Shown here: positions 1 through 64,000 of the stretch, one piece after another | Position numbering within the stretch: position 1 is the first letter of the stretch | Layout of the letters: every line of letters begins with the position of its first letter | Source of the DNA: an uncultured Rhizobiaceae group bacterium | Lineage (GTDB): Bacteria; Pseudomonadota; Alphaproteobacteria; Rhizobiales; Rhizobiaceae | DNA: 64,000 nt | Direction: 5' to 3' | Assembly (NCBI GenBank): GCA_938010435.1 | Contig: CALLUS010000013.1 | Span: forward strand, 1-64,000 | Made by a program: the position numbers and the translations under genes | The notes under the pieces: generated by a model | What the model was told of the DNA's origin: nothing | Databases searched by the model: none | Seen by the model: the letters and a program-made list of their open reading frames with translations, nothing else

Positions 1-1
1 C

Positions 2-94
2 GCGTTGATAGACAGTTATTTGCCGACAGGGACGGAACGCGCTGTCGAATTGCGGTTTTCGGGCGACGATTACGCACCTGCGATAGTCGCCTAG
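2..94 (+). CDS. C-terminal end of an unidentified protein (partial)
   Basis: An open frame enters from the left edge and ends at TAG (92-94), giving about 30 residues. It closes with a short stretch of alternating charged and hydrophobic residues (VELRFSGDDYAPAIVA). The tail is loosely like the C-terminal barrel of GcvT/aminomethyltransferase-type proteins, but this is too little to identify a family. It is read in the same direction as rpoH, about 190 bases upstream. Confidence 0.4.
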   Translation, partial: ALIDSYLPTGTERAVELRFSGDDYAPAIVA

Positions 95-149
95 CGTTTG
101 AAAATTTAATAAATTCTGTTGAATAAATTCAAGAATTTCCACTTTTGAG

Positions 150-175
150 GGAACCAAATTAATGTTTCCTTCGTT
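150..175 (+). promoter_or_regulatory. EcfG-type (general stress sigma) promoter upstream of rpoH
   Basis: GGAAC at 150-154 is followed, after 17 bases, by CGTT at 172-175. This is the known GGAAC-N16/17-CGTT consensus of the alphaproteobacterial general stress sigma factor EcfG/RpoE2. The -10 element lies about 110 bases before the rpoH start codon, leaving a long leader. EcfG control of an rpoH paralogue is established in Sinorhizobium (rpoH2). Its use here is inferred from the motif alone. Confidence 0.7.
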
Positions 176-286
176 AGTCAGATAGAAAATTGAACTAATC
201 AGTCTTGAAATGCACGTATGGCGCAACCATATCGATGTTAATGCCGTAAACATATGCGGCAACAAGACACTATGGGAGGGACAAAT

Positions 287-1195
287 ATGAGTTCTTACGC
301 AAATCTTCCGGCGCCGTCACCCGAACAGGGTTTGAACCGGTATATGCAGGAAATCCGCAAGTTCCCGATGTTGGAACCGCAGGAAGAGTATATGCTTGGC
401 AAACGCTATGCTGAACATGATGACACCCAAGCCGCACACAAGCTTGTCACCAGCCATCTACGCTTGGTTGCTAAGATCGCGATGGGTTACCGCGGCTATG
501 GCTTGCCAATCGGTGAAGTTATTTCAGAAGGCAATGTGGGCTTGATGCAGGCGGTCAAAAAGTTTGACCCTGAAAAAGGCTTCCGGTTGGCAACTTACGC
601 CATGTGGTGGATCAAAGCCTCTATCCAAGAATATGTATTACGCTCTTGGAGCCTCGTAAAAATGGGCACAACCGCAAACCAAAAACGCTTGTTTTTCAAC
701 CTACGCAAACTCAAAGGCAAAATGAAAGCCCTTGAAGATGGCGAGTTGAAAGCTGATCACGTAGAAAAAATCGCTTCAACGCTTGGTGTAAGCGAGGAAG
801 AGGTTCGCTCTATGAACCAACGCTTATCTGGCGATGCATCCTTGAACGCACCAATTCGTGCAGCAGAGGGTGAATCTGGCCAGTGGCAAGATTGGTTGGT
901 GGACGAAAGCGAAACCCAAGAAGAGACTTTGGCTAAACAAGACGAGTTAGAAGTTCGTCGTGAAATGCTGCAAGACTCCATGGAAGTGCTCAATGAGCGC
1001 GAACAGCGCATTTTCACCGCGCGCCGTTTGTCTGAAAACCCACTGACTTTGGAACAATTATCCGGTGAGTTTGACATCAGCCGTGAGCGCGTTCGCCAGA
1101 TCGAAGTGCGGGCATTTGAAAAAGTGCAGAAAGCGATGGTCAATGCCGCAAAGGAATTGGCCAAACCGGTTCCACAACTTGAAACTGCGCACTAA
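287..1195 (+). CDS. rpoH: RNA polymerase heat-shock sigma factor RpoH (sigma-32)
   Basis: 302-residue group 3 sigma-70 factor that directs RNA polymerase to heat-shock and stress promoters. Visible are region 2 (GNVGLMQAVKKFDPEKGFRL, then the YAMWWIKASIQEYV helix), the RpoH box QKRLFFNLRK that distinguishes sigma-32 from other sigmas, and region 4.2 with a helix-turn-helix (ISRERVRQIEVRAF). The ATG at 287 is chosen because GGGAGGG lies at 274-280. An in-frame upstream ATG at 254 lacks such a site. It follows an EcfG-type promoter and is closed by a strong hairpin terminator. Whether it is RpoH1- or RpoH2-like cannot be settled by eye, though the EcfG promoter favours RpoH2. Confidence 0.95.
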   Translation: MSSYANLPAPSPEQGLNRYMQEIRKFPMLEPQEEYMLGKRYAEHDDTQAAHKLVTSHLRLVAKIAMGYRGYGLPIGEVISEGNVGLMQAVKKFDPEKGFRLATYAMWWIKASIQEYVLRSWSLVKMGTTANQKRLFFNLRKLKGKMKALEDGELKADHVEKIASTLGVSEEEVRSMNQRLSGDASLNAPIRAAEGESGQWQDWLVDESETQEETLAKQDELEVRREMLQDSMEVLNEREQRIFTARRLSENPLTLEQLSGEFDISRERVRQIEVRAFEKVQKAMVNAAKELAKPVPQLETAH

Positions 1196-1212
1196 ACTTT
1201 TGCGACAATCTA

Positions 1213-1246
1213 AAGGCCCGCAATTCCTCCCTGCGGGCCTTTTTTG
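1213..1246 (+). terminator. Rho-independent terminator of rpoH
   Basis: AAGGCCCGC (1213-1221) pairs with GCGGGCCTT (1233-1241) around a loop of 11 bases and is followed by a T run. It starts 18 bases after the rpoH stop and separates rpoH from the convergent transporter operon. Confidence 0.9.
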
Positions 1247-1290
1247 TTTGTATGTAAGATAGTTTAGATAAGCAGCCGCCTTAAATACCT

Positions 1291-2235
1291 CTACTTCAAT
1301 TCAACCGCATAGGTGTTTAACGGCGGGATCTCTTTGATGAGACTTGAGTCCTTCATGAACTTGGCAAATCGCTCGTAACGGGCAGTATCGAGGGCTGCAG
1401 GACGTTTGGCAAAACGCGGAAGCGTATCGACCCAAGCACGGCGATTTAATTCATTGTCGAGATCAGGATAGGCTTTGAGGAATTGTTTCAATGCTTCATC
1501 AGAATGGTTGGTGAGGTAAAGCGTCGCTTTCTCAACGGCATCCATGAATGGACGGAACCGCTTGTCATTCACACGGTCATTCTTCGCGATGAAGATGAGT
1601 TCATCATAAACTGGAACACCATTTTCTTCGGGGTAGAAAGCAATGCCAGGGCGTTTTTCGATGTCCAATTGGTTCAATTCAAAGTTACGGAATGCACCAA
1701 TAACCGCATCAACTGAACCTGTGATCAGTGATGGGGACAATGCGAAATTGATGTTAATGAGCTCGACGTCTTGCAGTGTCAGGCCTTCTTGTTTCAGCAT
1801 GGCCGACAGCAACGCATCCTCAAAGCCGCCAACAGAGAACCCGACTTTCTTACCTTTCAAATCCGCAATGGATTTTATCGGCCCATCCTTCAAAGCAACC
1901 AAAGCATTCAGAGGTGTTTCAGCAATCGTACCGATGCGTGTCAAAGGCAGACCTTCGCTCACCTGAACATGAAGCTGAGGTTGATAAGAGATCGCTATAT
2001 CGCCTTGCCCTGCCGCGATCAAACGCGGTGGCGCACTCGGATCGCTTGGAGCAATGAGTTCAACTTCAAGACCGGCATCTTTGAAGTACCCCTGCGTTTG
2101 CGCAATCACCAATGGCGCGTGATCGGGATTTACAAACCAATCAAGATACACCGTCAATTTTTCCGCCGATTGGGCGGGAATAGTGTTCAATGCAACAATT
2201 AATATAGCTGCAAATATTTTCGTCATGAAAGACAT
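1291..2235 (-). CDS. ABC transporter substrate-binding protein, thiamine-pyrimidine (HMP precursor) type, ThiY-like
   Basis: 314-residue periplasmic binding protein of the NMT1/THI5-like family. A signal peptide (about residues 1-24, ending in an AQSA-E junction) precedes the mature start. The family motif LTVYLDWFVNPDHAP and the region FSVGGFEDALL are typical of binding proteins for thiamine pyrimidine precursors such as formylaminopyrimidine. The ATG at 2235 is preferred because AGGAGA precedes it by a few bases; a longer reading from 2280 would run back into the permease gene. It lies 14 bases downstream of the permease and is the last gene of an operon headed by a TPP riboswitch, which supports the substrate class. 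No ATPase gene follows: rpoH converges from the other side. Confidence 0.85.
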   Translation of the reverse strand: MSFMTKIFAAILIVALNTIPAQSAEKLTVYLDWFVNPDHAPLVIAQTQGYFKDAGLEVELIAPSDPSAPPRLIAAGQGDIAISYQPQLHVQVSEGLPLTRIGTIAETPLNALVALKDGPIKSIADLKGKKVGFSVGGFEDALLSAMLKQEGLTLQDVELININFALSPSLITGSVDAVIGAFRNFELNQLDIEKRPGIAFYPEENGVPVYDELIFIAKNDRVNDKRFRPFMDAVEKATLYLTNHSDEALKQFLKAYPDLDNELNRRAWVDTLPRFAKRPAALDTARYERFAKFMKDSSLIKEIPPLNTYAVELK

Positions 2236-2249
2236 TATCGTCTCCTGTT

Positions 2250-3038
2250 TTAAAGTGAAATTTGTGTGCGCGGCGCCCAATGCACCAATCGGTCCAACGC
2301 AAAATCAACGAGACTTCGCAGAACCAAAACCATAATCACTAAGAGGAAAAGTCCCGCGAACACGGTGTCCGTTTGCATACGGGCATTCGCCTGATTGATG
2401 ACATATCCAAGACCTCCAGACGCCCCTACCCATTCCCCCACAATGGCTCCAATCGGTGCAACTGTGGCTGCCACACGCAACCCTGAGGCCAGCGATGGCA
2501 TAGCAGCAGGCAGTCTAAAATGGATGAGTGTTTGCCAAGGTGAAGCACAATAGAGACGGGCAAGATCAACAAGATTCCCATCGGCACGTTGCAACCCGTC
2601 ATTCAATGCAGATGCCACGGGAAAATAGATGATCAATGTCGCCATAGCGATTTTTGACCCAAGCCCAAGTCCAAACCACAACACCAACAAGGGGGCAATT
2701 GCAAAAACAGGCAGCGCTTGGCTGGCAACCATAACTGGCATGATGTGTTGACGGGCAAACTGGAATGAATTGACGAGTAAAGCCGTCACCACACCCAAAG
2801 CGGTGCCGAGGACAAGGCCGAGAATAATTTCCACTAGCGTAATGCCGGAATGAAAAAACAAGCTGTTCCATTTCTCAAACAGTGTTTGAAAAACAGCAAC
2901 AGGGCCAGGCAGAATGAAGGGAGCAGGTTTAAACAGCGCGACCAACAACGCCCAGATACTCAACAAAACCAATACAGTCAGAGTTTTTCTAAGAAAACTT
3001 GAAAGGAAAAACTCAAGTCTGTTTTGGTTCGACGACAT
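2250..3038 (-). CDS. ABC transporter permease, thiamine-precursor type, ThiX-like
   Basis: 262-residue inner-membrane permease of the binding-protein-dependent (BPD_transp_1) family with about six membrane segments. It carries an EAA-type loop (residues ARLYCASPWQTLIHFRLPAA) that would contact an ATPase. It is the first coding gene after the TPP riboswitch and is followed by the ThiY-like binding protein. The start may be ATG at 3038 or an in-frame TTG at 3050; neither has a strong Shine-Dalgarno. The expected ThiZ ATPase is not in this operon, so an ATPase must be supplied from elsewhere or the transporter is incomplete. Confidence 0.85.
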   Translation of the reverse strand: MSSNQNRLEFFLSSFLRKTLTVLVLLSIWALLVALFKPAPFILPGPVAVFQTLFEKWNSLFFHSGITLVEIILGLVLGTALGVVTALLVNSFQFARQHIMPVMVASQALPVFAIAPLLVLWFGLGLGSKIAMATLIIYFPVASALNDGLQRADGNLVDLARLYCASPWQTLIHFRLPAAMPSLASGLRVAATVAPIGAIVGEWVGASGGLGYVINQANARMQTDTVFAGLFLLVIMVLVLRSLVDFALDRLVHWAPRTQISL

Positions 3039-3120
3039 CAAACAACCCAATTATTTCGGGCCTGAACCATAAGTCTGCGAATGGAGCGTGCGTCTAACCC
3101 GAATATTTTCAGGTCTTCTT

Positions 3121-3218
3121 CCCGTCCCTTCGCCGGCATGACCCGGATCAGGTTCCCGATCGAAAAACGATCAAGGGTCCGGCAAAACCATCTCAGCCGC
3201 TCACGCGACACCCCTTGG
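3121..3218 (-). ncRNA. TPP riboswitch (THI element)
   Basis: On the minus strand the conserved THI-box blocks appear in order: GGGGTGTC, GGCTGAGAT, ACCCTTGA, GAACCTGATCCGGGTCATGC, then CCGGCGAAGGGA. These are the known thiamine pyrophosphate-binding core. The aptamer sits about 80 bases before the permease start. It would shut the downstream transporter genes off when TPP is abundant. The expression platform is not obvious; TTCGGG in the leader can pair with CCCGAA just before the start, which might hide the translation start. Confidence 0.95.
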
Positions 3219-3266
3219 AACAGATTGTTTGTGACTCAGTAACAGCAAAAGCGCAAGTGGCGTTGC

Positions 3267-4973
3267 TTAAGAAGCGTCGAGCTTATCCCAAGCATCGAAA
3301 ACTTCTTTGAATACCTTCTCACCAGGCACACCTTTTTCGATGGTCATCAAAGCGCGGCGGCCTGTGCGGTATTGCATAGGAATATCGATCCAGTCACGTT
3401 CGCGCAAAAGCGAGGTGTTTTTCTTTTTCGCATCATCAAGATTGTTCAGAGCGATGAGGAAAATACCGTCGGCGATGCGTGCCGGAACACCCACAAGAGC
3501 TTCCCCTTGGCCCTGTTCGTTTTCCTTTAACACATAGCGGTTGATGTTTTCGATCGTTCCGCCTGAAAAATCGTCTGGAACTGCAAAAATCAATTCGATC
3601 AAGTGGCTGGCAGGAAGGGCTTGGTCACTGTTGCGTTTAATTGTCATAATCAAAACAGCGCTTCGATCAGGAATTTCAACCCGTCCTCGAATAGCAGGAA
3701 TGGTTTCTTCGCCATTGCCAGTGCTTTCTTGAACAACACTCCACACCACACGACCAGAATCTATGGAATTTTTGTCAGGTGAAGAGCCCTCTTCGTAAAG
3801 AATAGCGCTCTGAGCAACCACAGGAGAAGAGCCCGCAACAGCTGGTGCAATCGTTTCAGCCGGTTCAGCTGTTTCGCCAACGCTTGGAGGCAACGTCACC
3901 TCCGGCGTTGTCGTTGTTGGATCAGGTGTTACCTCTTCGCCCGATTCCGTCAGCCTCGTTTCAGACTTGGGCGCATCTTGAGTTTCAGACTGCGGTTCGG
4001 ATTCCGGCTGCTCAGGTTCAGGTGTGATGGTAATAGTTTTAACTGGTTTGGGACGTGTCGGATCATCAAAATAAGCACTTAACCCGAACCGGTCGATCAA
4101 ACCATCCTTGTACATCCAACCGTAAGAACCAGCTGCCCCAAGCAGCAAAAGTATCAGCAGCAGCAAAAGCCACTTGCCAAACTTCCGCTTTGGTTTTGCA
4201 GATGCCATGTGGGCTGTGGCTGGCGGAATCACCAATTCTTCAGTCGCGTAATCATCAAAGTTCGGAATTTCATGAGCTGGCGCAGCAGGCGGCACATGTT
4301 GCTCTTCAACAGCATTAGGCTGCTGCTCTACCGCAGTGGCAGACGGGTCGTTCGACAAGAACTCATCAGCCCAAGCATCAAGCGGGTCCGGTTCAGCAGT
4401 AGCAGCAGCGGCCACCGGCTCCACAGCAGGATCAATAACCGGCTCTAGACCAGACGTAGTCTCTTCAGACAATCGAGGGTCAACAGGTTCCTGATACGTC
4501 GGAACAGGTTCTGATACCGGTGGAAGCGGTTCGGGAATCAGTTCCGATTCTGGCAAGGTTTCCGGAGCCATCTCTTGCGTCATGGGCTGTTCAACGGGAG
4601 TCTCTATTTCAGATTCCACAAATGCAGGTTCTTCAACCGGAACAGGTTCTGGTGCCGGTTGAACTTCAGCCAAAACTTCCGGCTCAGGTTCAGGGATGGG
4701 CGTTAGTGGCGACACATCAGCAACAGGTTCTGCAGCAGCTCCAACCTCCGCGTCGACATAATCAGGATTATAGCCCCGCTCGATATTGCCAATAGCTTCT
4801 TCGAGTTTCTGCATTTCCGATTGCATGGTCGCAGCATCAGGCGCCGGTGACTTCATTTGAAGTTGGCGCTCAATGGTCGCTCGGGCGCGTTCGTAAAGCT
4901 TCTCTCGAAGTTGAGGTTTGGGGTCGGTGAAACCGGAAAGTGTTCGGTTTAGTACCGCAAAATAATCAGCCAT
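3267..4973 (-). CDS. Conserved membrane protein with long acidic proline-rich region
   Basis: 568 residues. A short helical N-terminal region (1-70, YERARATIERQLQ) is followed by about 180 residues very rich in Pro, Glu, Val and Ala. A basic patch (AKPKRK) and a single membrane segment of mostly leucine (about 267-287) come next, then a second disordered stretch. The C-terminal domain of about 180 residues has beta-strand patterns (RVVWSVVQ, AVLIMTIKRN, GIFLIALNNL) and probably lies in the periplasm. I do not recognise a named family; similar proteins are, to my knowledge, found beside purA in rhizobia. It follows purA by 63 bases on the same strand and may be co-transcribed. Function unknown. 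Confidence 0.7.
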   Translation of the reverse strand: MADYFAVLNRTLSGFTDPKPQLREKLYERARATIERQLQMKSPAPDAATMQSEMQKLEEAIGNIERGYNPDYVDAEVGAAAEPVADVSPLTPIPEPEPEVLAEVQPAPEPVPVEEPAFVESEIETPVEQPMTQEMAPETLPESELIPEPLPPVSEPVPTYQEPVDPRLSEETTSGLEPVIDPAVEPVAAAATAEPDPLDAWADEFLSNDPSATAVEQQPNAVEEQHVPPAAPAHEIPNFDDYATEELVIPPATAHMASAKPKRKFGKWLLLLLILLLLGAAGSYGWMYKDGLIDRFGLSAYFDDPTRPKPVKTITITPEPEQPESEPQSETQDAPKSETRLTESGEEVTPDPTTTTPEVTLPPSVGETAEPAETIAPAVAGSSPVVAQSAILYEEGSSPDKNSIDSGRVVWSVVQESTGNGEETIPAIRGRVEIPDRSAVLIMTIKRNSDQALPASHLIELIFAVPDDFSGGTIENINRYVLKENEQGQGEALVGVPARIADGIFLIALNNLDDAKKKNTSLLRERDWIDIPMQYRTGRRALMTIEKGVPGEKVFKEVFDAWDKLDAS

Positions 4974-5036
4974 AAATTTGCCAGTCTTCCTGCCTCATCA
5001 AACTCCCCCGCCTTAGCGAAGCACTTAAACTATAAA

Positions 5037-6332
5037 TTAGTCATGAAATGGGTCTGCAACAAGTATTGTGTCATCTCGCTCGGGGCTAGTGGATAACATT
5101 GCCACTGGAGCACCTATAAGTTCTTCGATATGACGCACGTATTTTATAGCCTGAGCAGGCAAATCATTCCATGTTCGAGCGCCAACAGTCGGTTCGTTCC
5201 AACCTGGCAGAGTTTCATAAATTGGTTCTACCCGCGCTTGTTGTCCTTGGCTTGCAGGTAAATGATCGATCACTTCCCCATCAATTTTATAACCTGTACA
5301 AATCTTGATTTCTTCAAGGCCGTCGAGCACATCAAGCTTGGTCAAGGCAATGCCCGTGATGCCGTTTGTGCTGACGGCCTGACGTACCAAAGCCGCATCA
5401 AACCAACCACAACGGCGTTTGCGACCGGTAACTGTACCGAACTCATGGCCTTTTTCGCCGAGGAACTGACCAATTTCGTTTTCTTGTTCAGTCGGGAAAG
5501 GTCCTTCACCCACACGTGTCGTATAAGCTTTGGTAATACCCAAAACAAAGTTCAATGAATTAGGACCAAGTCCTGATCCTGCCGCAGCTTGTCCGGCGAC
5601 CGTATTTGAAGATGTCACGAATGGGTATGTACCATGATCAATATCGAGAAGCGTACCTTGTGCACCTTCAAAAAGAATGCGCTTTCCAGCACGGCGTTTA
5701 TCGTCGAGCAGTTTCCAGACCGTTTCGCGGAACGGCAAAATTTTGTCTGCCACTTCCATTAGTTCGTCATAAATGGCGACGCCGGAAATTTCAGTTTCCC
5801 CAAGCCCACGGCGCAAAGCGTTGTGGTGAGTCAAAATACGATCAATTTTTCCTTTAAGAGTTTCTGGGTTTGCCAGGTCCATCACACGGATCGCACGGCG
5901 ACCAACTTTGTCTTCGTATGCAGGGCCAATACCACGGCGAGTGGTGCCAATTTTGGTGCCGGATGCAGCAGCATCTTCACGCAAACCGTCCAATTCGCGG
6001 TGCAAAGACAAAATCAATGTTGCATTGTCAGCAATGCGCAAATTGTCAGGAGAGATATCAACACCCTGTTCTGCAAGGCGGCCAATTTCAGCAACCAACG
6101 CATGCGGGTCGATAACAACACCGTTGCCAATAACGCCCATCTTCCCCGGGCGAACAACACCGGAAGGAAGCAAGCTTAGTTTATAACTGGTTCCATCGAT
6201 AACGAGCGTATGCCCGGCATTGTGGCCACCTTGAAACCTGACAACCAGATCAGCCCTTTCAGAGAGCCAGTCCACAATCTTACCTTTGCCTTCATCGCCC
6301 CATTGGGACCCGACAACAACAACATTAGCCAT
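5037..6332 (-). CDS. purA: Adenylosuccinate synthetase
   Basis: 431 residues, the usual length. It makes adenylosuccinate from IMP, aspartate and GTP, the first committed step to AMP. Motifs seen are the P-loop region [11 protein letters not shown] with catalytic Asp, GHNAGHT with catalytic His, [14 protein letters not shown] (IMP contacts), [32 protein letters not shown] and the guanine-recognition motif LTKLDVLDG. The ATG at 6332 opens the canonical [15 protein letters not shown] start and is preceded by GGAAAAGGG. A longer in-frame reading from 6389 adds residues absent from the family. Confidence 0.97.
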
Positions 6333-6482
6333 GCCGCAAAACCCTTTTCCTTGCAGCCAAAATTGACTTGCTTCCCTTCCGCCACACAAGCGCTCAGGTC
6401 AAGTCCTGTGCCGAGTTAACCCCACTTGTGGCAGGTCTTTCCTGTGCTATTGATCTGTTTCTGATATATTTGAGCATTTCCA

Positions 6483-7388
6483 GTGACCATTTTCAAAAAT
6501 CCGCATCTGCTGCTGGCCGTCACCACATTCATTTGGGCTGGAAATGCAATCGCAGGTAAATATGCTGTCGGGCACGTCTCTCCTATGATGCTGACCTTTT
6601 TCCGTTGGGCTATTGCTCTGGCTCTGATCAGTACATTCGCCCAACAACATCTGAAAACCGATTGGGCCGCAATAAAAAGCAATTGGATCTACCTTTTGCT
6701 AATGGGGGGCATTGGCTACACCGCATTCAACTTCTTTTTATATTCAGCCTTGCAACACACGTCCGCAATCAATGTGGCACTTGAACAATCCGCCATGCCG
6801 GTCGTCATATTTGTGCTGAACTATCTAATCTACAAAACCGGCGTCACTTGGCTTCAAATTGTTGGATATCTTCTCACATTAATCGGTGTGTTGGTAACAG
6901 TTAGCGCAGGAGACCCGATTGGTATGCTAACTTCGCAAACCACCGTTATCAATCGTGGGGACATACTCATGGCAGGTGCAGCATTGTGCTATGGCGGATA
7001 TTCTGTTGCTCTGCGTGCCAAGCCGAAAATGCATTGGATAAGCTTTCTCACCTGTTTGGTGGCTGGCGCGCTTTTGTTTTCAATTGCAGGCGTCGGCGTG
7101 GAATATGCGTCCGGGAACTCCCTTGTTCCGGTTACACTCCAAGGTATTCTGGTTTGCCTTTTCGCAGGTATTTTCCCGTCACTCGTCAGTCAGGGGTTTT
7201 TCATCGTGGGCGTTAGCGCCCTCGGGGCCAACAGGGCTGGATTGTATATCAACCTCGTTCCAGTGTTCGCCGCACTCTTGGCTATATCATTACTGGGCGA
7301 GGAACTACGCTTGTTCCACGCCCTCGCATTTTTCTTGGTTGTGGGCGGCATATTGCTCGCCCAACGTGCTCAGGCCGCTAAATCGTGA
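6483..7388 (+). CDS. EamA/DMT-superfamily membrane transporter
   Basis: 301 residues with ten hydrophobic segments arranged as two EamA repeats, the fold of drug/metabolite exporters. The first repeat begins with the family signature (FIWAGNAIAGKYAVG, then FFRWAIAL); the second starts near the ALCYGGYSVAL segment. GTG at 6483 is the only available start because an in-frame TGA lies four codons upstream. Substrate cannot be read from the sequence; members export amino acids or other metabolites. Its 3' end overlaps the convergent serA by 11 bases. Confidence 0.85.
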   Translation: MTIFKNPHLLLAVTTFIWAGNAIAGKYAVGHVSPMMLTFFRWAIALALISTFAQQHLKTDWAAIKSNWIYLLLMGGIGYTAFNFFLYSALQHTSAINVALEQSAMPVVIFVLNYLIYKTGVTWLQIVGYLLTLIGVLVTVSAGDPIGMLTSQTTVINRGDILMAGAALCYGGYSVALRAKPKMHWISFLTCLVAGALLFSIAGVGVEYASGNSLVPVTLQGILVCLFAGIFPSLVSQGFFIVGVSALGANRAGLYINLVPVFAALLAISLLGEELRLFHALAFFLVVGGILLAQRAQAAKS

Positions 7389-8979
7389 ACTCAAGTGCTT
7401 TGGCTGAATCGATCTCTGGAGCATCCAACAGACGTTGCAGAAATTCTTTGGGCACAGGATGATCCAGTTCAATCAAAGAAATAGCATCTCCACCTGATTT
7501 AGTTCTTCCAAGATAAAAATTAGCAATGTTGATTTCAGCTTCGCCAAACATGCTGCCAAGCTTACCGATAATACCTGGAAGATCGCGGTTTGTGGTGTAC
7601 AGCATGTGTTCACCCGCTTCGGCTTCCATATTAATGCCTTTAATCTGAATAAAACGTGGCTTTCCGTCTGAGAACACGGTGCCGGCAACAGATCGGCTGG
7701 TTTTGCCTGAAATGACATTCAGCTGAATGTACCCTTCAAAAACACCTGCTTTTTCCTGTGTCATTTCAATCACTTTGATACCACGTTCGCTGGCAATCAC
7801 TGGTGCTGACACCATGTTTATATCTGCCATTTGAGGTCGCATCAAACCTGCCAGCACAGCACTGGTCAACGCCTTGGTGTTCATTCCGGAAACATGTCCG
7901 TCATATAGAATTTCCACCTGCTGAACCGCCGATTCAGTCACTTGGCCTACAAAGCTACCGAGTGTTTCCGCAAGTTTCACAAATGGTGTTAGACGCGGCG
8001 CTTCTTCAGCCGAAATGGAAGGCATATTAAGTGCGTTAGTCACAGCACCGCGGGTCAGATATGCGGACATTTGTTCAGCAACTTGCAGCGCTACATTTTC
8101 TTGGGCTTCCGTCGTGGCCGCACCCAAATGCGGTGTGCACACAACGTTCGGCAGGCCAAAAACAGGGCTATCGGTTGCCGGTTCAACTTCGAATACATCG
8201 ATACCAGCTCCTGCAACTTTGCCTGATTTCAAGGCTTCGGCCAAATCGGTTTCGACAATCAAACCGCCACGCGCGCAATTCACAATACGCACCCCATCTT
8301 TCATCTTTGCCAAAGCCTTGGCATTAATAAGGTTGCGTGTGCTGTCAGTAAGTGGCGTGTGCAATGTAATGAAATCAGCACGTGGATACATTTCATCCAG
8401 TTCGACTTTTTCAACACCCAATTTTTCAGCACGCTCTTCTGTCAAAAACGGGTCATACGCGATTACACGCATTTTCATGCCGATCGCACGATCTGCGACG
8501 ATTGCACCAATATTACCACAACCAATTAAGCCCAGTGTTTTGCCTGTCAATTCAACACCCATAAAACGGGATTTTTCCCACTTGCCCGCTTGGGTTGATG
8601 CATCCGCAGCAGGGATTTGACGGGCCACAGCCATCATCATGGAAATTGCGTGCTCGGCTGTCGTGATTGAATTACCGAATGGCGTGTTCATCACGATAAT
8701 ACCGCGACGCGACGCCGCTTTCAGGTCAACATTGTCAACACCGATACCTGCACGGCCAATCACTTTCAGATTGGTCGCAGCTTCGATCAGCTTTTCCGTC
8801 GCTTTCGTAGCGGAGCGGATTGCAAGACCATCATAGTCACCAATCTTGGCCAACAATGCGTCTTTGTCTTTTCCCAAAGTAGGCTCGAAATCGACTTCAC
8901 ATCCATTGTCTTTGAAAATTTGTACAGCAGTCGGTGAAAGAGCGTCTGAAACCAGAACGCGAGGTTTTTTCTGTGTCAT
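7378..8979 (-). CDS. serA: D-3-phosphoglycerate dehydrogenase, long form with ACT domain
   Basis: 533 residues. It oxidises 3-phosphoglycerate to 3-phosphohydroxypyruvate with NAD, the entry to serine synthesis. The catalytic and Rossmann domains fill about residues 1-315 (GLIGCGNIGAIVADRA nucleotide loop; catalytic Arg in NCARGGLIVE, Glu in DVFEVEPA, His in TPHLGAATTEAQ). An allosteric substrate-binding domain follows, then a C-terminal ACT domain (TTNRDLPGIIGKLGSMFGEA) that in the family binds serine for feedback. ATG 8979 is preferred, with AGGA about ten bases upstream. It follows serC by 14 bases, forming the serC-serA operon under the serC leader RNA. Confidence 0.97.
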   Translation of the reverse strand: MTQKKPRVLVSDALSPTAVQIFKDNGCEVDFEPTLGKDKDALLAKIGDYDGLAIRSATKATEKLIEAATNLKVIGRAGIGVDNVDLKAASRRGIIVMNTPFGNSITTAEHAISMMMAVARQIPAADASTQAGKWEKSRFMGVELTGKTLGLIGCGNIGAIVADRAIGMKMRVIAYDPFLTEERAEKLGVEKVELDEMYPRADFITLHTPLTDSTRNLINAKALAKMKDGVRIVNCARGGLIVETDLAEALKSGKVAGAGIDVFEVEPATDSPVFGLPNVVCTPHLGAATTEAQENVALQVAEQMSAYLTRGAVTNALNMPSISAEEAPRLTPFVKLAETLGSFVGQVTESAVQQVEILYDGHVSGMNTKALTSAVLAGLMRPQMADINMVSAPVIASERGIKVIEMTQEKAGVFEGYIQLNVISGKTSRSVAGTVFSDGKPRFIQIKGINMEAEAGEHMLYTTNRDLPGIIGKLGSMFGEAEINIANFYLGRTKSGGDAISLIELDHPVPKEFLQRLLDAPEIDSAKALEFTI

Positions 8980-8993
8980 GATAATAGTCCTGT

Positions 8994-10163
8994 TCACGCG
9001 TTAATGGCTTGAGCAAACGCCCAATCGAGCCACGGCGTTAATGCTTGAAGGTCGGAAGTTTCAACGGTGGCGCCTGCCCAGATACGAAGTCCCGGAGGTG
9101 CATCGCGATAACCGCCAATGTCAAAAGCAACGCCTTCTTTGTCCAAAAGCGTTGTCATTTTCTTGACGAATGCAGATTGTGCATCGCCGTCCATAGCAGC
9201 CACTTCGGGGTCTACAATTTTCAAACAGACAGATGTATTTGATCTGGTCTCGGGATCTTCGGCGAGGAAGTCTACCCAATCTGTTTTCTCAACCCAATCA
9301 TTCAAAGCGTCAAAATTTGCATCCGCACGTTTCATAAGGCCGTCGAGACCACCAAGGCCATTGGCCCAAGTGAGAGCATCGATATAATCCTCAACGCAGA
9401 GCATGGATGGCGTGTTGATGGTTGCACCAGAGAAAATACCTTCAATCAGTTTCCCACCTTTGGTCAGACGGAAAATCTTTGGCATGGGCCAAGCCGGTGT
9501 ATAGCTTTCAAGGCGCTCAACCGCGCGGGGTGAAAGAATAATAACTCCATGAGCGGCTTCACCCCCCAAAACTTTTTGCCAAGAGAAAGTCACCACATCC
9601 AGTTTGTCGAAAGGCAAGTCTTGCGCAAATGCGGCGGACGTAGCGTCACACAAGGTGAGGCCCGCGCGGTTAGCGGGAATGAAATCTCCATTGGGCACTT
9701 TCACACCAGATGTGGTGCCGTTCCAAGTGAAGCAAACATCTTGATCAAAATCGATAGCTTCCAGATCGGGCAATTTACCGTAATCGGCCACGACTTCGTT
9801 GGCATCTTCGAGTTTCAATTGTTTAAGTACATCGCTCACCCAACCCGCACCGAAGCTTTCCCAAGCCATCATTGTGACTGGACGTTCGCCCAAAAGCGAC
9901 CACATGGCCATTTCATAAGCACCTGTATCAGACGCAGGAACGATACCTATACGATACCCTTCTGGCACGCGAAGCACGTCGCGCGTCATATCAATGGCTT
10001 GTTTGAGTTTTGATTTACCCGGTGTTGCCCTGTGTGAGCGCCCAAGAGGCGCATCTTTGAGAACGGAGAGTTCCCAGCCCGGTCTCTTGGCGCATGGGCC
10101 AGAGGAAAAACGCGGGTTTTGCGGACGCACCTGTGGCGTCGCAAGCAGTGGTCTTGCATCCAT
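8994..10163 (-). CDS. serC: Phosphoserine aminotransferase
   Basis: 389 residues, the alphaproteobacterial length. It transfers the amino group of glutamate to 3-phosphohydroxypyruvate using PLP, the second step of serine synthesis. The N-terminal [15 protein letters not shown] and the PLP-lysine region [15 protein letters not shown] are visible. ATG 10163 follows AAGGA at a spacing of 8. A longer reading from 10247 would translate the serC leader RNA and is rejected. First gene of serC-serA. Confidence 0.97.
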
Positions 10164-10178
10164 AATTCTATCCTTCCA

Positions 10179-10222
10179 GACAGCAAGCCTCTCGTTGGGG
10201 AGAGGTGTCCCACGGCTGCTGG
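10179..10222 (-). ncRNA. serC leader RNA motif
   Basis: On the minus strand, CAGCAGCCGTGGGACA is followed by the hairpin CCTCTC-CCCAAC-GAGAGG, and then GGCTTGCTG, which closes an outer stem with CAGCAGCC. The element ends about 15 bases before the serC start. Its order and sequence agree with the serC RNA motif described upstream of serC in Alphaproteobacteria, a candidate cis-regulator of serine synthesis. Identification is from memory of the consensus, not a covariance search. Confidence 0.75.
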
Positions 10223-10299
10223 TAATGGAGGATTTCAAATGCGTCAATTAAAAATGACGCAAACAGTACAAATATTGTCGGAGTTATAATCAGAACGCA

Positions 10300-10322
10300 A
10301 AAAAACGGCACCGGAGCACCGC
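10300..10322 (-). terminator. Terminator downstream of outer-membrane barrel gene
   Basis: On the minus strand CGGTGC-TCCG-GTGCCG forms a six-pair stem with two G-U pairs, followed by seven T. It lies about 30 bases after the stop of the barrel gene. Confidence 0.7.
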
Positions 10323-10351
10323 TTTAAAAAGATCAATAATTGGTCTCCACC

Positions 10352-11191
10352 CTACCAAATAGCGTAGCGCAAACCGACACGGATCTCATGAGTATCTAGA
10401 GAATCCAAATCAACGTCTTCGCGATTGTAAGCGTTATCCGTTGCTTTCGCGATGGTCGCAGACCCGATGTAAGTGTATTTATATCCCAGATCGAGCTTCA
10501 TATTGTCTGACAAGTCATACGAAGCGCCGACCATTGCATTTGCAGTTAATGCAAACGTTGAATTTTCTGTATATTGACCCGATGCAAGCGTATTGGAACC
10601 TATGCCACCAGCGACACCACAATCAGTAGCACTCTCGCCTCTACAAACGTTAAACCACGTCATGTCAGTTGACGAAAGATAGCTGAACCCAGCACCTACA
10701 CCCACATAAGGCGTAAATGCACCGATATTCTGGAAATCTTTAAATGCACTGGCAGTGACAGAAGACGTCGTTAAATCGCCATTTACTGAGAAAAAACAAT
10801 CACCTGTTACAGGTTGCGGACCGAGGCCAATGTCTTCTTCTCCACACCCGATTGAATTACGGCCTGCAAATGAAAGGTTTGTGATTTGGCTCAAGCCAAA
10901 TTCGTAACGAAAACCATCACCCGCATCATAGCCGGCACCAACACTAAAGCTCACAGGTGTTCCGAGGTCGAGTTCCCCATCCACCAAATTGGTTTCGGCA
11001 GTGACCTCGGTAATTCCACCACCAATATCACCACGTAGATACCAACCTGTTCCAAATTCAACGAGAGTTTCTCCCTCGCCTTCCAGCATATCAGCCGCAT
11101 GAGCATTTGAAGGAATTACAGCCTGCGAAACGCCGATGAAAACCGCTGCTGCTGCACCGAGAGAAAACCAATTCTTTAACGAATATGTCAT
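10352..11191 (-). CDS. Outer-membrane beta-barrel protein (Omp25/Omp31-like family)
   Basis: 279 residues. A signal peptide (about 1-32, ending in NAHAA) is followed by a small beta-barrel: GWYLRGDIGGG at the start, alternating aromatic strands (DGFRYEFGLSQI, FTPYVGVGAGFSYL, MKLDLGYKYTYIG) and a C-terminal VGLRYAIW ending in an aromatic residue, the typical insertion signal. Two pairs of cysteines occur in predicted external loops. It is a paralogue of the next gene upstream, sharing the GWYLRGDI start and the LDLGY strand. Such proteins are abundant rhizobial surface proteins and structural anchors; the precise role is unknown. Confidence 0.85.
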   Translation of the reverse strand: MTYSLKNWFSLGAAAAVFIGVSQAVIPSNAHAADMLEGEGETLVEFGTGWYLRGDIGGGITEVTAETNLVDGELDLGTPVSFSVGAGYDAGDGFRYEFGLSQITNLSFAGRNSIGCGEEDIGLGPQPVTGDCFFSVNGDLTTSSVTASAFKDFQNIGAFTPYVGVGAGFSYLSSTDMTWFNVCRGESATDCGVAGGIGSNTLASGQYTENSTFALTANAMVGASYDLSDNMKLDLGYKYTYIGSATIAKATDNAYNREDVDLDSLDTHEIRVGLRYAIW

Positions 11192-11339
11192 GGCCCAGCC
11201 AATCCCCTTAAACTCTAAACTTTTTATGCTCCGTCAGTCCCCGAAAGGCTGACATCACAGGAATTCTGAATTTAGGACGGGCAACGTGTGCCCGCACCTT
11301 TGTCACTGAAAGAGCTACATTGCAGCTCAAATCATAAGC

Positions 11340-12182
11340 TTACCAAATTTGGTAACGGATACCTGCACGGAAGACATGGCTGTCGAAGCCGTCGTCATGA
11401 CCTTGCGTGCCTGAACCGTCGAGCCACTGGAACATATCACCACCCTCGATGCGGCTATATGTATAGCCCAAGTCGAGTTTTGTGTTGTGGGAGATATCGT
11501 ATGAAGCACCTGCATGCAGTGCCCATGCAAAACGCCAAGAGCTTTCGCCGGAATGTACGTCTGTGAATGACGATGTCGCGGTCGTACCTGTGTATCCAGG
11601 GCCAGTTGGGCAATCCACTGTAATTTGTGTACATGTTCCCACGTTGGTCAACGGATCCCATGTAATGTACGCACCACCAATACCGGCACCAACATACGGT
11701 GTAATGCCATTAAACTTGCCGAGATCGACATAAGCATTGGCCATCACTTTGAATGCTGTGAAAGAAGAAGTGTCTTCAGATGAACAGTTCAGCTCGCCTG
11801 CAGCTTGAGCCGCTGTATCACAAAACCCAATGGTTGTGCCTTTGAAATCTGATTCAAACACATACTCACCAGTGAGATCTGCGCGAAAATACTCGTTGAA
11901 TTGGTAACCGACACCAAAACCAATATCAAAAGCTTCATCAGCATCTGCCGATGCAAAGTCGACCTGAGTGCCACCAGGAACACTAAAGTTCGGAGTGTCC
12001 ATGTCATAGTAATCATAAGTGATATCACCACGCAGATACCAACCACCAGCAGATTTTACTTCTGGTGCTTCAATAACTGGAGGGTCCACAAGAAGGTCAG
12101 CTGCATTTGCTGCCATTGGCATAGCAATACCTGCCGAAAGCACAGCCGCCCATATTGAAGTCAATTTTTTTGTGCTGCTCAT
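11340..12182 (-). CDS. Outer-membrane beta-barrel protein, paralogue of neighbour
   Basis: 280 residues with a signal peptide (about 1-27, MAANAADLL) and a predicted eight-stranded barrel: GGWYLRGDITYDYYDMD, ITPYVGAGIGGAYITW, TKLDLGYTYSRIEGGD and the C-terminal FRAGIRYQIW. Loop cysteines (TCTQITVDC) may form a disulfide. It shares layout with the following gene on the same strand, a tandem duplication. The promoter region carries a cluster of CtrA-type TTAA sites, so cell-cycle control is plausible. The gene lies just downstream of chpT. Confidence 0.85.
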   Translation of the reverse strand: MSSTKKLTSIWAAVLSAGIAMPMAANAADLLVDPPVIEAPEVKSAGGWYLRGDITYDYYDMDTPNFSVPGGTQVDFASADADEAFDIGFGVGYQFNEYFRADLTGEYVFESDFKGTTIGFCDTAAQAAGELNCSSEDTSSFTAFKVMANAYVDLGKFNGITPYVGAGIGGAYITWDPLTNVGTCTQITVDCPTGPGYTGTTATSSFTDVHSGESSWRFAWALHAGASYDISHNTKLDLGYTYSRIEGGDMFQWLDGSGTQGHDDGFDSHVFRAGIRYQIW

Positions 12183-12258
12183 TGCAACATCCTTCCTAGA
12201 CTAACCCCACAACAGCGTGGGAACACATGAATCTTGGAAACAGATTGCAATATATTGG

Positions 12259-12305
12259 TTAAAGGGGGATTAACCGAGAATTTTAACCGTGATTGTTAAG
12301 GTTAA
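12259..12305 (-). promoter_or_regulatory. Cluster of CtrA-type TTAA sites
   Basis: TTAA occurs at 12259, 12270, 12283, 12296 and 12302. The first pair has exactly seven bases between copies, the known full CtrA site TTAA-N7-TTAA. Several copies are in TTAACC context, the known half site. They lie 77-123 bases upstream of the start codon of the outer-membrane gene at 12182. Binding is inferred. Confidence 0.6.
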
Positions 12306-12346
12306 AGCTTGTTTAAACAGCAAAAATTAAGCGATCTAAATACGAC

Positions 12347-12982
12347 TTACGCTGCTGCCAAGATGATATCTTCGCCCTCAGTTTTTGCTGACAGAGACAA
12401 TCCGCACTCTTTCGCCAACATAATAGTATAGTATGGCTGAACCCCGTGAGCGGTGATTTCGTCTTCAACCTGCCCATTCAACATATCTAGGAAATCGCTT
12501 GGTACGCGAGCTTTGGGACCAACACATTTTATTGTGAAAGTGGCAACCTCCCCTTCCCCGTGTATCTGAATACCCAAATTCCCCCCCCGTGGAATCGCTC
12601 CAAGAGATATCAGGACCAGATTCAAAAGCAGCTTCACACGGTTTTTGGGAACCAGTGAACGAATGCCTTCCCAAGTCATCTCTGCTTTTTCGCTTTGCAT
12701 ATAGCTAATGAGCACTTCTTCAGCTTCGCCCGTATCAATGGAAGCACCAGCAGAGCCGGACGCTCCAAAGGCAAGACGAGAGAACTTCAGCTTAGCAGAA
12801 GCAGACTTAGCGCTCTTTTGGATCAATTCCATTGCAAACTCGCGCATTTCTTCGCCTTGGTCCTCTTCGAGAACTTCAAGGCCATTGGCGAGTGCACCAA
12901 CAGGCGAAATAATATCGTGGCAAACACGGCTTGCAAGTAGTGCAGCAAGATCAAGGGCGGAAAGCTGGGGCAGTTCAGGCAT
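12347..12982 (-). CDS. chpT: Histidine phosphotransferase ChpT
   Basis: 211 residues. ChpT passes phosphate from the CckA sensor kinase to CtrA and CpdR, the core of the alphaproteobacterial cell-cycle relay. The helical DHp-like domain carries the phosphorylated histidine in ASRVCHDIISPVGA (His22). A degenerate ATPase-like domain follows (KNRVKLLLNLVLISLGAIPRGG) that has lost kinase motifs, as in the family. It is divergent from eipA, itself a CtrA target in Brucella, with 253 bases between the starts. The next gene downstream is the barrel gene with CtrA-type sites. Confidence 0.9.
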   Translation of the reverse strand: MPELPQLSALDLAALLASRVCHDIISPVGALANGLEVLEEDQGEEMREFAMELIQKSAKSASAKLKFSRLAFGASGSAGASIDTGEAEEVLISYMQSEKAEMTWEGIRSLVPKNRVKLLLNLVLISLGAIPRGGNLGIQIHGEGEVATFTIKCVGPKARVPSDFLDMLNGQVEDEITAHGVQPYYTIMLAKECGLSLSAKTEGEDIILAAA

Positions 12983-13235
12983 GGAATTTCCTCAGATCAA
13001 TATGATATTTCAGCGGGAACATATCGAATCACCATAGCCCGCCTCCACACTTTGGATACACAAGCCAAAGAATCCTGCCAAGCAGCAACCGTTAAAGGTT
13101 TTGTTTACCCAATCGCAAACCTTTTGCTTCAAATTGTATCTAAGTCAGGAAATGGCCCAATTTCCATTTCACTTTGCTGTAAACGTTTTCCAACAGCATT
13201 TTTTAGTTTTGCGTAATCAGGTGGAGTTCTACCAA

Positions 13236-13850
13236 ATGTCTAAAACAGCTCACGTTCTCAAATCGTTCAAACATATAACTGCCGCTGCAGCATTAGGTTT
13301 GTCTTTATATGCAGCCACGCCATTTGTGTTTGCTGGTTCCCATTCAATAGCCATGGCTCAGGAAGCCCAGGGCTATTCCAACAATGAATTGATCAATGCC
13401 GGACATAAATTCTTCGGGTCCACATCAAGTGGTTTGGGGACCCTGATCGAAAAAGCGATATCTTCCTACGGCCTACCAAACGGTTACGTGCTAGGTGAAG
13501 AAGGATCAGGCGCTTTGGTCGGTGGTTTGCGTTACGGTGAAGGCAAGCTTTTCACAAAAAATGCGGGCGACCATCAGGTTTACTGGCAGGGCCCTTCAAT
13601 CGGTTGGGACTTCGGTGGCGATGGCAATCGTACAATGATGTTGGTGTATAATTTAACTGACACAGACAAATTGTTTCGCCGCTATGTTGGTGTCAGTGGT
13701 TCCGCTTACCTCGTTGGTGGCCTTGGTATGACCGTTATGAAACATGGGGACACCGTTCTTGTGCCAGTGCGCACAGGTGTTGGCGCACGCCTTGGTGTAA
13801 ATATCGGTTATTTGAAAATGCGTCCTTACGCTACTTGGAACCCTTTCTAG
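13236..13850 (+). CDS. eipA: Envelope integrity protein A, DUF1134 family
   Basis: 204 residues with a signal peptide (about 1-43, ending near AMAQEA) and a single DUF1134 domain: GSTSSGLGTLIEKAI, QVYWQGPSIGWDFGGDG, FRRYVGVSGSAYLVGGLG and VRTGVGARLGVNIGYLKM. The Brucella homologue EipA is a periplasmic protein needed for envelope integrity and is controlled by CtrA. ATG 13236 is chosen: a GGAG site lies a few bases upstream and it opens directly on the signal peptide. A longer frame from 13101 would place 45 unrelated residues before it. It shares its upstream region with chpT. Confidence 0.88.
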   Translation: MSKTAHVLKSFKHITAAAALGLSLYAATPFVFAGSHSIAMAQEAQGYSNNELINAGHKFFGSTSSGLGTLIEKAISSYGLPNGYVLGEEGSGALVGGLRYGEGKLFTKNAGDHQVYWQGPSIGWDFGGDGNRTMMLVYNLTDTDKLFRRYVGVSGSAYLVGGLGMTVMKHGDTVLVPVRTGVGARLGVNIGYLKMRPYATWNPF

Positions 13851-13864
13851 GACCCAATATTCAA

Positions 13865-13890
13865 CCTGAGGCAAACTCAGGTCATAATTT
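13865..13890 (+). terminator. Probable terminator after eipA
   Basis: CCTGAG (13865-13870) pairs with CTCAGG (13876-13881) around GCAAA, followed by a partly T-rich tail (TCATAATTT). It is a weak but well-placed hairpin, 15 bases after the stop. Confidence 0.45.
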
Positions 13891-14005
13891 AATGAAAGAG
13901 GTGGGAAAAACAGTTGCCTTGTGGCACGTTGTTCCCGCCTCTTTGTGTTTTGGCGCAACTGGCATAAATTGCATTCACACTTGAAGTCTCGGAAAGCTGG
14001 AATCT

Positions 14006-15175
14006 GTGCTCGAAAGCGGTCTTTTTTTCATCCTTGGATTTTTATGCGCATTGCTTTTGGCATTGCTGGTTGCACCTTCCATTTGGCGCAGAGCCGTTGT
14101 GTTAACGCGCAAACGTATTGAAAGCGCTGTGCCGCTCTCAGTGAACGAAATTCGAGGTGAGAAAGATCGACTTCGTGCAGAATTTGCGATGACACAGCGT
14201 CGTTTGGAAAAATCAATCGACGATGTGAAAGCAAAATCGACGGAGCAACTGATTGAGATCAACCGTCGTCGCGATGAAATAACCAAGCTAGAAGAAACTG
14301 CATTCGAGCGTAATGTTGAGATCGAAACACTTCAGGCGCAAAACAAAAAACTGCGTGATGATTTGATCAATCGCGAAGACGAATTTTCAGAAGCAAAATT
14401 CAAGCTTGTTGATGTTGAAACACGCTATGAAGAACAAACCATCACGCTCAATTCGTTGAACACCGACTACCGAAAAGTAGTTGATCAATTTGATGACCAA
14501 AAAATTGAAATGGTGACCCGTGACACCAAGTTGGCATCTGTTCAGGACGAAACCAGAGACAGCAAGCGACAATTGACAGAAAAAGCCGCCGAGATTGAAA
14601 AACTCGGTTCAGAGTTGAAAGTGGCCAACCGCACACTCAAATCAGAGAAAGACAAAAAAGGACAACTGGAAACCAAAATTGCTAAAATGCAATCAGGTTT
14701 GGCAGATATGGAGGCAAAGCTTCAAAGACGAAATGCCGATATTGAACGCATAAGAGCAAAAGCGACTGACGGAGAAGGCGCATCTTTAGACATGTCCGAC
14801 GAATTGGAAAAACGCCTTGATGAATCGCTTTTGCAACAATCCGACCTGCGGGACCAATTGGCAAATGTTGAAAGCGAACGTGAAACTTTGAAAATCGAGT
14901 TGAGCGCGCTGAAAATTTCAGGCGTAATTGATAATAGCACTAGCTCCAGAAACGAAGGTGACATCAATGCGGAGTTCCGCGAAAAAATAGCAGAGCTTGC
15001 GGCTAAAGTAACTGCTGCCACTTCCCAAAAAGAGGGGGATACATCCCCCATCAAAAAGGCCTTGAAAAAGTCTCCAAAATCAAAAACGGCAAAAGGTCGA
15101 TCTAAAAAACCAACCAAATCAACAAGCCTTGCTAATCGTATCCAACGACTACAGGATCAATCGGAATCGGCATAA
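14006..15175 (+). CDS. Membrane-anchored coiled-coil protein
   Basis: 389 residues starting at GTG with GGA upstream. One N-terminal membrane segment (about 5-27, FFILGFLCALLLALLVAPSI) is followed by roughly 280 residues of coiled coil in the cytoplasm, with heptads full of Glu, Lys and Leu and several KLEE/EIEKLGSEL-type repeats. The C-terminal tail is strongly basic (KKALKKSPKSKTAKGRSKKP), then QRLQDQSESA. No enzyme motif is seen. Similar architecture occurs in conserved rhizobial proteins of unknown function. A scaffolding role at the inner membrane is possible, with the basic tail binding nucleic acid or acidic partners. Its stop codon overlaps the start of the next gene (TAATG). Confidence 0.75.
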   Translation: MLESGLFFILGFLCALLLALLVAPSIWRRAVVLTRKRIESAVPLSVNEIRGEKDRLRAEFAMTQRRLEKSIDDVKAKSTEQLIEINRRRDEITKLEETAFERNVEIETLQAQNKKLRDDLINREDEFSEAKFKLVDVETRYEEQTITLNSLNTDYRKVVDQFDDQKIEMVTRDTKLASVQDETRDSKRQLTEKAAEIEKLGSELKVANRTLKSEKDKKGQLETKIAKMQSGLADMEAKLQRRNADIERIRAKATDGEGASLDMSDELEKRLDESLLQQSDLRDQLANVESERETLKIELSALKISGVIDNSTSSRNEGDINAEFREKIAELAAKVTAATSQKEGDTSPIKKALKKSPKSKTAKGRSKKPTKSTSLANRIQRLQDQSESA

Positions 15176-15336
15176 TGGCGCATAAAAAAGCAGAAATACC
15201 TGAAAAAGATTGCGTCACATGTGGTCGCCCGTTTGTTTGGCGCAAAAAATGGGAAAAGAACTGGGACGAAGTAAAATATTGTTCAAAGAAATGCGCTAGC
15301 CAACGCAATCAGGTTGCGGCCCGTTTCACCAAATAG
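15175..15336 (+). CDS. Small zinc-ribbon-like protein, DUF2256 family
   Basis: 53 residues starting at the ATG that overlaps the previous stop. Two CxxC-type pairs (CVTCGRPF and YCSKKC) frame a WRKKWEKNWDEV segment, the pattern of DUF2256. Four cysteines suggest one bound zinc. Function is unknown for the family; it is usually translated with a neighbour, as here by the TAATG overlap. Confidence 0.85.
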   Translation: MAHKKAEIPEKDCVTCGRPFVWRKKWEKNWDEVKYCSKKCASQRNQVAARFTK

Positions 15337-15400
15337 CAATCATTTGTACCTTGAGAAGGGTTCCTGTTCATGCCACTTCTTTTGCGAATGGAGATAAAAT

Positions 15401-15775
15401 TTGCTCAATAATCTCGCGAAAGAGCTGATGATATTGCGTACGTTGTGCGTGCTTATCGCGCTCAGTATGGGCATGTTATCACCCGTCTTGGCCAATGCGG
15501 CACAATCGGGTTCAGAACTCGCTACAAGTGAATTCGCGCTTCCTGACGGAACACCTCAAGTTATCTGTTTTGGCAACGGAGGTGGGAAAACAGACAATAC
15601 CGTCCACTGCGATGATTGTCTTCTCGGCAACATAACGTTCACCAATCTTACAACCAGCACCGGCATTCCTCTACCGCTCGTTGTCAAAATTGGCAACATC
15701 ACGACGAATATACAGCCCGACAACCTTCATGATTTTCTCAAACGTCAACAAAGCCGTGCACCACCATTGATTTGA
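15401..15775 (+). CDS. DUF2946-like exported protein, probable copper-related
   Basis: 124 residues from TTG 15401 (GGAG seven bases upstream); ATG 15428 is an alternative that starts right at the signal peptide. A hydrophobic leader (MILRTLCVLIALSMGMLSP) is followed by a small domain with VHCDDCLLG, the CxxC signature of DUF2946, and an upstream single Cys (VICFGNG). DUF2946 genes commonly sit with copper-handling genes, and a PCuAC chaperone follows 43 bases downstream. Likely role: periplasmic copper handling or supply to cytochrome oxidase, inferred from context. Confidence 0.6.
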   Translation: MLNNLAKELMILRTLCVLIALSMGMLSPVLANAAQSGSELATSEFALPDGTPQVICFGNGGGKTDNTVHCDDCLLGNITFTNLTTSTGIPLPLVVKIGNITTNIQPDNLHDFLKRQQSRAPPLI

Positions 15776-15818
15776 AACACACGATTAAATCAAAAAACCT
15801 CGTACACGGAATTTAGAA

Positions 15819-16358
15819 ATGTTTTTCAAGAATATAAATGCGTTCGCCCTTTCGGCAGCGCTTGCACTCTCAACTCTTTCATCAATCGCAACAGCTCAAG
15901 AATATAAAATCGGTGATCTCATTATTGATCATCCTATTGCGCGTGCCACTGCACCCGGCGCACGGGTTGGCGGTGGTTACGTTAAAATTCACAACAATGG
16001 TTCCACTGCCGATCGTCTGACCGGTGGACAAGCCGGTTTCGCAGGCAAAGTTGAAATCCATGAAATGAAAATGGAAAACAACATCATGAAAATGAAGCCC
16101 ATAGTGGGCGGGCTGGTAATCCCTGCTAGTGGAATAGTGACGCTGGCACCCGGTACAAACCACATCATGTTTATGAAGCTCAGTAAAGCGTTGAAAGAAG
16201 GTGCAAAACACGAAGCGACGCTGACCTTTGAAAAGGCAGGTGATGTTAAAGTCACTTTCCAAATCAAAAGCATCGCCGAAACTATGAAATTGAAAGTCTC
16301 CACAAAAATGGATCATTCCAAAATGAACCATGGCGATCACAAAAAAGAAGTTGAATGA
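15819..16358 (+). CDS. Periplasmic copper chaperone, PCu(A)C family
   Basis: 179 residues. A signal peptide (about 1-26, SIATAQ) precedes a PCuAC domain. The copper ligands follow the known H(M)x10Mx21HxM pattern: VEIHEMKMENNIMKMKP and, later, PGTNHIMFMKL. A C-terminal extension rich in His and Met (MDHSKMNHGDHKK) adds further potential copper ligands. In the family the protein delivers copper to the CuA centre of cytochrome c oxidase. It follows the DUF2946-like gene and ends at a strong terminator. Confidence 0.92.
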   Translation: MFFKNINAFALSAALALSTLSSIATAQEYKIGDLIIDHPIARATAPGARVGGGYVKIHNNGSTADRLTGGQAGFAGKVEIHEMKMENNIMKMKPIVGGLVIPASGIVTLAPGTNHIMFMKLSKALKEGAKHEATLTFEKAGDVKVTFQIKSIAETMKLKVSTKMDHSKMNHGDHKKEVE

Positions 16359-16380
16359 GTTTTCATTGAACAAATATAAA

Positions 16381-16405
16381 AGCCCGCATCTTTGCGGGCT
16401 TTTTC
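16381..16405 (+). terminator. Rho-independent terminator after PCuAC gene
   Basis: AGCCCGC (16381-16387) pairs with GCGGGCT (16394-16400) around ATCTTT, followed by TTTTCTTTT. The A-rich left flank means it may also serve the convergent prpE. Confidence 0.9.
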
Positions 16406-16424
16406 TTTTCACCAGCTTGAGCGG

Positions 16425-18323
16425 TTAACCTGCGTGTTTTGACCAACTGGCTTTGATCTCATCCAAAATCGCCGGATCGTCAATTGTTGCCGGCACTTTG
16501 AAATCCACACCATCAACAACCTTTTGCATAGTTGCCCGCAATATCTTGCCTGAACGGGTTTTTGGCAAACGTGCAACCGGAACCGCAATCTTAAATGCGG
16601 CAACAGGCCCAATTTTCTCACGCACCAGTTTGATAATTTCTGTTTGAATGTCAGCAACAGGGCGATCAACACCCGCGTTTAAAATCATAAACCCGGCAGG
16701 CAACTGACCTTTCAAAGCATCTGCAATACCAATCACTGCACATTCGGCCACATCAGGATGGGAAGCAATCACCTCTTCCATGCCACCTGTTGAAAGGCGG
16801 TGACCCGCCACATTGATGATATCGTCGGTGCGCGCCATGATGAACAGATACCCGTCCTCATCCATAATTCCTGCATCAGCGGTTTTATAATATCCCGGGA
16901 ACTCTTCGAGATAGGCTTCTTTGAAACGTTCGTCAGCATTCCAAAGTGTGGGGAATGCGCCGGGCGGCAAAGGCAATTTCACCACCACATTTCCAAGTTC
17001 ATCGCGTGGCAACTCTTCGCCCTCATCACTGACAACACGAATATCATAACCGGGCATGGCGACTGTTGGAGAACCGTATTTAATCGGCATCAATTCTATA
17101 CCCACCGGATTACCGGCAATGGTCCATCCTGTTTCCGTCTGCCACCAATGGTCGATCACTGGCGTTTTCAAAATGCGTTCCGCCCAATGGATCGTATCAG
17201 GGTCGGCGCGTTCACCTGCAAGATAGAGCATCCGAAAATTGCTCATATCATACTTCGAAATGAGCTTGCCTTCAGGGTCTTCTTTCTTGATGGCTCGAAA
17301 CGCAGTTGGCGCGGTGAACAGCACAGACACTTTGTGTTCTGAAATAACACGCCAGAACGTTCCCGCATCCGGTGTCCCAACGGGCTTGCCTTCAAACAAA
17401 ATCGTCGTGTTGCCGTGCATGAGTGGGCCATAAATAATATATGAATGACCGACGACCCAACCCACATCAGAGGCCGCCCAAAAAATTTCCCCCGGATCGA
17501 CGCCGTAGATGTTCTTCATGGTCCAATGGGTGGCAACCATGTGTCCGCCATTGTCGCGCACAACACCTTTAGGCTGCCCTGTCGTGCCTGACGTATAAAG
17601 CACATAAAGCGGATCGGTTGCCGCAACATCAACACAAGGAACATCAGCACCACCATCTTTTGATGCCTGCACCTCTTTTGCATAGTCAAAGTCACGGCCA
17701 TCGATCAAATCGCATTGTTGTTGTTTGCGTTGCAGAACAATTGTACTGTTCGGCTTATGTTTGGCCAATTCAATCGCACCATCCAACAATGGTTTATAAT
17801 TGATGACACGCCCTGGCTCGATGCCGCAGGACGCGGAGATGATACACTTCGGTTTGCAATCATCAATACGCGTGGCCAATTCAGCAGAAGCAAAACCACC
17901 AAACACAACCGAATGAACAGCCCCCAAACGGGCGCATGCCAACAAAGCAACCGCCGCTTCTAAAACCATCGGCATATAGATGATCACGCGATCACCTTTC
18001 ACCACGCCTCGTCGCTGCAAAGCGGCCGCTAAGGCCACCACTTCTTCTTTCAATTCAGTATAAGTGAGCGTACTTTGGCTGTCAGTGATTGGGCTGTCGT
18101 AAATAATTGCGGCTTGGTCACCACGACCGTTTTCAACATGACGGTCGACGCAGTTGTAACATGTGTTGCAAATGCCATCAGAAAACCAACGTCCTGCAAC
18201 ACCCTCGTTTGCAAAAAACGCTTTACTTGGGGCCTTGACCCAATCGATTGCTTTTGCGGCATCCATCCAAAACCCTTCAGGGTCTGATTTCCAACCATCG
18301 TAAATTTCCTGATACACACCCAT
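16425..18323 (-). CDS. prpE: Propionyl-CoA/acetyl-CoA synthetase (PrpE type)
   Basis: 632-residue AMP-forming acyl-CoA ligase. Motifs: the phosphate loop YTSGTTGQPKGVVRD, the adenine region WWQTETGW, YKTADAGIMDEDGYLFIMAR and the C-terminal KTRSGKILR with the acetylatable catalytic lysine. The start GVYQEIYDGW and the motif NTCYNCVDRHVENGRGDQ match propionyl-CoA synthetase rather than Acs. ATG 18323 is preceded by GGGAGGT. It would activate propionate, and possibly acetate. Neighbours (SGNH hydrolase, CoA transferase) do not define a pathway. Confidence 0.9.
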   Translation of the reverse strand: MGVYQEIYDGWKSDPEGFWMDAAKAIDWVKAPSKAFFANEGVAGRWFSDGICNTCYNCVDRHVENGRGDQAAIIYDSPITDSQSTLTYTELKEEVVALAAALQRRGVVKGDRVIIYMPMVLEAAVALLACARLGAVHSVVFGGFASAELATRIDDCKPKCIISASCGIEPGRVINYKPLLDGAIELAKHKPNSTIVLQRKQQQCDLIDGRDFDYAKEVQASKDGGADVPCVDVAATDPLYVLYTSGTTGQPKGVVRDNGGHMVATHWTMKNIYGVDPGEIFWAASDVGWVVGHSYIIYGPLMHGNTTILFEGKPVGTPDAGTFWRVISEHKVSVLFTAPTAFRAIKKEDPEGKLISKYDMSNFRMLYLAGERADPDTIHWAERILKTPVIDHWWQTETGWTIAGNPVGIELMPIKYGSPTVAMPGYDIRVVSDEGEELPRDELGNVVVKLPLPPGAFPTLWNADERFKEAYLEEFPGYYKTADAGIMDEDGYLFIMARTDDIINVAGHRLSTGGMEEVIASHPDVAECAVIGIADALKGQLPAGFMILNAGVDRPVADIQTEIIKLVREKIGPVAAFKIAVPVARLPKTRSGKILRATMQKVVDGVDFKVPATIDDPAILDEIKASWSKHAG

Positions 18324-18407
18324 ACGGCGACCTCCCAATCGTTCTTACGTTGGAATTAACAACACCTGAGGAAGTCGCGCAACGACCCATTAGTTTAATT
18401 GATGCAC

Positions 18408-19163
18408 CTACAGAAAACTCTTTACCGCCGGGCTGGTGCGCGGCTCGCAATCCCAAAATTTCAAAAAGTGGTCCGACCAAATATCATAACCAATTTCATT
18501 GGCATGAAATCCGTCTTCACAATACCCGGCAGGCTCAGTGATTGGCAATGGCGGCACGCACACCGCACCCCGTTCAACACACAATTGCGCCCCTTTGCGG
18601 TTCAACAAATTCACCCGCAAATTCATAATGGATGCCAACGGTTCAGGTAAGATCGGCGACTGACGCACATCAATGGCCTGATGCCAATACATCTTTGCTT
18701 CCGGAAACTTGGTGCGCAACGCATAAAGCACATTGCCAAATTCTTTTTTCCAACGGGGCACAGTGTGCCAATTTTTCATATCATTGGTGCCCAACATTAT
18801 GACAATATGCGTATAGTTTTCTGGTTCGAGATTTGGGATCACGGTATCACGAATCTCTCCTGCCACAGCGCTGTTGTGACCTGAAATATGCCACCGGACA
18901 GCTTGGCCGGTTTGCTCGTGAATCTTACGCGCCAGTTGTGGTCCAATGGCGCCATCTGTGTGCTCTATACCCACCGCCGCTGCTGAAGAATCTCCAATCG
19001 TCAACAACCGTGTTGTAGGTTCTCCTGTGCCATATTTTCCGGTACGCGGACCATGGGCAGGTGAAAGGCGCATTGAGTTTTGACGCACCCAAGTACCCTG
19101 CACCGCATAAACAGGAAAGCAAATCCAAGAGAGTAAAGACGATAGCAAAGGAGACATGGACAT
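18408..19163 (-). CDS. SGNH/GDSL-type hydrolase, exported
   Basis: 251 residues. A short hydrophobic N-terminus (LLSSLLSWICFPVYAVQG) suggests export or a membrane anchor. Block I TIGDSSAAAVG holds the nucleophile Ser, block III MLGTNDMKN the Asn, and block V DGFHANEIGYD the Asp-His pair, so the full triad is present. The family cleaves esters of lipids, sugars or cell-wall polymers; the substrate is unknown. It stands alone between prpE and the CoA transferase on the same strand. Confidence 0.85.
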   Translation of the reverse strand: MSMSPLLSSLLSWICFPVYAVQGTWVRQNSMRLSPAHGPRTGKYGTGEPTTRLLTIGDSSAAAVGIEHTDGAIGPQLARKIHEQTGQAVRWHISGHNSAVAGEIRDTVIPNLEPENYTHIVIMLGTNDMKNWHTVPRWKKEFGNVLYALRTKFPEAKMYWHQAIDVRQSPILPEPLASIMNLRVNLLNRKGAQLCVERGAVCVPPLPITEPAGYCEDGFHANEIGYDIWSDHFLKFWDCEPRTSPAVKSFL

Positions 19164-19232
19164 TTTACACTGTGTTTAAACAAGCCCCGTTTCTAAGCTA
19201 AATTGACGTATACGTCATCTGTGAAAACTCAT

Positions 19233-20354
19233 TTATCCAAATTCACGACGCAAACGTTCGCCGTGCTCATTCAAATCTGGCACACGCCCATAGGTTGGAG
19301 TTTCCCCGGTAACAATTGCGGCGGGCGACAGAATGGAAATTTCACCCTCGCCCGTATCCACACTTACCCAATTGTTTTGAGGGTGCGCCACCAAGTCATC
19401 CAGATCAGATAACCGCCCATAAGCAATGCGCGCCTTGTCCAATATTTCAATCATCTGCTCGCGTGTATGAGCGCCAAATGCTGCGTCCACAAATCCATCA
19501 ACAGCGTTGCGATTTTCCAACCGTTCAACATTGGTTTGAAAACCGCTTTGAGCGGGCAGTTCGGGTTTGCCTAGCGCAACGCAAAGCCGGTGCCACTCAG
19601 CTTCGTTTTGAATAGAAATCAAAAGCGGCTTTTCATCTGCACATTCAAACACGCCATAAGGTGCAATTGTTGGATGTTTCAAACCCTGCCGACCAGGCGT
19701 TTTCCCCCCATAGTGATGTTGCATCATGGGCACATTCATCCAGTCTGCCATGGCATGAAACAAGGATACGGAAATCCCCCGCCCTTTCCGTTCAGGGTCA
19801 CGCTCCCGCGCGAAAAGAGCTTGTAGAATAGCGGCGTGTGCACTCATACCAGCGGCAATATCGCAAACAGAAACACCAACCCGTGCCGGGCCATGTTCCG
19901 TACCGTTTATGGCAGCCAAACCGCTTTCAGCCTGAATGAGAAGATCATAAGCTTTCTGATCACGCCAAGGCCCCTCTTCGCCGTAACCGGAAATAGAGCA
20001 CGTAATCAGTGAAGGATATTCACTGCGCAAGCCGTCCAAGGGCAATCCAAGGCGAGACATAACACCTGGCGCAAAATTTTGGATCAACACATCAGCGGAC
20101 GAAACCATCTTGCGTAAAATAGTGAGATCAGCACCGCTTTTGAGGTCAAGCGCGATGCTCTCTTTGCCGTGGTTGAGCCAGACAAAATAGGCGCTTTGTC
20201 CTTTTGCAAGGACATCATAGCCACGCGCAAAATCTCCTTCATACTTCTCGACCTTGATCACCCGCGCCCCAGCAGACGCCAATCGGCCGGACGCGTAAGG
20301 CGCCGCCACCGCTTGTTCAATTGCGATAACGTTTATGTTTTGAAGATCATTCAT
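19233..20354 (-). CDS. CaiB/BaiF family CoA transferase
   Basis: 373 residues of a class III CoA transferase. Seen are IEQAVAAPYASGRLASAGA, the region ALDLKSGAD, DVLIQNFAPGVMSRLGL and GYGEEGPWRDQKAYDLLIQAESG, where the Asp of AYDLL is the expected catalytic aspartate that forms the acyl anhydride. Substrate is not readable; members act on oxalyl, formyl, mesaconyl, succinyl or carnitine CoA esters. Confidence 0.88.
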   Translation of the reverse strand: MNDLQNINVIAIEQAVAAPYASGRLASAGARVIKVEKYEGDFARGYDVLAKGQSAYFVWLNHGKESIALDLKSGADLTILRKMVSSADVLIQNFAPGVMSRLGLPLDGLRSEYPSLITCSISGYGEEGPWRDQKAYDLLIQAESGLAAINGTEHGPARVGVSVCDIAAGMSAHAAILQALFARERDPERKGRGISVSLFHAMADWMNVPMMQHHYGGKTPGRQGLKHPTIAPYGVFECADEKPLLISIQNEAEWHRLCVALGKPELPAQSGFQTNVERLENRNAVDGFVDAAFGAHTREQMIEILDKARIAYGRLSDLDDLVAHPQNNWVSVDTGEGEISILSPAAIVTGETPTYGRVPDLNEHGERLRREFG

Positions 20355-20409
20355 AAAGCCAGCTTTGCCTTATCAAAAGCAAATGGCAATCTAAAGAGTT
20401 CGCTTTCGA

Positions 20410-21438
20410 CTAAGCGTTTTCCATAGCCTCATTCCATTCGCCCTTTGCTGCAAGACCATTCATCTTGGCACGATGGGTGAAAGCTTCTTGAGCAGCAGCA
20501 ACCTGTTCCGCTTTACCCCGCCAAGCATTTAAAGCTGCGGCTTGAAGAGCGCGACCATAGGAATAAGTTAGCGACCATGGTAAATCGTAATTTGCATTCA
20601 TTGCCGCAAGATTTGCTGTGGCTTCCACATCACTTTGTCCACCAGACAAGAACGCAATACCTGGAACCGCTGAAGGAACGTTGCGTTTCAAAACAGCAAC
20701 GGTGTGCGCAGCAACTTCATCCGGTGTATTTTGCTTGGAACATTTTGATCCTGCAATCACCATGTTTGGCTTCAAGATTATACCTTCAAGCTTCACATTC
20801 TGTTCGTGCAACTCATTGAACAATACGCGCAACACTTCATCTGTCACTTCGTGGCAACGTTCAATTGTATGATCAGCCGGATCGGCATCCATTTGCACTT
20901 CGGGTTCCACAATAGGAACAATGCCTGCTTCCTGACAAAGCGCTGCATAACGCGCCAATGCATGAGTATTTGCTTTTATGGCACCAGTGGTTGGCAAAAT
21001 ATCGTTGATTGAAATAACCGCGCGCCACTTTGCAAACCGTGCACCCGCTTCGTGATAAGCTTTCAAACGATCCCGTAGACCATCAAGCCCTTCAGTTATC
21101 GTTTCGCCCGAACGACCGGCCAACGCTTGCGCTCCTTTGTCGACTTTGATGCCGGGAACTGCACCCGCAGCACGAATAAGATCAACGAACGGCGTGCCGT
21201 CTGCAGCTTTTTGGTAGAGTGTTTCTTCAAACATGATCACACCGGAAATGCGTTCGTTCATAGCAATACCTGCTCGAAACAGCATTTCACGGTAGTCTCT
21301 GCGGTTCTCTTCGGTGTTCTCAACGTTGATAGAATCAAAACGTTTTTTGATTGTGCCCGTGGATTCGTCGGCGGCAAGAATACCTTGGCCGGGCATAACC
21401 ATAGCTTTTGCGATGTCTTCGATACGTTCTGCACTCAT
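20410..21438 (-). CDS. fba: Class I fructose-bisphosphate aldolase
   Basis: 342 residues of the Schiff-base (class I) aldolase family, which splits fructose 1,6-bisphosphate without a metal. Signatures: MPGQGILAADESTGTIKKRF, VPIVEPEVQMD, the Schiff-base lysine in EGIILKPNMVIAG, and GIAFLSGGQSDVEAT. ATG 21438 has AGGAG eight bases upstream; a longer reading from 21504 lacks family similarity. It follows pgk by 168 bases, ending the tkt-gap-pgk-fba series. The 3' gene order and strand suggest coordinated expression, though the gap before fba may hold its own promoter. Confidence 0.93.
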   Translation of the reverse strand: MSAERIEDIAKAMVMPGQGILAADESTGTIKKRFDSINVENTEENRRDYREMLFRAGIAMNERISGVIMFEETLYQKAADGTPFVDLIRAAGAVPGIKVDKGAQALAGRSGETITEGLDGLRDRLKAYHEAGARFAKWRAVISINDILPTTGAIKANTHALARYAALCQEAGIVPIVEPEVQMDADPADHTIERCHEVTDEVLRVLFNELHEQNVKLEGIILKPNMVIAGSKCSKQNTPDEVAAHTVAVLKRNVPSAVPGIAFLSGGQSDVEATANLAAMNANYDLPWSLTYSYGRALQAAALNAWRGKAEQVAAAQEAFTHRAKMNGLAAKGEWNEAMENA

Positions 21439-21605
21439 GGGGCCGCTCCTCAATGTGCTAAAATAGGATGAGAGCTTTCGTATCACTAAGGCAGCAAAAG
21501 ACAATTGCCGCCAAAAATGCTAATCGGTTTAAATTAAATCTTTCAACGATTTACCTTAACAGAGGCGGTTAAAAGGTAAAAACTCACCCTTTGATACAGC
21601 TAAAA

Positions 21606-22796
21606 TTAACCAAGCGCCGCAACACCCGGCAAGGTTTTTCCTTCCATCCATTCAAGGAAAGCGCCACCAGCCGTTGAGACATAGGTGAAGTCTGTCGATA
21701 CTTTTGCATGGTTTAATGCCGACACAGTATCACCACCGCCTGCAACGGAAACAAGGTTTCCGGCTCTTGTTTCGTGTGCCGCACATTGCGCCGCATCCAC
21801 GGTCGCTTTATCGAAGGGTTCTATTTCAAACGCCCCTAATGGTCCGTTCCAAACGAGTGTGTTGGAGGACTTGATACGATCTGAAATCAAACCGACAGTT
21901 TCAGGGCCGGCATCCAAGATCATCGTCTCGCTGGGCACGCTGTCGGCAGCAACCACTTTGTTGGGGCTGTTAGCAGCAAATCCATCGGCGACAACCACGT
22001 CGGTCGGTAAGATGATCTCACAGTTCTCTGCGGCTGCTTTGGCCAAAATATCTCGTGCTGTATCAGCAAGGTCATGCTCACACAGAGATTTTCCAACCCC
22101 CACTCCCAGCGCAGCGAGAAATGTGTTCGCCATACCGCCACCGATAACAAGATGATCAACCTTGGCAACAAGGTTGCCAATCAAATCAAGTTTGGTGGAA
22201 ATCTTAGCCCCGCCCACAATCGCCATAACAGGGTGTTGTGGTTGGCCAAGGCCTTTTTCCAAAGCTTCCAATTCAGCTTGCATAGTACGACCTGCGTAGG
22301 ATGGTAAGTGCTCGGCTATGCCCACTGTAGAAGCATGAGCACGGTGCGCTGCGCTGAACGCATCATTTACATAAATGTCGCCGAGATCAGCAAGCTCTTT
22401 GCCAAACGGTGGATTGTTTTTTTCTTCACATGGGTGGAAACGGGTGTTTTCAAGCAGAAGAACTGTGCCGATATCCATTGACGCAATCGCGTTAATCGCT
22501 GGCTCCCCACAACAATCAGAAGCAAAAGCCACTGGCACACCAAAGACATCAGCCAATGTCGAAACAACAGGCTCTAACGACATAGACGGAACGACTTCGC
22601 CTTTTGGTCGTCCAAAATGCGCCAGCAATATGACTTTTGCCCCCTTGGAGATCAATTCCATAACGGTTGGCTTGATCCGTTCCACGCGGGTAGCATCCGT
22701 GACACGACCATTCTCCATAGGCACATTGATGTCCACGCGAACTAAAACACGTTTTCCAGAAATATCGTTCAGGTCGTCAATTGTTTTGAAAGCCAT
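21606..22796 (-). CDS. pgk: Phosphoglycerate kinase
   Basis: 396 residues, standard length. It transfers phosphate between 1,3-bisphosphoglycerate and ADP in glycolysis. Motifs: [52 protein letters not shown], the nucleotide-binding WNGPLGAFE and [11 protein letters not shown]. It lies 71 bases downstream of gap. Confidence 0.97.
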
Positions 22797-22867
22797 AAAT
22801 ACACATGCGAGAGGTGACCGATTTCCAGCAGTCTTAATGGGTATTCAGCGTTGATGGAACCGTCTGT

Positions 22868-23875
22868 TTACAGCTTCTTCGCCATATAGGCAGCCATATC
22901 TGTCATGCGGCAAGAGAAACCCCATTCGTTATCGTACCAAGCCATAACCTGAACCATCGTGTCGCTCATCACACGAGTTTGCGCAGGTGCAAAGCAAGAC
23001 GATGCGGGGTTATGATTGAAGTCGACAGACACTTTCGGCTCAGGATCATAGTCCAAGATGCCTTTAAGGCGCCCGCGAGATGCTTTCTTAACCGCAGTAT
23101 TCACTTCGTCTATTGTGGTGTTGCGCTTGGCAACGAATTTAAGATCAACCAATGACACGTTGGCCGTTGGAACCCGCACTGACGATCCATCCAACTTTCC
23201 TTCAAGTTCAGGAATAACCAATCCTACCGCTTTGGCTGCGCCGGTTGATGTTGGAATCATGGATGTAGCCGCTCCACGCGCGCGATAGACGTCTTTATGA
23301 TGACGGTCTAGCGTCGGTTGGTCGCCTGTGTAAGAATGAACCGTGGTCATGAACCCGTGATCAATACCAATTGCATTGTGCAAAACGTCCACAACAGGTG
23401 CGAGACAATTTGTCGTGCAAGACGCTGCTGAAATCACCAAATCTTTCTTGGTGATTTCTTTGTGGTTCACGCCATAAACAATTGTCTTATCGGCAGGTTT
23501 ACCCGGAGCGGAAAGTAGAACACGTTTTGCTCCGGCTTCAATATGCGGCATCGCTTTTTCGGTGCTGTTAAACGCGCCAGTGCATTCAAGAACAATATCA
23601 ACTTCGAGATCTTTCCAAGGAAGATTTGCAGGATTGCGATCTGCAAAAAACGGTACAACTCCGCGGCCAATATTGATACCCTTTTTAGTGGTTTTGACAG
23701 TGCCTGGAAAATTGCCGTGCACACTGTCATATCTCAACAAATGTGCATGTGTCTCAATCGGACCTGAATTGTTGATCGCAACAACTTCAATATCATCACG
23801 CTGTAATTCGTGAATGGCCCGATAGGTCAAACGTCCAATGCGCCCGAACCCGTTGATTGCTACTCTAACTGCCAT
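22868..23875 (-). CDS. gap: Glyceraldehyde-3-phosphate dehydrogenase
   Basis: 335 residues. NAD-binding start VAINGFGRIGRLTYRA, catalytic cysteine in SAASCTTNCLAPVVDV, VRVPTANVSLVDL and the C-terminal WYDNEWGFSCRM. It oxidises glyceraldehyde 3-phosphate to 1,3-bisphosphoglycerate. It lies between tkt and pgk. Its 170-base upstream region contains two copies of a palindromic 14-base site that look like operators. Confidence 0.97.
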   Translation of the reverse strand: MAVRVAINGFGRIGRLTYRAIHELQRDDIEVVAINNSGPIETHAHLLRYDSVHGNFPGTVKTTKKGINIGRGVVPFFADRNPANLPWKDLEVDIVLECTGAFNSTEKAMPHIEAGAKRVLLSAPGKPADKTIVYGVNHKEITKKDLVISAASCTTNCLAPVVDVLHNAIGIDHGFMTTVHSYTGDQPTLDRHHKDVYRARGAATSMIPTSTGAAKAVGLVIPELEGKLDGSSVRVPTANVSLVDLKFVAKRNTTIDEVNTAVKKASRGRLKGILDYDPEPKVSVDFNHNPASSCFAPAQTRVMSDTMVQVMAWYDNEWGFSCRMTDMAAYMAKKL

Positions 23876-23959
23876 TGTTTAAATCCCGCATCCGCCCAAC
23901 TCGGGCGTTTTGCGGCTCATAGGCGGTCATTGTGATGCGGTCTACCCCGACTTTGCGAC

Positions 23960-23994
23960 CTAAACGATTAGATTTCACTCTAAACGATTAGATC
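23960..23994 (-). promoter_or_regulatory. Tandem LacI-like operator upstream of gap
   Basis: The 14-base sequence CTAAACGATTAGAT occurs twice, starting at 23960 and 23980. Each copy holds the inverted repeat CTAA-N4-TTAG with a central CG, the style of LacI-family operators. The 20-base period places both on nearly the same DNA face. They lie about 85-120 bases before the gap start. A LacI-type central-carbon regulator (CceR-like) is a possible owner; no such gene is in this window. Confidence 0.55.
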
Positions 23995-24045
23995 AGCAAA
24001 CTCTTCACAACCATCGTTAACAACGAGGGTAAATGGAATCGGTTA

Positions 24046-26043
24046 CTATTTGGCCAGCGCGTTCAGACGATCATTTGCAGCAGCAACAATTACCTTCGTT
24101 GTGATACCGAAATGCTCATACAGTTCTTTATACGGAGCAGAAGCACCAAATGAACTCATTCCGACAAACAGTCCATCTGAACCGATGAATGCATCCCATC
24201 CCTGACGGATAGCAGCTTCAACACCGATTTTAACAGGTGCTGTACCAATTGTGACGGCGCGATATTCTGCAGATTGTGCTTCAAACAACTCAAAGCAAGG
24301 AACAGAGACAACCCGGGTTGGCACACCGGAAGCATCAAGTTCAGCTTTCGCTTCCATCGCCAATTCTATTTCAGAACCACTGGCGAAAATTGAAACCTGC
24401 GCGTCATCATCACTACCCGCGAGTTCGTAGGCGCCAAATGACGATTTATTCTCTTTATCATTGTTCAAGCGCACCGCAGGCAAATCTTGGCGGGTCAGTG
24501 CAATGACACTTGGTGTCGTTTGGGTTTCAAGCGACAAAGCCCAGCACTCAGCAGTTTCAGTCACGTCAGCTGGACGGAATACATTGAGATTAGGGATTGC
24601 ACGCAATGCAGCGATTTGTTCAACCGGTTGGTGAGTTGGCCCATCTTCACCAAGACCGATAGAATCGTGAGTCATCACATGGATCACACGAATTCCCATC
24701 AATGCAGCCAAACGGATAGACGGGCGGCAATAGTCCGAGAAAATCAAGAACCCGCCTGAATAAGGAATGAGACCACCATGCAGCGCCATACCGTTCATGG
24801 CTGCAGCCATTCCGTGCTCACGAATACCATAGTGGATAAAGCGACCTGAAAAATCATCAGGGGTAATCGGAGCTGTTTGGCTGGTGTTCGTGTTGTTAGA
24901 ACCTGTCAGGTCCGCAGAACCACCAACAGTCTCCATCACAACACCATTGATCACTTCCAAAGTAGCTTGTGACGCTTTGCGCGTCGCACGCTTTGGCGCT
25001 TCTTCAGCCAATTGTTTTTTGTGTTCAGCAATTGCATCTGCAAAACCTGAAGGCAGATCACCACGTTGACGACGTTCAAACTCACCGCGCAATTCGCTGT
25101 CTGCATTGTCCAAACGTTTCTGCCACTCTTTGCGTTTTTGCGCTGAACGCAGCCCTGCAATCCGCCAAGCATCGCACACGTCTTCTGGAATCTTGAAAGG
25201 TTCAGCATCCCACCCCAGCGCTTCACGTGCACCAGCAATTTCATCAGGTCCAAGCGGAGAGCCGTGACTGTCTTTTGATCCGGCTTTTGTAGGCGCGCCA
25301 TAACCAATGGTTGTTTTACATGCGATCAAAGTTGGTTTGTCAGAAGCTTTAGCCTGTTCAATGGCTTCAGCAATAGCTTCATGATCATGGCCGTCGACAC
25401 GAATTGTGTTCCACTTACTGGCTTCAAAACGCATTATTTGATCGGTCGAGTCTGAAATCGAAATGGGGCCGTCGATTGAAATATTGTTGTCATCCCAGAA
25501 GACGATCAATTTTTTCAGCTTCAAATGACCCGCCAAGGAAATCGCTTCCTGCGAAATACCTTCCATGAGACAGCCGTCGCCAACCAAACAATATGTGTGG
25601 TGATCAACAATGTCGTTACCGAATTCATCGGCCAATTTGCGCTCTGCAATTGCCATCCCCACAGCGTTGGCAATGCCCTGACCTAACGGACCAGTTGTGG
25701 TTTCGATACCTGCAGCATGGCCATATTCCGGGTGTCCGGCAGTCTTGGCTCCAAGCTGACGGAAATTCTTGATTTGCTCCATATCAATGTCTTCGTAGCC
25801 CAGCAGGAACAAAGACGAATAGAGAAGCATTGATCCGTGACCAGCAGACAAGACAAAGCGATCCCGATCTGGCCAATTTGGGTTTTTCGGATCGAACTTC
25901 ATGAACTTTGTGAACAAAACGGTTGCAATATCCGCGGCGCCCATTGGCAAACCGGGGTGTCCGGAGTTCGCTTTTTGAACAGCATCAGCAGAAAGAAAAC
26001 GAATGGCATGCGCCATGCGCACATTTGTATCAGATTTTGTCAT
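24046..26043 (-). CDS. tkt: Transketolase
   Basis: 665 residues, normal length. A thiamine-diphosphate enzyme that moves two-carbon units in the pentose phosphate pathway. Motifs: [11 protein letters not shown], the ThDP motif [13 protein letters not shown] ending in [29 protein letters not shown], and [18 protein letters not shown]. It is the first gene of tkt-gap-pgk-fba and is divergent from the DUF4164-zapA genes. Confidence 0.97.
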
Positions 26044-26347
26044 GAATTTCCCGCGGTTTCACCGCTCTACAGAGACCAGATTAGCTGCGGATCAGCAGCG
26101 CGATTGCCCCATTACCCGCCTGTTGGCGAGACATAGCACCATCAACTGTTGAGTCAAACAGTCTCCGTATGGCTTCTCCCCAAAACTTCACTTCAAATTT
26201 GGCTGTAAGATTGTGACTCGACTCAAAAGAAACTGGACAACGCATTCTTGCAATTGACGTTTTTACTATTTTACCGTTTGACTATAAGCCACATCGCTGG
26301 AAAATGGGGCACTCCGGCAAATCAGTTGCAATCGTCCAAGGGCGCAA
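26044..26347. other. Divergent intergenic region between tkt and DUF4164 gene
   Basis: About 300 bases without a gene. It must contain the tkt promoter (minus) and that of the DUF4164-zapA genes (plus). TTGACG at 26254 and TATAAG at 26283 are promoter-like on the plus strand but separated by 23 bases, so they do not form one standard promoter. No repeats or operators are evident. Confidence 0.4.
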
Positions 26348-26647
26348 ATGGCAGAAGAAACAAACAGTTCCAGCGAATCCGGTAATCTTGCACAGGCACT
26401 TTCACGCCTCAATGATGCCCTCGACTCACTAGAAAAACAGGCTGACAAGGCCTTGGAATCCAGTGGAACGGTGCACAGTGCCGATGAAGAAGTACAGCGC
26501 ATGGCCGAAGACAGAGCAAAACTTGCCAGCGAACTAGATTCCGCAAAGTCTCATTCCAAAAAACTCAAAGAAACAAACAGTGAAGTGTCAAAACGTCTTG
26601 TGGGTGCCATGGAAATGGTGCGCGGTGTTCTCGACCAATCCAGATAG
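26348..26647 (+). CDS. DUF4164 coiled-coil protein upstream of zapA
   Basis: 99 residues, almost all helical: LAQALSRLNDALDSLEKQAD, then EEVQRMAEDRAKLASELDSAK and a C-terminal helix. It is typical of DUF4164, which in rhizobia sits directly before zapA. No catalytic motif. The setting suggests a role with the division protein ZapA, 26 bases downstream, possibly as a partner; not shown. Confidence 0.85.
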   Translation: MAEETNSSSESGNLAQALSRLNDALDSLEKQADKALESSGTVHSADEEVQRMAEDRAKLASELDSAKSHSKKLKETNSEVSKRLVGAMEMVRGVLDQSR

Positions 26648-26673
26648 TTCGACAAAGATTAGAAAGTGCGACA

Positions 26674-27021
26674 ATGCCTCAAGTGGCGGTTCAAATTAAC
26701 GGTAAAACCTATCGCATGGCATGTGATGAAGGGCAGGAAGCGCATTTGCTCGACCTCGCGCAGCGCTTTGACAAATATATCAACCAGCTCAAAGGCTCAT
26801 TTGGTGAAATCGGCGATCAGCGGTTGACAGTTATGGCAGGTGTTATGGTGACGGACGAGTTGGTTGAAATGCAGCACAAAATTCGCGGACTTGAATCCGA
26901 ACTGGCTGAGTTGCGCACTGGCACCACTTCATCAAGTGACAAAGATACCAACATGGCTCTTGCCTTAAACAAAACCGCCGAACGCATTGAGCAAATCAGT
27001 AAAAAACTGAATGCGATATGA
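26674..27021 (+). CDS. zapA: Cell division protein ZapA
   Basis: 115 residues. The N-terminal fold (VAVQINGKTYRMACDEGQE, then LLDLAQRFDKYINQLKGSFG) and the long C-terminal coiled coil (LVEMQHKIRGLESELAELR) match ZapA, which bundles FtsZ filaments at the septum. It is followed by 6S RNA and 5-FCL, a widely conserved order. Confidence 0.93.
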   Translation: MPQVAVQINGKTYRMACDEGQEAHLLDLAQRFDKYINQLKGSFGEIGDQRLTVMAGVMVTDELVEMQHKIRGLESELAELRTGTTSSSDKDTNMALALNKTAERIEQISKKLNAI

Positions 27022-27102
27022 AACCTGCTTTTAAAGCAGACTAAATGACGAACCCCGCTTTATTTTGTGGTACTACAAGGTCACGGTCCCTATACTCACG
27101 AA

Positions 27103-27247
27103 GAACGGTGCTGCGGGGTTTGTGTGAACTTCATCCTCGGGGCCTTACCGATTCCAAAGGGAGCTGTCCCTGTTCTTGCCCGTGGGCTTGGGCACACGGC
27201 GCCCACCTACACTGTAGGTTCCAGGATCGATAACCTCGCACGGCTTA
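27103..27247 (+). ncRNA. ssrS: 6S RNA
   Basis: Located between zapA and the 5-formyltetrahydrofolate cyclo-ligase gene, the conserved site of ssrS. The ends can pair (TGCGGGGTT near 27112 with AACCTCGCA at 27232-27240) and the middle is an irregular hairpin with CGTGGGCTTGGGCACACGG as the apical part, as expected for a molecule mimicking an open promoter. A TATACT box at 27091-27096 sits seven bases before the proposed 5' end. The ends are approximate. Confidence 0.8.
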
Positions 27248-27289
27248 TGTGGCCCGTTCACTTTCCATGCCCAACAAGAATAAAAATGC

Positions 27290-27889
27290 ATGACTGACAC
27301 CCCTTCTCAACAAAAAGCTGCGCTGCGAAAAGAAACTCTGAAACGTCGTAACGCTTTGGATGAGGGTCTTCGGATTGAACACTCACTTACGGCGATGCAG
27401 CACGGGGATAGTATGGCCACATTTTCTCCCGAGACTTTTGTTCCAGGCACAATCGTTGCGGGTTTTCATCCTATCCGTTCAGAAATCGACCCTCGTCCAT
27501 TGATGGCAGAAATCTCAAAACGTGGCGCTCAACTATGTTTGCCGGTTGTCACTACCCCCCAAACAATTGAATTCCGTGAACTCGTACGTGGAGCACCCAT
27601 GATCGAAAGTGGATTTGGTACGATTGGACCAGATGAAAATGCGCTGGTCATGAACCCGGATATTTTGCTTGTGCCGTTGAGTGTTTTCGACCGCAAAGGT
27701 GGGCGGATCGGATATGGTGCGGGGTTTTACGACCGTGCTATTGAATGTCTGGAAAACATGGGAAAAACACCCATCTTGATCGGTATGGCATTTTCGCTTC
27801 AAGGAGCAAGTGATGTTCCCATGGAACCACATGATCGTCGCCTTAACGGCATTTTGACTGAAACAGGCTACATACCGGTTTCCAGCTAA
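27290..27889 (+). CDS. 5-formyltetrahydrofolate cyclo-ligase
   Basis: 199 residues. It converts 5-formyl-THF to 5,10-methenyl-THF using ATP. Motifs: the N-terminal ALRKETLKRRNAL, FHPIRSEIDPRPLM and the ATP-binding VPLSVFDRKGGRIGYGAGFYDR-type segment (VFDRKGGRIGYGAGFYDR). In many bacteria the gene (ygfA/fau) is expressed with 6S RNA just upstream, as the layout here suggests. Confidence 0.92.
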   Translation: MTDTPSQQKAALRKETLKRRNALDEGLRIEHSLTAMQHGDSMATFSPETFVPGTIVAGFHPIRSEIDPRPLMAEISKRGAQLCLPVVTTPQTIEFRELVRGAPMIESGFGTIGPDENALVMNPDILLVPLSVFDRKGGRIGYGAGFYDRAIECLENMGKTPILIGMAFSLQGASDVPMEPHDRRLNGILTETGYIPVSS

Positions 27890-27948
27890 ACAGTACGTTT
27901 GGCGAAAAATCATATTTCAATGTCCCTTGGGCGCAGTAGGCAACACTT

Positions 27949-28767
27949 ATGCGAATTCTCTTTCTCGGCGATATGGTTGGCAAAACAGGTCGGACTGCCG
28001 TCTATGAACAATTACCAAAACTGCGGAAAGCTTTGAATACAGATTTCGTGATCGTGAACGGTGAAAATGCCGCCTCCGGTTTTGGCATCACCAAAAAAAT
28101 CTTGCATGAAACCCTTGAAGCTGGAGCCGATGTGGTGACCAGCGGAAATCACGCATTTGATCAAAAAGAAACTTTGGGTTGGGCGTCCCAAGAAGAAGCG
28201 TTCCTGCGTCCTGCCAACTTTCCAAAAGGAACTGCTGGACGTGGCAGTAATTTGGTCGAAGCACAAAATGGTGCACGGGTGCTCGTCTCCAATATCATGG
28301 GCCGCGTGTTTATGCATCCCGAGTTGGACGACCCGTTTCAAGCAGCCGAGCGCGAACTGGCCGCATGCCCCATGGGTGAAGGTGCCGATGCGGTGGTTAT
28401 CGACTTTCACGCAGAAGCCACAAGTGAAGCTCAATGCTTTGGTCACTTTGTTGACGGGCGTGTGAGCCTTGTTGTGGGAACACACACCCACGTGCCCACC
28501 GCTGATCATCAAATTCTCACAAATGGCACGGCCTATATGTCCGATGCAGGAATGTGCGGTGATTACGATTCTTCTCTTGGCATGGATAAGGAAGAGCCCC
28601 TCAATCGGTTCCTGACAAAAGTCTCCAAAACACGCATGGAACCAGCGACAGGCGAGGCAACTGTTTGCGGTGTTTTAGCAGTCACTGATGACAAAACAGG
28701 TTTGGCAACGGCCATTGAACCCGTCCGCATTGGCGGTCGTCTTAGCCAGATGACGCCAACGATTTAA
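27949..28767 (+). CDS. YmdB-family metallophosphoesterase (TIGR00282)
   Basis: 272 residues of a calcineurin-like phosphoesterase. Metal ligands are visible in MRILFLGDMVGKTGR (Asp), VNGENAASGFGIT (Glu-Asn), TSGNHAFDQKE (Asn-His), DFHAEATSE and VVGTHTHVPTAD (His-x-His). Bacillus YmdB is a 2',3'-cyclic-nucleotide phosphodiesterase affecting RNA turnover and biofilms; activity here is inferred. It follows 5-FCL by 59 bases. Confidence 0.92.
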   Translation: MRILFLGDMVGKTGRTAVYEQLPKLRKALNTDFVIVNGENAASGFGITKKILHETLEAGADVVTSGNHAFDQKETLGWASQEEAFLRPANFPKGTAGRGSNLVEAQNGARVLVSNIMGRVFMHPELDDPFQAAERELAACPMGEGADAVVIDFHAEATSEAQCFGHFVDGRVSLVVGTHTHVPTADHQILTNGTAYMSDAGMCGDYDSSLGMDKEEPLNRFLTKVSKTRMEPATGEATVCGVLAVTDDKTGLATAIEPVRIGGRLSQMTPTI

Positions 28768-28781
28768 GCCAATTGCCGAGT

Positions 28782-29903
28782 TTAATAAAACGTCCGCTCC
28801 ACAAACCAATATGTGCCAATTGCTGCGATGAGAAACGAAGCTGGGATAGCAATTCTCATTCGATACCAATTTTGTTTCATAGCCCATCCCACAGCGAGCC
28901 ATGCCAACAGAATAACAGTCAATTGACCCAGCTCAACGCCCACATTGAATGAGATAAGCCCTAAGACGAAATCAGATCTGGGAATACCAATCTCGGTCAA
29001 AATGCCTGCAAAGCCCAACCCATGCAGTAAGCCAAAGGCGAAAACGATAAACGGTCGCCATGCATGCAGTTTGTTGGTCATAATGTTTTCAACCGCCACA
29101 TAGACAATCGACAACGCAATCAAAGGCTCAACGATTGAAGGGGAGATATTTACAACGCCATAAAGACCAAGCGCGAGTGTGACCGAGTGAGCCAATGTAA
29201 ATGCAGTCACTTGCCACAAAAGCGGCTTCAAACGGATTGATAGAAGAAAGAGCCCCAACACAAATAAAATGTGGTCGAGCCCCTTTGGCAAAATGTGGGT
29301 GTAGCCAATTTTCATATAATCCCAAGCAGCTTCAACCCATGAGCGTGGTTCCGCAACACCAATTTGAAACGGTTCACTCACGGCACCGGCAGCAAAAAAC
29401 TGCGCTTGAATATCTTGATCCAGACGTTCCACCCGCAAAACACTGGCTCCATATTCAGATGGGAAATTCCAAGTAAACGTCGAACTGCTTTCAGGAACGC
29501 GCCCGACAAACGCGATGATGGAGTCCCGCGCCTGCTCCACATTACCGACACCAGGAATATCGTATTTCTCCAACCGTAGTTCTGCCGACCCAATATCGAA
29601 CTTGAGCCCAAGTTTGGAAACGAACTCCGGTGCAAATTCTTTCAACCGAGATGCTAAACCGGCAGAAGGAAGGCCCCGCAGTTCTTTGTAGAGTTCAGCA
29701 GTCGGCGCATCATCAGTGTCCTCATGTTCCGGTCCAATTTTAGCCAAAAGCGCTTCAAGATTGGCAGAAACCCGCAGGACAATTGAGCGATCTTCAGCAA
29801 ACTTCAGCGTGGCAATAGAAGGTGTTACCTCATGGGCTTGCCCCTGGGAAATACTCCAAAACAATACCGCGAACAAACTCAAAAGAAATTTCAATCGTAT
29901 CAT
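28782..29903 (-). CDS. HupE/UreJ-family membrane protein
   Basis: 373 residues. A signal peptide (about 1-23, SQGQAHEV) is followed by a periplasmic domain of about 180 residues and a C-terminal six- to seven-helix HupE/UreJ membrane domain. Conserved histidines are seen in GYTHILPKGLDHILFVLG, LAHSVTLALGLYG and FGLLHGLGFAG, typical of nickel/cobalt permease-like HupE proteins. It is divergent from a DUF4198 gene, which also often accompanies metal transport. Substrate is not proven; nickel or cobalt is the family guess. Confidence 0.85.
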   Translation of the reverse strand: MIRLKFLLSLFAVLFWSISQGQAHEVTPSIATLKFAEDRSIVLRVSANLEALLAKIGPEHEDTDDAPTAELYKELRGLPSAGLASRLKEFAPEFVSKLGLKFDIGSAELRLEKYDIPGVGNVEQARDSIIAFVGRVPESSSTFTWNFPSEYGASVLRVERLDQDIQAQFFAAGAVSEPFQIGVAEPRSWVEAAWDYMKIGYTHILPKGLDHILFVLGLFLLSIRLKPLLWQVTAFTLAHSVTLALGLYGVVNISPSIVEPLIALSIVYVAVENIMTNKLHAWRPFIVFAFGLLHGLGFAGILTEIGIPRSDFVLGLISFNVGVELGQLTVILLAWLAVGWAMKQNWYRMRIAIPASFLIAAIGTYWFVERTFY

Positions 29904-30041
29904 TATTCAGTCCAGTATGTTGAGTTCGTCGCTTGTCTGGGTAACATAGGAAACACATATAAAAACAGCAACGTAACAAAGACACATTGGGTTGCAAATT
30001 TATCGAGTGAGCCGAGAAGACTTTACTGGAAGGATACAGAA

Positions 30042-30848
30042 TTGCGCATTTTAACTCTCCTACTGGGATTTGCTCTCACATCGGCAACCGTCGCATCTGC
30101 GCACGAATATTATCTTTTGCCGAAAGATTTTTCGCCTACTGCTGGAACCACTGTGGGTGTGGAACATCGACTGGGGCAAAAATTCAACGGCAATCAAATG
30201 CCGTGGGTCACCCCTTGGAATATTCGTTCCGAAACTTGGCAAGATGGAAATTCAAAACCCGCAAAGGGCATTGACGGTGACAGGCCAGCGCTGAAAGTAT
30301 TGCCAGAAAACGGTAAACTGAGTGCCGTAATTCACCAAAGCAATGTGGATTTTTTAACATTCAAGACGTGGGAAAAGTTCGTCAACTACACGAACAAAGA
30401 AGGGTTAGCCCATGCCCAACAAGCCAGCAATGATGGCATAAAGCCAAAAGTCGAGCTTAAAGAGGCCTATGCCCGTTATGCGAAAACACTGATCACACCT
30501 GCAGGTTCAACCGAAGGCTCGGATGTTCCCACTGGTTTGAAAATTGAACTGGTTGCTTTGAAAAATCCAATGAGCCTGTCCAAAACAGACACTATGCCAG
30601 TTCAACTGCTCTATGATGGCAAACCGCTCTCAGGGGCAAATCTAAAGGTGTTCGTTGGAATTGATACAGAAGTTGCTTATCGCATCATCACCGATGCTGA
30701 TGGCAAAGCAAATGTTCCTGCCGATGGTATTGGTCCATATTTATTAAATGCAATCCACATGACAGAACCCCAAAGTGAAACAGCAAAATCAAGAAATGCC
30801 CATTGGGAGAGCTTTTGGGCTTCCCTCACATTCCAGCGTGCCCAATGA
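30042..30848 (+). CDS. DUF4198 exported protein, probable metal-transport accessory
   Basis: 268 residues starting at TTG 30042 with AGGA eight bases upstream, opening a signal peptide (RILTLLLGFALTSATVASA). The mature protein starts HEYYLLPKDFSP, the His-rich start typical of DUF4198. A C-terminal beta-sandwich carries GANLKVFVGIDTEVAYRIITD and DADGKANVPADGIGPYLL. DUF4198 proteins are found beside nickel/cobalt and TonB uptake genes. The next gene overlaps its stop (ATGA). An in-frame reading back to 29832 would run into the divergent hupE-like gene and is rejected. Confidence 0.8.
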   Translation: MRILTLLLGFALTSATVASAHEYYLLPKDFSPTAGTTVGVEHRLGQKFNGNQMPWVTPWNIRSETWQDGNSKPAKGIDGDRPALKVLPENGKLSAVIHQSNVDFLTFKTWEKFVNYTNKEGLAHAQQASNDGIKPKVELKEAYARYAKTLITPAGSTEGSDVPTGLKIELVALKNPMSLSKTDTMPVQLLYDGKPLSGANLKVFVGIDTEVAYRIITDADGKANVPADGIGPYLLNAIHMTEPQSETAKSRNAHWESFWASLTFQRAQ

Positions 30849-31357
30849 CCAGAGTTATTGTCGCGGGACTGTTGTTGGCAGCAGCTATTGGCTTTGGTCT
30901 TGGCATTACCTTACCGATCATCCACGTTGAGAAACTTTATTTCTTTAAAGACACCCCTTCTCTGCTCCAGATCGTGGGTGAAATGTGGGAAGCCGGAAAC
31001 TGGTTGATTGTTATCGCAGTTGTAGGCTTTTCAATTCTCTTTCCTTTGATGAAGCTGTCCATCGTGTTCATCACGGCGATAGCGCCGAACACCCAATTGG
31101 CCCATTCTTCCATCACACGTTTTGCAGGCACATTGTCAAAATGGTCCATGATGGATGTTTTGTTGGTTGCAATCGTTATTTTTGCGGCAAAGACGTCCGG
31201 TTTGGCAGACGCCTCAGCTCAATCAGGACTCTGGTTTTATGCGGCAAGCGCAATTTCAGGCGCTATTGCAGCTGGCTTGTTGAAACGTGAGAACAAATCC
31301 GTAGACCTGTCCGGCCAGCAAGACATTTCAGGAAGCAAGGTCGTCGAAGAAACTTAG
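30845..31357 (+). CDS. Paraquat-inducible protein A (PqiA) domain protein
   Basis: 170 residues with four membrane segments: an N-terminal one ending LGITLPIIHVEKL, then WLIVIAVVGFSILFPLMKLS, a segment with KWSMMDVLLVAIVIFAAK, and WFYAASAISGAIAAGLL. The motif FPLMKL and KWSM.DV are PqiA signatures. It is a single-domain form, unlike the two-domain E. coli PqiA, and lacks the zinc-ribbon cysteines. ATG overlaps the previous stop by four bases, implying coupled translation with the DUF4198 gene. PqiA family members help lipid transport across the envelope; the role here is uncertain. Confidence 0.85.
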   Translation: MTRVIVAGLLLAAAIGFGLGITLPIIHVEKLYFFKDTPSLLQIVGEMWEAGNWLIVIAVVGFSILFPLMKLSIVFITAIAPNTQLAHSSITRFAGTLSKWSMMDVLLVAIVIFAAKTSGLADASAQSGLWFYAASAISGAIAAGLLKRENKSVDLSGQQDISGSKVVEET

Positions 31358-31367
31358 AAGTGAACGC

Positions 31368-31667
31368 CTATGAAGGCAATTGACGGCCCGGCTCGAACTC
31401 TTTCAAACGGGTCAGATGAGCTTCACGTTCAGACTTGGTTGAGCGACCTGTTTTGGCTGGCGTGTTACCTTCGTCTTCATAACGCAATAGCTTGTTTCGT
31501 AACGTGCGAATTGAGATACCGAGAATATCAGAAGCCCATGTGCGGTTACCACCGCATCGCGCCAGAGTTTTCAGGATGAGTTCACGCTCCACATCTTCAA
31601 GCTTACGGCCCACATGGGGTTCGATATCGAATTGGCTACGCACTTGTGACTGGTCCTGATGGCTCAT
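31368..31667 (-). CDS. Fis-type helix-turn-helix protein resembling the FlbD DNA-binding domain
   Basis: 99 residues. HVGRKLEDVERELILKTLAR leads into the helix-turn-helix CGGNRTWASDILGISIRTLR, then NKLLRYEDEG. This is the arrangement of the C-terminal DNA-binding domain of NtrC-type activators, closest by eye to the flagellar regulator FlbD. No receiver or AAA+ domain is present, so it could bind sites without activating sigma-54 by itself. It lies downstream of sciP on the same strand, beyond a terminator. Possible roles are a nucleoid-type regulator or competitor of a full-length FlbD elsewhere. Confidence 0.75.
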   Translation of the reverse strand: MSHQDQSQVRSQFDIEPHVGRKLEDVERELILKTLARCGGNRTWASDILGISIRTLRNKLLRYEDEGNTPAKTGRSTKSEREAHLTRLKEFEPGRQLPS

Positions 31668-31784
31668 AAGCAGTGAATTTCCCTGGAAGCGATATGATCT
31701 GATTTTTCTGCACTGCGTTTAAAACAGCGCTTGAAGACAATCTGCACACTTATGGTAAACCGCCCGTTAAACATCGCCAAAAAA

Positions 31785-31827
31785 ACACAAAAAACCGCAT
31801 CGCCAGAAGAACAAGCGAAGCGGTTTT
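31785..31827 (-). terminator. Terminator downstream of sciP
   Basis: On the minus strand AAAACCGC (with an inner TCGC/GCGA extension) forms a stem-loop with GCGGTTTT and runs into TTTTTTGTGTTTTTTT. It lies about 70 bases after the sciP stop. Confidence 0.75.
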
Positions 31828-31897
31828 AAAATAACAATTCCCCAATAAGTCTTCACAGCCCAAAGAGTGCCGCGCACGTAAAACGTGCTAGAAGAAT

Positions 31898-32173
31898 TTA
31901 ATGACGGTATTGCTGAATTCGGGTTGTGCGAAGTCCGGCTAAGCCGTGATCATCAATCGAAGCCTGCCAGGAGAGAAACTCCTCGACAGTCAGCGTATAA
32001 CGCTGACAAGCTTCATCAAGACTAAGCAATCCACCTCTTACGGCCGCAACAACTTCTGCCTTACGGCGGATGACCCAGCGACGGGTCGAAGTTGGCGGGA
32101 GATCCGCAATAGTTAGTGGACTGCCGTCCGGGCCGATTACATACTTCACCCGTGGGCGCATCTGTTCGGTCAT
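31898..32173 (-). CDS. sciP: SciP, small CtrA-inhibitory protein (DUF1153)
   Basis: 91 residues, one DUF1153 domain. RPRVKYVIGPDGSPLTIADL is the family start, followed by PPTSTRRWVIRRKAEVVAAV, GGLLSLDEACQRY and LTVEEFLSWQ, a helix-turn-helix. In Caulobacter SciP binds CtrA and DNA and blocks transcription of CtrA targets in G1. It gives this window a second piece of the CtrA circuit besides ChpT. Confidence 0.92.
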   Translation of the reverse strand: MTEQMRPRVKYVIGPDGSPLTIADLPPTSTRRWVIRRKAEVVAAVRGGLLSLDEACQRYTLTVEEFLSWQASIDDHGLAGLRTTRIQQYRH

Positions 32174-32304
32174 ATTACTCTCTACTCAATACTAAAAACT
32201 GTGTCTGACCTGACAGTTCGAAGTTATGCCTTAAGCTTTAATATTTGTTGAAGGCACAGTTAGCGTTTTGGTAGGGAATTGAACCGCATTTGCAGGGGTG
32301 AAAG

Positions 32305-34353
32305 TTAAGAGTGAGACTTTGGCGTAGGTTTCTTACGTTTTATTGGAGCCATTCCGCCTTTATTTGACTTGGTTTTTCCAACTGCCGCACTGGGTTTAGC
32401 ACTGCGGGCAGGTTTTCCCGCAGAAGCTTTAGGCTTCTTCTTGGCCCATCCTTCCTTAGAAGCAGGCTTATCATCACCAGCAGCTTTGGCAGCATCACGG
32501 GCTGCACGTTGCTCTGCCGTCCAGGATGGTTTTTTCTTCTTAGCTTTTTTATCGCCATAAGGCTTGTCCCCGCTCGGCTTATTGCCAATAAATTTGTCTT
32601 TATTGGGCTTCTTGCTATAGGGTTTGTCGCCGCCAAATTTCTTACCAGACTTTTTGTCCCCACGAGGTTTGTCGAATTTACCTTTGCGGTGGGGTCTTTT
32701 TTCAAAAGGCTCATCTTTAAATGCAGGTTTGCCATCAAGTCTTTGCACGCGGATGTTTTTCTCAAGTGTTTGATTAGGACCGAGATCATCAAAGAATGCA
32801 GCACTTTCATCACCATTCAGCTGAACGTAAGTTTCATCATTTTGCATCTTGATGACGCCAATTTCGCGTTTGGTGATGCCACCTGCATTGCAGATAAGAG
32901 GAATGAGCCAACGTGGCTCAGCATTTTGTTTGCGGCCCACCGAGAGCGACACCCAAACACTGTTTTTAAAATCTTCGCGTGGGGCGCGTTCTTGTCTTTC
33001 ACCCCTATCTGCAAATTTTCCTTTTACAGGGGCACTTACTGAAACCGTTTGAATATCCTCTGGAGCAGAACGCCCCGCTTTGGACAAACGTAAGAATGCT
33101 GCTGCGATTTGTTCCGGATTGAAATCGGTCAACAAACGTCCAGCCGCTTCTTTTTCTTCGGCTTCAATCGGAGCGGTGAGGATCGGATCTTCCATCATAC
33201 GTTCTTCGTCGCGTTTGATAACGTCATCAGCTGTGGGGGGCGAAGCCCAGTCTGCAGTGACCTTGGCAAACCGTAGAATACGTTCGGCTTTGCCACGTGT
33301 TTTGTGATCAACCATCAATGCGCTGACACCCTTGCGACCTGCCCGACCGGTTCGGCCACTGCGATGCAAAAGAGTTTCAGGGTTAGATGGCAGTTCCGCG
33401 TGAACCACCAATTCAAGGTTTGGCAAATCGATACCGCGTGCAGCAACATCAGTCGCAATACAAACACGTGCGCGACCATCACGCATAGCTTGCAGTGCGT
33501 GTGTACGTTCGTTCTGCGTCAACTCACCAGAAAGAGCGACAACTGAAAACCCACGATTGTTAAACCGCGACGTCATGTGGTTGACCGAGGCACGTGTGTT
33601 GCAGAACACCAGCGCATTCTTGGCTTCGTAAAAGCGCAAGACATTTATAATAGCGTTTTCTTTTTCGCGGGGCGCAGTCATGAGAGCACGGTATTCAATA
33701 TCAACGTGCTGTTCTTTTTCTTGTTTGGTCTGCACTCGAACGGCATTGTTTTGATATTGCTTAGCAAGCTTGCCGATCATGGGCGGAACAGTTGCAGAGA
33801 ATAACAATGTGCGACGATCGCCCGGTGTGGATTCCAAGATAAATTCAAGATCTTCTTTAAAACCGAGATCAAGCATTTCATCAGCTTCATCCAGCACAAC
33901 CGCTTTGAGGTTGCTGACCACCAAAGCGTTGCGGGAAATGTGATCGCGCAAACGACCCGGTGTGCCCACAACAATATGCACACCGCGTTCAAGCGCGCGA
34001 CGTTCCGTGCGGATGTCCATGCCACCAACACAAGACGTTATCACGGCGCCTGTTTCACCATAGAGCCAATCCAGTTCACGCTTCACCTGCAAAGCCAATT
34101 CACGGGTTGGGGCAACCACCAAGGCTACGGGCTCGTGGGCTCGGTTAAACTTTTCTTTATCGCCAAGCAAAGTTGGCGCGATGGTAAGACCAAAGGCGAC
34201 CGTTTTACCCGAACCTGTTTGTGCGGATACAAGCATATCCACATCTGCCAATTCTGGGGCCAATACGGCGCTTTGTACGGGAGTGAGTTCGGTGTAACCA
34301 CGTTTGTTCAACGCCTTGGCGAGGGCTGGAACAGCGCCTTCAAATTCGGTCAT
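32305..34353 (-). CDS. DEAD-box ATP-dependent RNA helicase
   Basis: 682 residues. All helicase motifs are present: Q motif with TPVQ, AQTGSGKT (I), PTRELALQVKRELD (Ia), GTPGRL (Ib), DEAD (II), SAT (III), RGIDLPNL (V) and HRSGRTGRAG (VI). A DbpA/CsdA-type RNA-binding domain follows (near NAGGITKREIGVIKMQND), then about 140 residues dominated by Lys, Pro and Gly with KPSGDKPYGDKK-like repeats, a disordered RNA-binding tail. ATG 34353 opens MTEFEGAVPALAKAL; a longer reading from 34419 is unlikely. Likely role: cold-shock or ribosome-assembly RNA remodelling (CsdA/DeaD-like). Confidence 0.93.
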   Translation of the reverse strand: MTEFEGAVPALAKALNKRGYTELTPVQSAVLAPELADVDMLVSAQTGSGKTVAFGLTIAPTLLGDKEKFNRAHEPVALVVAPTRELALQVKRELDWLYGETGAVITSCVGGMDIRTERRALERGVHIVVGTPGRLRDHISRNALVVSNLKAVVLDEADEMLDLGFKEDLEFILESTPGDRRTLLFSATVPPMIGKLAKQYQNNAVRVQTKQEKEQHVDIEYRALMTAPREKENAIINVLRFYEAKNALVFCNTRASVNHMTSRFNNRGFSVVALSGELTQNERTHALQAMRDGRARVCIATDVAARGIDLPNLELVVHAELPSNPETLLHRSGRTGRAGRKGVSALMVDHKTRGKAERILRFAKVTADWASPPTADDVIKRDEERMMEDPILTAPIEAEEKEAAGRLLTDFNPEQIAAAFLRLSKAGRSAPEDIQTVSVSAPVKGKFADRGERQERAPREDFKNSVWVSLSVGRKQNAEPRWLIPLICNAGGITKREIGVIKMQNDETYVQLNGDESAAFFDDLGPNQTLEKNIRVQRLDGKPAFKDEPFEKRPHRKGKFDKPRGDKKSGKKFGGDKPYSKKPNKDKFIGNKPSGDKPYGDKKAKKKKPSWTAEQRAARDAAKAAGDDKPASKEGWAKKKPKASAGKPARSAKPSAAVGKTKSNKGGMAPIKRKKPTPKSHS

Positions 34354-34514
34354 GATCGCTCTTTCAAAATGTGGCGCATCATCCCAAATGGATTTGGCGG
34401 CGAAAATTCGCCTGCACAAGCAGCGCTTTATGAAGCCCTAAGCGGCGTCAAGCCAAAAGTACAGTCAACAATGAACAATTGAGCATGTTTGGTGAACGCC
34501 AATGGCTTTCCATA

Positions 34515-35843
34515 TCAATCGATGCTCAATCCGCTTGGCACAGTTTCAGGACGGCCCAGCGGTGTTTGAAGGGCGGACTTACCTTCCAGCGATTTCAAAA
34601 ATACCACCAAATCATCAACTTCACTGTCTGAAAGTACCACAGGAACAATATCAATCCGCGAACGTACACGTGTCATTTCACGCTTGTCGTCTTGAACAAG
34701 AAAATCGATCTTCTGCAACCAAGGCACAGATGGCAACCTCGCTTGGCCGCGCGTCCAGCGGTCAAGCGCTGCAAGTGGATCAAGATGATGCTCCACAATC
34801 CCCTTCAACGTGGGATAGGCACCATTGTGACCGTAAGGCCCTGTCAGTGTGACATTACGCAATGACGGTGTGCGAAAACGATAAGCATCTTCCAGCCGGT
34901 CACTTTCACCCATCCGTCCCACGTCACGGGCGGTCGGGTCAAACTGCCTCGTACGGCCTGGCCCAAAGGGCGGTAGTGCAAGAGCGTGAAACTTCTGATC
35001 CGTTAACAACGATCCGCTGTGGCAACTGGCGCAATTTCCTTTGCCATAGAATAGATCAAGCCCGCGCTTTTGAAAAACTGTCAGCGCGGTTTCATCGCCC
35101 ACCAGATAATCATCAAACGGTGAATCATAGCTTTGCCATTCAGTGCCCATAAATGCTGCCAAAGCTTGGGCGATATCAACCATGGTCACATCTTCAGGCG
35201 ATTTCACATGATCAAACGCATCGACGAATTTTCCGCCATAAGCAGGAATAGTGCGTACGCGTTTGGCCAATATGGGCCAGACTTTATCAATCCGGTCATG
35301 GGCCGCGCCCGCCACTTGGTTTTCCTTTGGGTTCCCCGCCATTTCAAACTGTGCCGTCATGGGCAACATAGCTTGCGCCGCCAACAGATTGGGCAAACCT
35401 TTCGGCAACCATTCTTCGGCAGGCGAATTGAACCCGTTTTCATACAAATCGGACCTTGACAGCCGACCGTCATGAAATAAAACTCGGATTTCTTTGGCAC
35501 CAAGGTTCCAAAGCGCCAGCGCGTTACGGGGAATACGTTTGCGAATACGATGATCACCCTCTCCCGCTCTACGTTCCGGCCCTAAACCCTCCCCACCTTC
35601 GCCAACACCCAGCGAAAGACCGTCCGAACCACCAAATTTATGATGGTGACAGGTACCACATGAAATATTGCGGTTGCCGGATAGAATTTTGTCGTAAAAT
35701 AACAATTGACCCAGTCGCGCTTGCTTTGCATCAAAGGCAATGAAATCATCTTTGGTGAGCGGGCGCGGCAATTCAGAAGCCTGCGCAAAACCCGCAGAGA
35801 TCGACAAAAGGCACGAAAAAAATATGGACTTCAAATGCGTCAT
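34515..35843 (-). CDS. Di-heme cytochrome c peroxidase / MauG-family protein
   Basis: 442 residues with a signal peptide (about 1-22, GFAQASEL). Two CxxCH heme sites are seen: CGTCH (Cys62, Cys65, His66) and CASCH (Cys271, Cys274, His275). The surrounding SGNRNISCGTCHHHKFGGSD and the segment NVTLTGPYGHNGAYPTLKGI are typical of the family, which reduces hydrogen peroxide with electrons from cytochrome c or oxidises protein residues. The length exceeds classic CcpA (about 320-350), closer to MauG-like relatives. Its ATG overlaps the start of the divergent SEL1 gene by nine bases. Confidence 0.9.
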   Translation of the reverse strand: MTHLKSIFFSCLLSISAGFAQASELPRPLTKDDFIAFDAKQARLGQLLFYDKILSGNRNISCGTCHHHKFGGSDGLSLGVGEGGEGLGPERRAGEGDHRIRKRIPRNALALWNLGAKEIRVLFHDGRLSRSDLYENGFNSPAEEWLPKGLPNLLAAQAMLPMTAQFEMAGNPKENQVAGAAHDRIDKVWPILAKRVRTIPAYGGKFVDAFDHVKSPEDVTMVDIAQALAAFMGTEWQSYDSPFDDYLVGDETALTVFQKRGLDLFYGKGNCASCHSGSLLTDQKFHALALPPFGPGRTRQFDPTARDVGRMGESDRLEDAYRFRTPSLRNVTLTGPYGHNGAYPTLKGIVEHHLDPLAALDRWTRGQARLPSVPWLQKIDFLVQDDKREMTRVRSRIDIVPVVLSDSEVDDLVVFLKSLEGKSALQTPLGRPETVPSGLSID

Positions 35844-36308
35844 ATAATTTTGGCAATCGCCCTGTTGTTTACCACTTCGGCATTCGCAGAAATAGAAGCA
35901 GCCCGTGACCTGATGGACAAGGGAAAATTCGCAGAAGCCATGAAAGAATTGCGCCCGGCCGCCCGTTCTGGAAATGCTGACGCAGAAGAACTGATTGGCG
36001 TGATGTACGCCATGGGTTTGGGCGTCAAACGCGACGACCGTCGCGCCTTCGAATGGTACATGCGCTCATCCCTCAAAGGACACCCCGGTGCGCAATCTGG
36101 CGTGGGTTGGTACTATGAAGTCGGTCGCGGCATGGAAGCCCCCGACCTCGTGCGCGCCTACACATGGTACGTCCTAAGCGCCATAGGCGGCGACCCAGAC
36201 GCCGCCATCAGCCAAGAAGAAGTGGTGAAAAAAATGAGCAAAGACCAAATCGCAGCCGCGCACATTTTGATCGATGATTATCGGGTTTGGCTGTATCCGT
36301 TTCGTTGA
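35835..36308 (+). CDS. Exported SEL1-repeat protein
   Basis: 157 residues. A signal peptide (MRHIILAIALLFTTSAFA) is followed by three tetratricopeptide-like SEL1 repeats: ADAEELIGVMYAMGLGVKRD, AQSGVGWYYEVGRGMEAPD and a degenerate third. SEL1 proteins act as adaptors in periplasmic or membrane complexes. ATG 35835 is required for the signal peptide, and this places its start inside the first codons of the divergent peroxidase. Function unknown. Confidence 0.8.
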   Translation: MRHIILAIALLFTTSAFAEIEAARDLMDKGKFAEAMKELRPAARSGNADAEELIGVMYAMGLGVKRDDRRAFEWYMRSSLKGHPGAQSGVGWYYEVGRGMEAPDLVRAYTWYVLSAIGGDPDAAISQEEVVKKMSKDQIAAAHILIDDYRVWLYPFR

Positions 36309-36468
36309 AGGAGAGTACTCAAAGGTCGGCAATCAGCCCTTAGTTACCGATTGCGATTATATCGTTCGCAGAACATTATGATCAATGACTCTCGTTTTGA
36401 AGACACGCCTCAATCCATCAAATTTTGGAGTAACAAAACATTGGCTAATTTGGGGATCTTAAAATTCT

Positions 36469-39400
36469 CTACCATTTTTTAGAAATACTCAGTGATCCCC
36501 CATAGGCTTCGTAATCAGAATCGCCGATGCCATCGTAATGCCCACTGACAGTAAAGTTAAAACCGTTTGCTGTGGCAATGTCCAAACCAGCTTCAGTTCT
36601 ACCCCGCAGGCCTGTTCCTGCACGTGTATCAAGAGTTGCACCAGTATTGCGTTCTGCAAAGGTCCAGACACCCTCGAAAGAAAATTTCGGCGTAGCGATT
36701 ACACCATTCTCCAAGTCGAAGCTCTTTGTAAAACTTGGTCCAAACTCTAGAACACCCGTTTCATACGTAACGCCATCAACTGTAAAACCAAGACTGTCTG
36801 TGTAGGCTTGAGATACATCACGATAGTAATTAGCACGTAGTTCAGGACGTATGGTGATGTCATTCCAATCCATCTCTCCCACCAAGGCTGCAGAAGCAAG
36901 AATGCGGTCCGTGGTTACATTATCTGTAAATGTGCCTAGCGGAGATACATCAGTGTATGATTGGCCGAAAGATAAGCGCGCATCCAAATAGAGTGGATCA
37001 TACAATTTGGCTGTAATATATGGCCCCACCAGAAAACCATAACCGATTGCATTGGCATCAGAGCTGGTCGCTGAAGAGTTGGAATTATAGTCTGTCCAGT
37101 CAAACTGCGCTCCAACACCAACAAGTAAATTGGGTGTCACCAGATAGTCGGCACCGACATGAACAATGGCGAAGTCGCTTTGCCCGTCAGAAAGGTTCTG
37201 ATGGCCCACCGTGCCTTCAATCCACACGTCATAGCGCGGTAGAAACTCAGTGCTCGCATTTTCGTCATCTATTTTTGGAAAGCGCTCGGGGTTGATCAAA
37301 GCATACGTTTTGTCTGCCGGTTGAGGCTTACTAGTATCTTGGTCAAGGCGCTGGCGCGGAAAGTGCTCATTAGAACTCTTGAGTGAGGTTGGTTGCGTAA
37401 CTGCCAAACCTACGGCATCTGCAAGGCTAAGAGGGTTTGCGCGAATTTGCAGTTTGCCCTGCACCTGACGTGCTCGAGTTAAACTGAATGAGAAAGTGCC
37501 ACCGGTACGATCAATTACGGCGTCAATTGGGAGACCGGAATTTGTTATACTTGCTCCAAATACAGAGATTGAACCAGCACCATAAACGCGGCCAGCTAAC
37601 CGATCGAGACGACGTCCAATTTTGGGTTGATTTTGTAGAATAATGCGGGCGTTACTTTGCATCACATTGGCTATCAGTTGTTTGGCTTCTTGTATCGCAT
37701 CAACCAAAACTGAGACAGTGTTGGTTGCAGTACTGGCATTACCTGCATAATCTGTGAAAGCAGCTGCAGCGACAGATAGCTCAATGAGTTGCCCTCTCTT
37801 TTGAGGCGTCAACGTCGCTGTGAAACTTGTACCAGATCCTATAAGTATCGCTGTACCATTGCTGACCGTCAGATCACTCTGTTCAAACAGATTACCAGAT
37901 GCAGGTTCTGAAAGAGTGATGACTGCTGTGTAAGTACCTGAACCAGTATTGACCAAAGGACCCAAGGTAATCGTAGGGGACGTGCCATCAAAGGTCGTGC
38001 TTACCTGAGTAGCAGCGGTGTTATCATTGCCCGCTGCATCAGTGAAAGCTGCGGCGGCCACATCCAATGACACGATACCATCTGCAACGGGCATAATGGT
38101 CGCAGTGAAGCTGGTACCTGATCCAGTCAATGTCGCTGTACCATTGCTGACCGTCAGATCACTCTGTTCAAACAGATTACCAGATGGAAGCTCCGAAAGC
38201 GTAATAGCTGAAGTATAAGTGCCTGCGCCGGCATCAGAAAGTGTACCTAACGTAATCGTCGGCGGGGTATTATCAGGAATTATGCTCACTTGTGCAGCAG
38301 CCGTATTTTCAATATCCGCTGCATCCGTAAATGCACCCGCTGCCACATCCAATGTGAGCAAGCTGCCAAATGAGACCGGTGTCAGGGTTGCCACAAAACT
38401 TGTACCTGAGCCAGTCAAAGTGGCCGTACCGTTACCGACAGTCAGATCAGCAAGTTCAAACAAATCGCCAGACGCAGCTTCAGAAAGCGTGATAGCTGAA
38501 GTGAACGTACCGGAACCGGTATCAGTCAATGGGCCCAGTACAATCGTTGGAGCGTTTGTATCAACCAAAACTCCAACCGTTGATTCAACGGAGTTCAATG
38601 TAAGGTTTGCCGTGTTGCCCCCCAGGTCGCTGATTGCGCCACCATTTGGATTAATAGCACCAATCGAAATCCCGTCGTCGTCATTGTCTCCAGCTTGAAC
38701 TATATATTGGAAATGCATGAACGGCGTGGCAATTTGTGGCAGATAAATTGCCTGACGAACAGTACCGCCAATATTTATTGCCAGTTGTGGCGTGCCACCA
38801 GACACATCTGCTACAATGAGTTCGTTAAACACAACGAGAAACTCTAGCGGCTGTCCGACTACAAAGATTCCGTCCCAGGGGACAAGCACCTCAGTGACGA
38901 CAGGCGCAGTTTCGTCAAAGCGCGTAGATACTCCATTAGAAGCTGTGTTATCATTTCCAGTCAAATCGGTGAAAGTTGCCGCGGCTACATTCAATCTCAC
39001 GCGACCATCAGCGGCTGGTGTAATTGTCGCCGTAAAGCTCGTTCCGGAGCCTGTCAAAGCTGCTGTCCCGTTTCTGACCGTCAAGTCGGATTGTTCAAAC
39101 AGATTACCAGCAGCAGGCTCAGACAAAGTGATCGCAGACGTAAAGGTGCCAGCGCCCGTATCTGTCAAAGGACCCAAAGTTATCGTTGGGGCAATGGTGT
39201 CAACCAAGACACTTACTTGGGTCGCAGCAATGTTGTCATTGCCTGCAAAATCAGTGAATGATCCGGTTGGAACATCCAAAGTTAACAAACCGTCCCCTGC
39301 CGGTGTAATTGTTGCGATGTATGTCCTCGGTCCAGGTAAACTGATTGATCGTACGAGGGAGTTTGCCGTCCCATTTCCGACCACCAATTCAGCCAATTCA

Positions 39401-41523
39401 AGAACGTCAATTGAATCGCGTTCTGAGAGGGTGACGGTGGATGTGAATGTCCCCGTACCAGTCGCCGTCAGTGGTCCTAGGGTAACAGTTGGTGGAGTTG
39501 GATCAAAAAACGTGGCTACCTGACTTGCAGCTTGGTTGTCATTCACAGCAGCGTCGGTGAAGGTCCCCGCAGAAACATTCAAGCTCACAAACCCTTCTGC
39601 CGTCGGCGTGATTGTTGCCGTGAAGTCTGTACCAGATCCTGCAAGTGTTACCGAACCATTGCTTACTCTCAGATCACCCACTTCAAACAGATTACTAGAG
39701 GCAGGCTCTGACAACGTAATCGCCGATGTGAAGGTGCCAGAACCCGTATCAGTCAAAGGGCCCAATGTGATCGTTGGGGCCGTGCCATCAAAGAATGTAG
39801 CTACAATAACAGGAATTTGGTTGAGATTACCTGCTGCATCACTGAACGCCCCCGGCGGAGCAATAAACTGTATTGGTCCGTCTGATACAGGTGTAATTGT
39901 TGCCGTGAAACTCGTACCGGAACCGGTGAGGGAAAGGCTTCCTTGAGTGACTAAAAAGTCTGACTGTTCAAGCAGATTACCAGAGGCAGGTTCTGACAAT
40001 GTGATGGCAGATGTGAGGGTTCCAGAACCTGTATGCGTAAGCGAACCCAATGTGATCGTGGGTGGAGTACCGTCGAATGTCGCACTCACCTGAGTGGCGG
40101 CCGTATTGCCCTTGTTTGCAATATCGGTGAAAGCAGCAGCCGCAACGTCCAGTGTGACCAGGCCGTCAGCCGCTGGTGTAATTGTTGCTGTAAAACTCGT
40201 ACCGGAACCGGTCAATGTCGCAGCACCATTGCCGACGGTCAGGTCGGCCTGTTCAAACAGATTGCCGGATGCAGGCTCGGACAATGTAATGGCAGATGTG
40301 TAAGTACCGGAACCTGTCGCGGTCAGCGGGCCAAGTGTGATCGTTGGGACGGCTGTATCAACCAAAATACCCACCGTTGAACTAACGCCGTTCAGTGTCA
40401 GATCTAAATCATTGCCCGCAGCATCACGAAGTGTGCCACCGTTAAGGTTCAAAGACACGATCGTAATGCCATCCGGGTCATTATCACCCGCCTGGATCGT
40501 GTAGAAGAACGATCGGATACTGGTGAACGGCGCAGCACCTGATAGTGTGTCCAGATAACGAATTGTACCGCCGATGTTAACGGCTATTTGTGGTGCTCCG
40601 GTTACGCCAACACTCTCATCAAATTGTAGTTGTACCAACAATCGATTTCCAACGTCGAGTACGCCGGGAGCATTCGCAGTAACAAGTTCAATTGTTGGGG
40701 CCGTGCCATCGAATGTCGCACTCACCTGTGTTGCAGCAGTATTGTCGTTGCCCGCCGCATCGGTGAAGGTAGCGGCGGCAACATCCAATGTGACCAGACC
40801 GTCAGCTGCCGGTGTGATGGTCGCGGTGAAGCTCGTACCGGAACCGGTCAGCGCAGCAACACCATTGCCGACTGTCAGGTCGGCCTGTTCAAACAGGTTG
40901 CCGGAAGCAGGTTCTGACAATGTAATGTTAGATTCATATGTGCCAGAGCTTGTGAGGGTCAGAGGGCCAAGTGTGGCCGTTGGAGGTGTGAAATCTGTGA
41001 TGGATGGCGTGAAACTGGCGACTGTTCCAGTTGCACCCGTGACCGAATACAAGTAGCTCCGACCACGAAAGTCGAATGAGAGAACCATGCCTTCTTCTGC
41101 CGCAAAAGAGGCGCCATTAGCGCCCTCCTGCACCAGATTGGTGAACTCGGAGGCACTGCTGCCAGAAACACAACCACTCAAAAAGGCTGTGCTGACCGGA
41201 GGTACCGAATTGTTGATTAATCCCCCGACCCAAAAGCCACCCGCAGGTGCAGAGAAGCCGGCTGGGGTCGTAGCGGTGTTTGCCACCGTAATGCCGCCAA
41301 AGTTATTTAATGCTGAGGAAACAACGTTAATTCCACAGCTTCCAAAATTGGGTGAATGGAGAAAATTGTTATCCAAGGCCCGCGCATCTGATGCAAAACT
41401 CGCTTGCGCAGCCAAACAAATGGCGAGCACTTTGGCGGATGGCGCTTTGCCAAGAATTGATTTTGTTTTCCGCAGGAGCTTTTCAGCCCAGTTCGACGCT
41501 TTGCAATTTCCAACCATGTTCAT
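36469..41523 (-). CDS. Giant autotransporter-type surface protein with Ig-like repeats
   Basis: 1684 residues. An extended N-terminal signal region (basic start, hydrophobic core AKVLAICLAAQASFA near 30-45) leads to a unique head (50-180) with two cysteines. Nine repeats of about 82 residues (TITLGPLTDTGSGTFTSA, LSEPASGNLFEQ, LTGSGTSFTATITP) follow, interrupted by two longer Ig-like units (TIQAGDNDPDGITI; VQAGDNDDDGISIG). A linker region (QEAKQLIANVMQSNARI) leads into a C-terminal 12-strand autotransporter barrel of about 270 residues ending SLSISKKW. Such proteins are type V secreted adhesins with calcium or glycan binding Ig stalks. The start is ATG 41523 or 41517. It lies downstream of a membrane LytTR regulator on the same strand. 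Confidence 0.88.
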   Translation of the reverse strand: MNMVGNCKASNWAEKLLRKTKSILGKAPSAKVLAICLAAQASFASDARALDNNFLHSPNFGSCGINVVSSALNNFGGITVANTATTPAGFSAPAGGFWVGGLINNSVPPVSTAFLSGCVSGSSASEFTNLVQEGANGASFAAEEGMVLSFDFRGRSYLYSVTGATGTVASFTPSITDFTPPTATLGPLTLTSSGTYESNITLSEPASGNLFEQADLTVGNGVAALTGSGTSFTATITPAADGLVTLDVAAATFTDAAGNDNTAATQVSATFDGTAPTIELVTANAPGVLDVGNRLLVQLQFDESVGVTGAPQIAVNIGGTIRYLDTLSGAAPFTSIRSFFYTIQAGDNDPDGITIVSLNLNGGTLRDAAGNDLDLTLNGVSSTVGILVDTAVPTITLGPLTATGSGTYTSAITLSEPASGNLFEQADLTVGNGAATLTGSGTSFTATITPAADGLVTLDVAAAAFTDIANKGNTAATQVSATFDGTPPTITLGSLTHTGSGTLTSAITLSEPASGNLLEQSDFLVTQGSLSLTGSGTSFTATITPVSDGPIQFIAPPGAFSDAAGNLNQIPVIVATFFDGTAPTITLGPLTDTGSGTFTSAITLSEPASSNLFEVGDLRVSNGSVTLAGSGTDFTATITPTAEGFVSLNVSAGTFTDAAVNDNQAASQVATFFDPTPPTVTLGPLTATGTGTFTSTVTLSERDSIDVLELAELVVGNGTANSLVRSISLPGPRTYIATITPAGDGLLTLDVPTGSFTDFAGNDNIAATQVSVLVDTIAPTITLGPLTDTGAGTFTSAITLSEPAAGNLFEQSDLTVRNGTAALTGSGTSFTATITPAADGRVRLNVAAATFTDLTGNDNTASNGVSTRFDETAPVVTEVLVPWDGIFVVGQPLEFLVVFNELIVADVSGGTPQLAINIGGTVRQAIYLPQIATPFMHFQYIVQAGDNDDDGISIGAINPNGGAISDLGGNTANLTLNSVESTVGVLVDTNAPTIVLGPLTDTGSGTFTSAITLSEAASGDLFELADLTVGNGTATLTGSGTSFVATLTPVSFGSLLTLDVAAGAFTDAADIENTAAAQVSIIPDNTPPTITLGTLSDAGAGTYTSAITLSELPSGNLFEQSDLTVSNGTATLTGSGTSFTATIMPVADGIVSLDVAAAAFTDAAGNDNTAATQVSTTFDGTSPTITLGPLVNTGSGTYTAVITLSEPASGNLFEQSDLTVSNGTAILIGSGTSFTATLTPQKRGQLIELSVAAAAFTDYAGNASTATNTVSVLVDAIQEAKQLIANVMQSNARIILQNQPKIGRRLDRLAGRVYGAGSISVFGASITNSGLPIDAVIDRTGGTFSFSLTRARQVQGKLQIRANPLSLADAVGLAVTQPTSLKSSNEHFPRQRLDQDTSKPQPADKTYALINPERFPKIDDENASTEFLPRYDVWIEGTVGHQNLSDGQSDFAIVHVGADYLVTPNLLVGVGAQFDWTDYNSNSSATSSDANAIGYGFLVGPYITAKLYDPLYLDARLSFGQSYTDVSPLGTFTDNVTTDRILASAALVGEMDWNDITIRPELRANYYRDVSQAYTDSLGFTVDGVTYETGVLEFGPSFTKSFDLENGVIATPKFSFEGVWTFAERNTGATLDTRAGTGLRGRTEAGLDIATANGFNFTVSGHYDGIGDSDYEAYGGSLSISKKW
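37700..40986 (-). repeat. In-frame tandem Ig-like repeats of the autotransporter
   Basis: Nine units of about 246 bases plus two divergent units of about 300 bases code for the stalk. Segments such as TTGTTCAAACAGATTACCAG recur almost unchanged among units, so the DNA repeats are recent enough to recombine and change stalk length. Confidence 0.85.
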
Positions 41524-41840
41524 ACCCGCCCCATCAATTTACATTGAATGCCCAAAATACAATTGAGGGTTCGGCATATTTTCTGAAGAATCCGACGAGC
41601 CACCCAATCCAGTTGGCCCAAAAAGCACGGCATAAATTAACGGTGCAATAATCGATCAGGTGACCGAACGCTTATGTCGCGAATTGGTACGGATTTGTTT
41701 TCAAATGGTCGCTTGCACTCTAAAAAATCTGATTTAGAGCCTGATTGATGGTCCAAAAAGGGCTGTTCTCTTGGTCACAAACCACTGCTAGATTCTTCAT
41801 TTGAATGATAAGCAGGCGCCCTCATGTCTCTACAGACGGT
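41524..41840. other. Intergenic region upstream of the autotransporter gene
   Basis: About 317 bases between the LytTR regulator stop and the autotransporter start, AT-rich. It should hold the autotransporter promoter. I see no clear operator, RNA or coding sequence. Confidence 0.4.
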
Positions 41841-42638
41841 CTATTCTGGGAACTCCAGATACGACCTTAAAGTCTTTTCCATCTCCCGACTGATGGAAAA
41901 TTCATTTCCCTCCGGATCAACAAAAAAACGATTGCGCCCTCGCCGACGTAGTTCAACGACCCTTGATTTATGAACCCACCTGGACCGGTGAACCAACCAT
42001 CCGGTATTTTCGTCCAAACACTCCATTGCGTTCTTAATCGACATACGCACGAGAGCCGATCCGTTTGCCGTCATGACTTGAAGATAGGGAGTTTGGGCTT
42101 CCAGTTGAACGATCTTTCCCCGCACATTCTCGGGCAATAAAGTTTGCAACGGATCAAGTTCTTTGGTTTTAGTGCGTCGATAAATCGAGGTGAGTGGGTC
42201 TTCTCCAAACACCCGTTCCAGATTGGTTCGAAATATGACGCAGAATGTCAACACACCAATAACGCCGGTAAACATGCTCGACACAAGATAATTTGTTATC
42301 AAAGAAACGCTGGTTTCTTCTGATACAAGCAAGAAAGTCGCCGTGGTTTCAATGAGCAGCAGGAATGATACCAAAATCAACGTTTGCCAAAACCAAGGAA
42401 GATGACCCGTTAATCTTGAGGAAAACAGATAGGGGAGTAAAAAGTAAAACCCAACATAATACAGAAGCCCTCCCGCTGTGGCCGCGGTGAATCTTTCACC
42501 ATTGGTTGACGAAGGAAGCACTTGACCAACATCGAGCCACCCATAGAGCAAAAAAATAACAACAAAGATTGAAATCGTTATGGGATTCAACATAAAGCGA
42601 GTTCTGATTTCTCGCGCTTTTTCAATATTGATTTGCAT
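41841..42638 (-). CDS. Membrane-bound LytTR-family transcriptional regulator
   Basis: 265 residues. Four membrane segments (about 18-38, 52-72, 83-105, 113-140) are followed by a LytTR DNA-binding domain (about 165-260) with LQVMTANGSALVRMSIKNAM, HRSRWVHKSRVVELRRRGRN and FSISREMEKTLRSYL. The membrane-LytTR layout without a receiver suggests direct control by a membrane signal. It is immediately upstream of the autotransporter on the same strand and may regulate it. A short inverted repeat GCAACA-CAAA-TGTTGC lies about 110 bases upstream and may be its own operator. Confidence 0.88.
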   Translation of the reverse strand: MQINIEKAREIRTRFMLNPITISIFVVIFLLYGWLDVGQVLPSSTNGERFTAATAGGLLYYVGFYFLLPYLFSSRLTGHLPWFWQTLILVSFLLLIETTATFLLVSEETSVSLITNYLVSSMFTGVIGVLTFCVIFRTNLERVFGEDPLTSIYRRTKTKELDPLQTLLPENVRGKIVQLEAQTPYLQVMTANGSALVRMSIKNAMECLDENTGWLVHRSRWVHKSRVVELRRRGRNRFFVDPEGNEFSISREMEKTLRSYLEFPE

Positions 42639-43168
42639 TGCGCTTCTCGTATTTACGATGCGTTTGATTACGACAAAACCCTAGAAATGAGATACGCCTA
42701 CAATACGGTATCGCAAGACGTGGTTCGTTTAATCGCAAACTGGTCATTTGCAACACAAATGTTGCGAATTGTCCGCAGATTGTCACCCAACGGTCTGCTC
42801 AGTTTCAACCAGAATGAATCCAAAATCAAAACCGGGCCAAATTTCAATACCCAATCAATTGAATGAATAACGTGGTCTCTCGATTTGACAGTGAGGTTCT
42901 TGACCGCACTTGTTTCAAAATACGTATTATCAGTTCGTTCAAACATTGCTTTTTGAGTAATTTGTGTGAGTGACAGTCTTTCAATTTAAAAGAGCGCGTT
43001 TTGCCAATACCCCCTAATTTCCGTATTAGCATCGGTTTGACCAGTTATTGTTTAACTGCGAGTGGTCTGAGTGCAGTACACTCTAGTGCTTCTATTGGTA
43101 TTAGACGTTCCTTCGAAACATGTCGCACAAAGAACACCAACAAAAGGCACTCCGAGTTACTTCGTCCG
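42639..43168. other. Intergenic region between LytTR gene and decayed IS element
   Basis: About 530 bases, AT-rich, with no convincing gene in either strand. The only structure noted is the inverted repeat GCAACA-N4-TGTTGC near 42749-42764. The open frames here lack start signals and family features. Confidence 0.4.
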
Positions 43169-43184
43169 GAGGCTGTGTGGAAAG
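43169..43184 (+). repeat. Left terminal inverted repeat of IS1182-like element
   Basis: GAGGCTGTGTGGAAAG, 15 of 16 positions matching the right end after reverse complement. Confidence 0.8.
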
Positions 43185-43252
43185 TCAGCCGTTGCGGATC
43201 CTTTTTCTTGGAGTTGCGGTTTTGGCTGGATTTGGGGTGTGTATGTCCGAAT

Positions 43253-44784
43253 TTAACGTCCTAACAGTCGGTTTTGATAAGGTAACTGGTTTAGAGGGCG
43301 AACAAGGTCCGTCAGGCCTTCATCGCTTGGATGAAGGTCGGTATGCCAATGATATTTCACTCTGGTCATATTGTAGGCAAGGACGTGCAACGCCATTTCT
43401 GTCGTAACATTTTTCAACCGCCTCATCTTGAAGTGTGTGTTGCCCATCCATGCTTTGATAGTTCCATAAGGATGTTCAACAGTCATCGAGCGCAATGCCA
43501 ATTTTGATGGATCATCATCGATACGTTGCTGCATACGTTCCAGAACATCTTCATGCTTCCAGCGACGAATACGCCGCTCTTTGGACGGTGTGCATCTGTC
43601 TTTGATCACACAGCCTGCACAGAAACTGCTGTAATACAGGCGCTGCACTTTTCCATCCAGTTCAGAGGTCAAATGCTCGCCAACAGAACAAACATAGACA
43701 TCCTTATTGGTCACATAGACAAAGTCAGCCCGATCAAAACGCCCCCGTGCCGCTGCACCTGAAGTCACGGGTTTGGAAACTGTGGCGGTGATGTCCGCCG
43801 TTTCGCAGGTAAGTATCTCTTCACTTTTGAAGTAACCTTTATCAGCAATGGCCTCGATCTTATCCACTCCCATCGTTTTACGGGCTGCAATTGCCATGGA
43901 GGACAGGCATCCCGATCATATCCAAAGGTCGTCACCTCATGGGCAACGATGAGATGATGTTTGGCCTCGACCGCTGTTTGCACGTTGTAGCCAATAACCT
44001 TCGGTATTCGAGGCGTTGTCATCATGGGTTTTGCATCAGGATCGCTCAATGAGACCTGCGTTTCGCCCGTTACATCCATACGCTTTTCAATTGATTGATA
44101 GCGTCCCGCTTCCTTGTGCAGGTGAGCCAGCTTTCTGCTGGCGCGAACAACTTGCGATGTGGGACAGTTGAGCCGGTCTTCGCAAGCGCCTCATCAGCCC
44201 TATCCAATTCCATCAGATAGCGTTCGATGGCTTTGTCGATCTCACCAAGCTTCTGTTTCAGCTTGCCACGCGTATAGCTTCTAGCCTTCGAATTGACCGC
44301 CTTAAACTTGCAACCATCCGCTGCCTGGCAGGCAATTACGAAGCAAATGCCGAGAGGGGATAGCGATGACATCGCTGTCCAGCAGTTTGATATCCCGGCA
44401 CAGCGTAACAAACTGCTGACACACCTTGCGGATGGCAAGACCGTTGTCTTTGCGAAAGTCAGCAATTGTTTTGAAGTCTGGTTTCAGCCGACCAGTCAAC
44501 CAGATCAGTTCAAGACTGCGACCGCATTCACGTTCCAAACGCCGCGATGATTGAATTTGATTGAGATACCCGTACAAATAAACCCCGAGCATGAGAGCAA
44601 GATGGTAACCGGGGCGACCAGTTACTTCAGGTTCGACAACGAACCCAAGCGATCCCAAATCGAGCATCTCAATAAACGCATCAATCACGCGGACCGGACT
44701 ATCATCCTCAACATAATCATCAAGACAATCAGGCAGCAGCGTAACCTGGTCTCGGCCAATACCTTCGATAAACCGCTTCATCAC
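43253..44784 (-). pseudogene. IS1182-family transposase, frameshifted
   Basis: The coding information runs through at least four fragments in changing frames: 44784-about 44350 (start MMKRFIEGIGRDQVTLLPDC, DUF772-type N-terminal domain with GRPGYHLALMLGVYLYGYLN), about 44350-44085 (KLKQKLGEIDKAIERYLMEL), 44079-about 43905 (VTGETQVSLSDPDAKPMM with the first catalytic Asp region) and 43897-43253 (IADKGYFKSEEI, then CVIKDRCTPSKERRIRRW and RSMTVEHPYGTIKAWMG with the catalytic Glu). Three frameshifts are needed to join them, so no full transposase can be made. Confidence 0.88.
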
Positions 44785-44836
44785 AAAGTCTCCGATTTAA
44801 TCGAGGAAATTATATCATAATCACAAGGTCGGCGCT

Positions 44837-44852
44837 CTTTTCACACAGCCTC
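44837..44852 (-). repeat. Right terminal inverted repeat of IS1182-like element
   Basis: Reads GAGGCTGTGTGAAAAG on the minus strand, the partner of 43169-43184. Confidence 0.8.
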
Positions 44853-44889
44853 TCGGCTCACCTGCCATCAAGCAGAATTCGATTTGCAC

Positions 44890-44917
44890 AAAAAAGCCCC
44901 GCCAAAGCAGGGCTTTT
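44890..44917 (-). terminator. Terminator of the TRAP/monooxygenase operon
   Basis: On the minus strand AAAAGCCCTGC and GCGGGGCTTTTTT form a stem around TTTG, followed by T. It lies 28 bases after the dctP stop and closes the six-gene operon. Confidence 0.9.
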
Positions 44918-44944
44918 CGATTTCTAATGCTTGAGCAAAGAACC

Positions 44945-46012
44945 TTACTTTAGGTCTTTCGCATTGGCAGCACTGATGTCTGCTTCTGCAGCGGATACAG
45001 CTGATGTGAGTGCGTCGAACACTTCTGGGCCGCCTTTGACGTTGGCTTTGAACCAATCGTACACGGGTGCAGCAGATGTTTTGAACGCTGCTTTTTCAGC
45101 TGGTGTTGGTACATAAAGATCACCGCCACCTGCAACAAAGTCTTCATAAGCCTTGATCGACTTACGCTTTGGCGAAGCAAAGGTTGCTTGTTGAAGCGCA
45201 GAAAAACCATCGACCACAACTTGACGAATGTCTTCCGGCATGCCTTTGAACTTGTCGTTGTTCATCCACCACAACGCTCCCATGTAAGCATGGCCGTCGA
45301 GGGTTACATATTTCAGACCAGCATCAGGGAACTTCATGCCCATAATGTCGGTGATGCCGTTTTTAGAACCTTCAACAACACCTGTTTGGAATGATGTGAA
45401 AAGCTCCGGCCATGGGATTGGCGTAGGTGCAGCACCTAGTGCTTTCACAAGTTCTTGTGGAAGATCAGCAACAACTGTGCGGATTTTCAAACCTTCCATG
45501 TCCTTCGGCATTTGAACACGACGTTTGGTGTTCGCAAAGTTGCGCCAACCGCCTGTGTTGCCGATTGTCATGAGACGTATTTTGTCGCCTGAATCTTTCA
45601 GCGCCATATCACGCACTATGCGTGTGAAATCACCGGACAATACGTTTTCCGCAATGCGGTCATTGGCCATCAAATATGGAAGATCGAGAACCTGAACATA
45701 GGGGAACGCGCCCGCTGCGCCACCTGATGTGGAGATGTAAACATCGATTGAACCGTCAGCCACGCCTTGCAGACATTCAGCACCCTTTGAGCAAAGCTGT
45801 GTGCCGATGAAGAGTTCAACAGCCACTTTGCCGTTGGATGCCGCTTCAACGTAGTTTTTGAAAACCACGAGACCATCATAATCTTCATCGTTTTCGTTGG
45901 AGTTGGCTGTGGCACGAATTGTATAGTCCGCAGCCATGGCGCTGAGCGCGCTGCCAGCCAACAGGGTTGCAGTCATCGCAACCATGCCGAGCTTTTTTGT
46001 GAGTGTTTTCAT
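44945..46012 (-). CDS. TRAP transporter substrate-binding protein (DctP family)
   Basis: 355 residues with a signal peptide (about 1-27, SALSAMAA). Mature start DYTIRATANSNENDEDYDG; DctP motifs include the organic-anion arginine region KDMEGLKIRTVV, and PTPIPWPELFTSFQTGVVEG. The protein captures a periplasmic anion (carboxylate or sulfonate) and delivers it to DctQM. It is the last gene of the operon that begins with the flavin monooxygenase, 91 bases after dctM. Context suggests the ligand is the monooxygenase substrate, perhaps sulfoquinovose or a relative. Confidence 0.93.
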   Translation of the reverse strand: MKTLTKKLGMVAMTATLLAGSALSAMAADYTIRATANSNENDEDYDGLVVFKNYVEAASNGKVAVELFIGTQLCSKGAECLQGVADGSIDVYISTSGGAAGAFPYVQVLDLPYLMANDRIAENVLSGDFTRIVRDMALKDSGDKIRLMTIGNTGGWRNFANTKRRVQMPKDMEGLKIRTVVADLPQELVKALGAAPTPIPWPELFTSFQTGVVEGSKNGITDIMGMKFPDAGLKYVTLDGHAYMGALWWMNNDKFKGMPEDIRQVVVDGFSALQQATFASPKRKSIKAYEDFVAGGGDLYVPTPAEKAAFKTSAAPVYDWFKANVKGGPEVFDALTSAVSAAEADISAANAKDLK

Positions 46013-46103
46013 TTAAAGTCCTCCGAGTTTTGAGCGTCTCTTAGACACCCTTGGTAAAATCGTATCACCGACACGCTGTCGGTCAACGAAAGTTTGAAAA
46101 AGA

Positions 46104-47639
46104 TTAGAAAATTCCCCGCAACAACGGTCCCCATAGATCGACGTCTTTAACAAAGCCGAGCCACGATGGAATGCCCAGTGAGATGAACGGGAAATAAGTG
46201 ATCAGGAAAATCACAAACACTTCCACCGCAAGGAACGGAAGGATCGCGCGTGAAATGGTTTCCACTTTCACACCGGAAACCGACGACGCCACAAACAACA
46301 CTAACCCCATGGGCGGCGTAGCCAGACCCACGGTCAGGTTCACCGACATAATCATGGCAAAATGCACGGGATGAATACCCAAATTAATAAAAATGGGTGC
46401 CAAGATTGGGCCAAGAATGATGATCGCCGGACCCGCATCCAAAAACATGCCAACGACAAACAACAGCAAGTTGATGAGCAACAACAGCATCAACGGATCG
46501 CTTGTGAGCGTCAGAATAAAGTTGGCCAAATTTTCCGCAGCATAAGATAGGCTGACAACTGTTTTAAAAGCCATGGCCGCGCCAACCAACAAAAGCACAA
46601 CAGATGATGTGATCGCAGCCTTTATGAGAACGTCGGGTAATTCGTTCAGTTTCAAAGTGCCGAGAACCAACAATCCCAAAAGTGCGGCATAAGCCACGGC
46701 CAGAGCAGAAGCTTCTGTCGGCGTCGCCACTCCACCCAAAATGCCACCTAGAATAATCACAGGCGTGAGCAATGGCAGCACAGCACGTTTAGCGATGATG
46801 CGGAACTCAGGAGATGTCATCGGACGTGTGGTGACAAAAATTCCGTGAGAGACGATCAATGTTGCAAATGCAAAAACCCAATATCCGTAAGTCTCGTGAA
46901 AACCAGCTCCCATGTGTTGCAGTGTTTCCTGAGGTATGAACGCCCAAAGGATTGCGGCAAATATCAAACGCCCGATCACACGCGCTGCAATGTTCTCACC
47001 AAAACTGATATCCACATTATCAGGCACATAACGTTTGGCCGGAGGATAATCATAATGGTTCGCCATAACTCGTGTGACAATCATCAAACCGAGGCCAACA
47101 AGAATGCCGGGAACAATTCCACCTGCGAACAGCGCCGCCACGGAGACTTCCATCACATAGGCGTAAATGATCATAATTCCAGAAGGCGGAATGATCGGTC
47201 CAATGACGGAAGACGCCGCCGTGATCGCCGCTGAAAACTTGCGCGTGTAACCTTCTTTTTCCATGGCCGGAATGAGCATGGAGCCGAGCGCAGATGTGTC
47301 CGCTACTGCAGAGCCGGACATGCCCGCAAACAACATAGAAGACAAAATGTTCACTTGCGCCAAGCCGCCGCGCACCGAACCAATGATCGCTTGTGAGAAC
47401 GAGACTAAGCGTTCGGTGATACCACCACGGTTCATCAATTCACCCGCCAACATGAAAAACGGGATGGCCAGCAAAACGCCATTGTCGATGCCGTTGAATA
47501 TATTGCGATACATCAGCGCCACATCACGCTCTTGCCCGTTGAGATAGAGCAACAGCCCCGGCGCTGCGAGCATGGCAAAGAATACGGGAACACCGACCAG
47601 CAATAGAACGAGAAAGAGCGGAAGGAACCACGCGAGCAT
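46104..47639 (-). CDS. TRAP transporter large permease (DctM family)
   Basis: 511 residues, longer than the usual 425-440. N-terminal LFLVLLLVGVPVFFAMLAAP, SGSAVADTSALGSMLIPAM and GPIIPPSGIMIIYAY are DctM signatures. The sodium-coupled uptake channel. An extra stretch of about 75 residues with two membrane helices (near AILWAFIPQETLQHMGAGFH) sits in the middle, which accounts for the length. The start is four bases after the dctQ stop. Confidence 0.93.
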   Translation of the reverse strand: MLAWFLPLFLVLLLVGVPVFFAMLAAPGLLLYLNGQERDVALMYRNIFNGIDNGVLLAIPFFMLAGELMNRGGITERLVSFSQAIIGSVRGGLAQVNILSSMLFAGMSGSAVADTSALGSMLIPAMEKEGYTRKFSAAITAASSVIGPIIPPSGIMIIYAYVMEVSVAALFAGGIVPGILVGLGLMIVTRVMANHYDYPPAKRYVPDNVDISFGENIAARVIGRLIFAAILWAFIPQETLQHMGAGFHETYGYWVFAFATLIVSHGIFVTTRPMTSPEFRIIAKRAVLPLLTPVIILGGILGGVATPTEASALAVAYAALLGLLVLGTLKLNELPDVLIKAAITSSVVLLLVGAAMAFKTVVSLSYAAENLANFILTLTSDPLMLLLLINLLLFVVGMFLDAGPAIIILGPILAPIFINLGIHPVHFAMIMSVNLTVGLATPPMGLVLFVASSVSGVKVETISRAILPFLAVEVFVIFLITYFPFISLGIPSWLGFVKDVDLWGPLLRGIF

Positions 47640-47642
47640 CGG

Positions 47643-48245
47643 TTAATCTCCCACCATGGACATGGGAGAAACAGGTGGCGGGAACGCTTCATCACTCCAC
47701 ACGAGCCTGCCGAACAACCGCAAGATCAATTCCACAGAAACCGAAATCAGCATCCCCAACAACACGCTCATGGCGAGGTAAACATAGGCCGTGCGGAATT
47801 GCAGTTTCGTGCCCAAGAGTTGATTAATGCCAGAATCTTGCAACAAGCGGTTCAGACCAGAGGAGTCAAACAACAACGGTGCAGAAAAATGCGCCCATGC
47901 TTGATCCAACATGATCACGAGCACAGCAAGAGATAGAACAAGAATTGCAAGGGTGAGAAACAATCGCGCTTTACGCGGCAACAGGTCTGGCAGCATATCA
48001 ATTGAGACAAAACCAGCATATCGATATGCTGATGGAGCAACCAGCGCCATCATCCAGATCATCAGCGCACGCGCTGCTTCTTCTGGCCAAGGCAAGGCAT
48101 TGTTGAGAACGTAACGATAAAAAATTTGCAAAAGAACAGCTGTAACCATCAAGCCCATCGCGACACATCCAATGCCACGGCCGAACTTCAAAACATGATG
48201 ATTGATCTTGCCAATCACATGGATAATGGCTTGCAACCCTCCCAA
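47643..48245 (-). CDS. TRAP transporter small permease (DctQ family)
   Basis: 200 residues with four membrane segments. The motif RYVLNNALPWPEEAARALMI (aromatic then WPEE/R) is the DctQ signature. A C-terminal extension of about 30 residues lies in the cytoplasm. It is coupled to dctM (four-base gap) and follows the flavin reductase by 65 bases in the same operon. Confidence 0.92.
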   Translation of the reverse strand: MGGLQAIIHVIGKINHHVLKFGRGIGCVAMGLMVTAVLLQIFYRYVLNNALPWPEEAARALMIWMMALVAPSAYRYAGFVSIDMLPDLLPRKARLFLTLAILVLSLAVLVIMLDQAWAHFSAPLLFDSSGLNRLLQDSGINQLLGTKLQFRTAYVYLAMSVLLGMLISVSVELILRLFGRLVWSDEAFPPPVSPMSMVGD

Positions 48246-48310
48246 TCGTCGTCCTCCCTATTATGCTGCGTCGCTTAAACCTCCATCAAGAAACGCACTT
48301 TGAACTTCTG

Positions 48311-48868
48311 TCAGCTCTGCGGGTTGAACCCACCAAACTGGCCTTTCGCAAAAATCAACGGTGCACCTTTATTGGCCACAACGCCTTTCACCTGCCCCAC
48401 AATAATCACGTGATCACCAGCATCATGAACCGCTTGTTGATGACAATCAAAACGCGTCAAGGCATTGTTTAAAAGTGGAACACTATAGCCATCATAGCGC
48501 CAGTCACACGTTTCAAACGCATCAGCATTTTTCGCAAATTCCAGCGCTAGTTTATCCTGATCTTCACGCATCACATGAATGGAATAGTGCTCAGCATTTT
48601 GAAACGCATCGAACCGACCAGATGTTTTTGACAATGACCACAACACCAAAGCAGGCTCCAAAGACACCGAAGCAAACGAGTTAACCGTCATGCCTATAGG
48701 CCCTTCATTGGTAGACGTCGTAATGACCGTCACGCCTGTTCCAAAATGCCCAAGTGCATTGCGATATGCGCGCGCGTTTTCTAGTGACGGGACCAGCACA
48801 TTCTCATGCAGATCTTCGAACGAAGGAGCGGTAAGCCTTGCATCAGCAGTCATGACACCTACTCCCAT
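48311..48868 (-). CDS. Flavin reductase, partner of flavin monooxygenase (SmoA-like)
   Basis: 185 residues of the flavin reductase like / HpaC family: FGTGVTVITTSTNEGPIGMT binds FMN, followed by NSFASVSLEPALVLWSLSK and a C-terminal DHVIIVGQVKGVV strand. It would reduce FMN with NAD(P)H and hand it to the SsuD-type monooxygenase two genes upstream. ATG 48868 overlaps the preceding stop (TGATG) with GAGG seven bases upstream, favouring coupled translation; ATG 48853 is an alternative. The gene order monooxygenase-AKR-reductase matches the sulfoquinovose smo enzyme set. Confidence 0.88.
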   Translation of the reverse strand: MGVGVMTADARLTAPSFEDLHENVLVPSLENARAYRNALGHFGTGVTVITTSTNEGPIGMTVNSFASVSLEPALVLWSLSKTSGRFDAFQNAEHYSIHVMREDQDKLALEFAKNADAFETCDWRYDGYSVPLLNNALTRFDCHQQAVHDAGDHVIIVGQVKGVVANKGAPLIFAKGQFGGFNPQS

Positions 48869-49770
48869 CAAGCGACCTCATGACCAAGTGAATGGGTATA
48901 GATTTCAAACCAGGTTTGTCGATCAATAGAAATCTTCATTGCATCAGCAAGTGACTTAATGCGGTCCAGATTGTTGGTTCCAAGAACCGGCAGAATTTTT
49001 GCAGGATGCGCCAGCAACCAAGCCACGGCCACCGCGTCAACGCCCACATTTTGCTCCCTAGCAATGCGCTTCATTGCAGCGCGCAGATCCGCTGTATCCG
49101 CGTTGCTGTCATCAAACAGCGCACCACCCGCCAGAGGCGACCACGCCATGGGTTTGATACCGTGTTGCTGATGGAATGCCAGATCGCCATTTGTGAAAGC
49201 ATCAAGGGCCAGAACACTCATCTCGATTTGGTTCGTGATCAATTTTTCCTTCATACCGGACTGTAGAAGGTTCCAATCATGCGGTTTGAAATTCGAAACA
49301 CCAACAGATCCTACTTTGCCAGAAGCAACCGCAGCATCAAGTACCGCACCCGTTTCAATATGGTCCATCAATGGGTCAGGACGGTGAATGAGCAATAAGT
49401 CGATATGCTCAATCTGCATTTCCTTCAAAGAACATTCGATCGACTTTTCAATATGCGTTGCCGATGTATCGTAATATTTCACCCGTGCATCGCTGTAGCG
49501 ACCAACCGGTGCAACGATATCGCATTTGGTGATAATTTCCATTTTGTCACGTAATTGCGGAGCTTGTGCCAAACATGCACCCAATATGGTTTCAGCTTCA
49601 TAACCACCGTAAATATCAGCCTGATCAAAGCTGGTAATGCCTTGCTCAAGACAAGCTTCTATTTTCGCCTGAACATGACCAACAGATGTGTCTGCATCAT
49701 CGCCCAAACGCCACATGCCATAAATCACGCGGCTGAGTTCAAGTTTCTCGTTTAGTTTTACGCGTTCCAT
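48868..49770 (-). CDS. Aldo/keto reductase (YdhF/SmoB-like)
   Basis: 300 residues. Catalytic tetrad: Asp and Tyr in FDQADIYGGYEAE, Lys in IITKCDIV, His in LLLIHRPDPLMD. The NADP-binding C-terminus has VLGTNNLDRIKSLADA. The YdhF-type subfamily features GMWRLGDDADTS and AWSPLAGGALF are present. In the known SMO pathway, SmoB of this subfamily reduces 6-oxo-glucose to glucose with NADPH. Start overlaps the monooxygenase stop (TAATG). Confidence 0.9.
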   Translation of the reverse strand: MERVKLNEKLELSRVIYGMWRLGDDADTSVGHVQAKIEACLEQGITSFDQADIYGGYEAETILGACLAQAPQLRDKMEIITKCDIVAPVGRYSDARVKYYDTSATHIEKSIECSLKEMQIEHIDLLLIHRPDPLMDHIETGAVLDAAVASGKVGSVGVSNFKPHDWNLLQSGMKEKLITNQIEMSVLALDAFTNGDLAFHQQHGIKPMAWSPLAGGALFDDSNADTADLRAAMKRIAREQNVGVDAVAVAWLLAHPAKILPVLGTNNLDRIKSLADAMKISIDRQTWFEIYTHSLGHEVA

Positions 49771-50987
49771 TAACGGCGTTCTCCTACACCAAGCGGTGTC
49801 TTAGGTGTTGTGTCTGGTACCCGCCCCTGCAAATGCGGAAGCGAGCAAGTTTCTAAATGCGGCAAAACACGTTTCCCGAAACTTTCACACTCTTCCAAGT
49901 GCGGATAGCCGGAAAAGATAAACGCACGAATGCCCATCTTTTTATAGTCTTCAATCTGCGACAAAATCTGATCTGTTGAACCCACCAGCGCAGCACCACA
50001 GCCGGAACGCGCCCGTCCCACACCTGTCCACAAGTGCGGTTCTATATAACCTTCAAGATCAGCCAGTTCGCGATTTTTAGCTTGATGTGACACACCAAGC
50101 GAAGTCGCGTCCAATGCTCGTTCGCGGATCAACTTACCTTGCTCATCGTCTAATTTTGAAACCAACTCGCGGGCATATTCTTTCGCTTCAGCTTCCGTGT
50201 CACGCACAATCATGTGCACACGCAAACCATAGTCCAAAACGCGACCATAATGTTCGGCACGTTCGTTCACAGCTTTCATGCGTTCAGCCAGTTCTTCTTT
50301 TTTCTCCGGCCACATCAAATAAACGTCACAATGCTCACCACACAGGTTGAGAGCTGGCGGAGAATAGCCACCAAAATACAACAACGGCCCACCGTTTTGT
50401 TGGTACGGTTTAGCTGGTTCTGTGGTCAGGCCTTCAAACTGATAGACCTCACCTTGATAGTTAATTTCATCTTGCGTCCACGCCTGTTTCAAAATCTCTA
50501 CAACTTCACGAGAACGCTGATAACGAAGTGCGCTGTCTTCTTTTTGCCCGGGGAAATCCGACGAAATAATATTAACCGTCAATCGCCCCTTCATCATGTG
50601 GTCCAGCGTTGCGATAGTACGCGCTAACATAATGGGCTGCATTTCGCCGCAACGGACCGCCGCTAACATGTTAATATTTTCTGTTAGTGGCGCATTGCCG
50701 GCAACAAAGGTGAGAGTGTCTTGTCCCACCTGATAGGAAGATGGACATAGAATATTGCGATAGCCCAGCTTATCGGCTTTTTGAATGATTTTGGATGTGT
50801 TTTCCCAAGACGAGCGCAAATCTCCGTCCGGTTGACCAAGATACTGATAATCATCTGAACACAATGGCGCAAACCACGATACTTCAGCCGCTGTCGTATT
50901 TTCAGACCGGATGGGAACGATAGACATATCCTGTTTCAGCCCTGTACTCGAATAATGCGCTTTGCTAAGCGTTTGTGTATCAACCAT
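49770..50987 (-). CDS. LLM-class flavin-dependent monooxygenase (SsuD/SmoC-like)
   Basis: 405 residues of the bacterial luciferase-like / alkanesulfonate monooxygenase family. Seen are EVSWFAPLCSDDYQYLGQPD, NILCPSSYQVGQDT, RCGEMQPIMLARTIATLD, the FMN region GRLTVNIISSDFPGQKED, and YFGGYSPPA; GVGRARSGCGAALVGST is near the C-terminus. SsuD and SmoC use FMNH2 and oxygen to split a C-S bond and release sulfite. The start may be ATG 50987 or ATG 50927; neither has a good Shine-Dalgarno. Genes for a flavin reductase and aldo/keto reductase follow with overlapping starts, so the three form one translational unit. Substrate unproven; sulfoquinovose is the leading hypothesis. Confidence 0.88.
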   Translation of the reverse strand: MVDTQTLSKAHYSSTGLKQDMSIVPIRSENTTAAEVSWFAPLCSDDYQYLGQPDGDLRSSWENTSKIIQKADKLGYRNILCPSSYQVGQDTLTFVAGNAPLTENINMLAAVRCGEMQPIMLARTIATLDHMMKGRLTVNIISSDFPGQKEDSALRYQRSREVVEILKQAWTQDEINYQGEVYQFEGLTTEPAKPYQQNGGPLLYFGGYSPPALNLCGEHCDVYLMWPEKKEELAERMKAVNERAEHYGRVLDYGLRVHMIVRDTEAEAKEYARELVSKLDDEQGKLIRERALDATSLGVSHQAKNRELADLEGYIEPHLWTGVGRARSGCGAALVGSTDQILSQIEDYKKMGIRAFIFSGYPHLEECESFGKRVLPHLETCSLPHLQGRVPDTTPKTPLGVGERR

Positions 50988-51014
50988 ATATCAATATATC
51001 AATAGTGTATCAAT
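50978..51014. promoter_or_regulatory. TATCAA(T/C) repeat array, likely operator
   Basis: TATCAAC at 50978 and TATCAAT at 50989, 50997 and 51008 lie between the divergent monooxygenase and GntR genes. The spacing is 11, 8, 11, that is two pairs each one helical turn apart. The GntR protein encoded 45 bases away is the obvious candidate to bind. The first copy overlaps the start codon region of the monooxygenase gene. Confidence 0.55.
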
Positions 51015-51058
51015 CTGAATATGCCCCATAGTAAACTCCAAACAGCGACACTCACAAC

Positions 51059-51754
51059 ATGACAAGTGGAAAACTCCCGCTTCATATCCAGGTGAGCGAA
51101 ATGCTGGCACGCGAAATTCAGGCTGGTATTTACACAGATGGTTCAAAACTCGTGCCCGAACGCGACATGGCACAAGAATTAGAAATATCGGTTGGCACTT
51201 TGCGCAAAGCACTGGCCGATCTTACAGAAAAGGGATTACTCGAGCGAGTACATGGTTCGGGAAATTACATTCGAAAATCATCCCAAGCTCAAACGATATA
51301 CGGTTTCTTCCGCTTAGAATTATTGAAAGGTGGCGGCTTACCAACTGCAGAAATTATTTCTTTGAAGAAACAAAAAAAGCCACGTGATTTGCCCGAGTTT
51401 GGACACTCGGAATATGGGTTTAGGATCAGACGTTGGCGCAAACTCAATGGTGTAAATGCAGCGATCGAGGAAATTTGGTTGGACAGCAGTTACGCAGACA
51501 ATGTCACACAAGCTGATTTGCCAGATTCTCTTTACCAATATTACCGTCAGTCTTTGAACCTGTGGATCACCCGGGCAGAAGACTCTGTCAGTATTGCTCC
51601 CCCACCTTCTTGGAAACCAAACAACTTTGCATCCAATGCCTCTGTTTGGGGGTATATTGAGCGGCACAGCTTTGACCAAAACAACACGATCGCAGAATAT
51701 TCACGAACATGGTTTGACCCCACATCAACACGCTTTATGGCCCGTTGGACCTAA
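51059..51754 (+). CDS. GntR-family transcriptional regulator
   Basis: 231 residues. The winged helix-turn-helix (LPLHIQVSEMLAREIQAGIY, LVPERDMAQELEISVGTLRK, GLLERVHGSGNYI) matches the HutC-type GntR subfamily. A ligand-binding UTRA-like domain of about 150 residues follows, starting with the FRLELLKGGGLPTAEI segment. It is divergent from the monooxygenase operon and is followed by the Gfo/Idh gene 22 bases downstream, so it most likely controls both. Confidence 0.9.
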   Translation: MTSGKLPLHIQVSEMLAREIQAGIYTDGSKLVPERDMAQELEISVGTLRKALADLTEKGLLERVHGSGNYIRKSSQAQTIYGFFRLELLKGGGLPTAEIISLKKQKKPRDLPEFGHSEYGFRIRRWRKLNGVNAAIEEIWLDSSYADNVTQADLPDSLYQYYRQSLNLWITRAEDSVSIAPPPSWKPNNFASNASVWGYIERHSFDQNNTIAEYSRTWFDPTSTRFMARWT

Positions 51755-51776
51755 CTGATATCGAAGGAATTCAAAT

Positions 51777-52865
51777 TTGACGACTTTGCGTTACGGCATC
51801 ATAGGATGCGGCATGATGGGCCAAGAGCACATCAAAAACATTCAATTGTTGGATGATACAGAAATCGTGGCAATCTTCGAACCAGATGCTGGAATGCGCG
51901 ATATTGCAAAGTCTCTCATCCCCAACGTCGCCTTTGAAAATTCAATTGAAAAATTGCTGAACCGTGGAGACATTGATTGTCTTGTAATTGTCAGCCCGAA
52001 CTATGTGCATGCAGAACAATTGCGTGAAATCGCCCACATCAACCCGCTCCCTATACTGGTGGAAAAACCGTTGATCACCGATCCAAAAGATCAGGCAGAT
52101 ATTGAACACATGATTGTAACCTACCCCGCCCCGATTTGGGTGGCGATGGAATATCGCTACATGCCACCTGTTGCTGCTCTGATCAACGAAGTGGAAAAAA
52201 CCACTGGCGGCGTCAAGCTTTTGACCATCCGTGAACATCGTTTTCCATTTTTGGAAAAGGTCGGAGACTGGAACCGTTTCAACGAAAAATCCGGTGGCAC
52301 GCTGGTGGAAAAATGTTGCCACTTCTTCGATCTCATGCGGCTCATTCTCAAAAGTGAACCCGTGCGTGTCATGGCGTCAGCCGGACAATCCGTGAACCAC
52401 CTAGATGAAACTTACCAAGGGCGCACACCTGACATTTGGGACAATGGTTATGTGATCGTAGACTTTTCATCGGGCGCACGGGCCATGTTGGAATTGTGCA
52501 TGTTCGCAGAAGGTGCGCAGTATCAAGAAGAGATTTCCGCCGTGGGTACCAAAGGAAAAATTGAATGTCTCGTCCCGGGCCCCGGTCGTTTTTGGCCAGA
52601 ACATTTGGGGGCGGCGCCGACACCCAAACTCATTATCAGCCCACGAAGTCCACGTGGTCCAGTAGAGCGCACTATAGCCGTTGACCCTCTGTTGCTGGAA
52701 GCCGGTGACCACAACGGTTCTACATTTTACCAACACCAAAAATTTCAACAGGTTGTTTTAAAAAACGGAACATCTGAAGTTTCCCTCCATGATGGATTGA
52801 CGGCAGTTCGCATGGGTATGGCCGCTCAAGAATCTGCATCAACAGGCCAATCCGTAGATTTGTAA
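51777..52865 (+). CDS. Gfo/Idh/MocA-family NAD(P)-dependent protein, possible GH188-type glycosidase
   Basis: 362 residues starting at TTG with AAGGAA eight bases upstream. Rossmann start YGIIGCGMMGQEHIKN, conserved VEKPL motif (catalytic-lysine region), and the C-terminal domain with GGTLVEKCCHFFDLMRLIL carrying the conserved His-Asp. The family includes sugar dehydrogenases and NAD-dependent glycosidases. GH188 sulfoquinovosidases have this fold, which would fit a sulfoquinovose locus that otherwise has no glycosidase. Dehydrogenase activity on a sugar is the alternative. Co-transcribed with the GntR gene. Confidence 0.85.
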   Translation: MTTLRYGIIGCGMMGQEHIKNIQLLDDTEIVAIFEPDAGMRDIAKSLIPNVAFENSIEKLLNRGDIDCLVIVSPNYVHAEQLREIAHINPLPILVEKPLITDPKDQADIEHMIVTYPAPIWVAMEYRYMPPVAALINEVEKTTGGVKLLTIREHRFPFLEKVGDWNRFNEKSGGTLVEKCCHFFDLMRLILKSEPVRVMASAGQSVNHLDETYQGRTPDIWDNGYVIVDFSSGARAMLELCMFAEGAQYQEEISAVGTKGKIECLVPGPGRFWPEHLGAAPTPKLIISPRSPRGPVERTIAVDPLLLEAGDHNGSTFYQHQKFQQVVLKNGTSEVSLHDGLTAVRMGMAAQESASTGQSVDL

Positions 52866-52880
52866 AGGCACATTAAAAAC

Positions 52881-52910
52881 AAAGCAGGCCCCTGAAGGAG
52901 CCTGTTTCAA
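52881..52910 (+). terminator. Probable terminator after the Gfo/Idh gene
   Basis: CAGGC (52885-52889) and GCCTG (52900-52904) pair, with a further CC/GG around TGAA, followed by TTTC. It lies between convergent genes and could serve both strands. Confidence 0.55.
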
Positions 52911-52929
52911 TGTTTGCAAGTGCTATTTG

Positions 52930-55185
52930 TTAGATAACCAAAAGCCCATCATCAAATTTCTCATTCAAGTCTACATCAAGAACATTGTTCAAGTTAACGA
53001 CGTCGTAAGACGCGCCATTGAGTTCCACACTAATCCGGGTGCCTGTACCCACTTCACGGCTATCAAAATCAGCCAAGGTTAAACCCAAAGCAGAAAAATC
53101 CAAAATATCAACCACGGAGAAATCCAATATTACGTCCATGAACGAACTGGCGCCATCAAAAATGTCAGCTGTTTCCCAGATATAGGTTTCTGTACCAACA
53201 CCACCGGACATAACATCAACGCCGGCACCACCCTGAATAATATCATGGCCGGAACTTGTGTCGATACGGTCATTACCTGCACCGCCATAAATGGTATCAT
53301 GGCCACCCTCGCCGAGGAGAACGTCATCGCCATCGTTGCCATAGACTACATCATCTGCATGACCGGCACGAACGATATCGTCGCCATTACCTGCGGTGAT
53401 GTGGTCATATCCGGCATTCCCGATAATATAGTCATTGCCATCATCACCCGTGATCACATCATCACCTGAACCACCATCAATACGATCGTTGCCTAGACCA
53501 CCGCTAATCAGATCATCATCTGCTTGGCCGTAAATACGATCATTGCCATCTCCACCATTGAGTGTGTCGTCACCAACACCACCTAAAAGATAGTCGACAC
53601 CTTCATCACCATTCACAACATCATCGCCACGACCACCATTTAGGCGATCATCACCCAGACCACCATGCAGTGTGTCATTGTCATTATCCCCCAACAAAAC
53701 GTCGTTGCCGGTACCGCCAAAAATTAGATCATTACCAAAGCTACCACGTGCAAAGTCGTCACCTTCGCCACCATGAATTTCATCGGTATCTTGAGCACCG
53801 TAAATGCGATCATTACCGCCTTCACCGTAAGCTATATCATTGCCGGACCCGGTATAAATCAGGTCGTTTCCTGTGCCACCATGGAGGACATCATTGCCCG
53901 TTTCTCCATAAAGACGATCGTCATCATCGCCGCCATAAATCATGTCATTATCCGAGCCGCCGAACAGTGTATCTGTACCTTCATCACCATAGATCAGATC
54001 ATCACCATAGCTGCCGCGCACAAAGTCATGGCCTGAACCACCATGAATTTCATCTGTGTTCTGAGCACCATAAATACGATCATCGCCGTCTTCGCCATAA
54101 GCTCTGTCAGTGCCGGACCCAGTATAAATCAGATCATTGCCCATCCCACCATATAGGATATCATTACCCGATTCTCCATAAAGACGGTCTTCATCATCCC
54201 CGCCATGAACCGTGTCATTGTTGGAACCACCAAACAAAGTATCAGCGCCAGCATTTCCACGTACAATATCATCGCCGCCATCAGCGCGGACAAAGTCTAT
54301 ACCGTTGCCACCAGATATCTCATCATTGCCTGCTCCACCATAAATACGATCATTGCCTGCACCGCCTTCAACGGTATCATGACCGCTGTGTGCAAAAATG
54401 TAATCATCACCTTCATCACCATATAAGAAGTCACCACTGGTCCCACCATTGATACGGTCATTGCCTAAACCACCGTGAATGGTGTCGACGCCAGAGCTTC
54501 CGTTCAACCGGTCGTCGCCTGAATCACCGTAGATCAGATCGTCGTCAATGCCGCCGTTGACAATATCATCACCATCACCACCATGAATTTCGTCTTTTCC
54601 TGATCGACCATAAAGGGTGTCATTGCCACCACGTCCATCCAGGTAATCGTCACCTGCATTGCCATCTAACAAATTATCATTAGCGTCACCGCGCAACTGG
54701 TCATCTTGCAGACCGCCAGTGATATTTTCTATCCCTGAATATTGGTTAGAATATTGGTCGATGCCGGATTCCAAATCAATGTGAAAAGCATAATTTGCAA
54801 CAGTACTGCCAATTATTTGAAGACGGTCAACACCAGTTCCTCCAATAAATATGTCGCCCGTTCCATCATCGAAACCAGCATATAAAACATCATTGCCGGA
54901 ACCACCGTTCAAAGTGTCTTTGCCGTCGCCACCAATCAAAATATCGTTGCCAGCTCCACCATTCAATATATCAGCACCATTGCCACCAACAAGAGTATCA
55001 ACACCGTTACCACCATAGAGCGTGTCGTTGCCAATGCCACCGTTCAATGTATCATTGCCGTTGCGGCCGTAAAGTTTGTCATCTCCGGCTAAGCCATTGA
55101 TAATATCAGGATTGCCCGAGTTAGAACTGTTACGACCTCTGATGGTATCGTTTCCGTTCGTTCCGTTATATATTCTCTCAGCCAT
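52930..55185 (-). CDS. RTX (hemolysin-type calcium-binding) repeat protein, type I secreted
   Basis: 751 residues. From residue 6 to about 660 it consists almost wholly of calcium-binding nonapeptides GGxGxDxhx (for example GGNGADILN, GGAGNDRIY), arranged as parallel beta-rolls. A short break at about 120-155 (GIDQYSNQYSGIEN) divides two arrays. The last 90 residues (YIWETADIFDGASSFMDVIL onward) resemble the C-terminal secretion domain of serralysin-like proteins. There is no N-terminal signal peptide and no enzymatic domain. Likely exported by a type I system encoded elsewhere as a calcium-dependent surface or matrix protein. Confidence 0.88.
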   Translation of the reverse strand: MAERIYNGTNGNDTIRGRNSSNSGNPDIINGLAGDDKLYGRNGNDTLNGGIGNDTLYGGNGVDTLVGGNGADILNGGAGNDILIGGDGKDTLNGGSGNDVLYAGFDDGTGDIFIGGTGVDRLQIIGSTVANYAFHIDLESGIDQYSNQYSGIENITGGLQDDQLRGDANDNLLDGNAGDDYLDGRGGNDTLYGRSGKDEIHGGDGDDIVNGGIDDDLIYGDSGDDRLNGSSGVDTIHGGLGNDRINGGTSGDFLYGDEGDDYIFAHSGHDTVEGGAGNDRIYGGAGNDEISGGNGIDFVRADGGDDIVRGNAGADTLFGGSNNDTVHGGDDEDRLYGESGNDILYGGMGNDLIYTGSGTDRAYGEDGDDRIYGAQNTDEIHGGSGHDFVRGSYGDDLIYGDEGTDTLFGGSDNDMIYGGDDDDRLYGETGNDVLHGGTGNDLIYTGSGNDIAYGEGGNDRIYGAQDTDEIHGGEGDDFARGSFGNDLIFGGTGNDVLLGDNDNDTLHGGLGDDRLNGGRGDDVVNGDEGVDYLLGGVGDDTLNGGDGNDRIYGQADDDLISGGLGNDRIDGGSGDDVITGDDGNDYIIGNAGYDHITAGNGDDIVRAGHADDVVYGNDGDDVLLGEGGHDTIYGGAGNDRIDTSSGHDIIQGGAGVDVMSGGVGTETYIWETADIFDGASSFMDVILDFSVVDILDFSALGLTLADFDSREVGTGTRISVELNGASYDVVNLNNVLDVDLNEKFDDGLLVI
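53704..54243 (-). repeat. Tandem duplication of a 90-residue block in the RTX protein
   Basis: Two consecutive 270-base blocks (54243-53974 and 53973-53704) encode closely similar sequences, each running from DTLFGGS through DRLYGE, NDLIYTGSG, RIYGAQ and TDEIHGG to the GS(Y/F)G(D/N)DLI region. It is a higher-order repeat above the nonapeptide level. Confidence 0.8.
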
Positions 55186-55459
55186 TCTTGAATTCCCTTA
55201 CAGCATCCTGAACCAGAAAATTAACATTTGCTCCTGAAGCTTTTCTCAAACGGAATGGTAAAAATTTATGCAAATTTCTCACGACAATAATGCAGACCAG
55301 AAAACTTAATTAACTGAAAATCCTGCAGGTACACCTTGAATCTTACACCCGTAAAGCCCAATAAGTCTGGAATGGAGTGTGATTGTATAAACAACACTTT
55401 CAAGCCATCACACAGAATTCCTTTTTCGACTCGTACAATCCGTTAAGGCATTATTCATC

Positions 55460-56650
55460 ATGGCATTGAATTCACTTGGCTTTGATAAAACACCAGCTGA
55501 CACCCGTGTGGTTGTTGCAATGTCCGGTGGTGTTGATTCATCGGTCGTTGCCTGCATGTTGAAAGCAGAGGGCTACGATGTGGTCGGAATGACGCTCCAA
55601 CTTTACGATCACGGGGCGGCTGTCCAACGCAAAGGCGCCTGTTGTGCCGGTCAAGACATCCACGATGCGCGCCGTGTGTCGGAACAGATGAGGTTTCCTC
55701 ACTATGTCCTGGACTATGAGCAAAACTTTAAAGAGCAAGTTATAGATCCGTTTGCCGACGCATACCTGCGCGGCGAAACACCCATTCCGTGTGTCGCGTG
55801 CAATCAAACGGTGAAATTTTCAGACCTTCTCTCGACGGCCCAAGAATTGGGCGCGGATTGTCTGGCCACAGGTCACTACATCATTTCGCGCACTGGCAAG
55901 GATGGCAATCGTCAACTGTACAGACCAGCAGATGCCGACAAAGACCAAAGTTATTTCTTATTTGCAACCACGCAAGATCAGCTCAATTTCCTACGTTTTC
56001 CACTCGGCAACGTACCTAAATCTGAAACCCGTAAAATGGCAGAGGATATGGATTTGGTTGTTGCAGCAAAAAGCGACAGTCAGGACATCTGTTTTGTGCC
56101 AAATGGTAAATATGCCGACATAATCTCAAAGCTGCGTCCGGAAGCCCACGACCCGGGTGACATTGTGCACCTAGACGGGCGCATTTTGGGAAAACACGAA
56201 GGAATAATTCATTATACAATCGGTCAACGAAGAGGCATTGGCGTCGCAACAGGAGAACCGATTTACGTGATTTCTATTGATGCAAAATCACGAACCGTGA
56301 CTGTCGGGCCGCGCGAAGCCTTGGCCACACGGCGCATTGAGTTGCGTGATGTGAACTGGTTGGGAGAAGGAAGTTTACATGACGTTGCATCAACAGGCCT
56401 ACCTATTCATGTACGTGTTCGCTCAACACGCCCACCTCGCCCTGCGCAATTGACCGTAGAACAAGATGGGATCTTCGTCACTCTTGTTGATGGTGAAGAT
56501 GGAATTTCACCGGGGCAAGCTTGTGTATTCTATGAAACAGAAGATGCCAAAACACGCGTATTGGGCGGCGGTTGGATCAAGCGTACCGAGCGGGAAAATC
56601 CGATTTTAGACTTTACTGAAACGGCAATCCATGTTGCCGCCAACTCATAA
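55460..56650 (+). CDS. mnmA: tRNA-specific 2-thiouridylase MnmA
   Basis: 396 residues. It thiolates U34 in Lys, Glu and Gln tRNAs. The ATP pyrophosphatase loop [17 protein letters not shown], the first catalytic Cys in [30 protein letters not shown], the second Cys in [15 protein letters not shown] and [13 protein letters not shown] are all present. Start at ATG 55460. It is preceded by 274 bases of intergenic sequence after the divergent RTX gene and followed 166 bases later by tRNA-Met. Confidence 0.97.
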
Positions 56651-56816
56651 GCATCGGCGCAATGCAAATTGTGAATTAACTTGAATTGAACAATCAATAA
56701 AAGCCTGTTGACACAAAGCCATGACGCCCACTATATCCCACGCGGTTATAGGCAAAAATTGTCCAACACCTTCGTTTGATGAATAACGTTCAAACAGTCC
56801 AACAGGACAACCCCGT

Positions 56817-56893
56817 GGCGGGGTAGCTCAGCTGGTTAGAGCAGCGGAATCATAATCCGCGTGTCGGGGGTTCAAGTCCCTCTCCCGCTACCA
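56817..56893 (+). tRNA. tRNA-Met (CAT), elongator type
   Basis: 77 bases with an encoded 3' CCA. D arm GCTCAGCTGGTTAGAGC, anticodon stem GCGGA-ATCATAA-TCCGC with anticodon CAT, and T arm GGGGGTTCAAGTCCCTC are clear. The first acceptor pair is G-T rather than G-C. Initiator features (C1xA72, three G-C pairs in the anticodon stem) are absent; a tRNA-Ile with lysidine at C34 cannot be fully excluded. The prophage-like element begins directly after its 3' end. Confidence 0.93.
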
Positions 56894-57109
56894 CACTAAA
56901 AACCGTGGCTAAAACTACCTGAAATCAATGGATTAGACCTCAATGTGGCGCGGCGGTTGCTTTTACACATTTGAGACAAAAACTAGATTTTTTGGAATGT
57001 TGAAAATTGGAGTATTAAACAGCATATTTTCAGAACACCGTGAAAACGTCCGGCGATGGACCAGCAAGTAGCGGACACGGGTTTGGGGCATCGTTGCCGC
57101 CATTCCCAG

Positions 57110-59629
57110 TTAGAAGTCTTTGCGTCTTTCCCTGTGAGTTTCATCATCAATCAAACGTTTAAGTTTCCGGCGTTCCTCATCCATCACAGCCATGATTTCG
57201 GCCTTTAGATTTGAACTCGCACCATTTATCTCAATACGTGGGTTGTAAGAAACACTTACAGTTTTAGACGTTGTTCCACCATTCCCCTTACCGCTAACAC
57301 CAACCTGCGGCGCTACCATAGAACGGGCTGATGCAGGTGAAGGCAATTCAGAACGAACTGCACTAGCTGGAGTTGCATTAGTTGCAATCGCCATAGAACT
57401 GGCCACTGGCGAAGCTGCGGCCATAGTGGCGGCAGTGGCCACACGCATGGCTTTCACCATTGGAGAAGCGTTGATAGAACCCGCAATCGTTTCACCGAAT
57501 TTTAAGCGGTGAATATCGGACAGCGGACCAACTTTAGCGGGTGAAGATGGCAGGTGGTTTCTAACCTGTTGCATCGCTGCGCGAATTTGGTTGACTACCA
57601 CTTGGGTGCGGGCCTTCATGCCTGCCGCCATCGTGTCCATTAATCGCACCCCGTGATGGTGAAACGACTGCCCTGCCAAGTAGGATTGGGCAGCACCGAC
57701 GCCACTAGAGACAGCAGATTTCAATCCCCCCGCTTCAGCCATCAATTTATTGATATTTGAAGACACACCCGACATATCCACAAAACGGGCACCGACCAAG
57801 GCCGCTTCCAGCTTGCCAGCCGCTTGCACCGCACGGTCCATCGACGCAGGGTCGCGGGCTGCAATCTCGACAGCGCTGTCATCTGAAAAGACGTTCTTTA
57901 GTTTGCTCCAAGCCGAGCCAGCCAAATCAGCCGCTTCGCTGATGTAACCGCCGATCTTTCCAGGGATGCCACCGAATGTTTTGTCCAGGGCAGAAAGCGG
58001 TGACCAATCAAACAATGCCTTGATCTTATCCCAAACCGCCGACAAAGGCGCGACGTTCAATGATGGCAGGTTCCAAACCAATGCGGCGGGCGACCAACTG
58101 AAAAGTGTCTTAATACCTTCCCAAGCAACCATCGCCACTTTCTTAGCCGCTTCGATCGGGGCACCGATAGCCGCTGAAATACCAGCCCAGTTTGCAATGA
58201 TTATTCCTAAAGGTGTCCAAGCGAAAGCCGTCTTCATCCATTCCCAGACGGTGGATGCAGCCGTCTTGATACCGTTCCACAAGCTTTTAAAATAGGGCGC
58301 AATGGCATCCCAATTTTGATAGATCAGATAGACACCACCAGCGATAGCCGCAACGGCCAGGCTGATCGGGTTTGCCATTAGGGCTGTGCCCAGCATCGCC
58401 AAACCACTGGCGATCTGAACAATGCCAGCTGCCGTGGCGATCAATGTCGGACCGAACGCGATGCCAGCCAACACAAGTCCTAGGTTTTCCCAGCCACCCA
58501 CATACTCGGCCGCCTTGGACATATAACCCGACAGCTTTCCAATCACTTCATAAGCACGAGTGGCGAAATCCCACGCGTTTTCTAACACGGTTTGAATGCT
58601 TGTACCGATGGATTTTGCCCACTTATCAAGATCGCCGTTAGCTTGCATTTGCATGACTTTGTCCAGCAACATTTGCAGCTTGTCTTTCATCCAGTCGAAA
58701 AGGCCAGAATTCATAATCGATACTTTGAAGGTGTCCCAAGCACCCGCTAACGTTGATAACATGCCGTCCCAAGTCTTGGACAACCTGCTCATTGAGCCGC
58801 CAAATCGTGCGTCGAATATACTTTCAAGCGCTTTTTGAATTCCGGCTGGATCACTTTTGAGGGCACGAGCAATCTTCTTCTGACCATCCATCATGTAGGT
58901 GTAGGTGACATTATTGCCCTTCACTGCGGCTGTGATGCCCAGTTCTTTCAAACGTTCATTCTCACCTACAACAGCATCTTTAACGGCTTCAACGGCTTGC
59001 ATGATAGGTATGCCCATAGCTGCGGCAGCGTCACCTGTTGATGTCATTAAACCTCTGGTCGGGTCTAATCCTGCCGATCGCAACGCGATGAAGGCTTTTG
59101 TAACTTCCTGAAGTTGATAGGGCGTTTTCGTCGCAAATGTGTTTATCCAAGACATCGCCTTTTGGGCACCCGATGCACTGCCTTCGCTGGTTACCAGCAT
59201 GGTTTGAAATTTCTCAAACTCCGATGCAGTTGTGACCAACTTTCCAGCCGCAAGCGCCGCTCCACCATAGGCCGCTGCGAGCACTCCCACACCCAAAGCA
59301 GCGCCACGCAACACTTTTTTGGCACCGGACTTGATGTTGCCCAAGCCTGATTTGGCAAAAGCTATAGACTGACGATGTGCAGCTTTGATAGCGCGTGCAG
59401 ATGCACGAGCGCCGGCAACCACACCATTGAACGCAGATTGAGCCGATCGCTTAACGGTGTTCATTGCCGTTGAAACACCACGCATTGACCGACTTGTTTT
59501 TGCCGCCGCTCTCTGTGACTTTGATGCACTCAACTTCATTGCTGAAGCCAATTTTTTTTCTGAAGCCATAATAGCTTTGATGGGCTTTGACGCTTTGTCG
59601 ATAGCGCTAAAGATCATTGAAAAATTCAT
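57110..59629 (-). CDS. Phage tail tape measure protein
   Basis: 839 residues. A basic, helical N-terminus (MASEKKLASAMKLSASKSQR) is followed by the tape-measure core with SEFEKFQTMLVTSEGSASGA and FATKTPYQLQEVTKAFIALR, then several hydrophobic segments (TLIATAAGIVQIASGLAMLG, NPISLAVAAIAGGVYLIYQN) and Ala/Ser-rich stretches. The C-terminal region (NHLPSSPAKVGPLSDIHRLK) is characteristic of phage tape measure proteins. The protein sets tail length and helps DNA delivery. ATG 59629 has GAGG nine bases upstream. It is the last gene of the minus-strand cassette, nearest the tRNA. Confidence 0.88.
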   Translation of the reverse strand: MNFSMIFSAIDKASKPIKAIMASEKKLASAMKLSASKSQRAAAKTSRSMRGVSTAMNTVKRSAQSAFNGVVAGARASARAIKAAHRQSIAFAKSGLGNIKSGAKKVLRGAALGVGVLAAAYGGAALAAGKLVTTASEFEKFQTMLVTSEGSASGAQKAMSWINTFATKTPYQLQEVTKAFIALRSAGLDPTRGLMTSTGDAAAAMGIPIMQAVEAVKDAVVGENERLKELGITAAVKGNNVTYTYMMDGQKKIARALKSDPAGIQKALESIFDARFGGSMSRLSKTWDGMLSTLAGAWDTFKVSIMNSGLFDWMKDKLQMLLDKVMQMQANGDLDKWAKSIGTSIQTVLENAWDFATRAYEVIGKLSGYMSKAAEYVGGWENLGLVLAGIAFGPTLIATAAGIVQIASGLAMLGTALMANPISLAVAAIAGGVYLIYQNWDAIAPYFKSLWNGIKTAASTVWEWMKTAFAWTPLGIIIANWAGISAAIGAPIEAAKKVAMVAWEGIKTLFSWSPAALVWNLPSLNVAPLSAVWDKIKALFDWSPLSALDKTFGGIPGKIGGYISEAADLAGSAWSKLKNVFSDDSAVEIAARDPASMDRAVQAAGKLEAALVGARFVDMSGVSSNINKLMAEAGGLKSAVSSGVGAAQSYLAGQSFHHHGVRLMDTMAAGMKARTQVVVNQIRAAMQQVRNHLPSSPAKVGPLSDIHRLKFGETIAGSINASPMVKAMRVATAATMAAASPVASSMAIATNATPASAVRSELPSPASARSMVAPQVGVSGKGNGGTTSKTVSVSYNPRIEINGASSNLKAEIMAVMDEERRKLKRLIDDETHRERRKDF

Positions 59630-59651
59630 AGTCACAGCCCTCAAATGTCAG

Positions 59652-60527
59652 TTATTTCACCATCGCCAAATCGACAGCTTCGGAGAATGAGACATTCTTC
59701 TCTATTTGGATTTGTTGGGCGCGGGCGTGGAGTTCGCTCTGGTCGGCATCAACTGTGTAACCACTAGGAACGGTAATAGATGGCGTGGGCACTGTTGTAG
59801 GTTCGTCCCCCAGGTCAGTTGCACCAAACGAAACAACACGTGGTTGTTTTGCCAAGTAGGATAGAAACCAATTACGAGGTGTAATCGCCTCACCTTCCGA
59901 AAATTCAAATGTTTGTGTGCTATCAAGCTGCGATGCAAACTCAATAATTTCATCTTTGAACGTCGGCAGAACTCGGCCTTGGTCAATCAATTTTTCGATT
60001 GCCATTTCCGACTTTTCTTTACGCAAGGTTTCCAGTTCAAGTTGATCTGCACTGCTAAAAGAAGCTGTTTCCGGCTCCATCGCAAATGCTACACATCCGC
60101 TTTGTTCAAGGTCTGCAAACGCAACTGGGGCTAAGCCAGATACAGCGGGTGAAGCCGCACCTAGAAAACCTAAATGTTTCAAGTTCCATTTACCAGGTGT
60201 CGGGTTGTTTGGTGCATCGGGCTTGAAAAATGATGGTGAGACTTTGGCGTATTTCCCGTCTCTAACCATTCCCACAAACTCAACACTTGCCCGCGCAATT
60301 GTTGCTTTCAGTTTGTTGCCCTCAACGTACAGCTTATCAACCCATGCAAAGGCTGGTGCATCTGTAGATGGGTGACCCAAAACAACAGGTGCTGGCGAAC
60401 CCTCTGCATCATAACTATCCACCATCTGTTGCAAGTCTGTGTCGGTGTAGGAAACAACCTCTCCCACCATTGGCTTAAACGTCCCAGTTCGGAAAATCTC
60501 AATTGGTCCATAGGTTTGTTTTGTCAT
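59652..60527 (-). CDS. Putative phage prohead protease/scaffold protein
   Basis: 291 residues. N-terminal domain with IEIFRTGTFKPMVGEVVSYT, PVVLGHPSTDAPAFAWVDKL and FVGMVRDGKYAKVSPSFF, a pattern seen in phage proteins encoded next to capsid genes that combine protease and scaffold parts; catalytic residues cannot be assigned confidently (His in VVLGHP and Ser in VSPSF are candidates). The C-terminal half is helical and acidic (ELETLRKEKSEMAIEKLIDQ), scaffold-like. ATG 60527 is chosen, with GGAAAG upstream. It lies 12 bases after the capsid stop. Confidence 0.6.
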   Translation of the reverse strand: MTKQTYGPIEIFRTGTFKPMVGEVVSYTDTDLQQMVDSYDAEGSPAPVVLGHPSTDAPAFAWVDKLYVEGNKLKATIARASVEFVGMVRDGKYAKVSPSFFKPDAPNNPTPGKWNLKHLGFLGAASPAVSGLAPVAFADLEQSGCVAFAMEPETASFSSADQLELETLRKEKSEMAIEKLIDQGRVLPTFKDEIIEFASQLDSTQTFEFSEGEAITPRNWFLSYLAKQPRVVSFGATDLGDEPTTVPTPSITVPSGYTVDADQSELHARAQQIQIEKNVSFSEAVDLAMVK

Positions 60528-60539
60528 GGTGCTTTCCAA

Positions 60540-61478
60540 TTACTCGGTTACAGCTGTGAACAGGAAGCCTGAAGCAATGCCTGTCAGAACTGGTTTGCGT
60601 TCATAAGTGACGCCATACACCCAAGATTTTTTGCTATTGTCCCAATGGGGTTTTTCAACAAACGGGTGTCCGGTCATCACATATGTGTAGCCGAAGGACG
60701 GTTGCTCAATGCCACCCAATTCAGAAGGCACATAGCCGAGACAAGCAACATCACCCCAGGCACGTTTGAAAGGTGCATCATCAGCAGCGCCATCGACATA
60801 GTTTGCCTTACCGACAGCAAGTTGTTCCAGATCAAACAGCCCCGCCAGCATATCTGTGGTGATACTTTCAGACGACGTGTACTTGAACCGCTCGATAATT
60901 TTGGGGTGCTGTTTGAGCGCTTTAATGACAGGACGCCCCATCACCATTCGATTGGGTTCAACACCACAACTGGTAGCCACTTGATCTTTGGCATATTCAA
61001 CATCGCCAACTGGATCGCTATCAGGGTCACTCCATTTAGCAGAACCTAACAGAGCCAATTTGTTATCATCAGCATAGCTAGCTGGGTCTGTTGCCAGTTT
61101 AGCCTGTTGAATTTCTGTCGATAGTGAAAGACTTTGAAGAACCGTATTCGTTGCACGTTTACCAAGGTCAATACCAGGCACTTGGTCAGCATCCTGCATA
61201 TGTTCACGCGGAACACGGGCATTCAAAGCAAACTGTTCAAGCACGAAGTCTTTGCCTTCATATCCAAACTGAATTTCTTTGGTATCTGCACCTGGTGCGC
61301 GTCTCGCTTGATAGTCGCGAAAGCCTTCCCGACCGAATTCGATGACTTTGCCACCATGAACAAGGACAGGGATTGCAGGAAACAAAATACGCCCGACGTG
61401 ATTGGTGTGAACGTAGCCCTGGGCAATACCCGTGAGTATTGGATCAATGACACGTACTTGAGATAAATTGGGGGCCAT
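60540..61478 (-). CDS. Phage major capsid protein
   Basis: 312 residues. Start LSQVRVIDPILTGIAQGYVH, then HVGRILFPAIPV, VIEFGREGFRDYQARRAPGA and the later NRMVMGRPVIKALKQHPKII, features of capsid proteins of the E/HK97 fold in Mu-like and related phages. It is downstream of the cement protein by 15 bases and upstream of the protease-like gene, a compact head operon. Confidence 0.75.
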   Translation of the reverse strand: MAPNLSQVRVIDPILTGIAQGYVHTNHVGRILFPAIPVLVHGGKVIEFGREGFRDYQARRAPGADTKEIQFGYEGKDFVLEQFALNARVPREHMQDADQVPGIDLGKRATNTVLQSLSLSTEIQQAKLATDPASYADDNKLALLGSAKWSDPDSDPVGDVEYAKDQVATSCGVEPNRMVMGRPVIKALKQHPKIIERFKYTSSESITTDMLAGLFDLEQLAVGKANYVDGAADDAPFKRAWGDVACLGYVPSELGGIEQPSFGYTYVMTGHPFVEKPHWDNSKKSWVYGVTYERKPVLTGIASGFLFTAVTE

Positions 61479-61493
61479 GTTGGCAGTCTCCGA

Positions 61494-61829
61494 TTAGAAT
61501 TTAAGTTGAATGGCGACCGTGTCGCCTGCGTTGCCGCCAGTAAGAACAACGCCAAAATGGTTGTCGGCACCCACATCTGTAGGGTTGCCATCTGCATCGC
61601 TGTAAACTGTGTCACCCGCCGCAAGCGGCACAGTGGCAACCAATTCCACAACTCCAATTGCAATTGCAGTCACAGGTTCACCGACCGCTGCATCATGCTT
61701 TGCAACACCAAGCACTTTATCATCAGCACCTGTTGGGCCAGCATCGAATCCGACCAATTGATTTGCGATAATGGCTTCAGCCATTGCCGGAATTGTAAGA
61801 ACAAGAACTTCAATGTTCGAGGGTGTCAT
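61494..61829 (-). CDS. DUF2190 family capsid cement protein
   Basis: 111 residues, small beta-rich: GPTGADDKVLGVAKHDAAVG, VPLAAGDTVYSDADG and GNAGDTVAIQL. The AGDTVYSD segment is a hallmark of DUF2190, phage proteins that stabilise the capsid surface. ATG 61829 has AGGTG five bases upstream and overlaps the stop of the preceding HTH gene (ATGA), indicating coupled translation. Confidence 0.78.
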   Translation of the reverse strand: MTPSNIEVLVLTIPAMAEAIIANQLVGFDAGPTGADDKVLGVAKHDAAVGEPVTAIAIGVVELVATVPLAAGDTVYSDADGNPTDVGADNHFGVVLTGGNAGDTVAIQLKF

Positions 61830-62431
61830 AAGTTCACCTGTTTTGTTTGTGGGAGGAAATATCCATACTTTCCGCACACAGCGCCTACAGGCACTGATGC
61901 GTTGCTGTGGTCAGAATGTGTGCTGCGACGATCAAACGACGTTGTAAGCGCCGTTAGAGGGGCGTTAACGGCTGACTTAATGACTTTCAGTCGGACGCCA
62001 GATGACCGTTTCGCCAAAGATTTGCCGCTTAAACCAAGTTTTTGAGTTATGCGTCTCAACTGACGCATACAGATTCCCAACTCCAAAGCTATCTCGCGAC
62101 GGCACACACCGTTACCAACCATTTCTACAATTTGAGCGCCCCGCGCCGCATTGCTGACAGGGCTGCGTTTAGGTACGCAAAGTTCAGCACCGTTTGAGTA
62201 TTCAGAAAGCGCACAAGCGTTTTCAAATCCTATATGCAGCGCAATGTGGTGCTGGCGATGCATTGTCTTTGGGATTTTCAATTCAACACCAGAGTAATAA
62301 GCCATCAACAAGCGGGCTATATCCGGCGACAAGATTTGCGCGACGTGATCAATATCGCGATCGCCCTCAAATTCAGCTTCGGAAAACTGGTTGTTTTCTG
62401 GCACGGTCGATTTGTTTTGAAAGTGTTTCAT
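61826..62431 (-). CDS. Helix-turn-helix protein, possibly Mor/C-like phage activator
   Basis: 201 residues. A central helix-turn-helix (GAQIVEMVGNGVCRREIALE, LGICMRQLRRITQKLGLSG) is preceded by two similar segments (GVELKIPKTMHRQHHIALHI; GAELCVPKRSPVSNAARGAQ) resembling the Mor dimerisation domain of Mu-like phages. The rest is unlike known families. Its ATG lies three bases from one arm of a pair of 16-base palindromes, and no Shine-Dalgarno is visible. It is probably the regulator of the head genes that follow it, by its position and ATGA overlap. Confidence 0.5.
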   Translation of the reverse strand: MKHFQNKSTVPENNQFSEAEFEGDRDIDHVAQILSPDIARLLMAYYSGVELKIPKTMHRQHHIALHIGFENACALSEYSNGAELCVPKRSPVSNAARGAQIVEMVGNGVCRREIALELGICMRQLRRITQKLGLSGKSLAKRSSGVRLKVIKSAVNAPLTALTTSFDRRSTHSDHSNASVPVGAVCGKYGYFLPQTKQVNL

Positions 62432-62433
62432 AG

Positions 62434-62483
62434 GCGGAACTATGTCCGCTTTTTAAATCGGAAAAAGGCGGACCGTTGTCCGC
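62434..62483. promoter_or_regulatory. Pair of 16-base palindromes before the HTH gene
   Basis: GCGGAACTATGTCCGC (62434-62449) and GCGGACCGTTGTCCGC (62468-62483) share 13 of 16 positions with arms GCGGA/TCCGC. They are 34 bases apart centre to centre and immediately upstream of the start at 62431. They could be operators of the phage regulator or hairpins in its leader; on the minus strand the second is followed by T5, so a terminator reading is also possible. Confidence 0.6.
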
Positions 62484-62783
62484 CTTTCAATACTTTTTTC
62501 ACTGCTAGTTTCGCATCAACAAATGCCACCTGTTCCTTCAGGTTCGACAACTTTGGGTGCCATGGGTGTTGTTTGTCAGACGATCAATTGTTCACGAGGC
62601 AATCGATTGTTAAAAGGTGCGGGTCTTCAAAAGACCCGCACCAATTTAACCATCTGGGTAGCTCTTTTGGTTTCAGGCTTGTTGTTATGCAGCAAATCAG
62701 TTATTCAATACATGGGCTTAGAAACCCTTTCCTTAGGCGGTCCACGCCACCTGATCTTGAATGGTCGAACGGCGTTTTTTTGT
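62484..62783. other. Intergenic region with a 12-pair hairpin
   Basis: About 300 bases with no accepted gene. GGTGCGGGTCTT (62616-62627) pairs perfectly with AAGACCCGCACC (62631-62642) around CAA. On the minus strand it is followed by TTTT, so it may terminate leftward transcription. The plus-strand frame through 62523-62870 has one hydrophobic stretch but lacks a ribosome site and is not accepted. Confidence 0.5.
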
Positions 62784-62937
62784 GCCCGCTTGCGGGCTTG
62801 CGGTCCTATAGGCCGGGAGGCCGGAGCGCATGTCCAAGGCGAAAGCCTAAAGGCTTCGGCGCTGTCCTAAGGCAGTTTCTAACTCCCGGCTTCGCGCAAT
62901 CCTGCGCGAAGTTGTTCCTTAGAAAGAACCTTAGGAG
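62784..62937 (+). ncRNA. Structured GC-rich 5' leader RNA candidate
   Basis: Plus-strand hairpins with known stable loops: GCCCG-CTTG-CGGGC (62784-62797), GGCC-GGGA-GGCC (62811-62822), AGGC-GAAA-GCCT (62837-62848) inside AGCGC/GCGCT (62825-62829, 62859-62863), and CTTCGCGCA/TGCGCGAAG (62890-62898, 62903-62911). CCTAAGG (62866-62872) can pair with CCTTAGG (62929-62935), covering the AGGAG site of the gene at 62944. GCCGGGAG (62812-62819) can alternatively pair with CTCCCGGC (62883-62890). The loops are stable types only on the plus strand. No known family is recognised. Confidence 0.5.
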
Positions 62938-62943
62938 ACAGAA

Positions 62944-63450
62944 ATGTCAGAACTACAAACAGAAACTTTTAGTACAGACACACTCAATGACGCTGTTTCA
63001 AAAGTGTTAGCATTGAACGACTTGGTCGGCACTGCGTTGGCACGAGATGGCATGAACGACAAAACCGAAAAAGATTTATGGTTGCTGTATAGTAGCCTGG
63101 GTCATCAACTTGAATGTGCCACCCAAGATGCCGTGGCGCATATTTCGAGCATGAATGATCAAATAAAATTCAGTGATGACGCTGCCAGCGAAAAGCGCCA
63201 AAGCGAAATCGAAGAATTCATGATCGAACAGGCACACATGATCAAAACCATGAATGTACTTTTGAGGAAATACGCTGACGGCGAAGTTGAAAAAGATACA
63301 GATCTTCGCGAAACCCACAAATGCATAGACGGCATGACTATGATGCAAAAACTGGCCAGGCTGGAACACAACACAATAAGGCATTGGCCAAAAAATAAGT
63401 CGCCTTTGTATCTGTTTCCAAAACCCCTACACGAAGTCAAAGCTGGGTAG
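62944..63450 (+). CDS. Orphan protein in the prophage-like element
   Basis: 168 residues, mostly helical and acidic, starting at ATG with AGGAG six bases upstream. Repeated helical stretches (LNDAVSKVLALNDLVGTALA, EIEEFMIEQAHMIKTMNVLL) suggest a helical bundle. No membrane segment, signal or known motif is seen; there are two cysteines (LECATQD, THKCIDG). Its expression may depend on the structured leader just upstream. Function unknown. Confidence 0.65.
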   Translation: MSELQTETFSTDTLNDAVSKVLALNDLVGTALARDGMNDKTEKDLWLLYSSLGHQLECATQDAVAHISSMNDQIKFSDDAASEKRQSEIEEFMIEQAHMIKTMNVLLRKYADGEVEKDTDLRETHKCIDGMTMMQKLARLEHNTIRHWPKNKSPLYLFPKPLHEVKAG

Positions 63451-63518
63451 TCTATCAAGTTTGGCGCGGATATCTCCGCGCCAAATGACAAGTCAGCATG
63501 TCAGGATGAATACTCAAA

Positions 63519-63824
63519 TTGCGACATTCAAACGCCAAAAGCTTTATTGTTGGTCACATTGTTCATCAATCTAACAAGCAAGGTGTGACAATTGCTGTTG
63601 CTATATCTCGGTTTCTGAACGCGCTCGATGCGCACACACTTGCTACTTATCTGCAAGATGCCGCTGATAGATTAGATTTGTATTCGATGCAGAGCGCATT
63701 GCCTACCAATCTCACAGAAGAAATTCTTTGTGACTGGGTCAGTAACCATCCATCTGTGCATCTTTGGAAGAATACATCGGTCCTCAATCTGACGTGCAAA
63801 AAATCGACCCAGCTTAAGATATGA
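63519..63824 (+). CDS. Possible small orphan protein
   Basis: 101 residues from TTG 63519. An AGGA site lies about 13 bases upstream, a long spacing. A helical middle (AVAISRFLNALDAHTLATYL QDA region) gives it a protein-like composition. No family recognised. The start is uncertain, and a short frame from ATG 63506 overlaps it. Confidence 0.4.
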   Translation: MRHSNAKSFIVGHIVHQSNKQGVTIAVAISRFLNALDAHTLATYLQDAADRLDLYSMQSALPTNLTEEILCDWVSNHPSVHLWKNTSVLNLTCKKSTQLKI

Positions 63825-63834
63825 GCAGTTCAAT

Positions 63835-64000
63835 ATGACAACGAAAAAGCAGCGGAAACTCACCAAGGCGAACCTACAGGCGAGGCGTAATATAACTTAT
63901 CATGTTGGCAACAAAGCAGAGCGCCTTGGGATCTCGATAACTAGGGCTGCACAAATCTTTAGAGCTGATGTGATAGCAAGCCAAACGTCCACACACTTGG
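63835..64000 (+). CDS. Start of an orphan gene running off the window
   Basis: An open frame from ATG 63835 continues for at least 55 codons to the edge. The N-terminus is strongly basic (TTKKQRKLTKANLQARR), then a mixed segment (HVGNKAERLGISITRAAQIF) that could be helical. No clear ribosome site. Not identified. Confidence 0.4.
   Translation, partial: MTTKKQRKLTKANLQARRNITYHVGNKAERLGISITRAAQIFRADVIASQTSTHL

Follow-up and report, generated by a model that had tools for sequence, protein, structure and literature searches.

A very probable sulfolytic sulfoquinovose catabolic cluster with a TRAP transporter and a GH188-type sulfoquinovosidase in an uncultured Rhizobiaceae group bacterium

Sulfoquinovose (SQ) is the sulfur-containing sugar found in the membranes of plants and algae, and a complete sulfolytic cluster for its catabolism was very probably found in the 64,000-nucleotide stretch of DNA analysed here (the window). 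The cluster would combine TRAP import, a GH188-type sulfoquinovosidase (SQase), SmoC with SmoA, SmoB, and GntR control. We observed gene identity, residue conservation, synteny and a conserved promoter box, and from these we infer the reactions, the TRAP substrate, the regulation and the role of a neighbouring gene pair. The production of SQ is given as ∼10 billion tons a year (PMC10755693, partial text).

Organisation of the locus

An ORF check identified eight open frames at positions 44945–52865. The genes smoC-smoB-smoA-dctQ-dctM-dctP lie on the minus strand, and a GntR/UTRA regulator and a Gfo/Idh gene are divergent from them. An earlier sequence-only reading had described this gene order, the TAATG and TGATG overlaps, the divergent GntR gene and the Gfo/Idh gene, all of which were recovered. 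All Pfam matches were above cut-off (DctP, DctM, DctQ, Flavin_Reduct, Aldo_ket_red, Bac_luciferase, GntR with UTRA, and GFO_IDH_MocA), which for DctP, DctQ and DctM bears out the proposal that a TRAP importer replaces the usual ABC type. The features are as follows.

44945–46012, minus strand: dctP, TRAP substrate-binding protein, leader visible (Pfam DctP, 175.5 bits)
46104–47639, minus strand: dctM, TRAP large permease (Pfam DctM, 374.6 bits)
47643–48245, minus strand: dctQ, TRAP small permease (Pfam DctQ, 75.8 bits)
48311–48868, minus strand: smoA, flavin reductase, putative FMNH2 supply (Flavin_Reduct, 123.8 bits)
48868–49770, minus strand: smoB, aldo/keto reductase, putatively converting 6-dehydroglucose to glucose (441 bits, 66.3% over 297 aa to 7bby)
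49770–50927, minus strand: smoC, FMNH2-dependent sulfoquinovose monooxygenase type (669.8 bits, 74.2% over 384 aa to 7oh2)
50998–51013, minus strand: conserved promoter box TTGATACACTATTGAT, TTGAT direct repeat, probable GntR operator
51059–51754, plus strand: GntR/UTRA regulator, divergent (Pfam GntR 50.3 bits, UTRA 68.6 bits)
51777–52865, plus strand: sqgA, GH188-type NAD+-dependent sulfoquinovosidase by its matches, TTG start (540 bits to 8zn9)

The smoC and smoB genes overlap at TAATG and smoB and smoA at TGATG, with the ATG of smoA lying on the stop codon of smoB. Given this overlap, the smoA start is 48868, as against the TTG at 48871 in the ORF list. The longest smoC ORF begins at 50987; alignments with most SmoC homologues begin near residue 21, which makes the ATG at 50927 (M21) the probable start. 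A search for RNA elements within 43000–53500 gave no Rfam match at the gathering threshold.

Assignment of the monooxygenase pathway

Enzymes of the SmoC, SmoB and SmoA type had been proposed from the sequence alone, and the closest structural matches agreed: 7oh2 for SmoC, which together with 7olf we take to be a SmoC structure, and 7bby, presumably a SmoB structure. The match of SmoC to 7oh2 compares with 189.4 bits and 34.8% identity to SsuD (1m41). No grouping with non-sulfonate enzymes was seen, the NtaA-type models giving a weak 80.8 bits against a cut-off of 279.7. Neither was a loss of sulfonate-binding residues seen, as SsuD R226, H228, R297 and Y331, whose roles we assume from general knowledge, are retained in SmoC. 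Rhizobiaceae-group MAGs are among the nearest SmoC relatives. In the window, smoB and smoC are encoded together in overlapping genes, and such joint encoding serves as the criterion for the sulfo-SMO pathway (PMC13372026, partial text).

The Gfo/Idh gene had been left unexplained; its matches and residues place it with the NAD+-dependent SQases of the GH188 type. Besides 8zn9 (66.9% identity), its product SqgA matched 8qc3 (370 bits) and 8qc2 (368 bits). It retains the eight catalytic or SQ-binding residues published for ArSqgA (PMC10755693, partial text): the sulfonate triad R166, L170 (backbone) and K172 corresponds to R155, L159 and K161 in the window, and K107, Y136, E189, H193 and H321 correspond to K97, Y126, E178, H182 and H312. 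By our count the published Glu163 aligns to V, while SqgA does retain the E at position 164. An inositol-type dehydrogenase was considered and rejected, as iolG gave 101 bits against a cut-off of 355 and the GH188 structures matched far better. No leader is visible in SqgA, which is therefore presumably cytoplasmic. The claim that GH31 is missing held genome-wide, with one match only and that under the cut-off, while the locus does not lack a sulfoquinovosidase if the GH188 assignment is right.

Synteny and promoter box

Among 80 SmoC relatives, the TRAP genes were found near smoC in 37, a GntR gene in 76 and the Gfo/Idh gene in 67, and the gene order is therefore conserved far beyond chance. 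The proposed TRAP variant is present, but its description was incomplete: the TRAP-type SMO locus is widespread, and the window is one instance of it. At the thresholds used, these TRAP genes were missing in 43 of the 80 SMO loci (some being cut contigs), so they are not essential to the pathway. ABC genes, counted as present when two of three probes lay nearby, were found in at least 14 of these 43. On the SmoC tree the TRAP label changed 17 times, with 14 changes forced by starred branches; cut contigs were scored as non-TRAP, so this count may overstate gains and losses.

A TTGAT direct repeat with 11-base spacing (TTGATN6TTGAT) was present in 71 of 77 intergenic regions, which comprised those of 76 loci and the window, the latter being among the 71. 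The window box TTGATACACTATTGAT is the sole exact copy in the genome. A perfect TTGATN4ATCAA palindrome was rejected as the operator, since it occurred in 22 of the 77 regions and not in the window, which the direct repeat does fit.

TRAP genes followed by DctP alone

Selection by DctP alone, across 385 genomes of the class and 398 of the phylum, gave 17 genomes besides that of the window, and 16 regions were fetched. Ten of these were SMO loci, three were sulfo-EMP-like with SqgA, and one carried a TauD dioxygenase with an AKR and SqgA. The other two were L103, in whose fetched 17 kb TRAP, Sel1 and MauG genes but no SQ genes were recognised, and L107, a 3.2 kb contig. SQ genes adjoin 14 of the 15 DctP-chosen loci with readable context, and this association is new here. 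A locus picked by its MauG-like gene and carrying the TRAP genes (L095) was again sulfo-EMP-like, and the only NCBIfam match of its isomerase was the sulfoquinovose isomerase model, under that model's cut-off. The SqgA proteins of the four sulfo-EMP-like loci were 49–53% identical to that of the window. In the DctP tree, the EMP-type rows fell in two places and formed no single clade. In L094 the TRAP genes lie beside a PhyH-type dioxygenase only, with no recognised SQ genes.

The Sel1/MauG pair

A divergent Sel1/MauG pair at 34515–36308, 8.6 kb downstream of the locus, had been overlooked, which left the earlier description of the locus incomplete.

34515–35843, minus strand: MauG-like di-heme protein (CCP_MauG, 112.9 bits)
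35835–36308, plus strand: small protein with Sel1 repeats and a visible leader, paired divergently with the MauG-like gene (Sel1, 46.2 bits)

The MauG-like family was found in 23 of 30 TRAP loci with room for it and in none of 36 others, and a Sel1 gene accompanied it in all 41 loci holding the MauG-like gene (at least 57% identity). The haem motifs C62-C65-H66 and C271-C274-H275 of the MauG-like protein are kept by 97% or more of 39 rows; in the Sel1 protein, four tryptophans are similarly conserved (97% or more of 41 rows). Where MacA has its axial ligand, presumably a methionine, the MauG-like protein of the window has glycine and the consensus of 20 has alanine. The structural model (pLDDT 73.9) resembled cytochrome c peroxidases and MauG alike (query-length TM ∼0.4–0.5), with the peroxidase YhjA first, and two MauG-like orthologues scored under the NCBIfam cut-offs. 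Apparent fusions among the MauG-like ORFs (570–650 aa) were discarded, as the extra N-terminal frame is antisense to Sel1 and the match is to the ∼440 aa protein. A single operon in which the MauG-like gene follows dctP was likewise discarded, as the opposite-strand Sel1 gene lies in between.

With a chance close to even, the pair is an ordinary neighbour without a role in SQ uptake, such as a periplasmic peroxidase serving another function. The pair is missing in 7 of the 30 TRAP loci with room and in 4 of the 16 regions chosen by DctP. The pair and dctP are not simply transcribed together, and no promoter box was found beside the pair, the box giving one match in the whole window. The contexts of more distant paralogues (L085, L097) have no SQ-type DctP nearby. 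Against such a neighbour stands a search of 150 genomes of the order with the MauG-like protein: of 15 matches at E 1e-100 or better, 4 had at least 60% identity, and all 4 had an SQ-type DctP nearby, irrespective of the catabolic genes. At two mismatches, the box was not found in L094, L095, L098, L103, L104, L105 or L107, and a shared regulon is not claimed for the pair or for the sulfo-EMP-like loci.

As a tentative proposal, somewhat short of an even chance, the TRAP transporter and the periplasmic MauG-like/Sel1 pair may form an SQ(-glycerol) uptake module in alpha- and gammaproteobacteria, many of them belonging to marine genera. This module would be mobile and combined with monooxygenase and EMP-type SQ pathways, its TRAP part also with the dioxygenase type, and the di-heme enzyme may oxidise its Sel1 partner or DctP. 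If so, it would be, to our knowledge, the first sulfosugar TRAP system and the first case of a di-heme enzyme linked with import by TRAP.

The DctP receptor and its ligand

TRAP receptors typically bind carboxylates, and the arginine pair that DctP retains is also present in carboxylate receptors (PMC11668362, partial text). DctP R157, R178, N218 and W201 match R156, R177, N217 and W200 of IseP, and R157, R178 and N218 are invariant in 24 aligned DctPs. As the arginine pair is common to carboxylate receptors, its presence with the asparagine is not diagnostic for a sulfonate. DctP is 30.2% identical to IseP, and three other TRAP receptors (4p47, 4p9k and 4pdh) score above IseP by sequence; together with the shared arginine pair, this makes the ligand unreadable from sequence. 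The extra sulfonate contacts of IseP (S95, N98, Y153) are not kept, being T95, G98 and G154 in DctP, and on these residues DctP is not filed as an IseP. A Foldseek search with the DctP model (pLDDT 75.8, moderate) placed IseP first by E-value, with a negligible margin.

It is unlikely that the TRAP genes are a separate unit beside the SMO genes and carry something else, for instance sugar acids or DHPS and other short sulfonates. The typical carboxylate ligands, the three higher-scoring receptors, and L103 and L094, with the same TRAP and no recognised SQ genes, are in keeping with this. It is opposed by the SQ genes adjoining nearly all readable DctP-chosen loci and by the two places of the EMP-type rows in the DctP tree. 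Furthermore, 6-dehydroglucose is common to the monooxygenase and dioxygenase types, whereas SQ and its glycoside are all that the sulfo-EMP-like type has in common with them. DctP is predicted to be a receptor for SQ or SQ-glycerol. Should this TRAP family import SQ(-glycerol), DctP would be a pathway-independent genomic marker for SQ use, and the supply route to the cytoplasmic GH188 enzyme would be explained.

Proposed pathway

Periplasmic DctP would capture SQ and/or sulfoquinovosyl glycerol via the sulfonate, using the arginine pair and the asparagine, and DctQM would import them, driven by an ion gradient. The glycoside would be cleaved by the NAD+-dependent, presumably cytoplasmic SqgA. 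SmoA would feed FMNH2 to SmoC for C–S cleavage to sulfite and 6-dehydroglucose, which SmoB would convert to glucose, and the GntR/UTRA regulator would work on TTGATACACTATTGAT between the divergent operons. It is very unlikely that the true substrate of the enzymes is a sulfonated sugar or glycoside related to SQ, or that they chiefly scavenge sulfur over carbon: SmoC (74%) and SqgA (67%) fall short of identity to their nearest solved relatives and other sulfosugars exist, e.g., sulfofucose (PMC12421959, partial text), but SqgA retains the eight SQ-contacting or catalytic GH188 residues, and L095 joins the same TRAP to an isomerase with its sole, sub-cut-off NCBIfam match to the SQ isomerase model.

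Comparison with known systems

The importers named in the SQ literature searched, in the portions available, are of the ABC type or the transporter SftA. A TRAP–SQ link was not found there: in the available portions of four SQ- or sulfosugar-centred papers, "trap" stood for an ion trap (twice), a verb and a trap column, and a TRAP gene may well appear in other SQ papers or in the supplementary material of PMC10755693. Neither TRAP nor transport occurs as a word in the available main text of that paper, and its supplementary figures may differ. A search for sulfoquinovose with TRAP transporter returned one match, by its listing on a taurine-respiring gut bacterium, and one for sulfoquinovose with MauG returned no match concerned with SQ, as judged by title.

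MauG, MbnH and bacterial cytochrome c peroxidases share two CxxCH haem motifs and the CCP_MauG domain with the window protein. It differs from these enzymes in having ∼440 aa and a Sel1-repeat protein as its partner. In MbnH–MbnP, the small partner gene is presumably adjacent to the di-heme gene, as in the window. The window also has a GH188-type SQase where Agrobacterium, we assume, has a GH31 enzyme.

The sulfo-SMO (sulfo-ASMO) pathway of Agrobacterium tumefaciens and Novosphingobium aromaticivorans (PMC12890257 and PMC9594981, partial texts) has enzymes of the SmoC, SmoB and SmoA type in one operon, as does the window, where its products, sulfite and glucose, would be the same. Import in the Agrobacterium pathway is by an ABC transporter for SQ-glycerol (PMC9594981, partial text), whereas the window has a TRAP system. 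Marine Roseobacter sulfo-SMO clusters (Kaur et al., 2023; PMC10755693, partial text) combine SMO with GH188 and no GH31, as in the window, whose gene order recurs in many Rhodobacterales loci. Syntenic loci are present in cultivated strains such as Phaeobacter italicus CECT 7645 (L077) and Ruegeria meonggei CECT 8411. With the isethionate TRAP receptor IseP (PMC11668362, partial text), DctP has in common the sulfonate contacts R156, R177 and N217 and the pocket floor W200, while D77, S95, N98, Y153, S242 and H244 are replaced by G, T, G, G, M and A; these substitutions would fit a larger ligand.

Gene content of the locus

The interval 44945-52865 holds eight intact genes among the open frames of the window, and at E 0.001 the monooxygenase alone in the 3.57-Mb genome matched Bac_luciferase. 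The sequence-only reading of an operon with a divergent gene pair was confirmed by the family matches, and both gene overlaps that it described, TAATG and TGATG, are real. The finding itself was mostly well read: judged by its genes, the locus is a full predicted sulfoquinovose (SQ) catabolic cluster of the known monooxygenase (SMO) pathway, with a TRAP importer. This variant is new as far as literature searches reached. The strongest new points are the association of its DctP family with SQ genes from at least two pathways, and a Sel1/MauG gene pair.

Features of the locus and its surroundings
44945-52865, minus strand, in transcription order: luciferase-like monooxygenase, aldo/keto reductase, flavin reductase, DctQ, DctM, DctP
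44945-52865, plus strand, divergent: GntR/UTRA regulator and Gfo/Idh/MocA protein
50998-51013, between the divergent genes: promoter box TTGATACACTATTGAT
34515-36308, apart from dctP: Sel1/MauG pair

The monooxygenase scored 670 bits to 7oh2 and 660 to 7olf, which we take to be SmoC, 210 to 7jv3, presumably MsuD, and 189 to SsuD; the names printed in the PDB for these three entries are generic. The alignment gave 74.2% identity to 7oh2 against 34.8% to SsuD (1m41), and matches to the NCBIfam SsuD, SfnG, RutA and NtaA/DmoA models all fell below cut-off, as expected for a separate subfamily. These results support the SmoC-type assignment made earlier. Among the positions that we assume to be functional in SsuD, R226, H228, R297 and Y331 were kept in the alignment and H11 and C54 were not; 7oh2 too has cysteine at the H11 place. 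The reductase showed 66.3% identity to 7bby, which we take to be SmoB despite its generic PDB name, in agreement with the claimed SmoB type.

The predicted sulfoquinovosidase

The locus had been read as having neither a GH31 enzyme nor a sulfoquinovosidase. The first part stood, as no GH31 protein over cut-off was found in the genome; the second did not, since the Gfo/Idh gene (SqgA) is of the GH188 type and is the predicted sulfoquinovosidase of the locus. It scored 540 bits to 8zn9, 370 to 8qc3 and 368 to 8qc2, with the next best at 57; 8QC2 is given as the GH188 structure in PMC11465081. The residues K107, Y136, R166, L170, K172, E189, H193 and H321 of the reference enzyme ArSqgA, listed in PMC10755693, are all identical in the window protein, in a numbering of the printed chain that was set to match the published R166. 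In this count the published Glu163 is one off; the glutamate at 164 is conserved. The second-nearest protein to SqgA in the genome had 28% identity. PMC10755693 also describes GH188 as near-universal in Roseobacter sulfo-SMO clusters, which are without GH31; a GH188-type gene is therefore expected here.

Adjoining sqgA, a minus-strand gene (52930-55185) encodes a 751-aa protein in which RTX calcium-binding nonapeptide repeats were matched over 28 stretches (482 bits). Further on, a phage tape-measure match at 57110-59644 (minus strand; TMP_3, 42.1 bits against a cut-off of 41) suggests a prophage at the right end of the window.

Distribution among SmoC relatives

A genome-contig scan with SmoC gave at least 580 confirmed relatives, of which the best 80 were kept, a sample leaning to close relatives. 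Among these 80 loci, TRAP genes lay near SmoC in 37, GntR in 76, SmoB in 69, SmoA in 70 and SqgA in 67 (64 of the 73 whose upstream sequence reached at least 2.1 kb). Sugar-ABC genes, called when two of three probes were nearby, occurred in 14 of the 43 non-TRAP loci, which include cut contigs such as L020, ending at dctQ, and in none of the 37 TRAP loci. The SMO/TRAP cluster type is widespread among the relatives examined. Nioella and similar SMO loci (L026, L038, L054, L060, L071) had neither importer by the rule used; the stretch listed for L038, L054 and L071 carries, at its far end, a gene for a sugar-binding protein (cluster 20). In L027 and L096 (family match) and in L079 and L112 (cluster or tblastn match), the SMO/TRAP genes adjoin a gene for a YeiH-type membrane protein (PF03601), which we take to be a possible sulfite/sulfate exporter; the window's own genome encodes one as well, on a different contig.

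In the SmoC tree the window belongs to an all-TRAP clade of 8 rows (support 100/99) mixing Rhizobiaceae-group and gammaproteobacterial MAGs, which, with the caveat of MAG binning, suggests horizontal transfer. A window-type DctP at E 1e-130 was found in 0 of 16 same-family genomes in the set searched.

Loci chosen by DctP alone

Choosing by DctP, with the enzymes disregarded, gave 10 genomes besides its own of 385 and 11 of 398 (17 different), from which 16 regions were taken; genome G865, scoring the same as G867, was left out. SMO loci made up 10 of the 16. Three others (L098, L104, L105) carried SqgA and homologues of the PfkB kinase, DeoC/LacD-type aldolase, isomerase, mutarotase and aldehyde dehydrogenase of L095, a locus of the same gene type reached through the MauG-like gene. 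The sole NCBIfam match of the L095 isomerase was the sulfoquinovose isomerase model (255.7 bits against a cut-off of 700), and we infer a sulfo-EMP-like pathway for all four. L113 combined SqgA and an aldo/keto reductase with a TauD-family dioxygenase (535 bits to 9yut, described just as TauD/TfdA-like), a putative SQ dioxygenase. SQ genes were not recognised in the fetched region of L103, and the contig of L107 was too short to read. The monooxygenase and dioxygenase routes have 6-dehydroglucose and its reductase in common; what the sulfo-EMP-like route shares with them is limited to SQ and its glycoside.

The four EMP-type rows lay in two places of the DctP tree, where some long branches make details unsure: L095 was next to an SMO row, and the remaining three were in a group that includes the orphan L103. 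This corresponds to 3 label changes, each of them forced by starred branches. This placement indicates that the TRAP unit switched catabolic partners. At L094 (genome G029, 8073-14824), the place of the SMO genes beside an SQ-type TRAP and Sel1/MauG is taken by a PhyH-type dioxygenase together with an AraC regulator, possibly another C-S cleaving route.

Regulation

TTGAT was repeated at 11-base spacing between the divergent genes in 71 of the 77 intergenic regions compared (those of 76 loci plus the window's own; the remaining 4 of the 80 loci yielded none that could be used). At least two half-sites occurred in 74 of 77, compared with a mean of 3.6 after mononucleotide shuffling. The box TTGATACACTATTGAT has a single exact copy in the genome and, at 2 mismatches, 3 more places against 1 for a reversed control pattern. 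Within 2 mismatches it was present in all 10 DctP-chosen SMO loci, L096 and L113, and was not found in L094, L095, L098, L103, L104, L105 or L107. The GntR protein probably uses this box as its operator.

The Sel1/MauG pair

Of the 30 TRAP loci offering 8 kb of room or more, 23 had a MauG-like di-heme gene 3' of dctP on the same strand (25 of 37 overall); among non-TRAP loci with such room the count was 0 of 36. Between this gene and dctP, on the opposite strand, lies a small Sel1-repeat gene. All 41 loci whose di-heme gene reached at least 57% have it (the window's own piece being one of the 41), and it is absent from every locus without a di-heme match; most loci behind these counts were fetched through SmoC or DctP. 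The pair occurred in 12 of the 16 DctP-chosen regions. When 150 genomes of the order were searched with the di-heme protein, independently of DctP, 15 had a match at E 1e-100; four of these reached at least 60% (G000, G051, G029, G093), each with an SQ-type DctP nearby, which was not found in two paralogue contexts (37%, 48%).

In the window, a broken IS element, a LytTR regulator and a 1684-aa autotransporter-like gene separate the pair from dctP; in L002, the closest relative among the best 80 of at least 580, the distance is ~1.4 kb. Directly 3' of dctP are DUF772/DDE-type transposase remains in several short frames (43253-44784, minus strand). The 1684-aa protein (36469-41523, minus strand) is repetitive and secreted, with a C-terminus resembling an autotransporter barrel by eye; L002 lacks such a gene at the corresponding place.

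Both haem motifs were kept in at least 97% of 39 di-heme rows, and Sel1 W74, W92, W111 and W152 in at least 97% of 41 rows. At what we take to be the MacA axial-methionine position, the window protein and its L002 orthologue align a glycine. The plain reading is a periplasmic peroxidase. MauG and MbnH are enzymes that modify tryptophan residues of their partner proteins, and a bold reading is therefore that the di-heme enzyme might modify Sel1 or DctP.

Comparison of DctP with known receptors

The isethionate receptor IseP is, per its authors in PMC11668362, the first sulfonate-specific TRAP receptor. In the alignment, IseP R156, R177, N217, W200 and H239 correspond to R157, R178, N218, W201 and H241 of the window DctP, whereas D77, S95, N98, Y153, L221, S242 and H244 are replaced by G, T, G, G, D, M and A. 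Across 24 DctPs (22 SMO-locus proteins, the window's among them, plus one EMP-like and one PhyH-type), R157, R178, N218, W201, H241, D222, T95, G98 and G154 were invariant. Over-reading of the ligand is cautioned by three points: the arginine pair is common to carboxylate receptors too (PMC11668362); 4p47, 4p9k and 4pdh beat IseP in sequence score; and Foldseek with the DctP model (pLDDT 75.8) placed IseP first by a hair (2.2e-21 against 2.3e-21), with a higher TM-score for 4p47. With that caution, the kept IseP-like anion residues and the changes elsewhere fit a receptor whose anion-holding half would be retained for the sulfonate and whose other half would be roomier for the sugar.
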